A DNA stretch of 64,000 nt, taken from positions 2,265,001-2,329,000 of the forward strand of contig CP141149.1 in the NCBI GenBank assembly GCA_035235625.1. The letters run 5' to 3'. The notes below the pieces were generated by a model, which ran no database searches, was not told the DNA's origin, and saw only the letters and a program-made list of their open reading frames with translations. The DNA comes from Saururus chinensis (Eukaryota; Streptophyta; Magnoliopsida; Piperales; Saururaceae). Below, one piece after another: positions 1-64,000 of the stretch (the stretch's first letter is position 1; each line of letters begins with the position of its first letter). A program made the position numbers and the translations under genes.

Positions 1-1161
1 GCCCAACTACCCGAAGCTATTTAAAAGTTAAGAATGAGCTCTTAATAGTCTAAACATGCATGGAATGGTCAAACACAACCTTGTGAACCCGTCGGATTTG
101 AAATTTGCATTAACAAAAGTAAATTAGGAAAGAAGTTGATTCGGACAAATTGACACATCCATAGTATTTTAACCATATCTTTCTATGTATAATTCAGATT
201 GATGCAATTTAGGTGGCATTGGAAAGAAGACTTCCATTGCTACATTTATTATTTCAGAAAGAAATTTTAAATTCCAAAAATTTGTAGGTCGAATCCGGCA
301 TGAAATTGGACAGCTAGCTAACTAACCCGAGGTGAGCACATGAAGAATATTTTCATTGGTTGTGATTGATACACATAAGGAAAGACAATGAGGTTGATTG
401 GATATCTAAAGGAAGATTCAAATATACTTATTTGCTAAATCAATCATTGATTTATTTGATTGATTTAGAATCTAATCATTGCCAAAGATGCAACCAATCT
501 GGCAATCAATCAGGATGCAATCTAGATATATGATTTAATTTCCTCTTTGAAGCAACCCCTTCTATTCCTATCAATAGAAGGGTGGACGTGATAGAGGCAT
601 CATTCCCCCCTCTTTGGAGCTCTCTTCCCCTATTTTCTTCTCTCATTTTGTTTTTAATTTTATTGTAATGGCTTTCTAAGCTCTCAAGCTAAGGCTAGGA
701 ATGAAGCTTGCACTTGATGTTTAATGGATACTTTGATTCAAGTAAGTACTTTATTATTTTAATTTGATGTTTTATATTGAAGGAGTTTATAATCTATACA
801 ATTATTTGATTCCACATTGATGAAAGGCATGTTGAATGCTTATAATTCCCTATAATTATATACTTAATGCTTTCATGTAGTAAACAATCAATTACTAGTG
901 TTCTATTTCAAAGTTCTTTAAAAGATAAATTTTTCAATTGAGATAAATTTTCATTTGATCTTAATTGAGTTATCAATTGAATCAAATATACATTAGAGAT
1001 TTATTACAAGTGAATTTTCGATGCTTTAGCACTTTCTCTTTAATAGTTTTCTTTGTTACACAAGGCTTTTCCTGTGGATTGACATTGTTTACTATAGTTG
1101 ACTAAGTAAAAAAGAAATCTCAACTAGACTACTTTATAATATTGGTTTGGACGTAACAACA
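1..1161 (+). mobile_element. LTR of Athila-like family A (partial, cut by window edge)
   Basis: This is one of four copies in the window of the same ~1.3-1.4 kb LTR. The others are at 36950-38382, 44236-44705 plus 58351-59248, and 61391-62712, all in the opposite orientation. The copy ends in GTAACAACA at 1161, the family's terminal motif. No primer-binding site follows it, so this is a solo or detached LTR rather than the edge of a visible internal region. Its start lies outside the window. It is a broken fossil with no coding part. Confidence 0.8.
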
Positions 1162-3480
1162 TCGCACCCCGAGATATAGGAAGCATATAAAATTTCATTT
1201 TATAAAGAAATATTCGAGTTTACACAGGCCGGCGACAAGAGCGTCTCGCCTTATGTAATAATATAATAATTATATCTCTAAGAATCACGGCCCGTGAAAT
1301 GACATCGATAATACTCAGAGTAGGCCCCCCTACCAGCACACTAAGGTTCGTGGAGTCCCGCAATTTCTGGGGAGTGGTGAGTATTTAAAAATACTCAGTA
1401 GCGGAGTTAATACTATCAGGCAAAAATAAACACATTGCAGTTTCACAACACATCATATATAATATTTTTCATGAAAACAAGAACTGCCTCTCACCCAAAA
1501 TGGCCCCTAGTGTTTCTTCCTATGTATCGAAGATGCTTCTAAGGGTTTATAAGCTCTCACGGCTTACTACTAATGTCCCAAATATATATTATTAATAAGA
1601 ATTTGCTGCGGGTACAAAGCAGTGACTTCTTACTCTTCCACAGATCATTTCAAAATATTTCATGCTTGTAGATAGAAGTGCCACCAGTGCCCATTGGGCA
1701 CCGGGATCTAGAGAGTCTTCCCATGATACTCTCTACCCTAGCGCACATAGCCTTGATAGGTGTCCTTCGTTAGGGGCTAATCATGGTCAAACCTATTTGA
1801 ATCATACAGTACTTATAAAGAAATCATCAAAAATCCCACTTACAATTGCACATATACTCATTTATCATATACTAGCTTAAGTAGATGTTTTAGTATAATC
1901 ACAACATGGAACTTGTATATTTTTGGAAAAATAGCAAATAACCACTAATCCATGTTAAAATCTATAGGGACCTATACGTAGGCTTAATTAACATATAAAC
2001 AAAATAATATAGAAATAAGTATGAAAATTATTTTTTATGATTTAACTACTAAGACTACATAGTTGTGGCAGAAATCTTCGACCTTCAAATCTATAGTTAT
2101 TCCATTGACTTATCGTGCGCTAAATAACTTGATTTTTTTTGCAAAATACTCATAGCACATATATCAATCCGTCATAAAAAGAAGGAACCAAAAACCATTT
2201 GTTTTATTCCGTAAACATGCTTCTAAACACGAAAAGATTGAGTTGTTTTTACTGAACAATATGTATTCTAAAAGTAATAAATACATCTTATTAAAGAAAT
2301 TATGAATAATTTGGCATATAATCTAGGCATGTTACTATATTATTTGGAAAATTTTGAAAGGAAAACTCAAATAAGAAGTTTCTAACAAGTAGTTATGAAT
2401 CCAAAATAGAGAGTTGTTTGGGCTATTTAAATGATCTGGTAAAAATCTGCCATGGTTAGGATAAAATTGTCCTGAAAGTGTCTTCAACCACACAAAATTG
2501 GACTGAAATTCTTCTAAAAAATTACTAAACTTCATGAAACTTTATATAATCATTATCCAAGTCTAAAATATGATAGATCTAGTCATTTATCAACTAAAAC
2601 ATAAAGAAATCACTAAAAAGATTAAGCTTTATGTAACCCACCATTAAAGCTCAACTTGAAGCAAACCTACATAAAACTTCACCAAACTTTAAATCTAAAA
2701 TCAAAGATCTATTTTAGAAGAAAACCCTTACCTTTAGTGAGCTTCTTGACTTGAAATCAATTCTCCAACTCCTGCAAATCCTACCCACAATAGGGTTTTG
2801 TCAATACTTGCACAAATCTGTTTAAAATTGCCTAAATCACCTTAAAACTTGTATATCTAGGGTTTATTGAGTTCAAAAATGAAATTCTTTCCATCAAGGT
2901 TTGAAATAGATCTCAAAATAAGAAGCTTTAGTGGTAAGAATCAAGATTTAACTTTGGAAGATATGAGATTAAGAAAGATTTGGTAAAACCCTAGGTGATT
3001 AACGAAGAAATCAAGCTAATCTTACCTTAATCAGATTTTCCTCTAATGGAAAAGGGATTAGGGATTCCTAAGATCCATATTCCAACCCTTCCCAAATGGG
3101 AATGTGCCTATGCCATTCTTTTTTATAGAAAGTATTGGGGTAGAACTAATAAGAATGTGGGGTATAAATAGAATTTAACACTAAAAATAGAAAATTCATT
3201 TATTTTAGGCTAAAAATAAAATCTAAATATTTTGAAATCTTTAATTACTATCACAAGATGTTTTAGGGTCTTGTAAGACCTATCATCCCAATTTATAAAC
3301 ATTGGGCCCACAGCGGGTCCCGCCCTCTAAATTTTGGAAAAATAATAAAAATTTCTAAAAATTCCAAAAATATTTGTATTAACTTATACTAACTTAAAAA
3401 CCATCAAAGTGAAACAAATTTGATTAAAACCATTTTTAACCACCTAAAAGTCAAAACTAAGTCAAAACCGACCAAATTTA
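1162..3480 (-). mobile_element. probable long LTR of a chromovirus-like gypsy family
   Basis: No reading frame of interest is seen. The stretch is non-coding and alternates GC-rich patches (around 1220-1250, 1330-1370 and 3300-3330) with AT-rich DNA. The GGGCCC / GCGGGTCCCG patch near 3305-3320 resembles the GC-rich block of the chromovirus LTRs elsewhere in the window, read on the minus strand. It abuts the family A LTR at 1161/1162. Family and right boundary are uncertain; it could also be unrelated intergenic repeat. Confidence 0.35.
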
Positions 3481-3504
3481 ACATTAAACCACACAATATC
3501 AATT

Positions 3505-3695
3505 TCTCTTGGAGGCAAAATCATCCTCCCATGAATGGTGTCGGAAGGCCATTGCAACAAATGTCCACTAAATTTAGGTAGCCCACCCCCTCCTACACAC
3601 TTTTTCCCTAGTTAGCTCCTCAAGTTATTACACCACCATGTCAACAATCATCACTTGAAGTCTCTCAAAACATTCATGCACTCTACTAAAAAAGC
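3505..3695 (+). mobile_element. gag-region fragment of the E2 (Athila-like) family
   Basis: This stretch matches, on the opposite strand, the gag-linker region of E2 near 27830-27990. Shared stretches include the segment encoding a run of prolines and the block around ACCACCATGTCAACAATCAT. It lies next to an LTR of the same family, which is not the normal order, so this is a rearranged fossil fragment. Confidence 0.6.
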
Positions 3696-3699
3696 CATA

Positions 3700-4811
3700 T
3701 TAGAACTTTAAAATTCTAATCAAATGAACACTCAAGTCATAGCAAAACTAGAACTCAAATTGACTAGATAGCAACTCATGTAGAGGAGAGAGGAGAATAG
3801 AACAAACTAGAGACAAAATCATTCAATACCATCCACCAAAATTGATTAGAAAATACTTTGAAAGTGAGAGAATTGATGTCCCAAGGTAGAGGAGTGAAGA
3901 AGAAGCAACAAAAAAAAATTACAGTCGTGTGTTACTATAGCAGTAATGCTCACAAGCTGAAGGTTGAAGATGATGAACAATGTTCTTTTAAAATTTTCCC
4001 TCTTATTACATCTTGTAAGTCTCTTTTCAATTCTTCTAATGGAAAATTTATTTCTTAGGTTAAACAGTAGCTAAAACTCTTTGCTATGGCTTGGATGAAG
4101 CTTTATTAAATTATGGAATTTCATGATTATGAAACTTGATTAATTTTTCTTGAGGGTGGATTCAATGTTAATTGTTTCTACCTCTTTAATAGATGAGATT
4201 GATTTGGATATGAGCTTAGTCATGCTTCTCTCATGATTTAAATTGGTTCTCATTAGTTTCTTACTTGGTTTTCTCTTATTTAATATTTAAAATTTAGTAT
4301 TAGTTGTGTTTTGCAAAGTGTGGATACAATTAATGGCATGATTTTAATCTGTTGAAGTGAGGAGGCACAATGTATTTTTTTTATTGTACATGAGAGCTTA
4401 ATGATGATATTTTTTATAATAATGAAGATTGAATTCTAGATTATTATGAGATGAACGTGAAAAAAATAATTAATGATCATAATTATGAGTTTCTATGATT
4501 TCATGAATGTATATGCAAGGGTGTTATTTATTTCTTATTTTAGTTACTTTGTATTGCTTTCTTATTCTTTGATTAAAGCTTTAGAATTTTAATTTGGATA
4601 GTTTTATTGCTTTTAATTTCTTATATATGCATTTGTTAGTTGCTTTTTTCAATTTATTCTCTTTATATTTGTTAACTAGATTAGAGTTAGACTCGATTAG
4701 ATTAAATTTAGTTTTCCAATTTCAAGTCTATGTTGAATCGACACTCGATTTATCCACTTAATTATTATAGATTTGTGTGCTTGTGAGTAAACAATTAAAA
4801 TTCAATAACAA
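3700..4811 (+). mobile_element. LTR copy of the E2 (Athila-like) family
   Basis: This region is the diverged reverse-complement counterpart of E2's 5' LTR (about 35187-36390). The matches run through the segment ending in CATCTTGTAAGTCTCTT (3940-4030), a middle portion (4100-4500), and a 3' end with TATAGATTTGTGTGC near 4765 followed by AACA at about 4811. The left boundary is not defined by a terminal motif. It is an old, broken copy. Confidence 0.6.
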
Positions 4812-5393
4812 ATTTTTGTCAACAAGCATTGATCATCCTTTTACCTCAATCAGAAAATTTGATGAAGAATTGACGCTTGGTATTAAAGGACATTCTTTAT
4901 TGGATGAACAAAGAAGGCTTGATCAGAAAAATAAAAGGAAAGACTTACAATTTTTATTTGATGCAATTACAAACAATTCAAAATGATCAAACAACTAAAA
5001 AAAATGGGATTACAAAAGAAAAAATTAGCATGCTTTGGTAGGGTCCATCTTGCCTATGAGGTTGGTAATATTCAACTTCTTGAAGCCCTCAAAAGTCAAT
5101 TGAATCTGTTTACTATTGGCTTTCCAGGATTGTTGCTGAGCCTACATCACTTGAGTTCCCTCAATAGCTGAGAATATGTCATCCACATGTGGATCCCTAG
5201 TTGTCTAGCTATTATTTTCAATTGCATGACTAGGACATAGCAATTAGGTGTTAAGTCTCACAATCTAACAAGAAGTTCAAACATAATAGCTAACAAGGTG
5301 AACAACAAGACAGTGAATTAACTATACTAATATCACTAGCATTGTCCAAATCTTTTTTTTATCTCATTCGCCATTTCCCTTTATGTCTCATCC
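4812..5393. other. unassigned 0.6-kb stretch
   Basis: Two short open stretches on the plus strand (about 4777-4986 and 4983-5171) have no recognisable domain. The first bases could be a decayed primer-binding site after the LTR ending at 4811, but the match is poor. I see no terminal repeats here. Confidence 0.3.
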
Positions 5394-6907
5394 TAAGACA
5401 TCCCTCACATATAAAATCATTCTAAAATTTTAAATAAATACTCAAACTATTACGACTCATAAAATCTATATTCAAGAAATTAATACAACGGAAATAAAAT
5501 AATAATTGCTAAGGATTACTATGCATGGATATTGTAATTTATACATAGATTTATCTCCAAGCATCTCATGACTTTAAACATTTGTCAACATAAGTAATTA
5601 CAAGACTTTAATTACAGTAGAACAAACATAATTTAGTCAAAAATTCTTTCCTCTTTCACCTCCACCTTTACGACGACACTTATAGAATCTTTGAGTGGGT
5701 GAGTTTGGTCTATTGTGTTATATTCTATAAACAGACTATTCAAGAGTATTTATAAAATACTCAAAATCTGAGCATATAATTATTCAAAATATAAATCATC
5801 TGATAAAAAAACAAATCAATCTCGTAGCAATCTAAATCCTTTCACAGAGTCTTTAGGAAACAAATCACGATAACAGATCAATGAAGAATCTATGATACCT
5901 AATAGCATGTATCTCAATCTTTTTAAGAGCAAAAGCTACGATACCTATCTTATTATTTATAAGAGTAGAATATGTGATTCCTAACGTCTTATTCCTACAC
6001 TATGCGGCCACGAAAATATGATAGGATAGGAGCCTTCTCATGATGCACCTCACTTATACATGCAATAGCCAATTTTGGTTTGTATCATAATTATAATGAA
6101 TGTTCGTGGTTTATTAGTAACAGAACTAGCCAGAGAGTGCAACCCAAAACATTTGTAGCACAATTAAATCATGACATCAACATAATTTCCTTATAAAAAA
6201 CAAAGCTGATTTTGCTTTTAATTGCATGATATTTCAAGATCATTAAAATTCCCCAATCACAACATAGGTTTAAATTTCAAACCAACTATCATAATTTTTT
6301 ACGACAAATTTCTTCATTCTACTCTAATAAAGAAACCAACCTCACCGCAACATTTGGAACACTAGATTTATGAAAAATTGCCTTTTGAATAACCTGAATC
6401 AAACTTAAAACAACTTTGAAATAGAAAAATAAAGTTCAGTAGCATGTGGGAGTGGAAAACTAAAAAAATATACCCTTGCATTGTTTATATTGCATGGCAT
6501 CATGAATCGCATCAGTGCGATTGTTGCACGACGTGCGATGCATGACATATGTGTTGTGTTACCATGCGGTGTAGTGACGTGCCATTTTACAGTGACATGC
6601 TAAAGTTTGATTCATGTGTTCTTGGTATCATTTATTTTGTATCAATAAATGCTACAAAAGTAGACCCCACATGGGTAAGTTATCCCACACTTTTCAAGCA
6701 GGCCCTGCCATGTGACACACTTCTCAAGGTCATAACTTATGACTTTGATGTAAATTTTGAGTGGCTAAAGATCCGTTAGGTTTGTTTTTCAAAGCTCTAT
6801 CACAAACCCAAGAAAACTTACTGAGTAGAAACTTCTGAATAAATAAAATTTACTAAGAAGAGTTTATTAAATAAAGAAATTCTAACTGAAAATTTAGGAT
6901 CGATACA
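5394..6907 (-). repeat. E1 3' LTR
   Basis: On the minus strand it begins TGTATCGATCC (plus end 6907), just after a purine-rich tract containing AAGGGCAG. It ends at TAAGACATCC on the plus strand (5394). It aligns with the 5' LTR at 10020-12626 over most of its length. It contains the conserved inverted-repeat block at 6667-6714 that other chromovirus LTRs in the window share. Confidence 0.7.
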
Positions 6908-9900
6908 ATCTACTGCCCTTAATAAAATTTTGTCCTCAAATTTGATATCCTTTAGACATTAAAATTCTAGATACTTCCTTAACATTTCACTTTACAACTC
7001 CCAAGTTGCTTCTTCCATTGAGGTTCTTCTAAGAATATGTTCATTACGATACAAAAATTTTCTTCATTACTCTTTAAAGGTTAAGTCTGGCTGTAAAACA
7101 ACTGCAACTTTATCTAGAACATGTGAGGGATCCCTTATGTGCTTTTCAAGCATGGACACATGAAACACTCATGAACACCAAGAAGCTGTGGCGTAAGGCA
7201 ATTCTCAACAAGCTTAGCCCTCAAGGTTTTCAACTTGTCCACTCTAAGGTTTCACATTAATCTTACACTTTCAACAGCTTCCACAACAGAACTTTGTTAG
7301 AAAAGAATCACCACTAGGTAACATATCTCTCAATGTGCAAGTAACAATACCTATGTGTCAAACCTAGTACTCATGTCCCATACCATAAGTATTTCACGAC
7401 ACCATAGGAACAATTTCTACTATGTACTAGCACAACAAACCTTAAATGTATCCATTGACATAATGTGTCCCATACCACAAGTGTCTGCCAATTTCCCCAT
7501 GGCAATTCCACAAGCTTTCTCACATCTCCACCAAGGAGTGCTTCTAACACAAGACTGATCAACTTCAAATGGATCAATTATTTTCATACGACTTCAGACT
7601 TTTAGTTAGAAAAATGTCTTTCATACCAATTGTCACTACTTGCATTTTGAAAGCCCTTTTCAATATGAATTTTTAAAGCCCTTTTCAATAGCTGGAATTG
7701 TAAATCATGAGGAAATTATTTTTTTCTTAACAACCAAACAAACCATTCGATTAAATATCTAGGTCATGATAATTGGAGTTCACAATTATGAACATCAAAT
7801 TATATGATATTATTCCATGTCTACAAAATCTGTAAACAATATGAAATTCATATAAATACAAGTCTTCCATCATTTTTAAAAGTAATAACTAAGTTGGGTT
7901 TCGCACAAAAAATACAATTACTTACCAGGATTGTAGAAACAATGAACGAAATCTCACACTCATTTAACTTGGTCTTATTAGTCGCCGCCTAAAGAACCTG
8001 CAACCAAACAATCCAAACCACCAAAAATTTCTTTACAAGTCCTTGAACTTTTTTGTTCCTCCCGGTTGGATAGTGTGCCAAGATCTATTGCTTCATCCAA
8101 TAGATCTTTCCTTAACTCGGTTATCACTAGAATCACCAACCTTTCTCAGAATCAAACACCTTCATCTGAGCCCTTACTAAAGTCGGGCTTTCCAAGTAAT
8201 GCTTGCACTTCCTCATCTCCTCTCACTACCTCTAGAATGCATTCAAGCAATGCAAATTTCACTTATAAATCAGTAATAAAAGATTTATTGCTTCTAGGCT
8301 ATAATGTATGTTGAAAGCTTATCACTCATCCAACAATTTCCACTCATTCACAAGTATTTGAGCAACTCTTCCTTTGACTTTGTGACTCAAAGCAATAACT
8401 ATTACATTTGCTTTTATTGAGTAGTACTACCTTTTCCTCATGTTGAGGTCACTTTAAGAGAATATGTACTTCATACTTTGGTGATATATAAAAACTTCAA
8501 ACAATTCTCCATACAAATAATGTCTCCAGAATTTTAAAGTTAAGCCTACTAGTACCAATTCTAGATCATGAGTGGGGCAATTACATTCATCTCTTTTTAA
8601 TCATCTTGAAGAATAAGTTATTACCTTCTCATTCTGCATCAACACACATTAGAGGCATCTTCTTGAAGCATCACTATGCACAACGAATACTCCACTGCTA
8701 TATAGTAATCTGAGATTGGTGCAGTCATTAGTTTCATTTTAGATCTTGAAAACCATTCTCATATGCTTCATCAGAAGTAAGCTTCAGCCCTTTTCTTGTC
8801 AATTTTTTCGATGTTAAATCAATACATGAAAATCCATAGAAGAACTTTTGGTAATATCCTACAAGACCTACAAAACTTTTAATTTCCATAACTATTTTGG
8901 CCTTTCCCACCTCATCACTACTTCTATCTTGGTTGGATCCATTGCCCGACATCTTTTGAAATAACAAGACTTAGAAAAATATTTGTATGTGTTCTCAATG
9001 CTATTCTGAGCAAGTAAACTTGATTAAGATATCGTCAACAAAAACAATCATAAATTTATCGAATTAAGCTTGAAAAACTCAACTCATAAGATCCATAAAA
9101 GTTGCAGGAGCATTTGTCAATGCAAATGACATCACCAAAAATTCACAGTGATGGTACCCTGTTTGGAAAACAGTCTTTGTGATATCATCATCTCAAATCA
9201 TAGCATATAAAGGAATAATTCAACTCTAAATCTATTAAAACTTTACTAATCTTGTCCAAAATTAGAAGTATACCTTGTATAACTCCCTTTGAAGCTTGAG
9301 CTTCCTCTGCAATAATAGCATAGACTAGCCCCTAAGCTTTGGATTTTGTTCTTACTTTGTCTTCTATTGGCTCATTTTCTTAGTAAAATTTCGAATCTGG
9401 TGTCCCCATTCATCACAATGAAAACATTGTCCCTTAGAGTAGTAACAAACTCTGAGTGGACGAGGTCGATTGTTCTCGGAATACTTTAAAACTTTTTTCT
9501 TCCAATATGATTGTGTTTATTATTCAATAGGTTTCCAAAAATTTTGGTTACTATTCGGGTTATTGAACATAATCTTTCTCTTTCTTTCTTCAGCATTAAA
9601 ATAGCTTCTCTGCCTACAGTCCTTATGTTTTTCTAAGAACTCTTGATAATCCTATTCAAATAGAGAAGCCAATTCCACTTCTTTGGCAAAGGTAGTATGT
9701 TTAGGATAGAATCCTTGTGCCAGTAGATGCCAAGTCGTTCTTTGCATCATCAAGTTAAAGAAATTTCTATAGTCCCTTGATACCACTAATTCCTAAGCTG
9801 ATGTATGAGTAGTTGAGTCATCACTCTATTGTACATATATATGCAATTATCAGATGTCATCTCTTGTGTGTTAATATATTGTAATGACCTTGTATTAACA

Positions 9901-10019
9901 AGAAATTTTTTCTTTCTCATAAAACAAGAGGTGTGTTTTCACATAGCCAAACCACTAAAAATCATTCAGATCATGAGAAAATATCAAAAGAAAATATATC
10001 CATGGAATCTGATACCAAC
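6908..10019 (-). pseudogene. E1 internal region (gag-pol fossil)
   Basis: Recognisable parts on the minus strand, by motif, are: a gag zinc-knuckle-like CFHCDEWGH (about 9400-9440); an RT segment resembling [10 protein letters not shown] (about 9080-9230); the RT-RNase H connection IKSFVGLVGYYQKF (within 8734-8967); RNase H segments resembling YPTHDLELA (8560-8640) and GKANVVADALSR-type sequence (8390-8460); and a C-terminal region near 6960-7190. This is a decayed retroelement with many breaks and no expected function. Confidence 0.7.
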
Positions 10020-10218
10020 TGTGACATCCTTGACATATAAAATCATTCTAACGTTTGAAATAAATACTCTTATTGTGACAGTCCATAAAATCCATATTTA
10101 TAAAATTGACACATTGAAAATAAAATAATAATTGCCAAGGATTACTGTGCATAGAGCTGGTCATTTATATAGAGAATTCTCTAGGCATCTCATGCCTTTG
10201 GACAACAATCAACATCAA

Positions 10219-11434
<1,216 letters not shown>

Positions 11435-12626
11435 AACATCATTAATTACAGGACATTAGTTACAAAAGATATCATATAATTCGTTCAAATTTTTTTTATT
11501 CATTAACCTCAAACTTTGCTGCAATACATGCAGAATCTTGCGGTGGGTGTGTATATATATATATTTAGTAGAATGTGCTAAATTCCATAAACATGCTATT
11601 CAAGAATTTTTATAAAATACTCATAATCTTAGCATATAGTTATTAAAAAAATAAATTATCCAATTGAAAAAAAAATCACTCATAGCAATCTTAATCTTTT
11701 CACACAATCTTTTGGAAATTCAATCATTCAATAACATATCAATCCAGAATATGTGATACCTAATAGCAAGTATCACATTCATTTCAAGAGCGCTATGACA
11801 CCTAATAGCAAGTATCTTATTCTTTTACAAAGTAGCAGTTATGATATAAAATGGCCTTCTTTTGCACTCAAGCAGCCACAAAAACTAGAAAGGGTAGGAG
11901 GCTTCCAATGATGCTCCACACCTATGCGCGCAACAACCAATTTTGGCTCATATCAAGAATATAATGAAAGTTCTTTGTTTATTATCCAAGGAACTAGTCA
12001 GAGAGTGCAACCTAAAAACATAACATAACACAATCAAATCTTTTCATCAACATGATTTCTTTGTAGAAAAAAGAGTCATAAAGCTTGTAATAGCATGACA
12101 TTTCAAGATACTTAAAAATCCTCTATCACAACATAGGTTTAGAGTTGCAAACCGCTTACCTCAATCTTTGATGATGATTTTCTTAGTTCTATTGCTCTCT
12201 AATCATGAAAGCAACCTTGCCAAAATATCTGTCAAGCTTGATTTATGCAAAATTGCCTTTTGAATTGCCCAAATCATAATTAAAACGGCTTCAAAATATT
12301 AAAATGTTGTTTCAGAGTGTGTGGGAGTAGAAAGCTGAAAAAATACACCCCTACTAACCATTTATACCCCATGGTACCAAAAACTGCATCAACACACCTG
12401 CTATGGCATGCCATGTTCATTTGAAGCCATTCTCTATGTTGCACATTGACGCACAACCCCAAGTGGAGCTGACATGTAAATATTTTCTTCTTTTTAAAAA
12501 TTAATTGAAATTTCAATTGCTGTAACTTTTTACCCCCCACAGCCCAATTTGTGCGTTCTTGTACCGTTCATCTCGTATCAATGAGCTCTATGAAACCAAA
12601 CCCCACATAGGTAGGTTATCCTAAGA

Positions 12627-13261
12627 GTTTAATATCTATCTAATTGTCCTAGCAATCACTAGATTATTCTTAAAACTAGTACTTTGAAAAAGTAAGAATT
12701 AAGTGCTCAAGCCTCTTTGCATTTAAATTTGTTATTAAGGGCAAACGATTAAAACCTAACATTTACTCAGTCTCATTCTTGAAGTACTAATTATTATCCA
12801 TCAATCAATCCACACATGAACATAATAATTCACGTGGAAAATCCCAACTAGGATAAAAAATCACAGCAGTTTTAAAGGAAACAAATCAATGCACTAGAAA
12901 TGAAGACTTTACATAGAGAGAGGCAAACCACCAACCTTGTTTAGACTTTAATTATAAGCTCCTCTTGTTTAGATACTTGTTGCTAGCCTTCTAGTCTTCC
13001 AAGCACTAAACTCTCTCCGTCTTGGCTTGTCTCCTTTTAGTATTCAACAAGCACCTATTCTTGTCCTAAATTTGGCCTTACGGAAATCTTCTATCTTCCA
13101 TCGAAGACATTCTGCAACTCTTTTTTGAATACTCTGGCTCCTTTAGTTGTGGATTGTCTCCTTCAATTCACCATAGGTCTTTAATACAAAGATCAAGTTA
13201 ATTATCCATTGGAAAACAATAAGCAAAGGTGTAATACATCTTTCTCTTTTCCCCTTTAGAT
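12627..13261. other. unassigned repeat-like stretch
   Basis: No coding domain is seen. The stretch around 12815-12890 (ATTCACGTGGAAAATCCC and following) resembles the conserved part of some Copia LTRs read as complement, but no terminal motif, primer site or partner copy is visible in the window. Confidence 0.25.
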
Positions 13262-13846
13262 TTTCAACGCTTGCAAATCCGTCACTAATAAGTTATTTAT
13301 TTTTTAAATTTTATTTTTTAATAAGGCTTTTTTAAAAAATTAATTACTTATTAGCGACACTTTTAAAAGCATTGCTAATAAGGTTATTTATTTTTTTAAA
13401 AGCTAATAATATTTTTTATTAGGGGCGCTTTTATAAGAGTTGCTAATAATTTCTTTATTATTTTTATTACTAGCAACACAAAAAAGCATTGTTAATAAGA
13501 CTTTTTTTATTTTAAAAAAATATTTATTTATACTAGCAATACTTTATGAAGTGTCGCTTACAATTAATTATTTGAGATGCTTAGAATTAAGGGTCGCAAA
13601 TAATTTACTATTAGCAATGTCTAATAAAGCATAGTGAAAGGAAAATAATTAGTGAGCAAAAACAAATATCGCTAATAGCATAATATTAGCGATGCTTTCT
13701 CATAAACGTCGCTAATGAGTAATAGTGACTCCATTTTATCGAGCATTTAGCGACGTTTTTTAAGCATCATTAATAGGCATTAGCAACGCTTGCATAACTA
13801 TTAGAGATGCTTAAATGCATCACTATTAGTCATATTTTTTATAGTG
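13262..13846. mobile_element. CACTA (En/Spm) end fragment
   Basis: A dense array of TTAGCGACGCTT-type subterminal repeats lies in both orientations. The right terminus is TATAGTG at 13840-13846, the reverse complement of CACTATA. The opposite terminus is not found; the left limit is where recognisable repeats begin. There is no transposase in this fragment. Confidence 0.75.
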
Positions 13847-14134
13847 ATGTGAATGTGTAGTGCCTTTTGGATTTTGTGCTTGGTCGGGGGTATTTTTAGA
13901 CTTTTCATAGCAACGTGTATGGGCTCAACTATGTGTAGAGGGCTATTTTTTTTATTACGAATAAATATGGAATATTTTGTGTAATATGCTATATTTTGGG
14001 GTTGTTTAGTAAATTGCTCTTAAAATTTACATTAACTCCGAAAGGAAAGCGTACAAGGGAGATGAGCATTACATACCTATGTTAACCTGACATACAGCTG
14101 CTTTTATACATTTCACTACTACATTTGCTTGCAG

Positions 14135-14215
14135 GAACCCGTACTGTTCTTACCAGAAGAAATTAAAGCCCCCCTCTCCCCCCAAGGAGACCAAGTTGCA
14201 GAGGTCGTTAACTAA
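14135..14215 (+). other. candidate 3'-terminal coding exon
   Basis: A pyrimidine-rich tract ending TTTGCTTGCAG (14124-14134) is a textbook splice acceptor. It is followed by 26 codons (EPVLFLPEEIKAPLSP...) and a stop at 14213-14215. The protein family is not recognised. The donor side and upstream exons are not visible to the left, where a CACTA fragment begins at 13846. It may equally be chance. Confidence 0.2.
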
Positions 14216-14248
14216 GAACAAGGGCCTCATGATAATCATTGGACGACA

Positions 14249-14617
14249 ATGACTGTGCAACTATTAAGCGAATCTGTACTGGTGTGGTCCCTAAAAGTAC
14301 CCTTCAGGCACCATATCAACGCTCTTTTCTCCTTCAATTCCTTCTTCCTGATCCTTAGAATCCTTATCATTGCGTCTTCTCCTCCTCAAAGGTGGCATTC
14401 TAATCCCTTTGGTCGCTTTCAAGTACTCAACTTGCAGCCTGCCGGCCTCACCTTTGCCTCTTCTGCACTAGTCCCTTCCACGATGCTTCTTTTTGACCTC
14501 TCCCATTTGCGCGATGGAGCCAGGGAGACGTCGACGATGAAGACAGTGGCTGATATGCTAGCTGCCGCCGACCAATATAGCATGAAAACACCATTTGGGG
14601 AGAATCTTGGGGGATAG
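14249..14617 (+). CDS. hypothetical 122-aa open frame
   Basis: This is an ATG-initiated open frame of moderate GC content with no clear family. The segment VADMLAAADQYSM (near its end) vaguely resembles the conserved AADRY region after the BTB domain of plant MATH-BTB (BPM) proteins, but it is too short to support a call. The N-terminal half is hydrophobic and of low complexity. It could be a gene remnant or a random frame. Confidence 0.2.
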   Translation: MTVQLLSESVLVWSLKVPFRHHINALFSFNSFFLILRILIIASSPPQRWHSNPFGRFQVLNLQPAGLTFASSALVPSTMLLFDLSHLRDGARETSTMKTVADMLAAADQYSMKTPFGENLGG

Positions 14618-15018
14618 AATTTTTCCTCTTATGTCTTTTCCGTATTGCTGAATCTTTGGACGTGAAGATTGGGATAAGCAGGGAGACGTTTGAGGATCAG
14701 GTACCAGTCAATGGGAATCATACACGCTCCTGTCATGCTGATATATTTTTGTGCGTGCGATTGAGGGCACGGAGCGTGGACGTGCGTTGAGCCATGAAAG
14801 GAAGTTGAAAACCACATGTGGAAGCGATGCTAAAGTTGATAAACCATCTTTGGCTTGAATCTAGGATAAGATATGCTTGGAAATCATTTGACTGGGGCCA
14901 AGAATAAGATAGTCATGGAAAAAGACACTTCATAAATGTCTATGTAGCTTTCAGCTTCAAAATGTTAATTTCCAACGTATTAAACACGGTACTAGCCTAA
15001 TAATTTGATTCATGTTCT

Positions 15019-15680
15019 CACTACAACAAATGAGAGCATTAGTAACGCTTGTAAGCGTTGTTAATACTCTCAAAATCGTCCCTAAAGGGTATTTGCGATG
15101 CTTACGGAGCGTTGCCATAAGCATTGCAAATAATCGGGTCAATAATAGTAAGTTGTGATAGAAAAACTAAAGCGTCGCTAATAGCACCTTTAGCGACAGT
15201 TTATAATCGTCGCTAATAAATAGTCACTAATAATTTAAAGTATTAGCGACGGTTTTAATTATGTCACTAATAATAAAAACTAGTGACTGTTTTATTTGCA
15301 TCGCTAAAAATAGTATTAGCGATGTTTTCGACTGTCGCGAATAATAAGTATTAGCCATGATTTATCATTGCTAATGATAAATATATTAGCTACTTTTTAT
15401 TAAAGATATATATTAGCGACGCTTTGCATGAGCATCACTAATAATTGTATTAGTGACACTTTATAAGCGTCGCTATTTAAGATCAACTATTAGAGACGTT
15501 TGGTAATCGTCGCTAATATGATTATTAGAGACGCTTTCAAAGTGTCACTGTTTAATAAAGGTAAAGGTAAAAATTAGCGATGCTAATAGAGCGTTGCTAA
15601 TTGGAATATTAGCGACGCATATGAGCTTCGCTAATAGGACCATTAGGGACGCTTTTGCAAGCGTCGCTAATGAACGAAAA
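15019..15680. repeat. CACTA subterminal repeat array
   Basis: More than a dozen imperfect copies of a TATTAGCGACGCTT motif occur, many arranged as head-to-head pairs (GCGTCGCTAATA...TATTAGCGACGC). In the En/Spm family such subterminal motifs bind the TNPA-type protein. The array ends at an A-rich run near 15680. Confidence 0.85.
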
Positions 15681-15935
15681 AAAAATTTTAAAAACAAATG
15701 GTGTGCTAAATAGAAATGAAAAATTACATTTATAATTTCTGATTATATCAGTACAATCATATCTCGATTATAGTTTAAAATCTCTTCTTACCATAAAATT
15801 TAAGTTCTTTCCTGTTAATGACATATTTGAAGATTAACTATCTTAACTCAATATCAAAATCTTCACTGCCTCCCCTCTGAAACAGGTATACATCAATATG
15901 TTCCTCGATGTGTTGTGACTATGATACATATCTCA
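15681..15935. other. spacer inside the CACTA element
   Basis: AT-rich DNA without a coding signal joins the terminal array to the captured synthetase fragment. Positions 15921-15960 look like a partial duplicate of 16033-16072 (GATACATATCTCA...GAGATGGAATA). Confidence 0.5.
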
Positions 15936-17468
15936 TCACGAGATGGAATAGCCAGTGTAAAACCAACCATCTTTCATCACTTTCTTTGGTAAATTATGGG
16001 TTTTTGTGGTAGCCACAGAAGACAGCTTTCCCCCTGATACATATCTCACCATGAGATGGAATAACAAGTGGGTCGTAGCCAAGCTCCAGGACCTCCTCAA
16101 GATGAATCTCAATGAACACTGAATCGTTCCAATCAATTCTATGTCATCGGGATAACAACATGATACCGATCCACAAATCTCTGTCAACCCTATTTATTTA
16201 AGCAATATCAGATAAAATAGGTTACTAAAAAAGGTATGATTTCTTATATATATTCATTAACATTGCAATTATCAAACTTCAAGCAATTTTGTTCCACTTA
16301 ACCATAGCCTTGAGCAACAAAACTGCAACTCGTAACCCTCAAAAACTCCTCTATCTTAGTGCTTAAATGAGCACCTCCAGAAATTATTAGGCAGATCCAC
16401 GCTCCTAATCTTGCCTTGACCTATATAAACAAATCCTATTGATGGATCAAAGAAGTTTTCAAGGACAAAACAAATCCTAAAAGTAAGGAATTTTGTGAAC
16501 TAAATAGTACACAAATACCATATTACGACAATATGGCTATCAATTCAGTAATCCTTTATATTAGGTACCACAAACCTTGGGCAATCGTGTCTTAACCCTA
16601 ATCCTATTTTTTCCAATGAATCCCATGCCCCTTTCAAATAAATAAATGGAAGGATATTTTTCCATACAGAAACTAACTATTTTTGTCAAAAATGAAGACC
16701 CGAATACCTGTTTGCAAACAAAAACGTGGTTTACCATTTTTTCCTTTTGTTGAAAAGAAGTATGAATTTCTATTGAAGAGTAAGAAGAACATTATGGTCA
16801 AAAATCCTGTACACCCATTTAGTGTATTTTACAAACATTATAACCTCTTTTGGAAATTACGCTAACTATTTGTATCTTGCCATACATGATATTAAATAAA
16901 GAGCAAGAATAAACCTTATGGAATGCTAACAAATCCACCAGAGATGATGCTTTTTGGTGCCCATACCCTAATTTCATCCAGTAAAGTTTGTTGATTCACA
17001 ACAAAGAAATCAAAAAAGTTAAAAATATATATAATGCTTTCAACTAGGAACAATGGAGAACATTATTATTGAGATCAGGTTTTGGTCCATTCGGTATTAT
17101 GTCTCGACACTTGAATAGCTTGAAGGCATAAATGGTTGATTTTAAATATTATCCATGTCATATTACAAACCAGGTTCTGATGCAACCAATACGTAAAAAA
17201 TGATGAAAATTTTCAATCAGGTCACTATGACCTATTACCACTTTAACTTAGTACTTGTATAAAAGATCAAATATCTTTCTGGTCCGTGGGTTCAATTCCT
17301 CTAATGCTCCCAAGACACTTACAAAACATTGCAAGTGTCCATTATGCCACCATTTTGCCACCACGATCAAGTTAAAGCCAAAAAGATACTAACATACCTT
17401 CATGAACCTTTTCAAACACTCTAGGCATGCCAGCAAATAAGGTTGGCTTCAACTCAATAAGATCATAC
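15936..17468 (-). pseudogene. captured long-chain acyl-CoA synthetase gene fragment (at least 4 exons)
   Basis: Four exon-like blocks lie in order on the minus strand. 17468-17398 encodes YDLIELKPTLFAGMPRVFEK, flanked by AG and a GTATGT donor. About 16985-16915 encodes KLGYGHQKASSLVDLLAFHK. About 16420-16304 encodes LIISGGAHLSTKIEEFLRV and ends QGYG. About 16189-15957 starts LTEICG and ends DGWFYTG. In plant LACS enzymes (AMP-binding family, which activates fatty acids to acyl-CoA) these blocks follow one another; QGYG-LTE is the adenylate-forming core motif and DGWFYTG matches the later DGW(F/L)HTG motif. The N-terminal P-loop exons and the C-terminus are absent. In the last block the reading frame shifts between GTI and KVMKDGW, so no functional product is expected. 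Intron positions are retained, which argues for capture of genomic DNA rather than a processed copy. Confidence 0.8.
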
Positions 17469-18229
17469 CTAATAGTATTCATATCCTTCGTAATTATTTT
17501 TTTATAAAATGTCACATTGGATGGTCAATCAAGAAATTTGAAAAAAATAACCTTAAGAAACAATGATTAGAAGTCCAGACCCCTTGATAGTAACCGACGG
17601 AATCATGCTAGCATTTTCTCTAATTGAGACTATAAAGTTGACATATGCCTAGCATTTTGCATGAGCAATCTTGTTCGGCAGTTTGAAAGAATTTCGAACA
17701 ATAGCCCGAAATGTCAATTTATGCGCTAATATCAGGTTGTACCAGGTGGGCAACAAAGAAAAAAAGAAATACAAGCATAATATGTATATAAAGAATAAAT
17801 AGCGTGAAAATAATGTCACAAAGTTCTTTGTGTATGTGACACATAAATGCATACACAAATGGTACTCACTAAAATGACCTCTAGATAAAATCTGTGGTTT
17901 ACTTGCAACGGTGTATATATACACAACTGACAAACTTTTTAATCTATTTTTACTACCTCTCTTAAATTTTTTCGAAGACGACTTCATTTAGAGTTTCCCT
18001 GGTACTAGCAAACTACAAAGTAGATTTAAGAATTGCATTTTCCACGAGCCAATCTGAAATAATTTCCACAAACTATGAGAAAAAAAAAGAAAATTACCAA
18101 AGAATACAAGTAACAACTGCTACCCTTTATCTCTATGTCACAGAGAAAAAGATAAGGAGACAAAAGACCCCTTAATTAATCATATGAAGTAAAAAATTAT
18201 ATATTAAAGCGATAATATACTACAATCAA
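17469..18229. other. unassigned stretch between the two captured gene fragments
   Basis: A 112-codon minus-strand frame (17987-17649) shows no domain and is lysine-rich, then hydrophobic. It is probably intron or flanking DNA of one of the captured genes. No splice-bounded block could be matched to LACS or ROPGAP here. Confidence 0.4.
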
Positions 18230-19190
18230 AATTGAGGTCCCAACTTACCAAACTCGTCAAGAAACCGAAGAGCGTTTTTTCTAGAAATGATGGACACCAT
18301 CTATATCTTTTAAAGCAAGTAAAATGGGCCTGCCAACAACCATTAACTTGACAGGGCGGTGCTTGTCTCTCCCTGTAGAATAAAATAGTTAAACATTTAT
18401 TGTTAAAGATATTTATGGCTTTTCCCTCAAAGATAAAATCATTTAAAATTGTCAATTCCTTTCAGAGTTTTGGGATTAACATTGTTTTTCCTTTCTAGCA
18501 TTGGGCTTGTTTCATGCTTCTACATGCAATGACATGCAAAGGCAAGGCTCTACAGCAAACAAGAGCAGAGTAGCCTTACACAGACATGACATAACCGATT
18601 TCTATTGTTGGCCAGTTAACCTTTTTAAAGAGTAAGCTACTTGATTATATTTAAAATACATGTTTAGTAGCACAAAAAAATCCAAAATGATCTTTAACAG
18701 CAAGTGTTATTATAGCACCAGAGAAAGAACGAACATTGAAAAGATCCATCAATAGCATTAGCCGTGTCATTCCGAAATATTCCATTGTTTCCCATGACAA
18801 GAGCAGCACTAGGTGCCTGTGCCAAAGCATGCTCCAGAGCTGTTTTCCACTCGTAGAGATCTTATGAGGACTCTGCCTGCTAAGTCAAAACATAAAAAAA
18901 TATTATGGTATAAGAATATACAAAGATATAACAATTAAGAAAAAAGAGTTCTATAGATTGCTTTCTGCACTTCAAGGAGGATTGATAATGAAGCACCTTC
19001 AGAGAGAATACTCGCCCATCACGACCATCAGGAAACAAAACAGTCAGTAGTTTTTTATCCTCCCTAGCCACCACAATGAAAGTAAAATTGTCAATATATT
19101 TTCAAGATTATGAGATTACATTTGAACAGAGACAAACAACTAATTGAAGGACCTACCTTCCAGAATTATTCCAATCAATTCCACCTAAAG
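18230..19190 (-). pseudogene. captured ROPGAP (RhoGAP with PH domain, REN1-like) gene fragment
   Basis: Exon-like blocks on the minus strand, in order, are: about 19190-19157, LTLGGIDWNNSG with a GT donor; 19074-18997, REDKKLLTVLFPDGRDGR then VFSLK and GT; about 18875-18740, DLYEWKTALEHALAQAPSAA then LVMGNNGIFRNDTANAIDGS; about 18375-18240, KHRPVKLMVVGRPILLALKD then, in another frame, SFLEKTLFGFL and a GTAAG donor. The blocks are colinear with the plant ROP GTPase-activating proteins that carry a PH domain (REN1 group), spanning the end of the PH domain and the entry to RhoGAP. The catalytic arginine region lies downstream in the family and is not present. The change of frame inside the last block and the lack of both gene ends mark it as a non-functional captured copy. 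Confidence 0.82.
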
Positions 19191-19684
19191 TGAGAAGAGG
19201 TCAAAACTTATCTAATTGTATGTAATACAATCTGCCTTTGCACTCATAACAATAACCAAAAATATTGATGTCTACAATGCAAATGCAATTAATTACTCAA
19301 ATAATTTAAGGAGAAAGAGAGGCCAAAATTCATATCCAATTCAAATATTGGTGTCCAAGATAAAACTTAATTCATAAAAACTGGACAACAAGCTTGTCTA
19401 GAGCTTTACAACTTTCCAGCAGCTACTATTAAATTTACAATAAAACTGTAATACTTTTAGAATTTTTGCATAACAATGTAAAAGTAAAGTACTAGTACGC
19501 ATAGGCATAACATTTATTATTTTACGTAAGGTTGAGCTAACGAATAGTTTCTAAAATATATTAACTTGAATGACAGTTGAGATTAGTAATAAGCATTACG
19601 TTAGCATTAGCGATGCTTGCATCATTGCTCCCTCATAAATTCCATAAGCGTGTCATTTTGAGTTTGTTGTTCTTGAATTTGACT
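19191..19684. other. spacer between captured fragment and TNPA-like gene
   Basis: AT-rich DNA. A subterminal-type motif (TTAGCATTAGCGATGCTT) occurs at about 19603-19620. Nothing else is recognised. Confidence 0.4.
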
Positions 19685-20645
19685 TTAATGTTGTTCAATA
19701 TGGATTTCTTGATGTTCAAGACGTTCTTTATATTTTTCAATCATCACACGCACATTAGAAGCTAACCTTTCTGCCATTTGGGCTCTTTGAGTAGCATTTT
19801 TGAGCTGCGCAGATATCTCTTGTCTTGATGGAGACGCTAGGTCCATCTCACCTTTTTCAAGACCATGCACATAATTCTTTCATTCCCCTATAATCTAAAA
19901 TGCTATTTGGTCTTCAGTTAGTCCTTGTGCCCACTCGTCTGAACTTGATGGTCATCGCAAGCTTCAATCATTTTATTCTGCAATTATAAATGTCTAATTA
20001 AATCAATAAAAAATATAAAAAATTAAAGTCATGATATTAATACATGCAAACTAATCAATAACTAAGCCTTACATGCAAATCATGAGCCTCATTGCTTATC
20101 CAATCACCATTTCTTGTTGAGAAGTGGGTTTCTTTGTAAAAATCAATCATACTAAATTAATGATCCTCATTCTCATTCTGCTTACGCTGTCTCATTCAAG
20201 GGTAAGTAAAAAGATAGGTGCAACAAATAAATGTAAAGTGTAGCCCACAAATAAAACTAAGATGTTGCAAGTATTACCAACTCCTCAAAGTAACATACAA
20301 ATGGTTTTGAACCTCCAGTATGTCGGATTTTCAATTACTGTCGGTTCCTCTTAGCTACAAAACTAATATCCTACATTGAAAGTTGCACTCATGTTAAGAA
20401 TAATGTAATATCATGTTAGCAAAATAAACAAGAAAAATATGCACATATAAAAGAATCATAGTCCATACCTCAAATTCCTTCAATGCAAACCTATCACAAA
20501 TTATTTCCCATTTGTCTGAGGTAATAGTATCATATGGATTGGCTTTCGTTGTAGCTAAATCTCTATGTGTTTTGAAGTGTTTGTGCATGTGATATCTAAA
20601 GTCTTTAAACCTCTCAGCGAATATCCTATTAAGTGCAGTCATAAC
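19685..20645 (-). pseudogene. CACTA second gene, TNPA/Ptta (Transposase_24-like) remnant
   Basis: The block at 20642-20460 contains KWEIICDRFALKEFE preceded by an HMHKHFKTH region. It corresponds to the conserved W..(I/L)CD.F....F segment of plant Ptta/En/Spm proteins. The block at 19870-19685 (Gln/Glu/Lys-rich, QMAERLASNVRVMIEKYKER) is the coiled-coil C-terminal region. In CACTA elements this protein is thought to bind the terminal repeats. The intervening sequence may be an intron or decayed exon. It lies downstream of TNP2 on the same strand, as usual for the family. Low integrity. Confidence 0.7.
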
Positions 20646-21582
20646 ATGACCAGGGTCTCCATGTAATTCGAAGTTATCCGACTAAATTGTATAAACAATA
20701 TATTAAAAAATTAATACGTATGGTACTAAGAGTTAGTAAAAGGAGAAATAAATTCTGAAATGAAATCTACCTTAAGCTTATCATGCAATAACACTTTATT
20801 TAGTCTTGGAACATGTCTCCAATCAGAAATAAATTCTCCCTTTCATCTATCATTGATACATAATATCAGCATTTGAGTCCTTCTTTGCATGTTAATTCGG
20901 CACATTTAGTGTTATTGGTTTCAATTTATCATTGGGAATTTCAACAATTATTTTCCCTTTCTTTTGCACCAATTCATGCAATGATCTACTGACTGCCTTT
21001 CCATGACCTCTCTTTTGTGAAGATCCTATAAAAAAAGACATTATATAAGATAACGTATTATTACAAGACATATAGAGAGACTACCTGCATCACTAGAAGA
21101 AACAAGAAAAAATAGCATATTATAACAAGGCATATAGAGAGATTACTTGCTTAACTAGAAGAAACATCTAAGCCATCTGCAAACTCTCCATCCCCATATT
21201 TGTTTATTAAGTGTTGTTGCTTGTTGCCTCCAGGAGCCATAACTTTAAACATATTTTAGTAAATAAATGTAAGTGGAGACCATTTCAATTTAGAACAAGT
21301 AAAGGTTATTGACTAAGTGAATATTGTGTTCAACTAAAAAATGCCATAAATCAATGTGATTTATTTGCAAATTTTTAATTACTTTAAATAACTACATAAC
21401 AACTATGCCAGAATTTTCATCACTCGACATAAGTGTTTCTTCCTCACTACAATACTCATTTATAGTATCATCTTCTGCATCAGTCATATCATCATTAATG
21501 AAATTCAAAGCTCAATCATCTAATCTCATATTGGCATTAATTGCATGTGAATCAATATCAATGGGAACCATGTCCTATCTCT
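20646..21582. other. inter-gene part of the CACTA element
   Basis: AT-rich DNA with short motifs of the upstream part of the second gene on the minus strand, such as the lysine/arginine-rich stretch near 20990-21030 that reads GKAVSRSLHELV. No complete exon was delimited. Confidence 0.4.
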
Positions 21583-23768
21583 TTAATGGTAATAATTCAT
21601 CTTAATCAATTTCATTGTGAGGATTGACAATCCCATTGTATGCAATTTGCTCCTCTTCTTGATAGTCATCTTCAATGTTGATAGCCCCTCGCCTTCCTCT
21701 GCTTCCATAACATCATACATTCCCCTTGGCTTCAACTTTTGCACAATTTGCCAATTACCCTGCAATTTAGTGTCCTTCATGTAAAAAACTTGTGTACCCT
21801 GAATTTCTAGAATGAAAGGGTCATCCTTGTACCACATGTTAGATGTATTAATGGCTATAAAGTGGGCATCTGTGTGAATTCCTGATTTTTTCCTGTATTC
21901 CATCATTCGCACTTGAAAAGAGAAACCTGAAACTGAAACAAGTAGTGTAACTCAATAATGTCTATCAAGACACCATAGAATTCTATAGATTTTCCATTGT
22001 GCTCCCCGCTAACAATGACACCACTATTTTGTGTATGATGATTTTTTTCACGCTCTTTTGTGTGGAACCTCATACCATTCACGATGCAACCTATATATCT
22101 TATTATTTGTTGATTTGGACCACATGCTAATGCATACATTTCATCGTTCGTAGTTGGCCGACTCTAACTATGTAGGAGTTCTATCTGTTGGGAAAAAAAT
22201 TGATAAACCAAAAGTTCTAAAATAAAAAATTCATGTATTATCATAATAAGGTATATTATATAAATTTGTATGCCCACTTACACGTTTCACAAATCAATCA
22301 CTAAATTTTTTTTCATGCCTTTGTTGCAAATTTTGAGAATTTTCATGCATTAACTCTATCTTGTGCTCACTACATACATATATTAGAATTATATATTACA
22401 AATATTAAATTCACATAGCAATTTTAGTTGCAAATGCAAATATAAGTTTACTTGTGAAAAGTAATTCTCTATTTCGGTACAATTATTCAACACATAATAT
22501 CGAGCCTTAGTGAGCTCTGCTAGGTTGAGCTTGTGAAAAGTGCCAGATCCAGGTTGAACATTTTGTCCAAACACAGAATGTCTGGTGCATGGTTGGCCTT
22601 CACATCCATCATGGTTACGATGTTTATGATTAAATCTAGTCTCAATACCATCAAGATACATGGAGTAAAAGGTGAGACATTCTTTGTTGATGTAAACTTC
22701 AGCTATCAAGCCCTCTGGACGTGCTTTGTTATGCACATCTTATTTTAGAGTATGGAGGAACCTATTATAACGTGTTAAACATAAAATTAATCGATAATAA
22801 AAATCAAAATATATTCTAACCTTTCAATCGGGTACATGCACCGATACTGGACAGGCCCACCTATTATCGCTTCATAAGATAAATGAACTACTAAATGGAC
22901 CATAACATCAAAGAATGGCGGTGGAAATACTCTCTCTAGCTTGCATAATATAAAGACGATTTCTTTGTCAACAGTCTCCAATACTTTCAATCATAGTGTC
23001 TTGCTACACTACTCTTTAAAGAAGAACCCCAACTCAATCAAAGGCATTGACACTTCCTTATTCAAATATCCGCGCATTGCAACCAGGAGGAGCCTTTGTA
23101 AAAATACATGACAATCGTGACTTTTCATTTCCAATATCTTGTAGTCATTATCATGAACTCAACGAGATATATTAGATGCATATGCGTCTGGAAATTTAAC
23201 TGGCTTCATCCACTCACAAAAGGGACATTTTTCATCTTGGGACAATGTATAGCATGCAGGTGGCATCACATATCACCAATTTTTCTCAGGTGTAACTCTA
23301 GCCTTAAAGCCCATATCAGCCAAGTCTAAGCGGGCATTTATGTTATCTATTGTTTTCTCCAAGTTGAATAGTGTTCCAATAATATTATTACAAATGTTCT
23401 TCTCAATTTGCATAACATCCAAATTGTGACGTAGCTTGAGTGTTCTCAAATAGGGTAATTCAAAGAATATACTCTCTTTTTTCCAATTTAACTCCCCCTC
23501 AATACGTTTCCTTTTCTTGTTGTTTTGTCCCTTCCCAAATACAACCTGACTCACATTTTCCAACTATGACAACAAGTCATCCCAGACAATTATAACGGCT
23601 TTGACCTCAATTATGATTTCCCTTTTTATTTCTCCTTATACCGAAATTGTGAATAGTGCTTGTGTGGCAAGAAACGACGATGTCCCATGCAAGATGTCTT
23701 TCTACCATGATTCAATCTTTCATAGCTATCATCTTTATTGCAAGTTGGACATGCCAAAAAACCCTTAG
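21583..23768 (-). pseudogene. CACTA TNP2-type transposase gene remnant (Transposase_21, DUF4218, DUF4216)
   Basis: Minus-strand blocks in family order are: 23768-23620, GFLACPTCNKDDSYERLNHG and GHRRFLPHKHYSQFRY-type sequence (TNP2 N-terminal half); 23563-23273, FFELPYLRTLKLRHNLDVMQ with IEKNICNNIIGTL (Transposase_21); 22990-22787, CKLERVFPPPFFDVMVHL and GGPVQYRCMYPIERLE (DUF4218); 22736-22389, PEGLIAEVYINKECLTFYS; 22139-21903, GCIVNGMRFHTKERE with TQNSGVIV and FYGVLIDIIEL, and 21912-21583, MWYKDDPFILEIQGTQVFYM (DUF4216). The catalytic protein would cut and join CACTA ends. Upstream exons are missing because the copy stops at the junction with E2 at about 23770. The coding blocks are split by several stops, so this copy looks dead. 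Confidence 0.85.
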
Positions 23769-23797
23769 TACTTTCTTCAGCTAGACCCACATGAAAC

Positions 23798-26700
23798 TCA
23801 ATCCCGATAAACAGGATCTTCTAGAAGTAATTCATCAACTTCTAAAATCTTCAACTCTACAAATGGTTTAAAATGGTGACCATTGACTTTAAACACCACA
23901 CTATTCCTAGGATTCTCAATCTCAATAGCTCTATAGGAATAAAATGTATGAACTATGAAAGGACCTATACATTGAGATCTCAATTTTCCCAAAAATAAAT
24001 GCAAACAAGAATTATAAAGAACGACCTTCTGACCAGGTGCAAAAGATTTTGTCAAAATGTTGAGATCAAGAACCTTTTTCGTTTAGTACTTATAAATTTT
24101 AGCACAATCATAAGCATCATTTCGAATTTCCTCCAGCTCATTAATCTGCAACATCCTATGAACACCTGCCTTGTTAAGATCAAAATTCAATTGCTTTATA
24201 GCCCAATATGCTCTATGTTCTAACTCAACAAAAGATGACAAGCCTTACCAAAAATAATTCTGTATGGAGAAATTCCAATGGGAGTTTTAAATGCGGTACG
24301 ATATGCCCACATTGTATCAATAAGTTGTAATGACAAATCCTTCCTATTAGGGTTTACAATTTTCTCAAAAATTTGTTTAATCCCCCTATTAGAAATCTCA
24401 ACTTGACCACTAGTATTGGGGTGATAAGGTGTAACAATTTTACATTTCTTCATTAATTGCTCGAAAACCCTATTATAGAAATGCTTCCCCCTATCACTAA
24501 CAATGACACGTGGAGTACCAAAGCACACAAAAACATTCTCTCTCAAAAAGTGAACCACAACCTTGTGATCATTTGTTTTGGAAGCGATTGCCTCTACCCA
24601 CTTAGACACATAATCAACCCTGACAAGGATGTACAAATTACCAAAAGAATTAGAAAAGTGACCCATAAAATCAATGCCTCAAACACCAAATATCTCAACT
24701 ATCAAGTTTGGGTTTAGTGGCACCTTATTTCTACAGATATACTCCCTAACTTTTAACATCTTTCACAGGCTGAGCAATAGGTGTGAGAATTTCTATAAAT
24801 GGTGGACCAATAAAATCCACACTACAAAATCATTGCAACAATCTTTCTAGAACTAAAGTGACCGCCACAAGCATGATCATGACAAAAGAAGATGACATTT
24901 AGTTGATCATTTTCAAGCACACACCTCCTAATTATTTGATCGGGACAATATTTGAGGAAGTAATGGTCATCCCAAAATAAGTACTTAACCTCAACTAAAA
25001 ATTTACGTCTATCTTGTTTAGTCCAATGAGAAGGCATTTGCTTAATAACAAGATAATTCACTATATTAGCATACCAAGGTAGCAGGAGATATGAAGTAAA
25101 TACTCATTAGGAAAAAACTCAGTAATAGGTACAGAATCATTAGTAAAATCAACTGTAATCTAGATAAGTTGTGTACTACAACATTTTCAGAACCCTTCTT
25201 ATCCCAAATTTCAAGATCAAATGCCTGTAGCAACAATATCCATCGGATAAGATGAGGTTTAGCATCCTTTTTAGATAAAAAGCACTTCAATGCAACATGA
25301 TTTGAATAGACAAAGACCTTGGACCCTAATAAATAGGACCTAAACTTATCTAGTATGAAAACAATAGCTAACAACTCTTTTTCGTGGTTGAGTAATTGAG
25401 TTGAGCATCATTTATAGTTTTACTAGCATAGTAGATCACATGGGGAAGTTTATCAATGTGCTACCCTAAAATAGCACTAATGACAAAATCAGAGGGATCA
25501 CACATACTTTCAAAGGGCATACTCCAATCTGGTGGTATAATAATAGGTGCAGATGTCAATTCAGTCTTAAGCATTTCAAAAGCATGAAGACACTCATCAT
25601 AAAAAATAAATGGAGAATCTTTGGCAAATAAATTGCACAAAGGTCTAGAAATTTTACTAAAGCTTTTGAAAAATCTCCAATAAAAGTTTGACCAAAAAAT
25701 GATCTAATTTCTTTTACAATTTGTAGAGGTAGAAGATGAGAAATTATATCAATTTCAGCTTTTTCAACCTCAATGCCCTTATGTGATATGACATGCTCAA
25801 GAGCAATCCCCTTTTGTACCATAAAATGACATTTCTCCCAATTAAGTACAAGATTCTTCTCCTTACACCACACTAACACTAGGGAGAGGTGGTGTAAACA
25901 CTCATCAAATGTAGAGCCAAAGATGGAAAATCATCCAAAAACACCTCTAGGAAACATTCTACCATGTCTGAGAAAATGTTAATCATGCATCGTTGGAAAG
26001 TGGCAGGTGCATTGCATAAACCCGAAGGGCATGCGACGGTAGTCAAACATCCCAAAAGGACGAGTGAAGGTAGTCTTTTCTTGATCCTCTGGTGCTATAG
26101 GAATCTGGTTATAACCGGAATACCCATGATGAAAGCAATAATAAGCATGGCCGGCAAACCTCTCTAACATCTAATCTATGAAAGCAAGAGGAAAGCTATC
26201 TTTCCTTGTCATAGCATTCAACTTCCTATAGTCAATACAAACATGCCAACCTATTTGAACATTAGTTGGGACTAACTCAATAGAATCATTCTTGACTACT
26301 ATTATACTAGACTTCTTTGGCACAACCTGAACAGGACTCACCCAACTACTCTCAGAAATTCGGTAAATGACACCCACAAAAAGCTTCAAAACATTTGCTC
26401 TAACCACATCTTGCATCATAGGGTTTAAGAGCCTTTGAGTTTCACATGAAGGTTTAACATTTTTATCTAAGTGAATTCTATGCATAACTCAGAAGGACTA
26501 ATACCCTTAATGTCAGAAATTCCACCCTATAGCCTCCTTGTGATCTTTAAGGACATCAATTAATTTTTTCAATTGAAATCATCTAGATTAGAACCTATGA
26601 TGACTAGTAAAGTTTCAGAAGAAACTAAAAAAACATACTTGAGGGTGTCAGGTAATGGTTTTAGATCCATCTTGGGTGGTTCCACAGTGGATGGAAGGGG

Positions 26701-27310
26701 TGGTGATGATGATAATGAAAGAGGAGTGACTTTTGGTTACCATTTTTTAGTACTCATCAGAGGAACAAAATCTAGAAGTGAATTAACCTCCTCAACTAAT
26801 TTTTCAATGCCAACTGCAACCAAAGTTTTCTAGACAGGTGTCTAAGGGATCCTCAGAATGTGATTCAATGAAAGTATTATGAACAAAACTATCAATCAAG
26901 TTAACGTCATTCACATCTTCCATGTTTGGTGGTTGTTTTCTTATGTGAAAAATGTTAAGCTCAACCATCGTGTTTCCAAAAGATATTTTCTACAATTTAT
27001 TAGAGCGTTGGATGTGGCCAAGAAAGGACGATCCAAAATGACAAGAATTTGCCTATTGATATTTTAATCAGGCTAATTATTAAAGACTACAAAGTCTACT
27101 GGAAAGTAAAATGTGTCAACCTTAATTAGAGCATCTTCAACCACACCTCAAGAAATTTTGACAAATCTATCAGCTAATTGAAGTGTCATTGATGTGGGTT
27201 TCAACTCTCCCCATCCCAATTGCACACACTAACCCCCCAATCTAACAAAGTCCCGCTCAATGTGATGATCTCCTATCTTGCATGAAACTGTGGAACAACT
27301 AGGGTCCTTA
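23798..27310 (-). pseudogene. E2 protease-RT-RNase H-integrase region (fossil)
   Basis: Recognised parts are: integrase C-terminus (FKVNGHHFKPF, LLLEDPVYRD); integrase core with [21 protein letters not shown] and [10 protein letters not shown]; RNase H ([17 protein letters not shown]); reverse transcriptase (CIDYRKLNAMTRKDSFP; YYCFHHGYSGYNQIPIAPED; PFGMFDYRRMPFG); and protease with LQLADRFVK and VDTFYFPVDFVV. The domain set and the C-terminal VDELLLEDPVY are typical of Athila/Tat-side non-chromoviruses. Several breaks; no function expected. Confidence 0.8.
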
Positions 27311-28014
27311 TATTTGATTGGGAATTTACATTGAATGATAGAGCTAACTTGCTCTATTAGGAATGTCTTTTTAGGAACATTTGTTTTCCTCTTGACTGTG
27401 ACTAAGTCTTTTTAAAAATTTAGTATAGGAGGGCACTTGATGGATAGAAACAAGTAATGGGTTGTTTATTAGGGATTTAGGCACAAAACTCCTAACTAGA
27501 GGGTTAACTAAAATAGGTGGAGAGTCATTGGATTCCTGTTTCTCACTCTTTGACTCTGTATTCTAAGTTCTCTCTTCTTTAGTTATTTTTACAAGATTGT
27601 CAACCTGTCACCCAGATCTATGAGTGATGATTGATTGGACATGCCCTTTGTCATGTGATGAACTTGAAGCATTACTAACAACAAATTGACCTTTAGGGTT
27701 GTGTATAAGCTGACTGGGAAACTTGCTCTTCTCTCTCACCCACATGAATTGCTAATTGGTAAATTTGAGTTTCTAGTTTAGCTATGGCTTGGGTGTTCAT
27801 TTGACTATAATTTCTAAGTTATAATATGGTTTCATTAGTAGACTGCATGAATGTTTTGAGAGACTCTTCAAGTGATGATTGTTGACATGGTGGGGTAACA
27901 ACTTGAGAAGCTAATTGGGAAAAAGAGGTGCAGGAGGGTTGGGGTGCCTAAATTGAGTGGATATTTGTTGCATTGGTGGCCCTACTCCATTCATGGAAAA
28001 TTTGGATGATTCTG

Positions 28015-28592
28015 TCAATTTTGATTGTATATCTCATAGAAGACATTGCCAAATAGTTTAGCATAATTGTTTAGTGCATTTTCTTGCTCAACAAAGTACT
28101 TAGAATAACCTAACATGGAATGACACGTTTGAGGACTACGGATTGGACTTGAGCACAAAGAACACAATTCATTTTGAATCTGGTTGGCGGAATTTATGTT
28201 TCTAGAAAGGATCATGGCTTCTCCTTTTCTAGTTAGTTGGTCTAACCTAGCTTTTATGCCAGTATCTTCCCTTACTTCATATAAGCCTCCTTTGCTAGGG
28301 TTTTGGGTTGGCTTTTCCCTATGTATTGAAAAATTCCATTGTTGGGAACACTCAGACAAACCCTCTAAGAACTTATATACTACAGCATCATTTAGACTCA
28401 AGAAACACCCACTATTTATAGATTCAATCATATTGTGGTGTGTTTTAGTCAAACCATTGTAAAAGTATTGCAAACGTTGCCATGTTTCAAAACCATGGTG
28501 GGGATACTTCAAAAGTAAGTCCTTAAACCTCTCCTAACTCTCATCAAAATTTTCATACTCCTCTTGACAAAAGTCAGCCATCTCTCTCCTTA
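28015..28592 (-). pseudogene. E2 gag part, left of the E3 insertion
   Basis: Contains the gag-typical WQRLQYFYNGLTKTHHNMIE, the FLSLNDAVVYKFLEGLSE segment, and the PSKGGLYEV linker that also occurs in family B gag. It continues on the far side of E3 at 34567. Confidence 0.75.
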
Positions 28593-28919
28593 TGTTGTGC
28601 ACGTTCGACCGGGCTTTCTTTCCGCTCTAGTTATCTTTTATTTGATTACATTAGGTAACTTTATTTCATATTTTCTTATGTAATAAGTCGGTAGTATGAC
28701 ATTTATGTGTAATGGACCAGCTAGCGTCCCTACGGATTAGCCGGGCCTACTAGTTGGCTTGACTCCCAAGGAGGAGGCATGGTTCCCTATATGGGTCATC
28801 CCTCTCCTCCCTTGTTTTGGTTATGCAATAGAAAACTCAACTTCTTCCCCTTTCTTCTTCCCTCCTTCTCCTTGTGTGATTTGTGCAAGGTATTGCTTGT
28901 GCCCAAACTAGGCACAACA
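28593..28919 (+). repeat. E3 5' LTR
   Basis: 327 bp, TG...CA, paired with 34258-34561. The next bases are the primer-binding site. Confidence 0.9.
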
Positions 28920-29124
28920 CAGGTATCAAAGCCGTCATGATCTCCGTCCATGGCACGATGCAAGCAGCCAGCCGCAGCCCCTGAAGTTCAGCCTAAGGGA
29001 GTCTGAAGTCTCAGTAGACAGACCAAAGACTACTCCTAAGACCTTCAGTGCTCGTGCACTTGCACAGATCCTTGCCCAAATTGAGTTCTTGACTCTGGCG
29101 ATGGCTTAGCTTCAGGCAACACCC

Positions 29125-32100
29125 TCAGCGCCATTGTTGCGCAGGCCGCAGCCAGCCAGTGTGGAGAAGGGGGAGCCATCTCAGGCCCCTGAACAGCGCT
29201 CCCCTAACCCTCAGTTGATAGCAGACAAGAACGCATGCTTCCCCTAGACCCCCGTGCACTTTGGCATAATTGACCAGGCTGTAGAAGGGAGATGGCCTAG
29301 GATATGCGAGGCCTGCCAGGTGTTCGGGAAAATGCCCCAATGATGCCACCACCCAGAAACTTGTTTTAAGAGAAGGAGGATGTTTGGGAGGAGTACTCGG
29401 GTTCTTGTGGAGGGCAACAGGGAGGACTTGAGACCCATTTGGCCCACCTGCAGTTCCCACGCTACAATGAGGATGAAGATCCCAGTGGAGTGTCTGTACA
29501 AAGCAGAGAAGTTCTTTGCCTAATGGGGGATGAACTCCGAGGCTGAACAATTGTGCATAGAAACATTCCACTTGGATGGCGATGCTTCCATTTGGTTTCA
29601 AAGCTTCGAGAAGGAGGTTTGTTACCACACTTGGGCTGCCTTCTCTGATGAACTATGCATTCAATTATACCCCAACGAGTTCCAAGACTTCAACGAAATG
29701 CTCTCCACTCTGAGCTAAACCACCACCATCCGGGCCTATTATAGGGAGTTCATGAAGGTCGCTAACTGCCTTCCAGATTGGCCAGTGGCAGCCTTGGTGG
29801 GGACATTCAAGAGAGGGCTCAAACCAGAGATATCAGAAGAGATGTGCCACTTTCCATTCTCAAGTATGCGGGATGTTGTGCAGCATGCATGAATCGAAGA
29901 GAAGTTGAATAGACAGCGGAGGGGGGACCGGCTTGGACCTTCCCCATGGCTGCCTATTGGCGCCAACCCCCTATCCACCACAGCCAGCAGCTTAGTATCA
30001 GGCCGACTTGGCCAACAGCCCCCTCCACCAGGTCAGCTTGTTCGTCATCTCACACCGGCATAGATGGAGGAAGGTCAGTCCAAGGGGATGTGTTTCGAAT
30101 GTGATGAGAAGTTTGTTCCAGGGTATCGTTGTTTTGCCAAAGGCAGTCTCCTTATGGTGGAGGCCGAAGAAGAGGAGGATGTGGTGGACAAGGCTGATTC
30201 CTCCCACTACTATGATGGGCTGCCCAAGATCTCAGTCCATGCCTTCTCGGGGGCATTCACTCCTTGCTCGATGTGGGTCCAAGGCCACCTCAAGCGTCAG
30301 CAAGTGGCCATCCTTATTGATAGTGGTTCTACCCACAACTTTATCAATGATAAGGTGGCCCAAAGACTAGGCTGTTTTGTGTCTGATTCAAAGCCATTTG
30401 ATGTCTTGATTGGTGACGGAAAGCATCTCAGGAGCTCCGGAGTATGTGCACAGGCCGCCCTCTCTATCCAAGGCCACACCTTTATCACCAACCTCTTCTT
30501 GCTCCTCACAAAACGCGTGGACATGGTGTTAGAGTTTCAATGGCTACAAAATCTTCTTGCTTTACTGACGGACCACAGTGACATATTTGCCAAGCCCATA
30601 GGCCTTCCACCAGTGTGGCCTCATGACCACCATATTCCCAACATTCTTGGGGCATCCCTTGCCAATGTCTGCCCTTATCGCTATCCTCACATCCAAAAGG
30701 CAGAGATAAAGCGCTTTGTCGCTGAGATGCTTTGTCCAGTATCATCCACCCTAGCATGAGCTCTTTCTCCTCTCCTGTACCGCTGGTTTGTAAGAAGGAT
30801 GGCACTTGGTAGTTTTGTGTCGACTATCGGGCCTTGAACACCATCACAATAAAGGACAAGTACCCTATCCCCGTGATTGAGGAGCTCCTAAATGAGTTGG
30901 CCGGTATGACAGTCTTCAATAAACTCGATCTTCGATCGAGTTACCATCAGATTCAGGTGGAGCCAACCGATGTGCACAAGACCACCTTCCACACTCATGA
31001 CAGCCATTTTGAGTTTCATGTCATGCCGTTTGGGCTGACCAACACCCCCTCCACCTTTCACAGCCTTATGAATGATCTCTTCAGGCCCTTCCTTTGCCAT
31101 TTCCTCTTGCTTTTCTTTGATGACATCCTTGTCTACAACAAATCATGGGCAGAACACTTGGAGCATTTTATGTTTGTCTTCTCCATTTTGAGAGATAATT
31201 CCTTATTTCTTAAGCGTTCAAAGTGTTCTTTTGGTAGCCCACAGGTCAACTATTTGGCCCACATCATATCTTGGGATGGGGTCGCCACTGACCCATCTAA
31301 GGTGTTTGTCATGCTCTCTTAGCCGACACCCACTTGTGTCTGTGCACTATGAGGCTTCTTGGGCTTTATGGGCTACTACCGGAGGTTTATTAGCAGCTAT
31401 GGGGAGATTGCCCGCCTCCTCATAGATCTCCTGAAGAAGGGCAAATTCAGTTGGATAGAGGCTGCCTAAGAGGCTTTTGATGCGCTGAAGCAGTCAATGG
31501 CATCCGCCCCCATCCTCATTCTCTAGATTTCTGCTGCCCTTTTGTAGTTGAAATGGATGCTTCGGTTGCAAGTCTGGGTTCAGTGCTTTTGTAGGACGAG
31601 CAACCCATTGCCTTCTTCAGTAAAGCTTTCACCAGCCATTTTTTTTCCTATCCATTCATGAGAAGGAGATGCTAGCCATCATCCTCACCGTAAACAAATG
31701 GTGACACTACATAGTCGGCTGCAGCTTCCTAATCCGCACTAATCAACAGCCCTTGAAGTACTTCCTTGAGTAGCAGGTGTCCACTCGAGCACAACAGCGA
31801 TAGGTTAGTAAACTTCTAGGATACGACTATGAGGTGGTGTAAAAGAAAGGGTCGGACAACACTGTGGCTGATGCCCTTTCTCCCAACTTTTCCTCCAGCT
31901 CTTGCATGGCCCTCTCTACCCCGTCCTGCCCCTTTATTGCTGAGTTGAGAATAGCGTACCGCGAGGATCCTTCCACACAAATGTTGATTGCATTGATCCA
32001 GGCAGACCCTGCTAGCCGGCCGTTCTTTGTGGGGCAGGATAATCTCCTATTCTGGAAGGACCACCTTTAGGTGCCTGAGGTTGACGACCTTTGCCGGCGC

Positions 32101-32490
32101 ATTCCCTCCCACTTTCATGATACTCCATTGGCTGGCCATGAAGGATCATTCCGCACCTATAAGAGAGTCAGCCAGAGCTTTTTGTGGAAGGACATATGAT
32201 GGGGTGCTCAGGACTATGTGACTTCCTATGACGTATATCAGAGAGCCAAAGCAGCCACAACATCTCCTGCCATATTACTTCAACCCTTACCCATTCCCGA
32301 CAAGGTTAGGGAGAATGTTTTGATGGACTTTGTGGAGGCCTTACCCACGATGCAAGGCAAGTGGGTGGTCCTTGTGGTGGTGGATCGGCTGTTCAAGTAC
32401 TCACACTTCTGAACCATGGGGTACCCCTTCACCACCAAGACGGTGCAGAAATGTATGTTTGAGAGGTGGCTAAGCATATATCGTACCATA
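29125..32490 (+). pseudogene. E3 gag-pol fossil region
   Basis: Plus-strand parts are: gag (about 29440-29990; IETFHLDGDASIWFQSFEKE); protease (about 30290-30420; QVAILIDSGSTHNFINDKVA); reverse transcriptase (about 30780-31310; FNKLDLRSSYHQIQVEPTDV, HVMPFGLTNTPSTFHSLMND, FFDDILVYNKSW); RNase H (about 31550-31870; ending near VADALSP); integrase (about 31960-32490; [18 protein letters not shown]). It is a fossil with multiple interruptions and no expected function. Confidence 0.85.
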
Positions 32491-33994
32491 ACAAAGTATA
32501 TATCTTAATAATTAAGATATGCATGCATATAACTTATATTAAATTAGAAGATCAGAAAAGTGTACTCCCCTGCAGTTTCAGAAGTGACAATGTTTGAAGT
32601 TACTCGTTACCTCATAATGTCTTTCATTTCAGTTCTAAAGATGGTGGGTAGAACCTCCTCTAACTTCGGAATACTTTCTCTTTCCATGCCCGTAAGCTAC
32701 GGACAGAACCTCCCCTTAACCCGGGAACACTTTTCCCTTTCCATGCTTGTAGGCAAGGTGCAAAACCTCCCCTTACCCGGAGACACTTTATCCTCACCGT
32801 GCCCGTAGGCAGCTGACAGAACCTCCCCTTGCCCGGAGACACATTTCCCCCATTGTGCCCGTAGGCGGCGGACAGAACTTCCCCTTGCCCAGAGACATTT
32901 TTTCCCTTCCTGTGCCCGTAGGCATCGGGCAGAACCTCCCCTTGCCCCCAGGATTTTTCTCCTATATAGCATTGCTAACTCAAGGAATGGACACTTCCAT
33001 TTCATTGATCACCCTCGAATTAGCTAGGAATGCCTCTTGAACGACTCGAATCGGACATAAAATGAATGAGAAACGAAGAACAGAAGATAAGAAAACATGG
33101 GAGAATCTCCCCTCATCCGGAGATACTTTACCTGTTTTGCGCCCGTAGGCAGCGGACAAAACTCTCCTTGCCCCGGTATGTTTCCCTTATATAACATTGC
33201 TAACTCGGAGAATAGATGCCTCCACTGCGTAGAACACCCTCGAATTAGCTAGGAATGCCTCTTGAACGGAAGGAAACAAACGTAGAATGACTCCCGAAAC
33301 TCCCCCAGAAGAATGAACAGAACTTTCAATTTATAGAGGAAGCCTGCGAGCTAACAACGTGTGCATGCTTACATGCGTGACATGTGTCAGGCCACAATTG
33401 GCCAAAAAAATGGCACTGCACACTTAACGCGTGCACGTGAATCGCACAGCACCGGCACGCATCTGCCGCGCATTCGTGAGGACGCGCCGCACGTCCCGCT
33501 CAGGTCCCGCGATCGGCCGTCCGATCGCGAGGCCCCGTGTTGCACGGATGGCTGAGATCTGGCAGTGCGGCTCTGACTCAGCGTGGCTCTGGCTCGGCTC
33601 GGCTCGATGACATCATCAATTCTATTATTTTATTATTATTTTCTTTAAACACAATTTCAAAGATCAAAACGTGATAACTTCTTATCCCGAAGTCGGAATT
33701 GCACGATCTTGGTACCGATGGACTAGTATCGACGAGCCTTTCAAAACTAGACCCCACATGGGTAGGTTATCTTATACTTTTAAAGTGGATCCCGCCCATG
33801 TGGTATGCTCCCGAGGTCATAACTTTCATTCCTGGCCTCTGTTTTGAGTGTTTTTGGATGCATTGTGCTTGTTACTTCGAGCTCTACCCAAATATGAGAA
33901 TTTTAACTCTTAAAATCCTTGAAAAGTTTACTAAAATTATATAATTAACCCTAACCCTCTTAGGTTAAGCGTAATCGGAACACGGGGTGTAATA
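32490..33994 (-). mobile_element. chromovirus LTR fragment inside E3
   Basis: On the minus strand it starts TATTACACCCCG (plus 33994). It matches the solo LTR at 46839-56296 through the GC-rich upstream part, the inverted-repeat block (33754-33803), a TATA-like stretch, and the minisatellite, then stops near 32490. It interrupts the integrase of E3. The right edge is defined by the terminal motif; the left edge is not. Fossil, incomplete. Confidence 0.75.
32650..32950 (-). repeat. 55-57 bp minisatellite within the LTR
   Basis: Five tandem units start at 32650, 32705, 32762, 32818 and 32874, with a partial sixth at 32931. Each contains AGAACCTCCCCTTGCCCGG and GTGCCCGTAGGCAGCGGAC. Isolated units recur at about 33105-33175, in the solo LTR near 47700-47770 and 47930-48014, and at about 55424-55490. 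Confidence 0.85.
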
Positions 33995-34079
33995 GCCTCT
34001 ATGTGGGCAACACTTCCCTAGCTACTGATGCTCCACCTCGCCCTTTGATGGGACTTGCCCCACCTATAGACCCTATTCC

Positions 34080-34230
34080 ACCCTCAGTGCTTGATAAGTG
34101 TCGGGTCTTCCATTCCGGCCATATCTTATAGAGGTACTCGTCTCCTGGCAAGGCCATCCCCTTGAGGATGCCACTTGGATGCTAGAGGACGAGTTTATGG
34201 CTCGCTACCCAGCATGGTCGCCTTGAGGTC
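34080..34230 (+). pseudogene. E3 chromodomain remnant
   Basis: Sequence after the foreign LTR fragment encodes a VSWQGHPLEDATWMLEDE-like stretch near the element's 3' end, the position of the chromodomain in chromoviruses. It supports the Reina/chromovirus call. A purine-rich tract and the 3' LTR follow directly. Confidence 0.65.
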
Positions 34231-34257
34231 AAGGCGAATAGTGGAAGCATGGTGGAG

Positions 34258-34561
34258 TGTTGTGCACGTTCAACTAGGCTTTCTTTCTGCTCTAGTTATC
34301 TTTTATTTCGTATTTGCTTATGTAATAAGTTGTTAGTATAACATTTATGTGTAATGGACAAGCTAGTGTCTTTAGGGATTAGCCGGGCTCACTATCTGGC
34401 CCGACTCCCAAGGTGGAGGCACGGTTCCCTATATGGGTCATCCCTCTCCTCCCTTATTTTTGTTATGCAATAGAAAACTCAACTTCTTCCCCTTTCTTCT
34501 TCCTTCCTTCTTCCTGCATGATTTGTGCGATGTACCGCTTGTGCCCAAACTGGGCACAACA
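34258..34561 (+). repeat. E3 3' LTR
   Basis: 304 bp, starting TGTTGTGCACG and ending GGCACAACA, followed by the target duplication CCTTA. Confidence 0.9.
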
Positions 34562-34566
34562 CCTTA

Positions 34567-34960
34567 AGGCATTTGTTTTGGACATTGGGAAAATTTTTGA
34601 AAGGAACATACTACCAAGTCCCTCCCTTAATTAATAGACCTTGCTGGAAGAGAATTTAACCATTCGTCAGCTTTATCCTTTAACGAAAAAGGAAACAAGT
34701 GCAGACAGACCGACTTATCTAAATAATTTTAAAATTTAAATGTAGCACAAATTTTAAGAAAATCCTTTACATGCATGTAAGGATCTTCTTTGTCAAGACC
34801 ATGGAAGGTGGCGAGACATTGAATGAGAGCTTTCAACTCAAAGTATATGGCAGTAGTAGCGGGCAACACTATGCATGACGAAGGATTGATAGAGATTGGC
34901 TAAATTAACTCCCTATGGGGTTTGGCTTCTATATTGTTATCTCCCATTGTGAATAGAAGA
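34567..34960 (-). pseudogene. E2 gag N-terminal part, right of the E3 insertion
   Basis: On the minus strand it begins near MGDNNIEAKP (about 34955) and runs through sequence encoding FHGLDKEDPYMHVKDFL and LKDKADEWLNSLP-like stretches. The 5-bp CCTTA duplication (34562-34566 and 28588-28592) joins it to the left part, so E3 was inserted here. Confidence 0.7.
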
Positions 34961-35163
34961 TCAATTTCAATTTCACTGCTCATTAGGGAGTTTGAATCTA
35001 CTTTAACTACTTGTGTATTTGATCACGTAGCCATGTGGTCATACATGATTAATCCCCTCTTTGATGCCCCTTTTTCTCTCCTTTTTTTATTTTTTTTACA
35101 CACTAAACTAAAACTAGTAGAAGGGTAAACTTAGTTTAGATATAATTTATTTTCCTTTACAAG
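34961..35163. other. E2 leader between primer site and gag
   Basis: Non-coding leader of E2 read on the minus strand. It includes a T-rich run at 35080-35100. No other feature is seen. Confidence 0.5.
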
Positions 35164-35184
35164 TCCCTTGAAACAATGCCAAAA
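35164..35184 (-). other. E2 primer-binding-site remnant
   Basis: Reverse complement of the TTGGCGCCGTTGCCGGGGA-type site used by Athila/Tat elements, now diverged. It directly abuts the LTR edge near 35187, which fixes the orientation of E2. Confidence 0.55.
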
Positions 35185-35186
35185 GG

Positions 35187-36390
35187 TTGTTGTTAAATTT
35201 TAATTACTTACTTGTGCACACACGAATCTATAGTAGTTAAGCAGCTAAATCGAGTGCTAATCCCACAAAGACTTAAAATTGGAAAACCAAATTTGATCTA
35301 ACTTGAGTAAACCCTAATCTAGTTAACAAATATAAAGATAATAACTTTACTAAAGTATCTAATAAAAACAAATAAGAGTTTAAAGGCAATTAAACTATCT
35401 AAATCAAAATTGTAAAGCTTTAATCTAAGAATAAGAAAGCAATGCAAAGTAACTAGAACACTATCAAATAAACAAAACATTATGGAATAGGAATCCACAT
35501 TCATTAAATCATAAAAACTCATAAGTATGATCATTAATCATTTTATCACATTCATCTCATAATAATCTAGAATTCAATCCTCGTTATTATAGAAAATATC
35601 ATCATTAAGCTCTCATATATAATAAAAAAACATATTGTTCCTCTTAACTTAAACAGATTAAAATCAAGTCATTAATTGTACCCACAATTTGCAAATCACA
35701 ACTAATACCCAATTTCAAAATTAAACAAGACAACACCAGTAAGAAACTAATGAGAACCAATTTAAATTATCAAAGAAGCATGACTAAACTCATATCCAAA
35801 TCAAACTCATCAATTAAAGAGGTATAAACAATTAACATTAAATCCACCATTAAGAAAAAATAATCAAATCTCGTAATCATAAAATTCTATAGTTTGATGA
35901 AGCTTCAATCAAGCCCTAGCAAAGACATTTAGCTACCCATTAACCTAAGAAATAAAATTTCCATTATTAGCATTGGAAAGAGACTTACAAGATGTGAAAA
36001 AGATGAAAAATTTTCAAAAAACATTAATGCTACAGAACCATGAACAGTAACTACGGGTTACTATCCATGGCTTTCAACCTTGGGCTTGTGAACATTGTTG
36101 CTACAGTACTTACAAATTGGAATTTTTTTTTTGCTTCTTTGTTCGTCTAGCTTCGTGACTTTAATTGTAACCTCTCAAGCTCTCTTTCTGCCCTTTTTTA
36201 GAGGATGGAATGGATTGCATCTTCCTTTGGTCATGATTCCTCTCCCTTCTATTTTAAGTTCTCTCTTTTTAATAGTTTTATGGACATCAACTATTTTCCT
36301 TTTATAAGCTTCAATTCCATCTTTATTTTCTTGCTTTCTGTTTATTCTCCCTAATTTTTTCTTTCTTCTTCCTTGATGCACAATACTCTC
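35187..36390 (-). repeat. E2 5' LTR
   Basis: Aligns in reverse complement with the copy at 3700-4811: the TGTGTGCACAAG-type end near 35215, the CTAGAATTCAAT segment near 35569, and the segment with CATCTTGTAAGTC near 35987. The right (sense-start) boundary is approximate because no terminal TG with a target duplication is evident. Confidence 0.6.
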
Positions 36391-36949
36391 CATATATTCC
36401 TCCATTCCTTTTTCTTTCTCAGTTCTAATTTGTCATACTCTATTTTTGAGTTTTCTTTTCTTTATTGTGAACTAATCTTCCATTCTGGATATGAAATCTT
36501 GCTACTATTTCTGGTCCTTTCTTTTATTGGCTCAGTTGGCTTTGATAGGAAGCTGGGAATAGAAGTTTTAGTAGAAAAAACTCCAACTCTGTCATGTGAC
36601 ACCCAATTTCTATATTTAGCTGCCAAACCTTTGTTCATTACAATCTTTCTTTTCTCTGCTTGTAATGCTCAATTTACTATGTTGCAACTGATCAGCAAAG
36701 GTGATGGAAAGTTTACGACCCCAATTCCTTTTGTAAAATATGTCTTCTTTATCCAAAACTTCCTTCCAATGACCATTAATCTAACATGGGTATATAAAAT
36801 CAATCAAAAAAATGAGTTTCCAATTCAAAGCCTCACCACATTTGACATGAGTCCCAAAAAAAGTCTTGGAAATCAATTGGCCTTTCCTAAGTGAAATTTA
36901 CTTGATTTTGGCATCCTCGTTACCCCGTTCTCCACTTACATTGTTCAAG
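36391..36949. other. unassigned stretch with a 173-codon plus-strand frame
   Basis: The frame 36373-36894 is hydrophobic at its N-terminus (rich in Phe, Leu and Ser) and matches no family I know. It lies between E2's LTR and E4 and could be the sequence into which E4 inserted. No splice-site logic or repeats are seen. Confidence 0.3.
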
Positions 36950-38382
36950 ACTCGTTACGTCAGTAACCAAGACTATTAAGAAGTAAAATTCAGATTTGTT
37001 TTACTTGCCAATTGTAGTAGACAAGGTCAATCTCCAGGGAAAGCCTTGTGCAACAAAGAAAATGATCAAGAGAAGAAAATAGAGGAAATAAAAATTAATT
37101 GAGAAAGAGTAGAAGAGTGTTAAAGCAATAAATAGTTAAGAAAACAATAAGATAAAACATTAAGGCATTAAGGGTCATTGTAACATCTAGAGATGTTCTT
37201 CATGTATCATGTTATCTCAGTTAGAATCGAATGAAGATTCTATATAACCGGAAGATATGAACATTAAAAGCAAAAACAAAGATAGAAAATACTTTGGATA
37301 GATGAAGGATAAAAATAATTGTTTTTTCAAGAGTTCTATCTATCAAAATCACAAAAGATCAAGAAGGAGAGCCTTCAAGTATCTTATGTATCCAAATCAC
37401 ATAGAAACAAGAAGAATAATAATATTAAATGAACATCACTTCAAATAAACAATACTTACTTAAAACCATAGATGAAACATGAATAGAAATCTATTAAATT
37501 ATTACAAATCACCTCTAGCCTTAGAAAGCCATTACAATAAAACTAAAAACAAAAGTACAAAAGAAGAGAAGGAAAATATGAGAAGAGAGCTCCAAAGAGG
37601 AGGAGATGATGTCTCTACCATCTTCACCCCTCTATTTATACAAGTAGAAGGGGTAGCTTCAAAGGGAAAAGTCCAATCCTATCCCTTGATTGCAGCCTGA
37701 CTGATTACATAATTAGTTGTTTATTTGGCAATGATTAGATTCTAAATCAATCAAATAAATCAATTATTTATTTAGCAAATAAGTTTCTTTAAGTCTTCCT
37801 TTAGTTATCCAATAAGCCTCATTGTCTTTTTTTATGTGTATCAATCACAATCATTGAAAAGATTCTCTATGTGTTGGCCTCGAGTTAGTTAATTAGTTGT
37901 TCCTTTACATGCAGGATTTAACCTATATATCTTCGAAAGTATGAATTCTGGCTGAAATATAGATTGTAGCCACGGAAGTCTTCGTTTGAATGCTAGTAAA
38001 ATCGTATCAATCTGAATTTTATATAGAAAAGTATGATCAAAGTACTAAGGCTGTGTCAATCTATCCAAATCAGCTTCTTCTGAAATTTAGTTCTTTTAAT
38101 GCAAATTTGAAATCGAACGCGTCCAAAAGGTTGTGTTCGACCATTCAATGCATGTTTAGACCATTAGGAGCCTATTCTTGACTTTTAAATAACTTTGGGT
38201 AGTTGGCCTTTACTTTCTCTTCTACTTAGATCCTGTTGAAGTCTGTTTAAACATGCAAACACAACTAAGGTCCAACTCACCTATTCAAACATAAATAGCC
38301 TAAATAATTAATGAATTAATAAAAAATTAAGTTGTAATTCAAAAGTTAAAAACATTGAATTGAACATTATTTTAGTGCATTA
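36950..38382 (-). repeat. E4 3' LTR (family A)
   Basis: About 1.43 kb. It matches 1-1161, 44236-44705 + 58351-59248, and 61391-62712. On the plus strand it ends ATTTTAGTGCATTA just before the purine tract of E4. The terminal dinucleotide at the left edge has diverged. Confidence 0.8.
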
Positions 38383-40110
38383 AATACCCCCAAACCTACT
38401 TTTTGCTAGTCCTCGAGTAAAAATAAAATAAAAACAATAGAAAACAAAACTAACTACTCAAATTCCGAAAAAAATCTGGATTGCATTTAGCATATGCAAA
38501 AAATCTTTAAACCCCTAGCTTACACTAGTGGACAAGTTATAGTTTCATGAGCATTTGCAGTGAATCTACCCACAAAATTCAAAACTATAAAGATAAATAA
38601 AAATTAAAATTAAAACCACAAAAAATTTACAATCAACTCCTCATAAACATGTGACATCATTTCGTAAAATCAATCATACATAATACAACTTGTCTTCTAA
38701 AATAATAACTCATTATAACAACTTCATATTAGTGGCAAGTACTCATACATACATAATAGGTTTTTTTTTAAAAAAAAAATAGACATTGCAAGTAATTATA
38801 CAATCCCAAACTCATGAATCGAATAACATAATGTGTCTCATGTTCACTATGCAATTTCAAATTTAATACTCAAAAATAAGCATTGGCATCCATTCAGCTT
38901 CAAGAGATCATAATAGAGAATCATGCAAAACCTTCCATTAAAAGTAAAACAACCTAGATCACCTTACAACTTATTCAGGATATAATTACATAATGTCCTA
39001 TTAGAATTTTATGCTCATCTCACATGACATGTGAATGCTTAGCCTTTTTAAGCTTTCTATAAGATCAATGTAATAAGTGATAGGCTAGTGACTCCCAATC
39101 CTGTTGGCTCAGGACACTAGGTGTTAAAACACCCCCCAGGCATAATAACTTGAACTAAATAGGCTTCAAGGCTATGCATAGTGAACTCTACCTTTTGACT
39201 AGAACACCATATGCTTAGTGAGGCACGCCGAGCCCCGGTATACTCAATAGAGAGACTTTAACTTTAAGTTCTTTACAATATTTTTTTTTCTCTTTTTCTT
39301 GAGCACATTATACAATTAACTTGAATTGTGTTGACAAAAAGTCTTAAACTGTTCTAAGAACCAAGAATAGTCAAGCCCAAAACTATATTATGATAATATG
39401 AGTACTACTAGATCATGCCAAAGTTTTACTCACAATAAAATAATTACTTAGATTCAATGACTTCCACCAAGATGTAAGACCGTGAACAAGGGCTCTAATT
39501 CTCACTTAGGCAAATATCTTTCTTTTTTTTTAAAAAATAGAAGCACAAGAAACCAATATGAAGTAATCAAAACTCAAAATCATTAAATATGTCAAATCAT
39601 GTTCTAAACAGTTTGATATCAATAAACAAAGTCACATGTCTAAAAGAAGCATCAATGTAAATAAGCAAAAATAAAAAAATCTAATTCATTTTTAATTTTT
39701 TTTAAAATTTTAAGTAAAACTAAAACAAATAAAAGAAAAATCTCATTCTACACCCCAAACCTAAACGAAATATTGTCCTCAATGTATAAAAGAAAACAAA
39801 TGCAATGCTTAAGATAAGAAAAAAGGGGGAAAAAGATAGTACCTCAGTTGACATGCTCATGTGCATAACTATTAAAATAAAGATGATCTATAAAGCACAA
39901 GCATAATCAAATAAGGGAAATCAATAATGAATCATATAAGCACACCCTAATAATGAATTTAGCAATCGACAAAGATGATAAATTGAAGACCAACTAAAGA
40001 AAATATTAACTATTAAATGAAAACAAAAATAACTATCAAAGCCTAAAGTTGGGTTGCCTACCAAGAGCGCTTACTTTACTGTCTTCAGCTAGACACACCT
40101 CCATCTAAAC
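38383..40110 (-). other. E4 3' untranslated region
   Basis: A long AT-rich non-coding zone. Near 40050-40075 it carries the reverse complement of AAGCGCTCTTGGTAGGCAAC, the counterpart of the GCGCTTCTTGGGAGGCAACC motif downstream of family B's coding region (52268-52288). Near 38395-38420 it carries the reverse complement of CTCGAGGACTAGCAAAA, also shared with family B (53969 on). Confidence 0.65.
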
Positions 40111-41077
40111 TCATCCAAGGTCATTTAAAACAATTATCTTCTCATTATCAATTCTACTTATCAAATCGAAGTGAGTTAAATAAATATTTAGTGGATCATC
40201 AGAATAAATGAAAGGAAAAGCATCATCCACCAGACTTTCAATCATGACAACCTCAAAAGTATCATCGAAGTCTAATGGTTGTCTACTAGCATCAAATACA
40301 TTTAACTCACGTGTCAAGGTCCTAAAAGAAAGCCTCATCACTCCATTCCGATAATTTATTAAAGTATTAGAAGTAGCAAGAAATGGATTACCCAAAATCA
40401 CAGGGATTTGAGAAGATGTATTTGAAACTAGTTTTGTGTCTAAAACAATGAAGTCCACTAGAAAATAGAATTTGTCCACTTGAACAAGGACATCTTCCTC
40501 AATTCTTCTTGGCCTTTTGATTGAGTAGTCAGCAAGTTGAAGTGTTAGGTTGGTGGGTTTTAAATCCGCTAGACCTAATTGCTCATAAATAGAAAAAGGT
40601 AAAAGATTTACACTTGCCCCTAAATCAAGCAATGCCTTTTCAATTCAAAAGTTCCTGATTACATAGGATATGGTTGGATAGCCTAAATCCTTGTATTTGG
40701 GAGGGGTATTGTGCAGCAAAATTGAGCTCACTTGTTTTGTAAAAAATGTCTTCTTTTGTACATTTAGCTTATGCTTGATTGTCAAAAATGTTCCATAAGA
40801 TAGAATTTGTTTAATGGCATCTAAGAGAGGAATCTTAATCTAGTTTGAAAATTTCAAAAATGTTACCATTTTGCACCAATTTATAAGAAGATTGTAATCT
40901 TTGGGGAAAAGGAGGTGGAATAAGAGAAACATAATTGGAGTTGTCAAGTTCATCACCATGTTTAGAATTCAAAGACTCCTTAGGTTCAATAGCCTTCATT
41001 GGAATGTCTTTGTTAATTACTTTTCCACCTCTTAAAGTGGTGATGGACTTAGCATGCTCTTCGTGTGAACTTGTAGA
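40111..41077 (-). pseudogene. E4 gag-linker and protease region (fossil)
   Basis: The aspartic-protease part is at 40632-40111, with LDLGASVNLLPFSIYEQLG, LQLADYSIKRPRR, VDKFYFLVDFIVLD and IPVILGNPFLATSNTLI. The upstream linker (to 41077) contains a TLRGGK segment like family B's TLRSGR. The next conserved landmark downstream is the GGCAACC motif, with no polymerase domains between. Broken in a few places. Confidence 0.8.
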
Positions 41078-42955
41078 AAGGTATTTTTCTTTATTTTTCT
41101 TTTAGGATGTTTTAGAGTATTTTATTTTATTTTATTTTTCTTTTGTTTACTTTTAAGTGGTTTTTATCGCTTATTTTCTTTTAAAAGTATATGTCTCTTT
41201 TTAAAGAGATCAATTTCATGAAGAAAGTTCAAGTAATTAATTAAGTGATGAAAATGATTAAGTGAGTAATTTCTATTTTATTTTCATTATCTTGGATAAT
41301 TGTGCTTATATTTTAAAATCACATTTCACACACTTGAAACTTGTAGGAATACAATTTTATGATTTATTACTTGTAATCTTAGTGGGATATCTTTAACTGA
41401 GCATATATTTTTGAAAACTTGGCAATTGTGTAATTTTTAATATTTTATGATAGATCTTTATGCTTAGCTTTTATTTAAAAAAAAATGGGATAAGTGTGTA
41501 GAAAAAAAAGAATAAAAAAAATGGAAAAAAACAATGGAAAAAAAAGTTGAAAAATAAATTGATTGAATGAAAAAAATGATGAAAAAAAAGAGTAAAGGTT
41601 TGTTTCCCTTTTTACTGAGTAACCGGACCTTGTGCCTAGGCAAGTATAAGGGATCGTGTCAAAAGGTGAAAAGTTGAGATAAATTCTTTTATGACTTGCT
41701 TGGTTCTGTAGCCTTTATAGTTTGAGTTATTAAGCTTGAGGGGTGTTTCAACACCTAGTGCCTTGAGCCAACTGGATTAGGGACACTGGCCTAACACTTG
41801 TTACATGGACTATTTAGAAAGCTTAATCGAACTAAGTATTGCACAAGTCATACTTTGATGTATATTATGCTCTTATTCCCTAAATTTAATTGAAATTTGA
41901 AGGCTATTACATGAGGGTTTATTATGAGATGTTAGAGATGAAAGATTGTCATTGTTATATTTTTTTAGTTAGTGAACTTTAATGAGCTTGGTTAATGGGT
42001 CACATAAGATATGCTTGTTAATAAAGAATGAAATTGTATGACTACAAAGTTTCTACACTTTATGTTTTTGAAATGTATATATGTAGTTGCACAATTATTT
42101 CTAAGATGGGGTTATAGAATAGATTATTCCTTACTTGAAAGTGATCAGATCTTAATCGTTTACTTGTTTCAAGTATTTGTGGTTGGTTCTTTTTAAAAAT
42201 AGTTATGTGTTTTTAAGAGAAGATTATTTTTCAAATTTTTGTTTTCTTGTTTGTTTGTTTTATTTTCTTAGGTTTCGATATTTGTGAGTATCATTACCGC
42301 AAACCCTCACGAGACACAACTCGTCCAACTAGGGACACCTAGGGGTTTAAAGGCTTGTTGCATACGCTAAATGCAATCGTGATTCCCTACGAAAGTGGCA
42401 TTTATTTATGTTTTAGATTAGTTGTTTTATTTTATTTTTGTTTTGCTCGAGGACTAGCAAAATATAGGTTTGGGGGTATTTGATAAGTAGGAAATATATA
42501 TCTATTTTATGTCTTTTTACCTTATTTACTAGTATAGATTTAGGTTAATTTAGAGTTAATTATGGTTTATTTAGATTAAGATAGATATTAGTATTTTAGT
42601 TTAATTATTAATGATTTTGTAGTTATTAGTTGTTTAGACATGTATTTAAATCAAGATGGAATTTTAGTTACTTTCTACATGTCTAAAGTATGGTATTTTA
42701 TGTTTTGTAGGTAAAATGCGCTTATCGAAGTACTTGGACGATGTTTGAAATGATTAAAGATAGTCTTCACATGCTTTAAAATGATTTGGACAACTTTTTG
42801 GAGTTATAAACAAGTTAGAAATTAATATGGACACGAAGGAAAGTTTAATGAACAGAATATGAACTGTCCAGGAAAACATAAACACTGTATCCGATCGAAT
42901 GGGCTGCAGGGTGATCGATCGGGATAACGTGAATTTAAACAAAAATACAGTTCAA

Positions 42956-43073
42956 GCGATCGATCGGGCATGCAGGGCGATCGATCGGCATAACGTGTAG
43001 TTTCCTTGTTTGACCCAAATTCTAATCCTTTTTATATTGGACTTCTTCCTACGGATTTTATGCCTATAAAAAG
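42956..43073 (+). promoter_or_regulatory. family B LTR promoter region (older copy)
   Basis: Palindrome with arms CGATCGATCGG at 42956-42988, then a TATA box TATAAAAAG at 43065-43073. A second, decayed palindrome lies at about 42893-42923. Spacing is the same as in the young copy. Confidence 0.6.
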
Positions 43074-43618
43074 ACATATTTGGCTTAAAATTGGGGGGAT
43101 TCAAATAGATTTTAGGAGGAGAAAAAGGAAGAAGAAGATGGAGGAGAACTCAAAGCTTTTAATGGAGATTCAAGTGCTTTCTTCTACAATGGAATACTAG
43201 ACTTTTCCTTTACTTAGGAGTTGATGAAGCTATAGATAAGTTTCAGATTTTTTTCTTTTTAATTTAGATCTTAGTTGTGAATGATGACAATTGTATGATA
43301 TGGATTTCCTTTTTAATGGAAGAGCTTTTAATGTTTATTCAAGTCTATGTTGATTTATTGTCTTGTAGATGATAGATTGATATGGTTTTGATATTTGCAT
43401 CGATTCTAATTTTTGTGATTAGATGAGATGGTCATACAATAGTTTTAATGTTCAGATAATTAATGACTTGGATGAGTTATACTAAGATTAGACGGGTCAT
43501 GCCCATAGCTAGTTTAGTATAGATGATCTGTGCTATTGTCGAAGATAGTCCATGCTATGGAAGTTAATTAATGATTCTTTTTGAAGTAATTCTAGCTTGT
43601 AGCTGAGAATACTTGTTC

Positions 43619-43762
43619 ATATTCACACTAGATTTAGATTAAAAGTTAAGGAATTGTTATGGTTCTATATTCACACTAGATTTAGATTAAAAGTTAAGGA
43701 ATTGTTATGGTTCTATATTCACACTAGATTTAGATTAAAAGTTAAGGAATTGTTATGGTTCT
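43619..43762 (+). repeat. 48-bp tandem triplication
   Basis: Three identical or near-identical 48-bp units start at 43619, 43667 and 43715, each beginning ATATTCACACTAG. The young family B LTRs carry the segment once (for example near 49046). The copy's LTR similarity stops after the third unit. Confidence 0.9.
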
Positions 43763-44211
43763 TGGTTCCTCATTAATTTTTATATTCTCCATTGTATCAA
43801 AAGAAAGAATTTTCAAAAGATTGATTCACTCTTCTCAATCATCCTGAATTATCGCGCAACCATGTGAGCATGTAACAACAATTTTTTTCTTTGTAATAAA
43901 AGAAAAAAATAGTGTAAAACTTAAATGAAAGAATACAAAAAAAAGAAAGTTAGAAGTTAATAGACAGAATTTTTTTATAAAAAGGCCAAAGGCATTATCA
44001 AAGTACATGTTTGAACCAAAAAGATTTTCTGTGGTAACGTGGGTAGTGCCTCTTGTATTAAAAAAATAAAATTTGCAGAATTTAAATATTGAAAGTAAAT
44101 GACATAAAGTAAATAACTTAATTTAAAGAGTTAGTGTACAAAAATAAAAGCTAGAAAATTAGTATAGTTAGAGTGAGTTTTTTATTTGTAACAGATTCTT
44201 ATCACACATTG
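43763..44211 (-). other. E4 5' leader
   Basis: AT-rich non-coding stretch between the family B piece and E4's primer site. No motif is recognised except the adjacent primer-site remnant. Confidence 0.4.
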
Positions 44212-44235
44212 CAATCCCCGACAACAGCACTAATT
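44212..44235 (-). other. E4 primer-binding-site remnant
   Basis: Reverse complement of a TTGGCGCCGTTGCCGGGGAT-type site, diverged but aligned along its length. It abuts the LTR edge TGTTGTTATG at 44236, which fixes this LTR as the 5' LTR of E4. Confidence 0.65.
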
Positions 44236-44729
44236 TGTTGTTATGTCTGAACCAAGATTATGAAGAAGTCAAATTCATATTTGTTTTACTTTCCACTTGT
44301 AGTAGACAAGGTCAATCCATAGAGAAAGCCTTGTACAATTAAAAAAAATGATTACGAAAAAAATAGAGGAAAGAAAAATTAAGAGAAAAAAAGTAGAAGA
44401 GTATTGAGGCAAAAAAAAGTTAAGAAAGCAATATGATAAAACACTAAGGCATTAAGGGTCATTATAACATCTAAAGATGTTCTTCATGTGTCATGTTAAG
44501 ATTCTATCTAACCGGAAGAGATGAACATTAAAAGCAAAAACAAAGACAGAAAATACTTTAGATAGATGAAGGATAAAAACAATTATTTCTTCAAGAGTTA
44601 TCACAATCAAATAATATAAAGAAGGAGAGCCTTCAAGTATCTCCAAATCACAAAGAAACTAGAATAATGATAATATTAAATGAACATCACTTCAAATAAC
44701 CAAAACACTACAAGAAAACTGACTATTAG

Positions 44730-44980
44730 CCACACTTTTAAGTGTCGCTTAAATTAAAAAAAACAGTATTAGTGGCATTTATGTAAACGTCGCTAATGTA
44801 TATAATTATTTAAAAAAATAATAAATTTATTTTTAAATAAAAAAATTTATTACAATTAACGACGTATAAAAATTATGTTGCTAAAAGAATTAAAAAAACT
44901 AAAAAATAAAAAACACTATTAGCAATGCTCTTATAGAACGTTGCTAAAATAATTAAATATAAAAAAAACAAAAAACTGGG
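44730..44980. repeat. left subterminal repeats of the CACTA element
   Basis: Degenerate copies of the TTAGCGACG/CGTCGCTAA motif occur in both orientations, separated by A/T-rich runs. Confidence 0.7.
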
Positions 44981-44984
44981 TCAT

Positions 44985-45760
44985 AACACGGCTCAGAAAG
45001 GAATAGCGCGGTGACATGCAACGCTGGTCACTGTTTATCCATGCGGGGCAAGGGTTACTGCACTCGTGCCGGGTGTGGGGCTCATGGCATCGCGCACCGA
45101 CGGTAAGGCAGGTGCGGGTCAGGACGGCGGGTGCAGGCCGGGACAGCGGGTGTGAGCGGGACGGCGGGTGCGGACTGGACGGTGGGTGCGGGCGGGACGG
45201 CGGCCACCGAATTCATAGCTCCGAGCTCATCGTCCGAGGCTTCCAGGAGGTACCCCAAACCCGGCTGCCAATCGCCCGAGGCGGGGTGCAGGGTGACACG
45301 AGGTCCAGGGTCGTGGCCTCCCGATTGTTCTCATCGTCGTACATAGGGTACAGGGTGCGGTGCGGCGCGACCGGGGTCAGACGACGACAAGGATTGCTGG
45401 GCTGGGCCGGGAGGAACTGGCTGAAGGACCCAAAGATGCCGCTTTCTCTATCCATGCCGTTGGTGGGCGCGGTGCGGGGTGCAGCATGGGGCTGGATGAC
45501 GGGAAGGAGAATTGGGCAGGGCCGGGAGGGGGTGACTGAAGGACCCAAAGATGGGAGGGGAGGGGGTGGTTGAAGTTGGAAGCAGAGGAGACGGAGGAAT
45601 GAGGACTGCCGGAGGTGGAATATAAAGACACGGCCCAAAAATTGCCCAAGCGCGAAATTTTCCGCCCAACGCGAAATTTTGTGCTCGGGCATATTATAGT
45701 CCGGGTTTTTGTTTAGCAACGTAAGCAGCGAAGCGTTAGTTTCTAGCATTAACAAGTAGG
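44985..45760. other. GC-rich block inside the CACTA element
   Basis: Strikingly GC-rich relative to its surroundings. Long open frames exist on both strands (45016-45573 plus; 45755-45213 minus), as expected for GC-rich DNA. No domain was recognised. The minus-strand frame contains YPMYDDENNREATTLDL, which looks protein-like but is unassigned. It could be a captured host fragment or element-derived repeat. Confidence 0.4.
45120..45205. repeat. 19-bp GC-rich minisatellite
   Basis: Four to five imperfect units of a GACGGCGGGTGCGGGCGGG type lie within the GC-rich block. Confidence 0.7.
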
Positions 45761-45796
45761 CCTCTTATCAAGGTTCTTGACTTTCCAGTTACCTTG

Positions 45797-45984
45797 CAAC
45801 CAGGAATAAAGGATAATAACTTAGTTTTCTGATGTCAAAGATTGGAACGGTGCCGCAATGACAGAGCATACTAATCAGAATTATCTCGTACAACTAGGAA
45901 TAAAGGAGAATAACTCAGTTTTCTAATGTTAAAGATCGGAACAGTGCCGCAATGACAAAGCATACTAATCAGAATTATCTCTTG
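45797..45984. repeat. 94-bp tandem duplication
   Basis: Two units (45797-45890, 45891-45984) differ at only a few positions. Both contain GTGCCGCAATGACA and AATCAGAATTATCTC. Confidence 0.9.
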
Positions 45985-46230
45985 TAGTAGCGATGTTTAG
46001 TATAAGCAACGCTAATATTGAAGCGTATTAGCAACCTTATACTTAATCAGCACTAATTACATAAGTATTAGTGACGCTGCTCCAAAAGCGTTGCTAATAC
46101 ATCATGTATTAGCAACATTTTAGCGAACTCGTCGCTAATTCATATGTATTAGCGACGCTTTAAAACAAAGCGTCACTATAAATTATTGTTTTTTAAATTT
46201 TTAAATAAAACATATAAAAAGTAAAAAATA
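45985..46230. repeat. internal subterminal-type repeats
   Basis: Several TATTAGCGACGCTT-like motifs and their inverses lie between the duplication and the first CT-rich tract. More copies are at 46608-46700, between CT-rich tracts. Confidence 0.75.
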
Positions 46231-46246
46231 AAAAATAAATATTTCC

Positions 46247-46838
46247 CTCAACTCCTCGTCTCTATACCCTTTTTCTAAACCTTCTCTCTCTCCTCACCTT
46301 CTCTCTCCACACTCCCTCTCCCTCAATCTCTCTCCTCCCTCTTCCGTTATCCCCCCTCTCTCTTCCCTCACCTATCCCCTCTCTCTTCCCTTCCTCTCTT
46401 TCCCTCTCTCTCTCCCCCTCTTGCTCTCCTCTCTTTCCCTCCCTCCCTCTCTCTCTCCCCTCTCCTCTCTTTCCCTCCCTCTCTCTCCCCCCTCCTCTCT
46501 TTCCCTCCCTCTCTCTCCCCTCCCCTCCCTTTCCCTCCCTCTCTCTCCCCTCTCCTCGCTTTCCCTCCCTCTCTCTCCCCTCTCCTCTCTCCTCTAATTT
46601 TAATTTTTTATACGTCGCTATTAGTACAGGTATTAGCGACATATAGTGCATACGTCGCTAATACATGTACTAGTAGTGACGCATATTCTAATACGTTGCT
46701 ACTAATATTTATTTTATTCTTAAAAAAAATTAAAAAATCAAAATAAAATTCCTCTCACCCTCCCTTTCTTCCCTCACTTATCCCCTCTCTTCTCTCCCCT
46801 CTCCTCTCTCCTCCCCCTCTCCTCTATCTCTCCCCTCT
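46247..46838. repeat. CT-rich tract, left part
   Basis: Units of TCTCTCTCCCCTCTCCTCTC then TTTCCCTCCC repeat for about 350 bp (46247-46596) and resume at 46751-46838. A block of subterminal motifs lies between. Protein-like frames here (Arg/Glu/Gly repeats) are artefacts. The solo LTR inserted at its right edge. Confidence 0.9.
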
Positions 46839-47030
46839 TGTAACAACCCATCTTCCGGTTATGCTTAACCCGGAGGGGTTAAGGGTAATTTAGTAATTTG
46901 ATATAAGGGTTACGGGGTTTCATTAGGTGAAATCCCTGTATCTGGGAAGAGCTCGAAGTAACGAACACAACGCACCCAAGAACACTCAAAACGGAGGTCG
47001 GGAACGAAAGTTACGACCTCGGGAAATGTG

Positions 47031-47080
47031 CCACATGGGCGGGACCCACTTTAAAAGTGCGGGATAACCTACCCATGTGG
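47031..47080 (+). other. conserved inverted-repeat block of chromovirus LTRs
   Basis: Outer arms CCACATGGG (47031-47039) and CCCATGTGG (47072-47080) enclose an inner CACTTTAAAAGTG near-palindrome. The same arrangement is at 33754-33803 and, weaker, at 6667-6714. Confidence 0.7.
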
Positions 47081-48014
47081 GGTCTAGTTTTGAAGGGCTC
47101 GTCAATACGAGTCCATCGGTACTAAGATCGTACGATTCCGACTTCGGGATAAAAAGTTATCGCGTTTTGAAGTTGGAATTGTGTTTAATTAAAATAATAA
47201 TAAAATATTCAGAAAAAGACAGACTAGATGACGCTAGCAGCTGAGTCGAGCCGAGCCGGAGCCGAGTCGCGCCTGAGCCGCGCCGGAGAGCCGCGCGCCA
47301 CGCGGCGGCGCACGATCGCAGCCGTCCGCGCGACGCGGGTCCTGCGCGATCGCGCGGCGGACCGCACGACGCGCCCGTCGCGCGGTTCGGTCCTGCGCGC
47401 CGCACACAGCGCGTTAACGAGCGCGTAACGCGCATGTTATGCGCACCGCCTCCAATTTTGGGCCAATTGGGACGCGCCATGTGGCGCGAGCGCGTGCGCG
47501 CGTCTTTCCTCTTCTTCCGTACGCTCGCACGCCAGTTTTCTATAAATAGCTCATTTCGTTCATTCTTCTGGAGGACTTTCTGGAGTCATTCTACGTCCGT
47601 TTTCTTCCGTTCAAAATGCGTTCCTAGCTAAATCGAGGGTGCTCTACGCAATGGAAGCATCAATTCTTCGAGTTAGCAACTCTATATATGAGAATGTCCG
47701 GGGCAAAGGGGAGGTTATGTCCGCCGCCCACGGGCGCGACAAGGGTAAAATATCTCCGGGTAAGGGGAAATTCTCCCACGTTTCCTCATTTTCTATTCTT
47801 CGTTTCTTACTCATTTTAAGTCCGATTAGAGTTATTCAAGAGGCCTTCCTAGCTAATTCGAGGGTGAGCAATGCAATGGAAGCATCCACTCCTCGAATTA
47901 TCAATGTTAGGTGAGAGAAACATCCCAAGGGTAAGGGGAGGTTCTGCCCGTTGCCTATGGGCACGGGAAGGGAAAAGTGTCTTCGGACAAGGGGAGGTTC
48001 TGTCCGCTGCCTAC

Positions 48015-49322
48015 TGATAAGTATGAAATCTATATCTATTTTATATGCCTTTTTACCTTATTTGCTAGTATAGATTAGGTTAATTTAGAGTTAATTATTG
48101 TTTATTTAGATTAAGATAAATATTAGTATTTTAGTTTAATTATTAATGATTTTGTAGTTATTAGTTGTTTCGACATGTATTTAAATCAAGTTAGAATTTT
48201 AATTACATTATACATGTCTAAAGTATGATATTTTATGTTTTGTAGGTAAAGTGCGCTTATTGAAGTACTTGGACGATGTTTGAAATACTTGAAAATAGTC
48301 TTCACATGCTTTAAAGTGATTTGGACAACTTTTCGGAGTTATAAACAAGTTAGAAATTAATATGGACACGAAGGAAAGCTTAATGAACAGAATATGAACA
48401 GTCCAGGAAAACAGAAACACTGTAGCCGATCGATCGGGCATGCGGGGCGATCGATTGGGATAACATGAATTCAGATGAAAATACAGTGTAGCCGATCGAT
48501 CGGGCATGCAGGGCGATCGATCGGCATAACGTGCAGTTTCCTTGTTTGACCCAAATTCCAATCCTTTTCATATTGGACTTCTTCCTACGGAACTTATGCC
48601 TATAAAAAGACATATTTGGCTTAGAATTGGGGGGAGAAAAAGGAAGAAGAAGCTATAGATAAGTTTCAGTTTATTTTCTTTTTAATTTAGATCTCAGTTG
48701 TGAATGATGACAATTGTATGATATGGATTTCCTTTTTAATGGAAGAGCTTTTAATGTTTATTCAAGTCTATGTTGATTTATTGTCTTGTAGATGATAGAT
48801 TGATATGGTTTTGATATTTGCATCGATTCTAATTTCTGTGATTTAGATGAGATGGTCATACAATAGTTTTAATGTTCAGATAATTAATGACTTGGATGAG
48901 TTATACTAAGATTAGACGGGTCATGCCTATAGCTAGTTTAGTGTAGATGATCCGTGCTATTGTCGAAGATAGTTCATGCCATGGAAGTTAATTAATGATT
49001 CTTTTTGAAGTAATTCTAGCTTGTAGCTGAGAATACTTGTTCATGTTCACACTAGATTTAGATTAAGAGTTAAGGAATTGTTATGGTTCTATAGTGGATT
49101 CAATTTCCTAAGTAATTTCCATCAAATTAATCTCTTATTTTAAACTAGTTGATTTTCTTCTTTTGCTTAATTTAAGTTTAAGTTATTTTTAGTTTTTAAA
49201 TCAGCAAATTCCTCTTTAGATTTAGTAATAACCCATCCGTCCCTGAGGTTCGACAACCCTTAAATACTTATCCTAGTACAATTACCTTGTACACTTGCAA
49301 AGGGTTTAATTATAAACGATCA
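48015..49322 (+). repeat. family B 5' LTR
   Basis: 1308 bp, TG...CA; nearly identical to 54003-55423, which is somewhat longer. Contains paired palindromes and a TATA box. Confidence 0.92.
48426..48609 (+). promoter_or_regulatory. family B LTR promoter: paired palindromes and TATA box
   Basis: Two 33-bp inverted repeats, 48426-48458 and 48492-48524, have arms CCGATCGATCG and CGATCGATCGG around a GGCATGCAGG-type centre. TATAAAAAG lies at 48601-48609, about 77 bp beyond the second. The same arrangement is in the 3' LTR. By position this is the LTR promoter; the palindromes could be factor-binding sites. This is an inference from layout. Confidence 0.6.
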
Positions 49323-49327
49323 AGTTT

Positions 49328-49347
49328 TTGGCGCCGTTGCCGGGGAC
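49328..49347 (+). other. family B primer-binding site
   Basis: TTGGCGCCGTTGCCGGGGAC begins six bases after the LTR end. It matches the conserved site of Athila/Tat elements (complement of a tRNA 3' end, tRNA-Asp in Athila). Confidence 0.85.
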
Positions 49348-49624
49348 GGTGTTGATTTGTTAGTAAATTAGTATTAGGATAATTCTATCTAATTTAGATT
49401 TAGTTTGCTTTAGTTTTTAGGTTAATTTTTAGTTTCTTACCTTTTGTTAATTTGATTTTGTAGGCTGAGTTGAAGATCGTGCTCTCTACAGTTGTGGCCA
49501 CAAGTGGACATCCCAAGCATAGTGCTTCTTTTCGGTTTGCAAGATCCTTTTCTCTCTTTATTTTGATTTATTTTTAGTTAGTTTTTGTTTGTTATTCCCT
49601 TTTTTTTTTTACATTTAAAATTGT
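49348..49624 (+). other. family B leader
   Basis: T-rich non-coding leader between primer site and gag. No other feature is seen. Confidence 0.6.
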
Positions 49625-52199
49625 GTGGTGTGTTTGTGGTGTATGCGTGGTCGTCGCTCCTTACTCCCCCGATTAGTACCATTTGACCCTGAGCCTGAGC
49701 GGACGTCTAGGAGAGCTGAGTTGCCCTCGACCTACATCCCTACACCCCCAAACTCTCCCACCAATTCCTCCACCCACACTACTTCTAGCCCCATAATGGC
49801 TGAACATCAATTAGTAGATGCACCACTTAAAGCTCTAAGGGAGTATTACACTCCCAATGAGTACACCTCTCCTTCATGCATTAGGTTGCCAGCGGTCGCT
49901 GCCCAAAATTATGAGATTAAGCCCAATGTCATTCAAATGCTTCCATCCTTTTATGGGCTTAGTAATGAAAACCCGTATAGGCACCTAGATGACTTCTTAG
50001 AACTATGCACAACTTTTAAGCTCTCGAATTTAACCGATGAGGCTATTAAACTTCGCCTTTTTCCTTTCACATTGAAAGATAAGGCTAAGGAATGGCTTCA
50101 CTCATTAAAGCCAAACACTATCACAACATGGGCCCAAATGCAACAAGAGTTCTTTAAAAAGTACTTCCCCATAGGTAAGACCAACCAAATGAGAAAGGCC
50201 ATAACCACTTTTGCCCAACTTCCCACTGAACAGTTCCATGAGAGTTGGGATAGACTTAAGGACCTTCTTAGGAGGTGTCCTCATCATGCTGTCCCTAAGT
50301 GGCAATTAGTGCAACGTTTTTATGAGGGTCTTACTGAACAAAACCGTCATCTTGTTGATGCAAGTTGTGGGGGTACCTTTTTGCTAAAAAATGAAAATGA
50401 GGCATGGAAACTTTTTGAGGACTTGAGTGAAAATTCTCTTCAACATGCTGCGTTGAATAGAAATGAGAGTGGATTATCTACCTTGAACAATGCCCTCTAG
50501 GGGTGGCTTGTATGAAGTCAAAAACCCATTAGACCTCTCTTCTAAAGTTGATACTTTGAGTAGGAAATTGGACCTCCTTATGACTTCAACCTATCAGCCC
50601 ACTCCCTTCACTCAAGATGCATGCACAATATGCCTTAGCCCAGCCCATACTATCATTGAGTGCCCCTCTGCCTCTCAATTTCCTGAGCTTGTCCAAGACC
50701 ATGTGAATGCTACCCAATCCTTCCCTAGGGCTGAGAACAATCCATTTTCAAACACATATAACCCTGGGTGGAGGAATCATCCTAACTTTTCTTGGCAGAC
50801 ACAAAACCAAGGGGTTATGGGTAACCAACCCCCTAGACCCCCATTCCAAGTCCCACCAGCCCATATCCACCAACCTCAAGTGCAACCTCCGTATGTCCAA
50901 CCCAATAGGAGTCCAAGTTTTGAAGAAAAGGTTTTGAGTGCCCTGCAAGGCATTCAATCTCAATCACAACTCCTCCACTCTCACACACAATCTATAGCAA
51001 AGTTAGAAGCCCAAATTGGATAACTAGCTAACGTTATTAACAAGAGAGAGATGGGGACATTGCCAAGTCAACCCCTACCAAACCCTAAAGGTCAATTTCA
51101 GGTAGAGGGAGCTCCTCCCTCGAATGAACAAGTTAATTCCATAATGACCCTTAGGAGTGGGAGGATTGTTGACAAGAGTGTTGGGGGGACACCAGTGACA
51201 AATGATAGGAGTGAGGAGTTAGAGAGGGCAGCCCCTAATGAACCTCAAGTAGAAGTTAGTACGCCACATGAGAAGGAGTTTGTATCTCCTTCCCCTTCCT
51301 CAGAGCCACAGTCTAAGACCACTTCTGAGGGATCTTATATCCCTAGGGCACCTTTTCCTCAGTGTCTTGACATGGCCCCACCATTTAGAAAGAGCACAGC
51401 TAAGATGGATGATATTCTTGAGACTTTTAAACAAGTCAAAATTAATCTCCCCCTCTTAGATGCCATTAAGCAAGTCCCTACTTATGCTAAGTTCCTTAAA
51501 GACCTATGTACTCAAAAGCCTAAATCCAAGACCCATGTGTCTAAGAAAGTCTTTCTCACCGAACAAGTTAGCTCTCTTTTAAAGTTTGACACCCCACCTA
51601 AGTATAAGGACCCTGGAGTACCCACTATTTCTTGTGTCATAGGTGATCACTCCATCCATAGAGCCCTCCTTGACCTTGGTGCGAGTGTCAATCTACTCCC
51701 TTACTCGGTGTATGAGAAACTAGGGTTAGGTGAATTACAGCCTACATCAGTTACCTTGCAGCTAGCCGACCGTTCTGTGCGTAAGCCTCGGGGAGTCATT
51801 GAGGATGTCTTAGTGAAGGTTGACCGGTTCTTTTTCCCTGTTGATTTTATTGTCTTAGATATGGAAACCGGTGCCAACTCCACATATTAGATTCCTATCA
51901 TTCTAGGTCGTCCTTTTCTTGCCACAGCTAATGCATCCATAAATTGTAGGACGGGGGTAATGGAGATGACTTTTGGGAACATGAAAGTGCACCTAAATAT
52001 TTTTGATGTGTCTAACCATTTGCCTGCACCTTCTAATGCTGAATGTTTTATGGTAGACAATTTTAGATTTGATGCTTATGATAGAGGTCCATCTTTTGTA
52101 GCATCAGCCCATAATCAAGTTATGCCTTCTAATTTTTCTACATCATCTTTTTGGAGACTTAAGAGAAGAGCCAATGCTAATATCTACCAGCCGCCCTGA
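49625..52199 (+). pseudogene. family B gag-protease region
   Basis: The gag domain is at about 49940-50460 (FKLSNLTDEAIKLRLFPFTL, AKEWLHSLKPNTITTWAQM, QRFYEGLTEQNRHLVDA). A proline/glutamine-rich linker follows, with a cysteine-containing patch (CTICLSPAHTIIECP, about 50620-50665) in the zinc-knuckle position. A TLRSGR-containing linker is at about 51150. The aspartic protease is at about 51660-51960 (LDLGASVNLLPYSVYEKLG, LQLADRSVRKPRG, VDRFFFPVDFIVLDME). Sequence after the protease resembles the post-protease part of related elements, and then the coding part ends. Broken in a few places; a recent fossil. Confidence 0.85.
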
Positions 52200-53987
52200 T
52201 ATATTTGAGAATGTTGGCAATGTCTGGCTAGAATGTTGGCAATGTCTGGCTGAAGACATTAAACTTAGCGCTTCTTGGGAGGCAACCAATGTTTTTGATA
52301 TATTTCTTTACCTTCCTTTTGTTTATTTTCTTTGCTTCATTTAGGCTTTATTTAATTATTTTCTCAGTTTTTTTTTTCTCATTATAGTTTTTCTTCTTTC
52401 ATGAGATCTAATACTTTAGGTTTGAGGGAATGCTCATCACTTATATTTATTTCTTTTCTCCAATCCTATGTACTTCACTTTCAGATTAGTGGAATAGTTA
52501 TGCTTTCAGGTGATCTCTTTCCCTCTCTTACTTATTCTTGTCATTGTAGTATTTATTTTCTTTAACATTGAGGACAATGTTCAGTTTAGGTTTGGGGGTG
52601 TAGAAATATATTTTTCTTTATTATTTTTCTTTTAGGATGTTTTAGAGTATTTTCTTTTATTTTCTTTTCTTTTAAGTGGGTTTTATTGCTTATTTTCTTT
52701 TAAAAGTATATGTCTGTTTTTAAAGAGATCAATTTCATGAAGAAAGTTCAAGTAATTAATTAAGTGATGAAAATGATTAAGTGAGTAATTTCTATTTTAT
52801 TTTCATTATCTTGGATAATTGTGCTTATATTTTTAAATCACATTTCACACACTTGAAACTTGTAGGAATATAATTTTATGATTTATTACTTGTAGTCTTA
52901 GTGGGATATCTTTAACTAAGCATATATTTTTGAAAACTTGGCAATTGAGTAATTTTTAATATTTTATGATAGATTTTTATGCTTAGCTTTTATTTAAAAA
53001 AAAATGGGATAAATGTGTATAGAAAAAAAATAAAAAAAAAAGAAAGAAAAAAAAAAGAATGAAAAAAAAAAGTTGAAAAAAAAAATGATGATGAAAAAAA
53101 AAAATTAAAAAAAAAAAGGTTTGTTTCTCTTTTTACTGAGTAACCGGACCTTGTGCCTAGGCAAGTATAAGGGATCGCGTCAAAAGGTGAAAAGTTGAGA
53201 TAAATTCTTTTATGACTTACTTGGTTCTGTAGCCTTTATAGTTCGAGTTATTAAGCCTGAGGGGTGTTTCAACACCTAGTGCCATGAGCCAACTGGATTA
53301 GGGACACTGGCCTAACGCTTGTTACATTGACTATTTAGAAAGCTTAATAGAACTAGGTATTGCACAAGTCATATTTTGAATAATATTATGCTCTTATTCC
53401 CTGAATTCAATTGAATTTGATGGCTATTACATGAGGGTTTATTATGAGGTGTTAAAGATGAAAGATTGTCATTGTTATATTTTTGAGTTAGTGAACTTTA
53501 ATGAGCTTGGTTAATGGGTCACATAAGATATGCTTGTTAATAAAGAATGAAATTGTATGACTACAAAGTTTCTACACTTTATATTTTTGAAATGTATATA
53601 TGTAGTTGCACAATTATTTCTAAGATGGGGTTATAGAATGGATTATTCCTTACTTGAAAGTGATCAGATCTTAATTATTTACTTGTTTCAAGTATTTGTG
53701 GTTGGTTCTTTTTAAAAATAGTTATGTGTTTTTAAGAGAAAATTATTTTTCAAATTTTTGTTTTCTTGTTTGTTTGTTTTATTTTTCTTAGGTTTTAATG
53801 TTTGTGGGTATCATTACTGCAAACCCTCACGAGACACAACTCGTCCAACTAGGGACACCTAGGGGTTTAAAGGCTTCTTGCATACGCTAAATGCAATCGT
53901 GATTCCCTACGAAAGTGGCTTTTATTTATTTATTTTAGATTAGTTATTTTATTTTGTTCTTGTTTTGCTCGAGGACTAGCAAAATAT
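52200..53987 (+). other. family B long 3' untranslated region
   Basis: Begins near the conserved GCGCTTCTTGGGAGGCAACC (52269-52288). A second purine-type tract GGTTTGGGGGTG is at 52589-52600. An extended A-rich run follows at 52995-53120. There is no coding signal. It is colinear with 41078-42480. Confidence 0.75.
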
Positions 53988-54002
53988 AGGTTTGGGGGTA
54001 TT
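53988..54002 (+). other. family B polypurine tract
   Basis: AGGTTTGGGGGTATT immediately before the 3' LTR start at 54003; the same tract precedes 42481 and, inverted, flanks E4's 3' LTR. Confidence 0.85.
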
Positions 54003-55423
54003 TGATAAGTATGAAATCTATATCTATTTTATACGCCTTTTTACCTTATTTGCTAGTATAGATTAGGTTAATTTAGAGTTAATTATAGTTTATTTAGATT
54101 AAGATAAATATTAGTATTTTAGTTTAATTATTAATGATTTTGTAGTTATTAGTTGTTTCGACATGTATTTAAATCAAGTTAGAATTTTAATTACATTATA
54201 CATGTCTAAAGTATGATATTTTATGTTTTGTAGGTAAAGTGCGCTTATTGAAGTACTTGGACGATGTTTGAAATACTTGAAAATAGTCTTCACATGCTTT
54301 AAAGTGATTTGGACAACTTTTCGGAGTTATAAACAAGTTAGAAATTAATATGGACACGAAGGAAAGCTTAATGAACAGAATATGAACAGTCCAAGAAAAC
54401 AGAAACACTGTAGCCGATCGATCGAGCATGCAGGGCGATCGATCGGGATAACATGAATTCAGATGAAAATACAGTGTAGCCGATCGATCGGGCATGCAGG
54501 GCGATCGATCGGCATAACGTGCAGTTTCCTTGTTTGACCCAAATTCCAATCCTTTTCATATTGGACTTCTTCCTACGGAACTTATGCCTATAAAAAGACA
54601 TATTTGGCTTAGAATTGGGGGGATTCTAGTAGATTTTAGGAGGAGAAAAAGGAAGAAGAAGATGGAAGAGAATTCAAAGCTTCTAATGGAGATTCAAGTG
54701 CTTTCTTCTACCATGGAAGGCTAGACTTTTCTTTTACTTAGGAGTTGATGAAGCTATAGATAAGTTTCAATTTATTTTCTTTTTAATTTAGATCTCAGTT
54801 GTGAATGATGACAATTGTATGATATGGATTTCCTTTTTAATGGAAGAGCTTTTAATGTTTATTCAAGTCTATGTTGATTTATTGTCTTGTAGATGATAGA
54901 TTGATATGGTTTTGATATTTGCATCGATTCTAATTTCTGTGATTTAGATGAGATGGTCATACAATAGTTTTAATGTTCAGATAATTAATGACTTGGATGA
55001 GTTATACTAAGATTAGACGGGTCATGCCTATAGCTAGTTTAGTGTAGATGATCCGTGCTATTGTCGAAGATAGTTCATGCCATGGAAGTTAATTAATGAT
55101 TCTTTTTGAAGTAATTCTAGCTTGTAGCTGAGAATACTTGTTCATGTTCACACTAGATTTAGATTAAGAGTTAAGGAATTGTTATGGTTCTATAGTGGAT
55201 TCAATTTCCTAAGTAATTTCCATCAAATTAATCTCTTATTTTAAACTAGTTGATTTTCTTATTTTGCTTAATTTAAGTTTAAGTTATTTTTAGTTTTTAA
55301 ATCAGCAAATTCCTCTTTAGATTTAGTAATAACCCATCCGTCCCTGAGGTTCGACAACCCTTAAATACTTATCCTAGTACAATTACCTTGTACACTTGCA
55401 AAGGGTTTAATTATAAACGATCA
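54003..55423 (+). repeat. family B 3' LTR
   Basis: 1421 bp. Palindromes are at 54414-54446 and 54480-54512, and the TATA box TATAAAAAG at 54589-54597. It ends ACGATCA, followed by the target duplication CCTAC. Confidence 0.92.
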
Positions 55424-56296
55424 CCTACGGGCGCTGTGAGGGTAAAGTGTCTCCGGGTAAGGGGAGGTTCTATTTTTCGTCTACGGACGCAAGAAGGGTA
55501 AAGTATTCAGAAGTTACAGAAGGTTCTGGCCGCAGTCTCCAGATCAGAAAGGGCAGACGCTCTAAGGAAACGAGCAACTCCGAACATCGCCACTTTCGAA
55601 ATTGGAGGGGAGTACGCTTTCCTGACCTTCTAGTTTAATATGCTTTATATGACTGCACATCTTGATTTATTCTGTCGTGATCTGAAATGCTCTCTGCTAT
55701 GACGTGACATACTCTGATCTGATATGACCAGTGTGGTCGGATATTATCTGATATGATCCAACAGGTTCTGTAGTGTGTTCTGCTCCGCTCTATGATAGAG
55801 TGGGATGTGTGTTTTGTTAGTATTCTTCTCACCTATGTGAGATGTGTGTTTTCTAATATATTGGCTTTCATTTAACTCTGATGACTGATAAGTTTTCCGT
55901 TGGATTCCGAACGAATCATTCAAATATAACGTATACGTATTTTATCGTATATGATTTTCTAATGTTTGGTAAATGTATTAGCCATTAGGCAGAACTACGT
56001 TCGGATCCGATCGTATTGGAATAACGTCAGAGATGGTATCCAATATGTACGTAGGCAACCAACAATAAAATAACGTTGGCCCGATCCAAATTAGTTATAA
56101 AATTAGGTTTATTATGATCTACGGACAATGGAACGTTACAGCTCCGTAGTGCGTAGATGAACGTTACGACTCTCGCACTTAGAGTCTGCAGCTCCTGGTC
56201 AGTCGGTTTTAATTTTTCGTTAATTTTCGACACTCCGATTGTGTCTTCCGATCTAACCCCCGGTCCGAGATAGGTGGTGCGGGTCGGGGTGTTACA

Positions 56297-57470
56297 CCTC
56301 TCTCTCTCGCCTCTCCTCTCTTTCCCTCCCTCTCTCTCTCCCCTCTCCTCTCCTTCCCTCCCTCTCTCTCTCTCCCCTCTCCTCTCTTTCCCTCCCTCTC
56401 TCTCCCTCCCCTCTCCTCTCTTTCCCTCTCTCCTTTTCAATACATCACCAATAGTATTTAGTTTATTTTATTTTTTTAATTTTAAAATAAACTAATTTAT
56501 AAAAAAATCTTTAAAAATTTAAAATTATATAATCTCCCTCTCCCCTCTCTCCCCTCTCCCTCTCCTCTATCTCTCCCCTCTCTCTCTCTCCCCTCTCCTC
56601 TCTTTCCCTCCCTCTCTCTCTCCCTCCCCTCTCCTCTCTTTCCCTCTCTCTTTCAATATGTCACCAATAGTATTTAGTTTATTTTATTTTTTATTTTTAA
56701 AATAAAATAATATATAAAAAAATCTTTAAAAAATTAAAATTATATAATCTCCCTCTCCCCTCCCTCTCCCCTCCCTCTCCTCTCCCTCTCCTCTATCTCT
56801 CCCCTCTCTCTACCTCCCCTCTCCTCTCTTTCCCTCCCTCTCTCTCTCTTCCCACTCCAGTCTTTCCCTCACTCTCTCTGTCTCTCCCCTCTCCTCACTT
56901 TCCCTCCCTCTCTCTCTCTCCCCTCTCCTCTCTTTCCTTCTCTATCTTTCAATACATCACCAATAGTATTTAGTTTTTTTTATTTTTTTATTTTTAAAAT
57001 AAAATAATTTATAAAAAACTTTAAAGAATTAAAATTATATAATCTCCCTCTCTCCTCTCTCTCCTTTCCCTCTCTCTCTCCCTCTCCTCTATCTCTCCCC
57101 TCTCCTCTCTTTCTCTCTCCTCTCTCTCTCTCTATCTCTCTCCGTCTCCTCTCTATCTTTCTCTCTCTCCCCCCCTCTCCTCTCTCTTCTCTCCCCTCTC
57201 TCTCCTCTCCCTTTCCTCTCTCTTCTATCCCCTCTCCATTTCCTCCCCCTCTCCTCTCTCTCTCCCCTCTCCTCTCTTACCCTCTCCTCTCTCTCTCTTG
57301 ATCTCCTCTTTCTCCTTTCTCTCTCTCCCCTCTGCTCTTATTCTCTCCTCCCTCTATTCTCTCTCCCTCTCCTCCCTCCTTCTCTCTCTCTCCTCACCCT
57401 CTCTGTTTCCATCTCACTCTTCCCTTTCTCTCTCTCTCTTCGATCTCTCTCTTCTTTCTCTCTTTTATTA
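56297..57470. repeat. CT-rich tract, right part, with higher-order repeats
   Basis: About 1.2 kb of CT-rich sequence is broken by three copies of an AT-rich spacer starting CAATACATCACCAATAGTAT (56438, 56654, 56950; spacing 216 and 296 bp). Each spacer ends AAATTATATAATCTCCCTCT. Serine/leucine/proline-rich frames here are artefacts. Confidence 0.9.
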
Positions 57471-57675
57471 TAAATTATATTTTAAAAATAATAAGAAAAT
57501 TTAAGAAATAAAATATATTATATCTAAATAGTGAAAGTTTAATCCATTATTAACACTACTTTTTATTAAAATATAATATTTATTTATTATATATACAAAT
57601 AGTGAATATTGAATAAAATATATATTATATTTATGAATTTTATTTAAAAATTATTTATTAAATAATATTAATTAA
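57471..57675. other. AT-rich spacer of the CACTA element
   Basis: Very AT-rich DNA between the CT-rich tract and the right subterminal array. Nothing else is seen. Confidence 0.6.
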
Positions 57676-58350
57676 TAAATCTATTCGTGACGCTTATAAT
57701 TAACCGTTGCTATTACAAATACTATTTACAACGCTTATTTAAAGAGGAGAAGAGGAGAAAGAGAGGAGAGGGAAAGAGGGGAGTGGAACATTAAATAATT
57801 ACAAATTTTTTAAGATTCTTTTATAAATTATTTTATTTTAAAAATAAAAAATAAAATAAATACTATTAGTGACGTATAGCATATATGTCGCTAAAAGTAC
57901 AAGTATTAGCGACGTATAGTTCTATATGTCACTAGTAATTTTATTTTTTTGTTTTAAATTAATAACTAATATCAGGACTATTAGCGACGCTTGTCCCAAA
58001 CGTCGCAAATAGTCTTGTTATTAGTGACGCCTGTAACTAGCATCGCTAATAGTTGGACTATTAGCGACGCTTGAATTAAGCATCACTAATATTTATGATT
58101 TTATCTTTTTTTAATTAAAATATATATATTTTAGCAACTTTTGTGTAAAATGTCGTTAATATTATTAGTATTAGCGACGATTTATACTAAGCGTCGCTAA
58201 GACATAACTATTAGCGATGCATAATAATATGCATCGCTAATAGTTAATTTTTTTGCGATGATTTGTATGCGTCGGAAGTATAGGTTTTTAGTGACGCTTA
58301 TAGTTATGTCGTTAATAAATACGTCGCTAATACTACATTTTGTTGTAGTG
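57676..58350. repeat. right subterminal repeats and terminus of the CACTA element
   Basis: Many TATTAGCGACGCTT / GCGTCGCTAATA pairs, including 57862-57925, 57978-58090 and 58150-58330, lead to the terminal TTGTTGTAGTG at 58340-58350. A short GA-rich patch occurs at 57740-57785. Confidence 0.85.
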
Positions 58351-59248
58351 ATACTTAAAACCATAGATGAAACATGAATAGAACTCCATTAGATTATTAG
58401 AAATAACCTTTACCCTTAGATTGAGAGCCTAGAAAGCCATTACAATAAAACTAAAAATAAAAATACAAAAGAAAAGAAGAAAAATAGGAGAAGAGAGCTC
58501 CAAAGAGGAGGGTATGATGTCTCTATCACATCCACCGCTCTATTTATAGGAGTAGAAGGGGTTGCTTTAAAGGCTTGATTGGTTGCTTCTTTGGTAATGA
58601 TTAGATTCTAAATTAATTAAATAAATCTATGATTTATTTAACAGATAAGTATCTTTGAGTCTTCCTTTAGTTATCCAATTAGCCTCATTGTCTTTCCTTA
58701 TGCGTATAACTCACAACCAATGAAAAGATTTTCCATGGGTTGGCCTTGGGTTAGTTAACTAGTTATCCCTTTGCATTCCAGATTTGACATATATATCTTC
58801 AAAATTATGAATTTTATTCAGAAATAGCGATTGTAGCGCAGACATCGTCATTCCAATGCCACTAGAATCATATCAATCTGAAATATACATGGAAAGATAT
58901 GGTCAAAATACTAAGACTGTGTCAATCTGTCCAAATTTGCTTCTTCCCAAATTTAGTTCTCCTGATGGAAATATGAAATCCAATAGGTCCAAAAGGTTGC
59001 GTTCAACCATTCCATGCATGTTTAGACCATTAGGAGCTCATTCTTCACTTTTAAATAGCTCTGGGTAGTTTGGCTTTACTTTCTATTTTACTTAGATCCT
59101 GTTGAACCCTGTTTAGACCTGTAAACACAACTACAGTCCAACTCACCTATTAAAACATAAATAGCTCAAATAAGCAATGAATTGACACCAAAGAGGCTTG
59201 CAATTTGAAATTTGAAAATATTTAATTGAACATTATTTTAGTGCATCA
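58351..59248 (-). repeat. E4 5' LTR, part beyond the CACTA insertion
   Basis: Continues the family A LTR from 44705. It matches 37458-38382 and ends ATTTTAGTGCATCA (59248), the sense-strand start TGATGCAC. Confidence 0.85.
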
Positions 59249-59524
59249 AGAATCCACCCATTTGTTTCTTGCTTCACTTGTCCTTTGCCAACTTCTTCAT
59301 ACGGTCTCTTCCAACTCGAGTAACTCTAATGCAATTTGCATAAATATTCACCCCTTTCACTCTGAAATAGCCTCCTCATGAATTAGCTCATCAAATAAAA
59401 TTTAAAAGATAATTAAACTTTCATAAGACAATATTAATATAAAATGAACAGTACAATATATAAAACAAGGATAAATAAATAGTTATATTATGTGCATATT
59501 AATAAACATATTTAAAAAAGAAAT
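59249..59524. other. unassigned flank of E4
   Basis: AT-rich. The minus strand between 59350 and 59260 encodes a short coding-looking stretch (RVTRVGRDRMKKLAKDK), not assigned to any family. It may be part of E4's insertion target. Confidence 0.25.
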
Positions 59525-60985
59525 TATTGTGTATTAGCAACTCTTTAATAGTCAAAAAATAAGAAAATGTATTTAGCAACGCTTTTGAAAGCGTCGCTAA
59601 TAACTTTCAACATTTTAAAAAAAATATTCCGCCAGAGGAGAGATGATTCGAGAGACGCCGACACGAGAGATTGGGGTGGAGGATGGTGGCAGCAACAGAA
59701 TCTCGCGAGATGTCGGATTTGGCATCAGTTGTGGGGGAGGGGGACATAGGGGAGTAAGAATTTGGCTCTAGGACACAGGGGGCCCTAGAGCCCTCCTCCC
59801 GGAGGGGTCATAGAAATAAGGGGGAAAGAGGGAGGGTGGGTGGGTTGGGGTGGGGGAGGGGGTGACCAGGGAGAGGGGGAGGAGGGGGAGCTAGATTTTG
59901 GTTGGGGCAGGGCTGGGGTGAGGGGGGAAGGGGAGGTGACCGGGAAGAGGGGGAGTAGCATTTTGGCAGGTAGCCTAAATATGGCGAGGAGCAGGATTTC
60001 GGCAGAGAGCCTGAATCCGGCAGGGAGCAGGATTCTAGTGCCCCGCCGGATTCTGGCCGACCCTTCCTCAAGTAGGACAGAGGGGAGGAGGGGGTGACCG
60101 GGGATAGCGGGAGGCAGATTCTGGCCCAAAGAGCTCCTTCCTCCCTATTGAACAGAGCAGGGGGACATAAAACTGGAGGGGCGGGCAAAAAATAGAAAAG
60201 GGGGGCTAGGGAGAGGGGATGACCAGGGAGAGTGGGAACCGGAATCCGGCATGATGAATGGGAGAGAGAGAGAGGAGAAAAGGGAGAGAGAGAGAGAGGA
60301 AACAGGAGAGAGAGAGAGAGGAAAAAAAAGGGAGAGAGAGAGGAAATAGGAGAGGGGGAGTGAGGAGAGGATGAGAGAGGGTAGAGAGAGAAGACAGGAT
60401 GAGAGAGAGGTCTGGATGAGGAAGGAAGGAGAGAGAGGACAGGATGAGAGAGGGTAGAAAGAGGAAAAATCAAAAAAATAAAATAAGCCTTTTAGCGACA
60501 CTCTACAAAGTGCATCACTATTAGGTGAAGTAGTTGCGATGATTAAGTATTAGCGTCGCAACTACTTGAACTAGTCGCGACACTCTCTAATGAGGGTTGC
60601 TAATACTCACGTTTATTAAAAGAATTATAGTATTTGCGACACTCAGTAAAGAGTGTCACAAATAGATGAAGTAGTGGAGATGCTAATACGTAAGCGTCAT
60701 ATCTACTTCAACTATTTTCTATGCTCCAAATTTATTTTAACAAATGTCATTATTAGCAATGCTTATTAGAGAGCATCCATATTAGTCTAAGTAGTTGCGA
60801 CACTTAAGTATAAGCATCACAACTACTTCAACTATTTACGATGCTTTTTATTGAGAATCACAAATAGTGTAAACATTATTTTAATAAATGTCAGTAATAG
60901 CAACGCTCATTAGAGAGCATCGCTAGTAGGATTATTTTATTTTTAATAAACATCAGTAATAGCAACACTCATTGGAAAGCATATA
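59525..60985. mobile_element. CACTA-related fragment with GC-rich and GA-rich core
   Basis: Subterminal-type repeats occur at both sides (59535-59605; 60485-60980). The core has a GC-rich block (59630-60250) and a GA-rich tract (60255-60475). The plan resembles the non-autonomous CACTA at 44706-58350. No CACTA/TAGTG termini are found, so it is a fragment. Frames of 114-221 codons across the GA-rich core are low-complexity artefacts. Confidence 0.65.
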
Positions 60986-61390
60986 TGGTTTATATATTTC
61001 ATGCTTTATGATTGCCTCATATATATGATTCCATTGGAAAAAGATATGTTGTATATCTTGCATGCTTTATGGCTGCCTCATATATGATAGTTTGATCGAA
61101 TGTATATACGTTGAATTTGATATAAATTATACACATTTGAGCATATGAGATAGAGACAAACTAGTTTTGCCACTGTATTCATTGCAAATTAATACAGTAT
61201 GTTTGAAAGACAATTTTAGAGGACTCGGCCTTATTCAATGGAGGATTATTAAGTTTATTTTTGAAAAGACATATAAGCATGGTGATCGAGTCACTGAAGC
61301 TAGACAAAGAAGGGGTAACTGTCTCATTCGAATGAGTAGTCAACCTTGCCTTTGTAATCATTGATAGTGATGCTCCCATGGCTAGTAGAA
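60986..61390. other. unassigned stretch with a diverged tandem duplication
   Basis: 60987-61047 and 61048-61108 are two diverged copies of a ~61-bp unit containing GCTTTATG(A/G)(T/C)TGCCTCATATAT. The remainder (61109-61390) has a 65-codon plus frame of unknown nature. Confidence 0.5.
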
Positions 61391-62712
61391 TGTTGTTACG
61401 TCCAAACCAAGACTACGAAGTAGTCTAGTTCAGAATTTTTTTTTACTTGTCAACTATAGTAAACAAGGTCGATCCACAAGGAAAGCCTTGTGTGACAAAG
61501 AAAACTATTATGAAGAGAATAGAATAAAGAAAGAAGGTAAAATATAGAATAAGAAACAATCAAAGAGAAAGTGCTAAGGCATCGGAAATCCACTTGTAAT
61601 AAATCTCTAATGTATATTTGATTCAAATGATAACTCAATTAAGATCAAATAAAAATTTATCTCAATCGGAAAATTTATCTTTTAAACAACTTTAAAATAA
61701 AACACTAGTAATTGATTGTTTACTACGTGAAAGCATTAAGTATATAATCATAGGGAATTATAAGCATTCGGCGTGTCTTTCGTCAATGCCAAATCAAATA
61801 ATTGTATAGATTATAAACTTCTTAAATATAGAACATCAATTTAAAATGATAAAGAACTTACTTGAATTAACATAGCCATTAAACATCAAGTACAAGTTTC
61901 ATAATAGGATAAGAGAGCTCCAAGGAGGAGGGTATGATACAACTATCATGTCCACCCCTCTATTTATACGAATAGAAGGGGTTGCTTCAAACAGAAAAGT
62001 AAAATCATATCTCTGGATTGCATCCTGATTGATTGCCTGATTGGTTGCATCTTTGGCAATGATTAGATTCTAAATCAATCAAATAAATGAATAATTTATT
62101 TATTAAATAAGTACCTTTAAATCTTCCTTTAGATATCCAATCAGCATCATTGTCTTTCCTTATGTGTATAAATCATAACCAATGAAAATATTCTTCATGT
62201 GCTGGCCTCGGGTTAGTTAACTAGCTGTCTGATTTTATGCAAAATTTGACCTATAAATCTTCAGAATTTAAAATTTCCTACTTAAATAACAAATATAGTC
62301 ACAGAAGTCTTCTTTCCAATGCCACCAGAATTGTATCTATATGAATTATATATAGAAAGATATGGTGAAAATACTATGGCTATGTTAATATGTCCGAATC
62401 AGCTTCTTTCCGAATTTAGTTCTCTTGATGCAAATCTCAAATCCAACGGATCCACAAGGTTGTATTCGACCATTCTATACATGTTTAGACGATTAAGAGC
62501 TCATTCTTGATTTTTAAATAGCTTTAGGTAGTTGGGCTTCACTTCCTCTTCCAGTTGGATCTTGTTGAAGGCTGTTTATACATGTAAACTCAATTAAGGT
62601 CCAACTAACCTATTCAAAACATAAATAACCTAAATAAGCAATGACTTAACACAAAATAGGATTGTAATTTGAAATTTGAAAATATTTTATTGAACATTAT
62701 TTCAGTGCATCA
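61391..62712 (-). mobile_element. solo LTR of Athila-like family A
   Basis: On the plus strand it begins TGTTGTTACGTCC (61391) and ends TCAGTGCATCA (62712). Flanks TAGAA (61386-61390) and TAGAG (62713-62717) match at four of five positions, supporting a target duplication. No primer site or purine tract is adjacent, so it is a solo LTR. Old fossil. Confidence 0.8.
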
Positions 62713-63047
62713 TAGAGGCAGAGCTAGGGTTTTCAAAAGGATAAATAATAGGATAGAATGTTTTAAAAGAAAACAACTCTTTTTAGATTCTAGGAACTCT
62801 AGGATATTTTGATGATGAGTTTTGGACTCAGGATTATGAGTTTGGGAATCAAGATGATGGATGAGTCTGGGACATAGGATTATGAGTCTAGGATTCAAGA
62901 GTATTTTGGTTGTCCGAAGCTATTGTTGGGCGCCCCGATAGAGCTCCGTTGACGAGATGAGGGCTCAACTAATCTAGTTCAGAATTGGATGCACAATACT
63001 TGTTTTAGCCTAGTGAGTTGCTAATGAAGGGTAAGACCCCTGATTAG
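62713..63047. other. unassigned interval
   Basis: Contains short imperfect direct repeats of GGATTATGAGT(T/C)T (62831-62895). No gene or terminal motif is seen. Confidence 0.4.
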
Positions 63048-64000
63048 TGTGACAACCCAGATTTTTGGTACATTTTTAAAACACTACTATTGGAATTTTA
63101 ATATATTAATAGAATATTATTATGAATATTGAACCTAAAGGGATATTGTAGAACTCTAAAAACTGAATATAAAGGTTTTTGAATCATTTGAATCAGAGGT
63201 GCTGGCCATATGTAGCAATCGTGGGAGTACGCATCATAAGCGGGCCCACAATAAAACTACAGTAAAACATGTCCTTGTGTGGTCTTGTTTTGAAGGGCTC
63301 GTCGATACGAGTCCATTGGTACCAAGAATGTATAATTCCGATGTATAGGTAAAAAGTTAGAGCGATTTAAAATTTTGAAGGAAGAAAAAAAAAATATATT
63401 TACGTCGGTTGACGCAAGCATTGTGTCAGCAGATGTTGACGCAGGCGGCGCGCGATGTCACTCGGTTTGACTGCACAAAGCGTGGTTCGTGCCGTGGGCC
63501 ACCACGCCGCGGGACACAGGACCGCGTCATCCCGTTGCGGACCACGCGCGGTCCTCGCGACGCACTGAACCTGCGCGACAGCGAGGTTCCGCGTGGCATG
63601 TCCGTGCGCCAACCACTTTTTGGCTTGTGACATGTGTCACACACATGTCGCACGCACATTACTCCATTCCCCCTATATAAATGGCCTCCATTTTCATTTC
63701 TTATGTATAAACTTCTATTCCTTCATTCTGAATTGTTGTAAGTCCGATTTGACTCGTTCAAAAAGCGTTTCTAACTAAATTGACGGTGCCGGACGCTGTG
63801 ACGGGGCCAGATTTTCCATACAAGCCCTTTACAGCCACCAACTTTACACCCCAATTATAAGGTAGGGGATCTTAAACTCTAACTTATGCTCTGCTCGTAT
63901 GTTTGACTTTTTATTTACTGTTTTTATTCCTTTATATGTTCATGTGCTGGAGTTTTTCTGAAAAATGTTATACACGGGTTATGTTTTTATTTACCCTGAT
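63048..64000 (+). mobile_element. start of a chromovirus LTR (runs off the window)
   Basis: Starts TGTGACAACCC at 63048. It matches the solo LTR at 46839 in layout: the block with GAAGGGCTCGTCGATACGAG (63292-63311), a GC-rich zone (63440-63600), a TATA-like TATATAAATGG near 63674, and the TTCTAACTAAATTGACGGTG counterpart near 63766. The right end is outside the window, so solo or full-length status is unknown. Confidence 0.7.

Follow-up and report, generated by a model that had tools for sequence, protein, structure and literature searches.

The question raised by this locus is whether one transposon has taken up pieces of two unrelated host genes and, if so, in what order and by what route. 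In the 64,000-nucleotide stretch of DNA analysed here (the window), which lies within the 516-Mb, 11-contig plant assembly that was searched, a sequence-only reading had proposed a CACTA transposon carrying fragments of a ROP GTPase-activating protein gene (ROPGAP) and a long-chain acyl-CoA synthetase gene (LACS). This was borne out, with both donors found on contigs C2 and C1. The best explanation, and one that we consider probable, is that the window holds a decayed copy of a CACTA element whose family acquired host DNA at least twice in succession, via template-switch repair.

Structure of the window copy

The left terminus (15019..15680, plus strand) comprises an exact match to the TIR CACTACAACAAA at 15019-15030, which begins with CACTA and has TCT as its left flank, and a subterminal array of TAGCGACG-like repeats that runs from the TIR to about 15680. 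Minus-strand pieces from 21.5-23.8 kb, joined with X, matched Pfam DUF4218 (4.2e-39), DUF4216 (5.6e-11) and Transposase_21 (1.7e-10) and mark a TNP2 transposase remnant (21500..23790). This gene is broken and truncated in the window; its 5' side breaks off at about 23.78 kb beside gypsy-type retroelement sequence (23790..28600, minus strand), which lies outside the CACTA element and whose ORFs were recognised by eye. A second CACTA gene region on the minus strand (19625..21080) is TNPA-like by position only; it matched no family in a Pfam search, and its DNA recurs in related copy L028 and, partly, in L029. The CACTA-superfamily features of the window copy are the CACTA-start TIR at one end, the subterminal array and the TNP2-type transposase. 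A rightward scan for minus-strand TIR-like ends, through the window and 20 kb beyond it, found no second end for this copy; the TIR-like end at window coordinate 73369 has three mismatches and is flanked by GGT, as against TCT at 15019. The window element is incomplete, and what remains is a decayed member of an En/Spm-type CACTA family.

The TIRs at 15019 and 58350 were considered as the two ends of a single 43-kb element, and this was rejected: their flanks differ (TCT versus ATA), and a second CACTA occupies 44706-58350. The minus-strand TIR-like end at 58339-58350 is part of this other element, which has an imperfect target duplication (AAA/ATA); the site that it entered has a look-alike without the insertion at 36954-37665.

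Captured fragments and their donors

The cargo lies between the terminal array and the transposon genes, as had been claimed from the letters, with LACS at 15952..17752 and ROPGAP (PH-RhoGAP) at 17749..19195. Alignments to the donors agree with the further claim that both are on the transposase (minus) strand, in tandem and in the same orientation, and these alignments, with exon maps, define the two fragments. The LACS exons are at about 17485-17397, 17320-17249, 16991-16914, 16420-16302 and 16188-15952; joined with X, they match the AMP-binding family PF00501 (6e-15). The LACS donor is L024 (G000:C2:58702500-58711000), with DNA identities of 92.0% and 91.3%, introns included, and an intron identity of 94.7% with gaps left out. 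About 340 bp of donor sequence, including one exon, is missing from the window fragment at 17602-17605. L024 encodes an AMP-binding domain and, within the stretch read, has open exons beyond the captured part.

The ROPGAP exons are at about 19195-19158, 19077-18997, 18876-18736 and 18373-18248. Searched by themselves, the window pieces had no relevant hit in Pfam or PDB, so the identity of this fragment was settled via its donor gene, L053 (G000:C1:7657001-7662000), which was found by genome search. L053 has a PH domain (6.6e-13), a RhoGAP domain (9.3e-18) and, within the stretch read, open exons beyond the captured part. DNA identity is 92.8% and 92.2%, introns included, and 93.5% over introns with gaps left out. 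Donors were thus located in the same genome for both fragments, and the identity of 91-93% across exons and introns upholds the proposal of DNA-level capture (transduplication). The retained introns that had been described do align to the donors; the splice flanks that had been taken as intact are probably not all so, with one likely splice acceptor broken. The features of transduplication are all present: the donors persist elsewhere, introns were copied and the cargo multiplies within the element.

Related copies and order of capture

LACS is joined to DNA of the same CACTA in all 16 other fetched non-donor loci, which together spread over 9 of the 11 contigs, and 14 of these 16 share the terminal array (from 15019-15023 on) followed by LACS. 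This recurrence disposes of unrelated insertions or misassembly, which would have undone the sequence-only reading. ROPGAP is also present in 4 of the 16 (5/17 with the window), in reads that take in at most one end of each of these five copies. The copy number of the LACS-bearing family is a lower bound. Beyond the cargo, the window, L029 and L030 continue into TNPA-side DNA. Evidence of mobility comes from L039, a complete LACS-bearing element of 3396 bp with CACTA TIRs at both ends and a TTA target duplication on both sides; the flanks of L025 (GTC/GCT) show no matching 3-bp target duplication. The LACS cargo is inside a mobile unit and has multiplied with the element.

In reverse L024 numbering, L026 and L029 keep LACS sequence to 7502 and 7513, and no ROPGAP was seen in either. 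LACS stops at 5908 in L030, L037 and L038, at 5734 in the window and at 5027 in L027, and all five carry ROPGAP; LACS 6593-7071 was seen in no copy. LACS was probably captured first, because the LACS-only copies keep parts of LACS that are absent from the ROPGAP copies. Judged from these sequences, capture was probably sequential, LACS before ROPGAP, in line with what had been suggested earlier; four of the 12 copies without seen ROPGAP are informative on the order. The tree adds weak support: a branch with values of 82/95, not starred, has all five ROPGAP rows to one side and none of 500 shuffles was equally clustered, in a tree of 18 rows of which eight fill less than half of the columns, with 12 of 15 inner branches open and the bootstrap not settled. 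A single ROPGAP capture is not proven, given that ROPGAP ends at L053 position 2744 in both L037 and L038 versus 1520 in L030.

The copies show that an element gained, beside its terminal array, a LACS stretch that covers some 3.9 kb of donor sequence. One sub-lineage appears later to have gained about 1.6 kb of ROPGAP, placed after LACS and before the second transposon gene, and to have lost the distal part of LACS.

Junctions and capture mechanism

At the LACS breakpoint is a 36-bp filler (15922..15957, minus strand) that resembles LACS at 16035-16070 and overlaps the LACS block, with the microhomology AGTG at the overlap. It is present in 15 of 17 copies; L029 falls short of the site and L040 has one of the two repeats. 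The repeat scored 45.7, whereas 20 Markov shuffles of 15680-24000 reached 41.0 at most; this margin alone is thin, and it is the recurrence in 15/17 copies that decides against a chance origin. The shared filler also means that those copies descend from one capture event. A different, 70-bp repeat in 15680-24000 scored higher (67.7).

A second filler is seen in the window as a remnant of about 8 bp (19196..19203, minus strand), a copy of ROPGAP-donor sequence with its template 2.9 kb from the breakpoint. These 8 bp alone prove nothing, and the inference rests on the longer fillers of L030 and L027 (53-58 bp): the one at the ROPGAP junction of L030 is 53 bp long and 96% identical to a template 2.9 kb away (E 3e-19 in a small set), and that of L027 is 91% identical. 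In the window LACS and ROPGAP join directly at GGCA (17749-17752). This was rejected as the original capture junction, as L030 holds about 0.6 kb more there. To the left of ROPGAP, L030 has sequence common to L026 and L037, maybe from elsewhere in the element, and a further 14-bp stretch; to the right are 69 bp common to L029 that adjoin TNPA-side DNA.

We propose that a broken or partly excised element was repaired by copying from a donor gene, during which the polymerase would have switched template at 3-4 bp of microhomology. The LACS junction and one of the ROPGAP junctions would owe their donor-templated filler to this step, and it is the origin of these fillers, in another part of the donor gene, that points to template-switching repair. 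The ROPGAP step may also have fused two neighbouring CACTA copies. Put in full, there could have been two successive break-repair captures with polymerase jumps within the donor, leaving fillers of 36 bp and 53-58 bp, the second capture perhaps joining two CACTAs; we offer this detailed version tentatively, with slightly less than even confidence. If true, it would unite the template-switch and two-element-fusion models in one mechanism.

Another explanation is fusion proper, the Pack-CACTA mechanism of Catoni et al. (described in PMC13317346 and PMC8903248), by which two CACTA copies, inserted on either side of a donor segment, would each have lost the end that faced the other and then moved again as a single element with the host DNA between them. 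The flanks of ROPGAP in L030, the left shared with L026/L037 and the right with L029, do not seem to follow the order of one lone element and would fit this model, but the ROPGAP filler templated 2.9 kb away in the donor implies copying at a break. End joining can copy nearby DNA too. A scan of the fetched donor stretches (8.5 and 5.0 kb) found no TIR-like end with two or fewer mismatches, a weak test since it also found none in L028 and L029 or, owing to a changed first base, in L037. On balance we regard fusion alone as rather unlikely.

Decay and possible function of the cargo

The fragments could be functional cargo that yields chimeric transcripts or donor-regulating small RNAs. Both lie in the transposase sense, and chimeric transcripts are described from soybean Tgm-Express1 in the excerpted account (PMC1947982). 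Exact matches in at least one of the 17 copies exist for 393 of 498 LACS donor-exon 21-mers (window alone, 85) and for 190 of 300 ROPGAP donor-exon 21-mers (window alone, 53). ROPGAP exons diverge less than introns (4.5 versus 6.5%), but with p = 0.17, and LACS exons diverge more than introns (6.9 versus 5.3%, p = 0.19). When pooled, differences from the donors are alike in exons (58/975 sites, 5.95%) and introns (124/2098, 5.91%; p = 1.0). The LACS fragment in the window has one stop and frame breaks, and the ROPGAP fragment has one stop, frame breaks and the likely loss of a splice acceptor. A function is improbable against this evidence, and from its pattern of substitution the cargo now looks neutral, carried along. 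It is established for CACTA elements in general that the terminal region is all that the transposase requires.

Alternative origins

A single capture of a chromosomal stretch with LACS and ROPGAP as neighbours would account for the way the two fragments abut directly in the window and point the same way, but the donors are on separate contigs (C2 and C1), LACS-only copies exist and the direct junction lacks the 0.6 kb present in L030; this origin is refuted for this assembly, barring relocation of a donor after capture, and we give it almost no credence. No more credible is that the exon blocks are a nested Helitron or Pack-MULE, kinds that also carry host gene fragments (PMC1947982, in excerpt), or an assembly join, as the array-LACS join recurs on many contigs, TNPA-side DNA follows the cargo in three copies and L039, itself a complete CACTA, is flanked by a target duplication of its own. 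That the cargo has CACTA DNA to its left and right is also indirect evidence against a nested Helitron. The hallmarks of Helitrons are 5' TC, 3' CTRR with a hairpin, and insertion between A and T.

Relation to known elements

That CACTA elements capture gene fragments is amply documented, and the kind is already known; what is unusual is how readable the history of this family is. Literature searches found no report of a LACS/ROPGAP element, and we do not claim its absence from print. With donors, LACS-only copies, LACS+ROPGAP copies and junctions in one genome, models of capture can be tested by sequence alone, and a 2026 review, in the part available, leaves room for a mechanism of capture yet to be discovered (PMC13317346).

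The comparisons that follow draw on excerpts of the cited reports. Tgm-Express1, a CACTA of soybean that holds pieces of five host genes, is alike in carrying several unrelated fragments with exons and introns; it sits in an F3H intron, whereas the window copy keeps remnants of transposase genes and has relatives in the genome that point to the order of capture (PMC1947982). Pack-CACTA and other Pack-TYPE elements are alike in that CACTA termini move host DNA, with more than one donor per element, and in having short multiplied copies such as L039 here (PMC8903248). They are described as non-autonomous, and Pack-CACTAs as free of transposase genes, whereas the window copy retains TNP2 remnants; the donor-templated junction filler seen here is not mentioned in the excerpted Pack-TYPE account (PMC8903248). 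Copies of grapevine Cactavine-5 also carry host gene sequence, termed transduplication, but from other donors; the fragment described there lies downstream of the transposase and runs the opposite way, antisense to PPR genes, whereas both window fragments are in sense orientation (PMC2528002). In Chenopodium, CACTA elements hold captured Neprosin and AP2 fragments outside the coding part, as here, but at the 5' side, ahead of ORF1, whereas those of the window lie downstream of the transposon genes (PMC8978399).

Two donor genes and an amplified element

The cargo of the CACTA element consists of DNA-level copies of parts of two donor genes, LACS at 15952-17752 and the PH-RhoGAP gene ROPGAP at 17749-19195, both on the minus strand of the window. 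The window corresponds to 2265001-2329000 of contig C10; the genome, 516 Mb in 11 contigs, is that of a plant, judging by the genes present. When the LACS cargo peptide was compared with this genome, 57 matches grouped into 20 loci: the window, 17 fetched loci (L024-L040) and two unfetched, less similar LACS-like genes (42-51% identity). In the stretch read of the donor locus, L024, open LACS exons flank the captured part on both sides (AMP-binding, 4.1e-50), and at the DNA level the cargo matches it at 92.0% (15952-17605) and 91.3% (17602-17752). The ROPGAP peptide gave 13 matches at six loci, including L053 on contig C1, where the open exons in the stretch read encode PH and RhoGAP domains; DNA identity to the cargo is 92.8% (17749-18393) and 92.2% (18393-19195). 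L053 is a better donor than L044, a second ROPGAP gene on contig C2, because L044 can be aligned over its exons alone, at 69-81%.

The element terminus (CACTACAACAAA) starts at 15019 and is followed by a subterminal array of the TAGCGACG type to about 15680. Transposase pieces occupy 23.79-21.5 kb on the minus strand; their peptides, linked by X prior to comparison with Pfam, matched Transposase_21 (1.7e-10), DUF4218 (4.2e-39) and DUF4216 (5.6e-11). A second gene region on the same strand, at 21.08-19.63 kb, had no match in Pfam and is called TNPA-like by its position only. The transposase is cut short at about 23.78 kb, next to sequence judged by eye to be gypsy-type. The window, extended by 10 kb on the left and 20 kb on the right, was scanned for GTAGTG-form ends with up to three mismatches to the terminal inverted repeat (TIR), which gave two candidates to the right of 15019. 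No second end could be assigned within this range, because 58339-58350 is part of another element and the candidate at window coordinate 73369 has three mismatches and the flank GGT rather than TCT.

The LACS-bearing element has been amplified and its LACS junction is common to the copies. Each of the 16 LACS loci fetched besides the donor can be aligned to the element in the window, and 14 have the terminal array from 15019-15023 onward; L028 has it in part, from 15487 on, and L029 is without it, yet is connected to TNPA-side DNA. The LACS breakpoint is retained in L028 and in 13 of the 14 full-array copies. One copy, L039, is complete: it measures 3396 bp, its TIRs are exact and TTA flanks it at both ends. 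L025 is nearly complete, with the first TIR base altered and unequal flanks (GTC vs GCT). We note that the LACS cargo and TNPA-side DNA of L028 are in opposite orientation, the TNPA side being inverted. In a LACS-only subgroup, L031-L036, LACS is replaced past donor position 4192 by other common sequence (for example L034 3815-5041), up to 99% identical between copies, which may include further captured DNA.

Junctions and order of capture

At the array-side LACS end lies a 36-bp filler, its template about 80 bp inside LACS and the join at AGTG. Ungapped matching found it clearly (three or fewer mismatches) in 12 of 17 copies; it is present with a 2-bp deletion in L025, L026 and L028, the sequence of L029 does not extend to it, and L040 is left with a single 36-bp repeat of the pair, the breakpoint having been lost through collapse between them. 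At the transposase-side ROPGAP end, 53 bp of L030 match L053 106-158 (96%; E 3e-19 against 22 sequences) and 58 aligned columns of L027 match L053 103-158 (91%). This filler has its template 2.9 kb distant in the donor, with AGA as the overlap at the switch; only about 8 bp of it are left in the window, as about 430 bp present in L030 are missing there. We propose that the captures would have occurred by break repair with template switching. For CACTA elements in general, it is established that the transposase needs only the terminal region to carry cargo.

At the other ROPGAP end, L030 runs from sequence common to L026 and L037, through 14 bp of unmatched source, into ROPGAP. With respect to the TNPA side, the shared piece seems to lie in the wrong order, which would be compatible with two CACTA copies having been joined; this reading is suggestive only, since L026, L028 and L037 are themselves rearranged. 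In L053 coordinates ROPGAP starts at 1520 in L030, 1581 in the window, 2493 in L027 and 2744 in both L037 and L038, whose shared, shorter piece may reflect a deletion or a separate event.

Capture of LACS before ROPGAP is supported, more by the LACS segments that copies retain than by the LACS tree, because most inner branches of the tree are open, some rows are sparse and the bootstrap is unsettled. In reverse L024 numbering, LACS pieces extend to 7502 in L026 and to 7513 in L029, both LACS-only copies, and the stretch 7071-7334 is present in L033 and L034; the limit in the ROPGAP-bearing copies is 5908 (L030, L037 and L038), 5734 (window) or 5027 (L027). On our reading, the LACS capture took in no less than 3.9 kb of donor DNA (3580 to 7513), of which 6593-7071 was seen in none of the copies. 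ROPGAP was not seen in 12 of 17 copies, four of them informative: L025 and L039 extend to the right end, and L026 and L029 continue beyond LACS into other DNA. The remaining eight diverge or end too early to judge. The tree built from the LACS part has 18 rows, eight less than half filled, and 1668 columns, and 12 of its 15 inner branches are open. One branch (82/95, without a star) has all five ROPGAP rows on the same side; it recurred in 86% of 200 bootstrap trees, and none of 500 shuffles was equally clustered.

Decay of the cargo

The cargo exons give no sign of being kept, since exons and introns have diverged alike and stops, indels and a changed likely acceptor are present. Counting substitutions only, with exon borders placed by eye and the LACS part taken as 15952-17605, 58/975 exon sites (5.95%) and 124/2098 intron sites (5.91%) differ from the donors (pooled, p = 1.0). 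The trends of the two genes are opposite: LACS differs at 41/594 exon and 55/1037 intron sites (p = 0.19), ROPGAP at 17/381 and 69/1061 (p = 0.17). LACS in the window carries a deletion of 10 bp, an insertion of 1 bp and a stop in its last exon. Of the ROPGAP exons in the window, one contains a stop, a second is preceded by AT where the likely acceptor would be AG, and a third has three indels.

Relation to known elements and other repeats

Several host gene fragments are described in one CACTA element, Tgm-Express1 (PMC1947982), Pack-TYPE surveys have the most distinct loci in maize Pack-CACTA (PMC8903248), CACTA elements with host gene sequence are described in grapevine (PMC2528002) and Chenopodium (PMC8978399), and a 2026 review states that an undiscovered capture mechanism may yet exist (PMC13317346). 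As CACTA elements with multiple host gene fragments are already known, the window element joins that class as another member; the value of this family is that donors, intermediates and junctions are found together in one genome.

A second CACTA element occupies 44706-58350 (CACTACAAGAAA ... TTTGTTGTAGTG), with an imperfect target duplication (AAA/ATA), and an unfilled site related to its own lies at 36954-37665. Within it, at 48015-55423, is a recent LTR retrotransposon-like insertion with TG...CA ends, LTRs about 99% identical and a 5-bp target duplication, CCTAC. A long inverted repeat in several pieces (32749-33990 / 46843-48014) is 74-89% complementary, encloses about 13-15 kb and has 56-bp tandem units within one arm. 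A repeat of unassigned kind is present in four copies of about 80-90% identity, at 1-1162, 37520-38380, 58411-59251 and 61390-62716, the first inverted relative to the other three.
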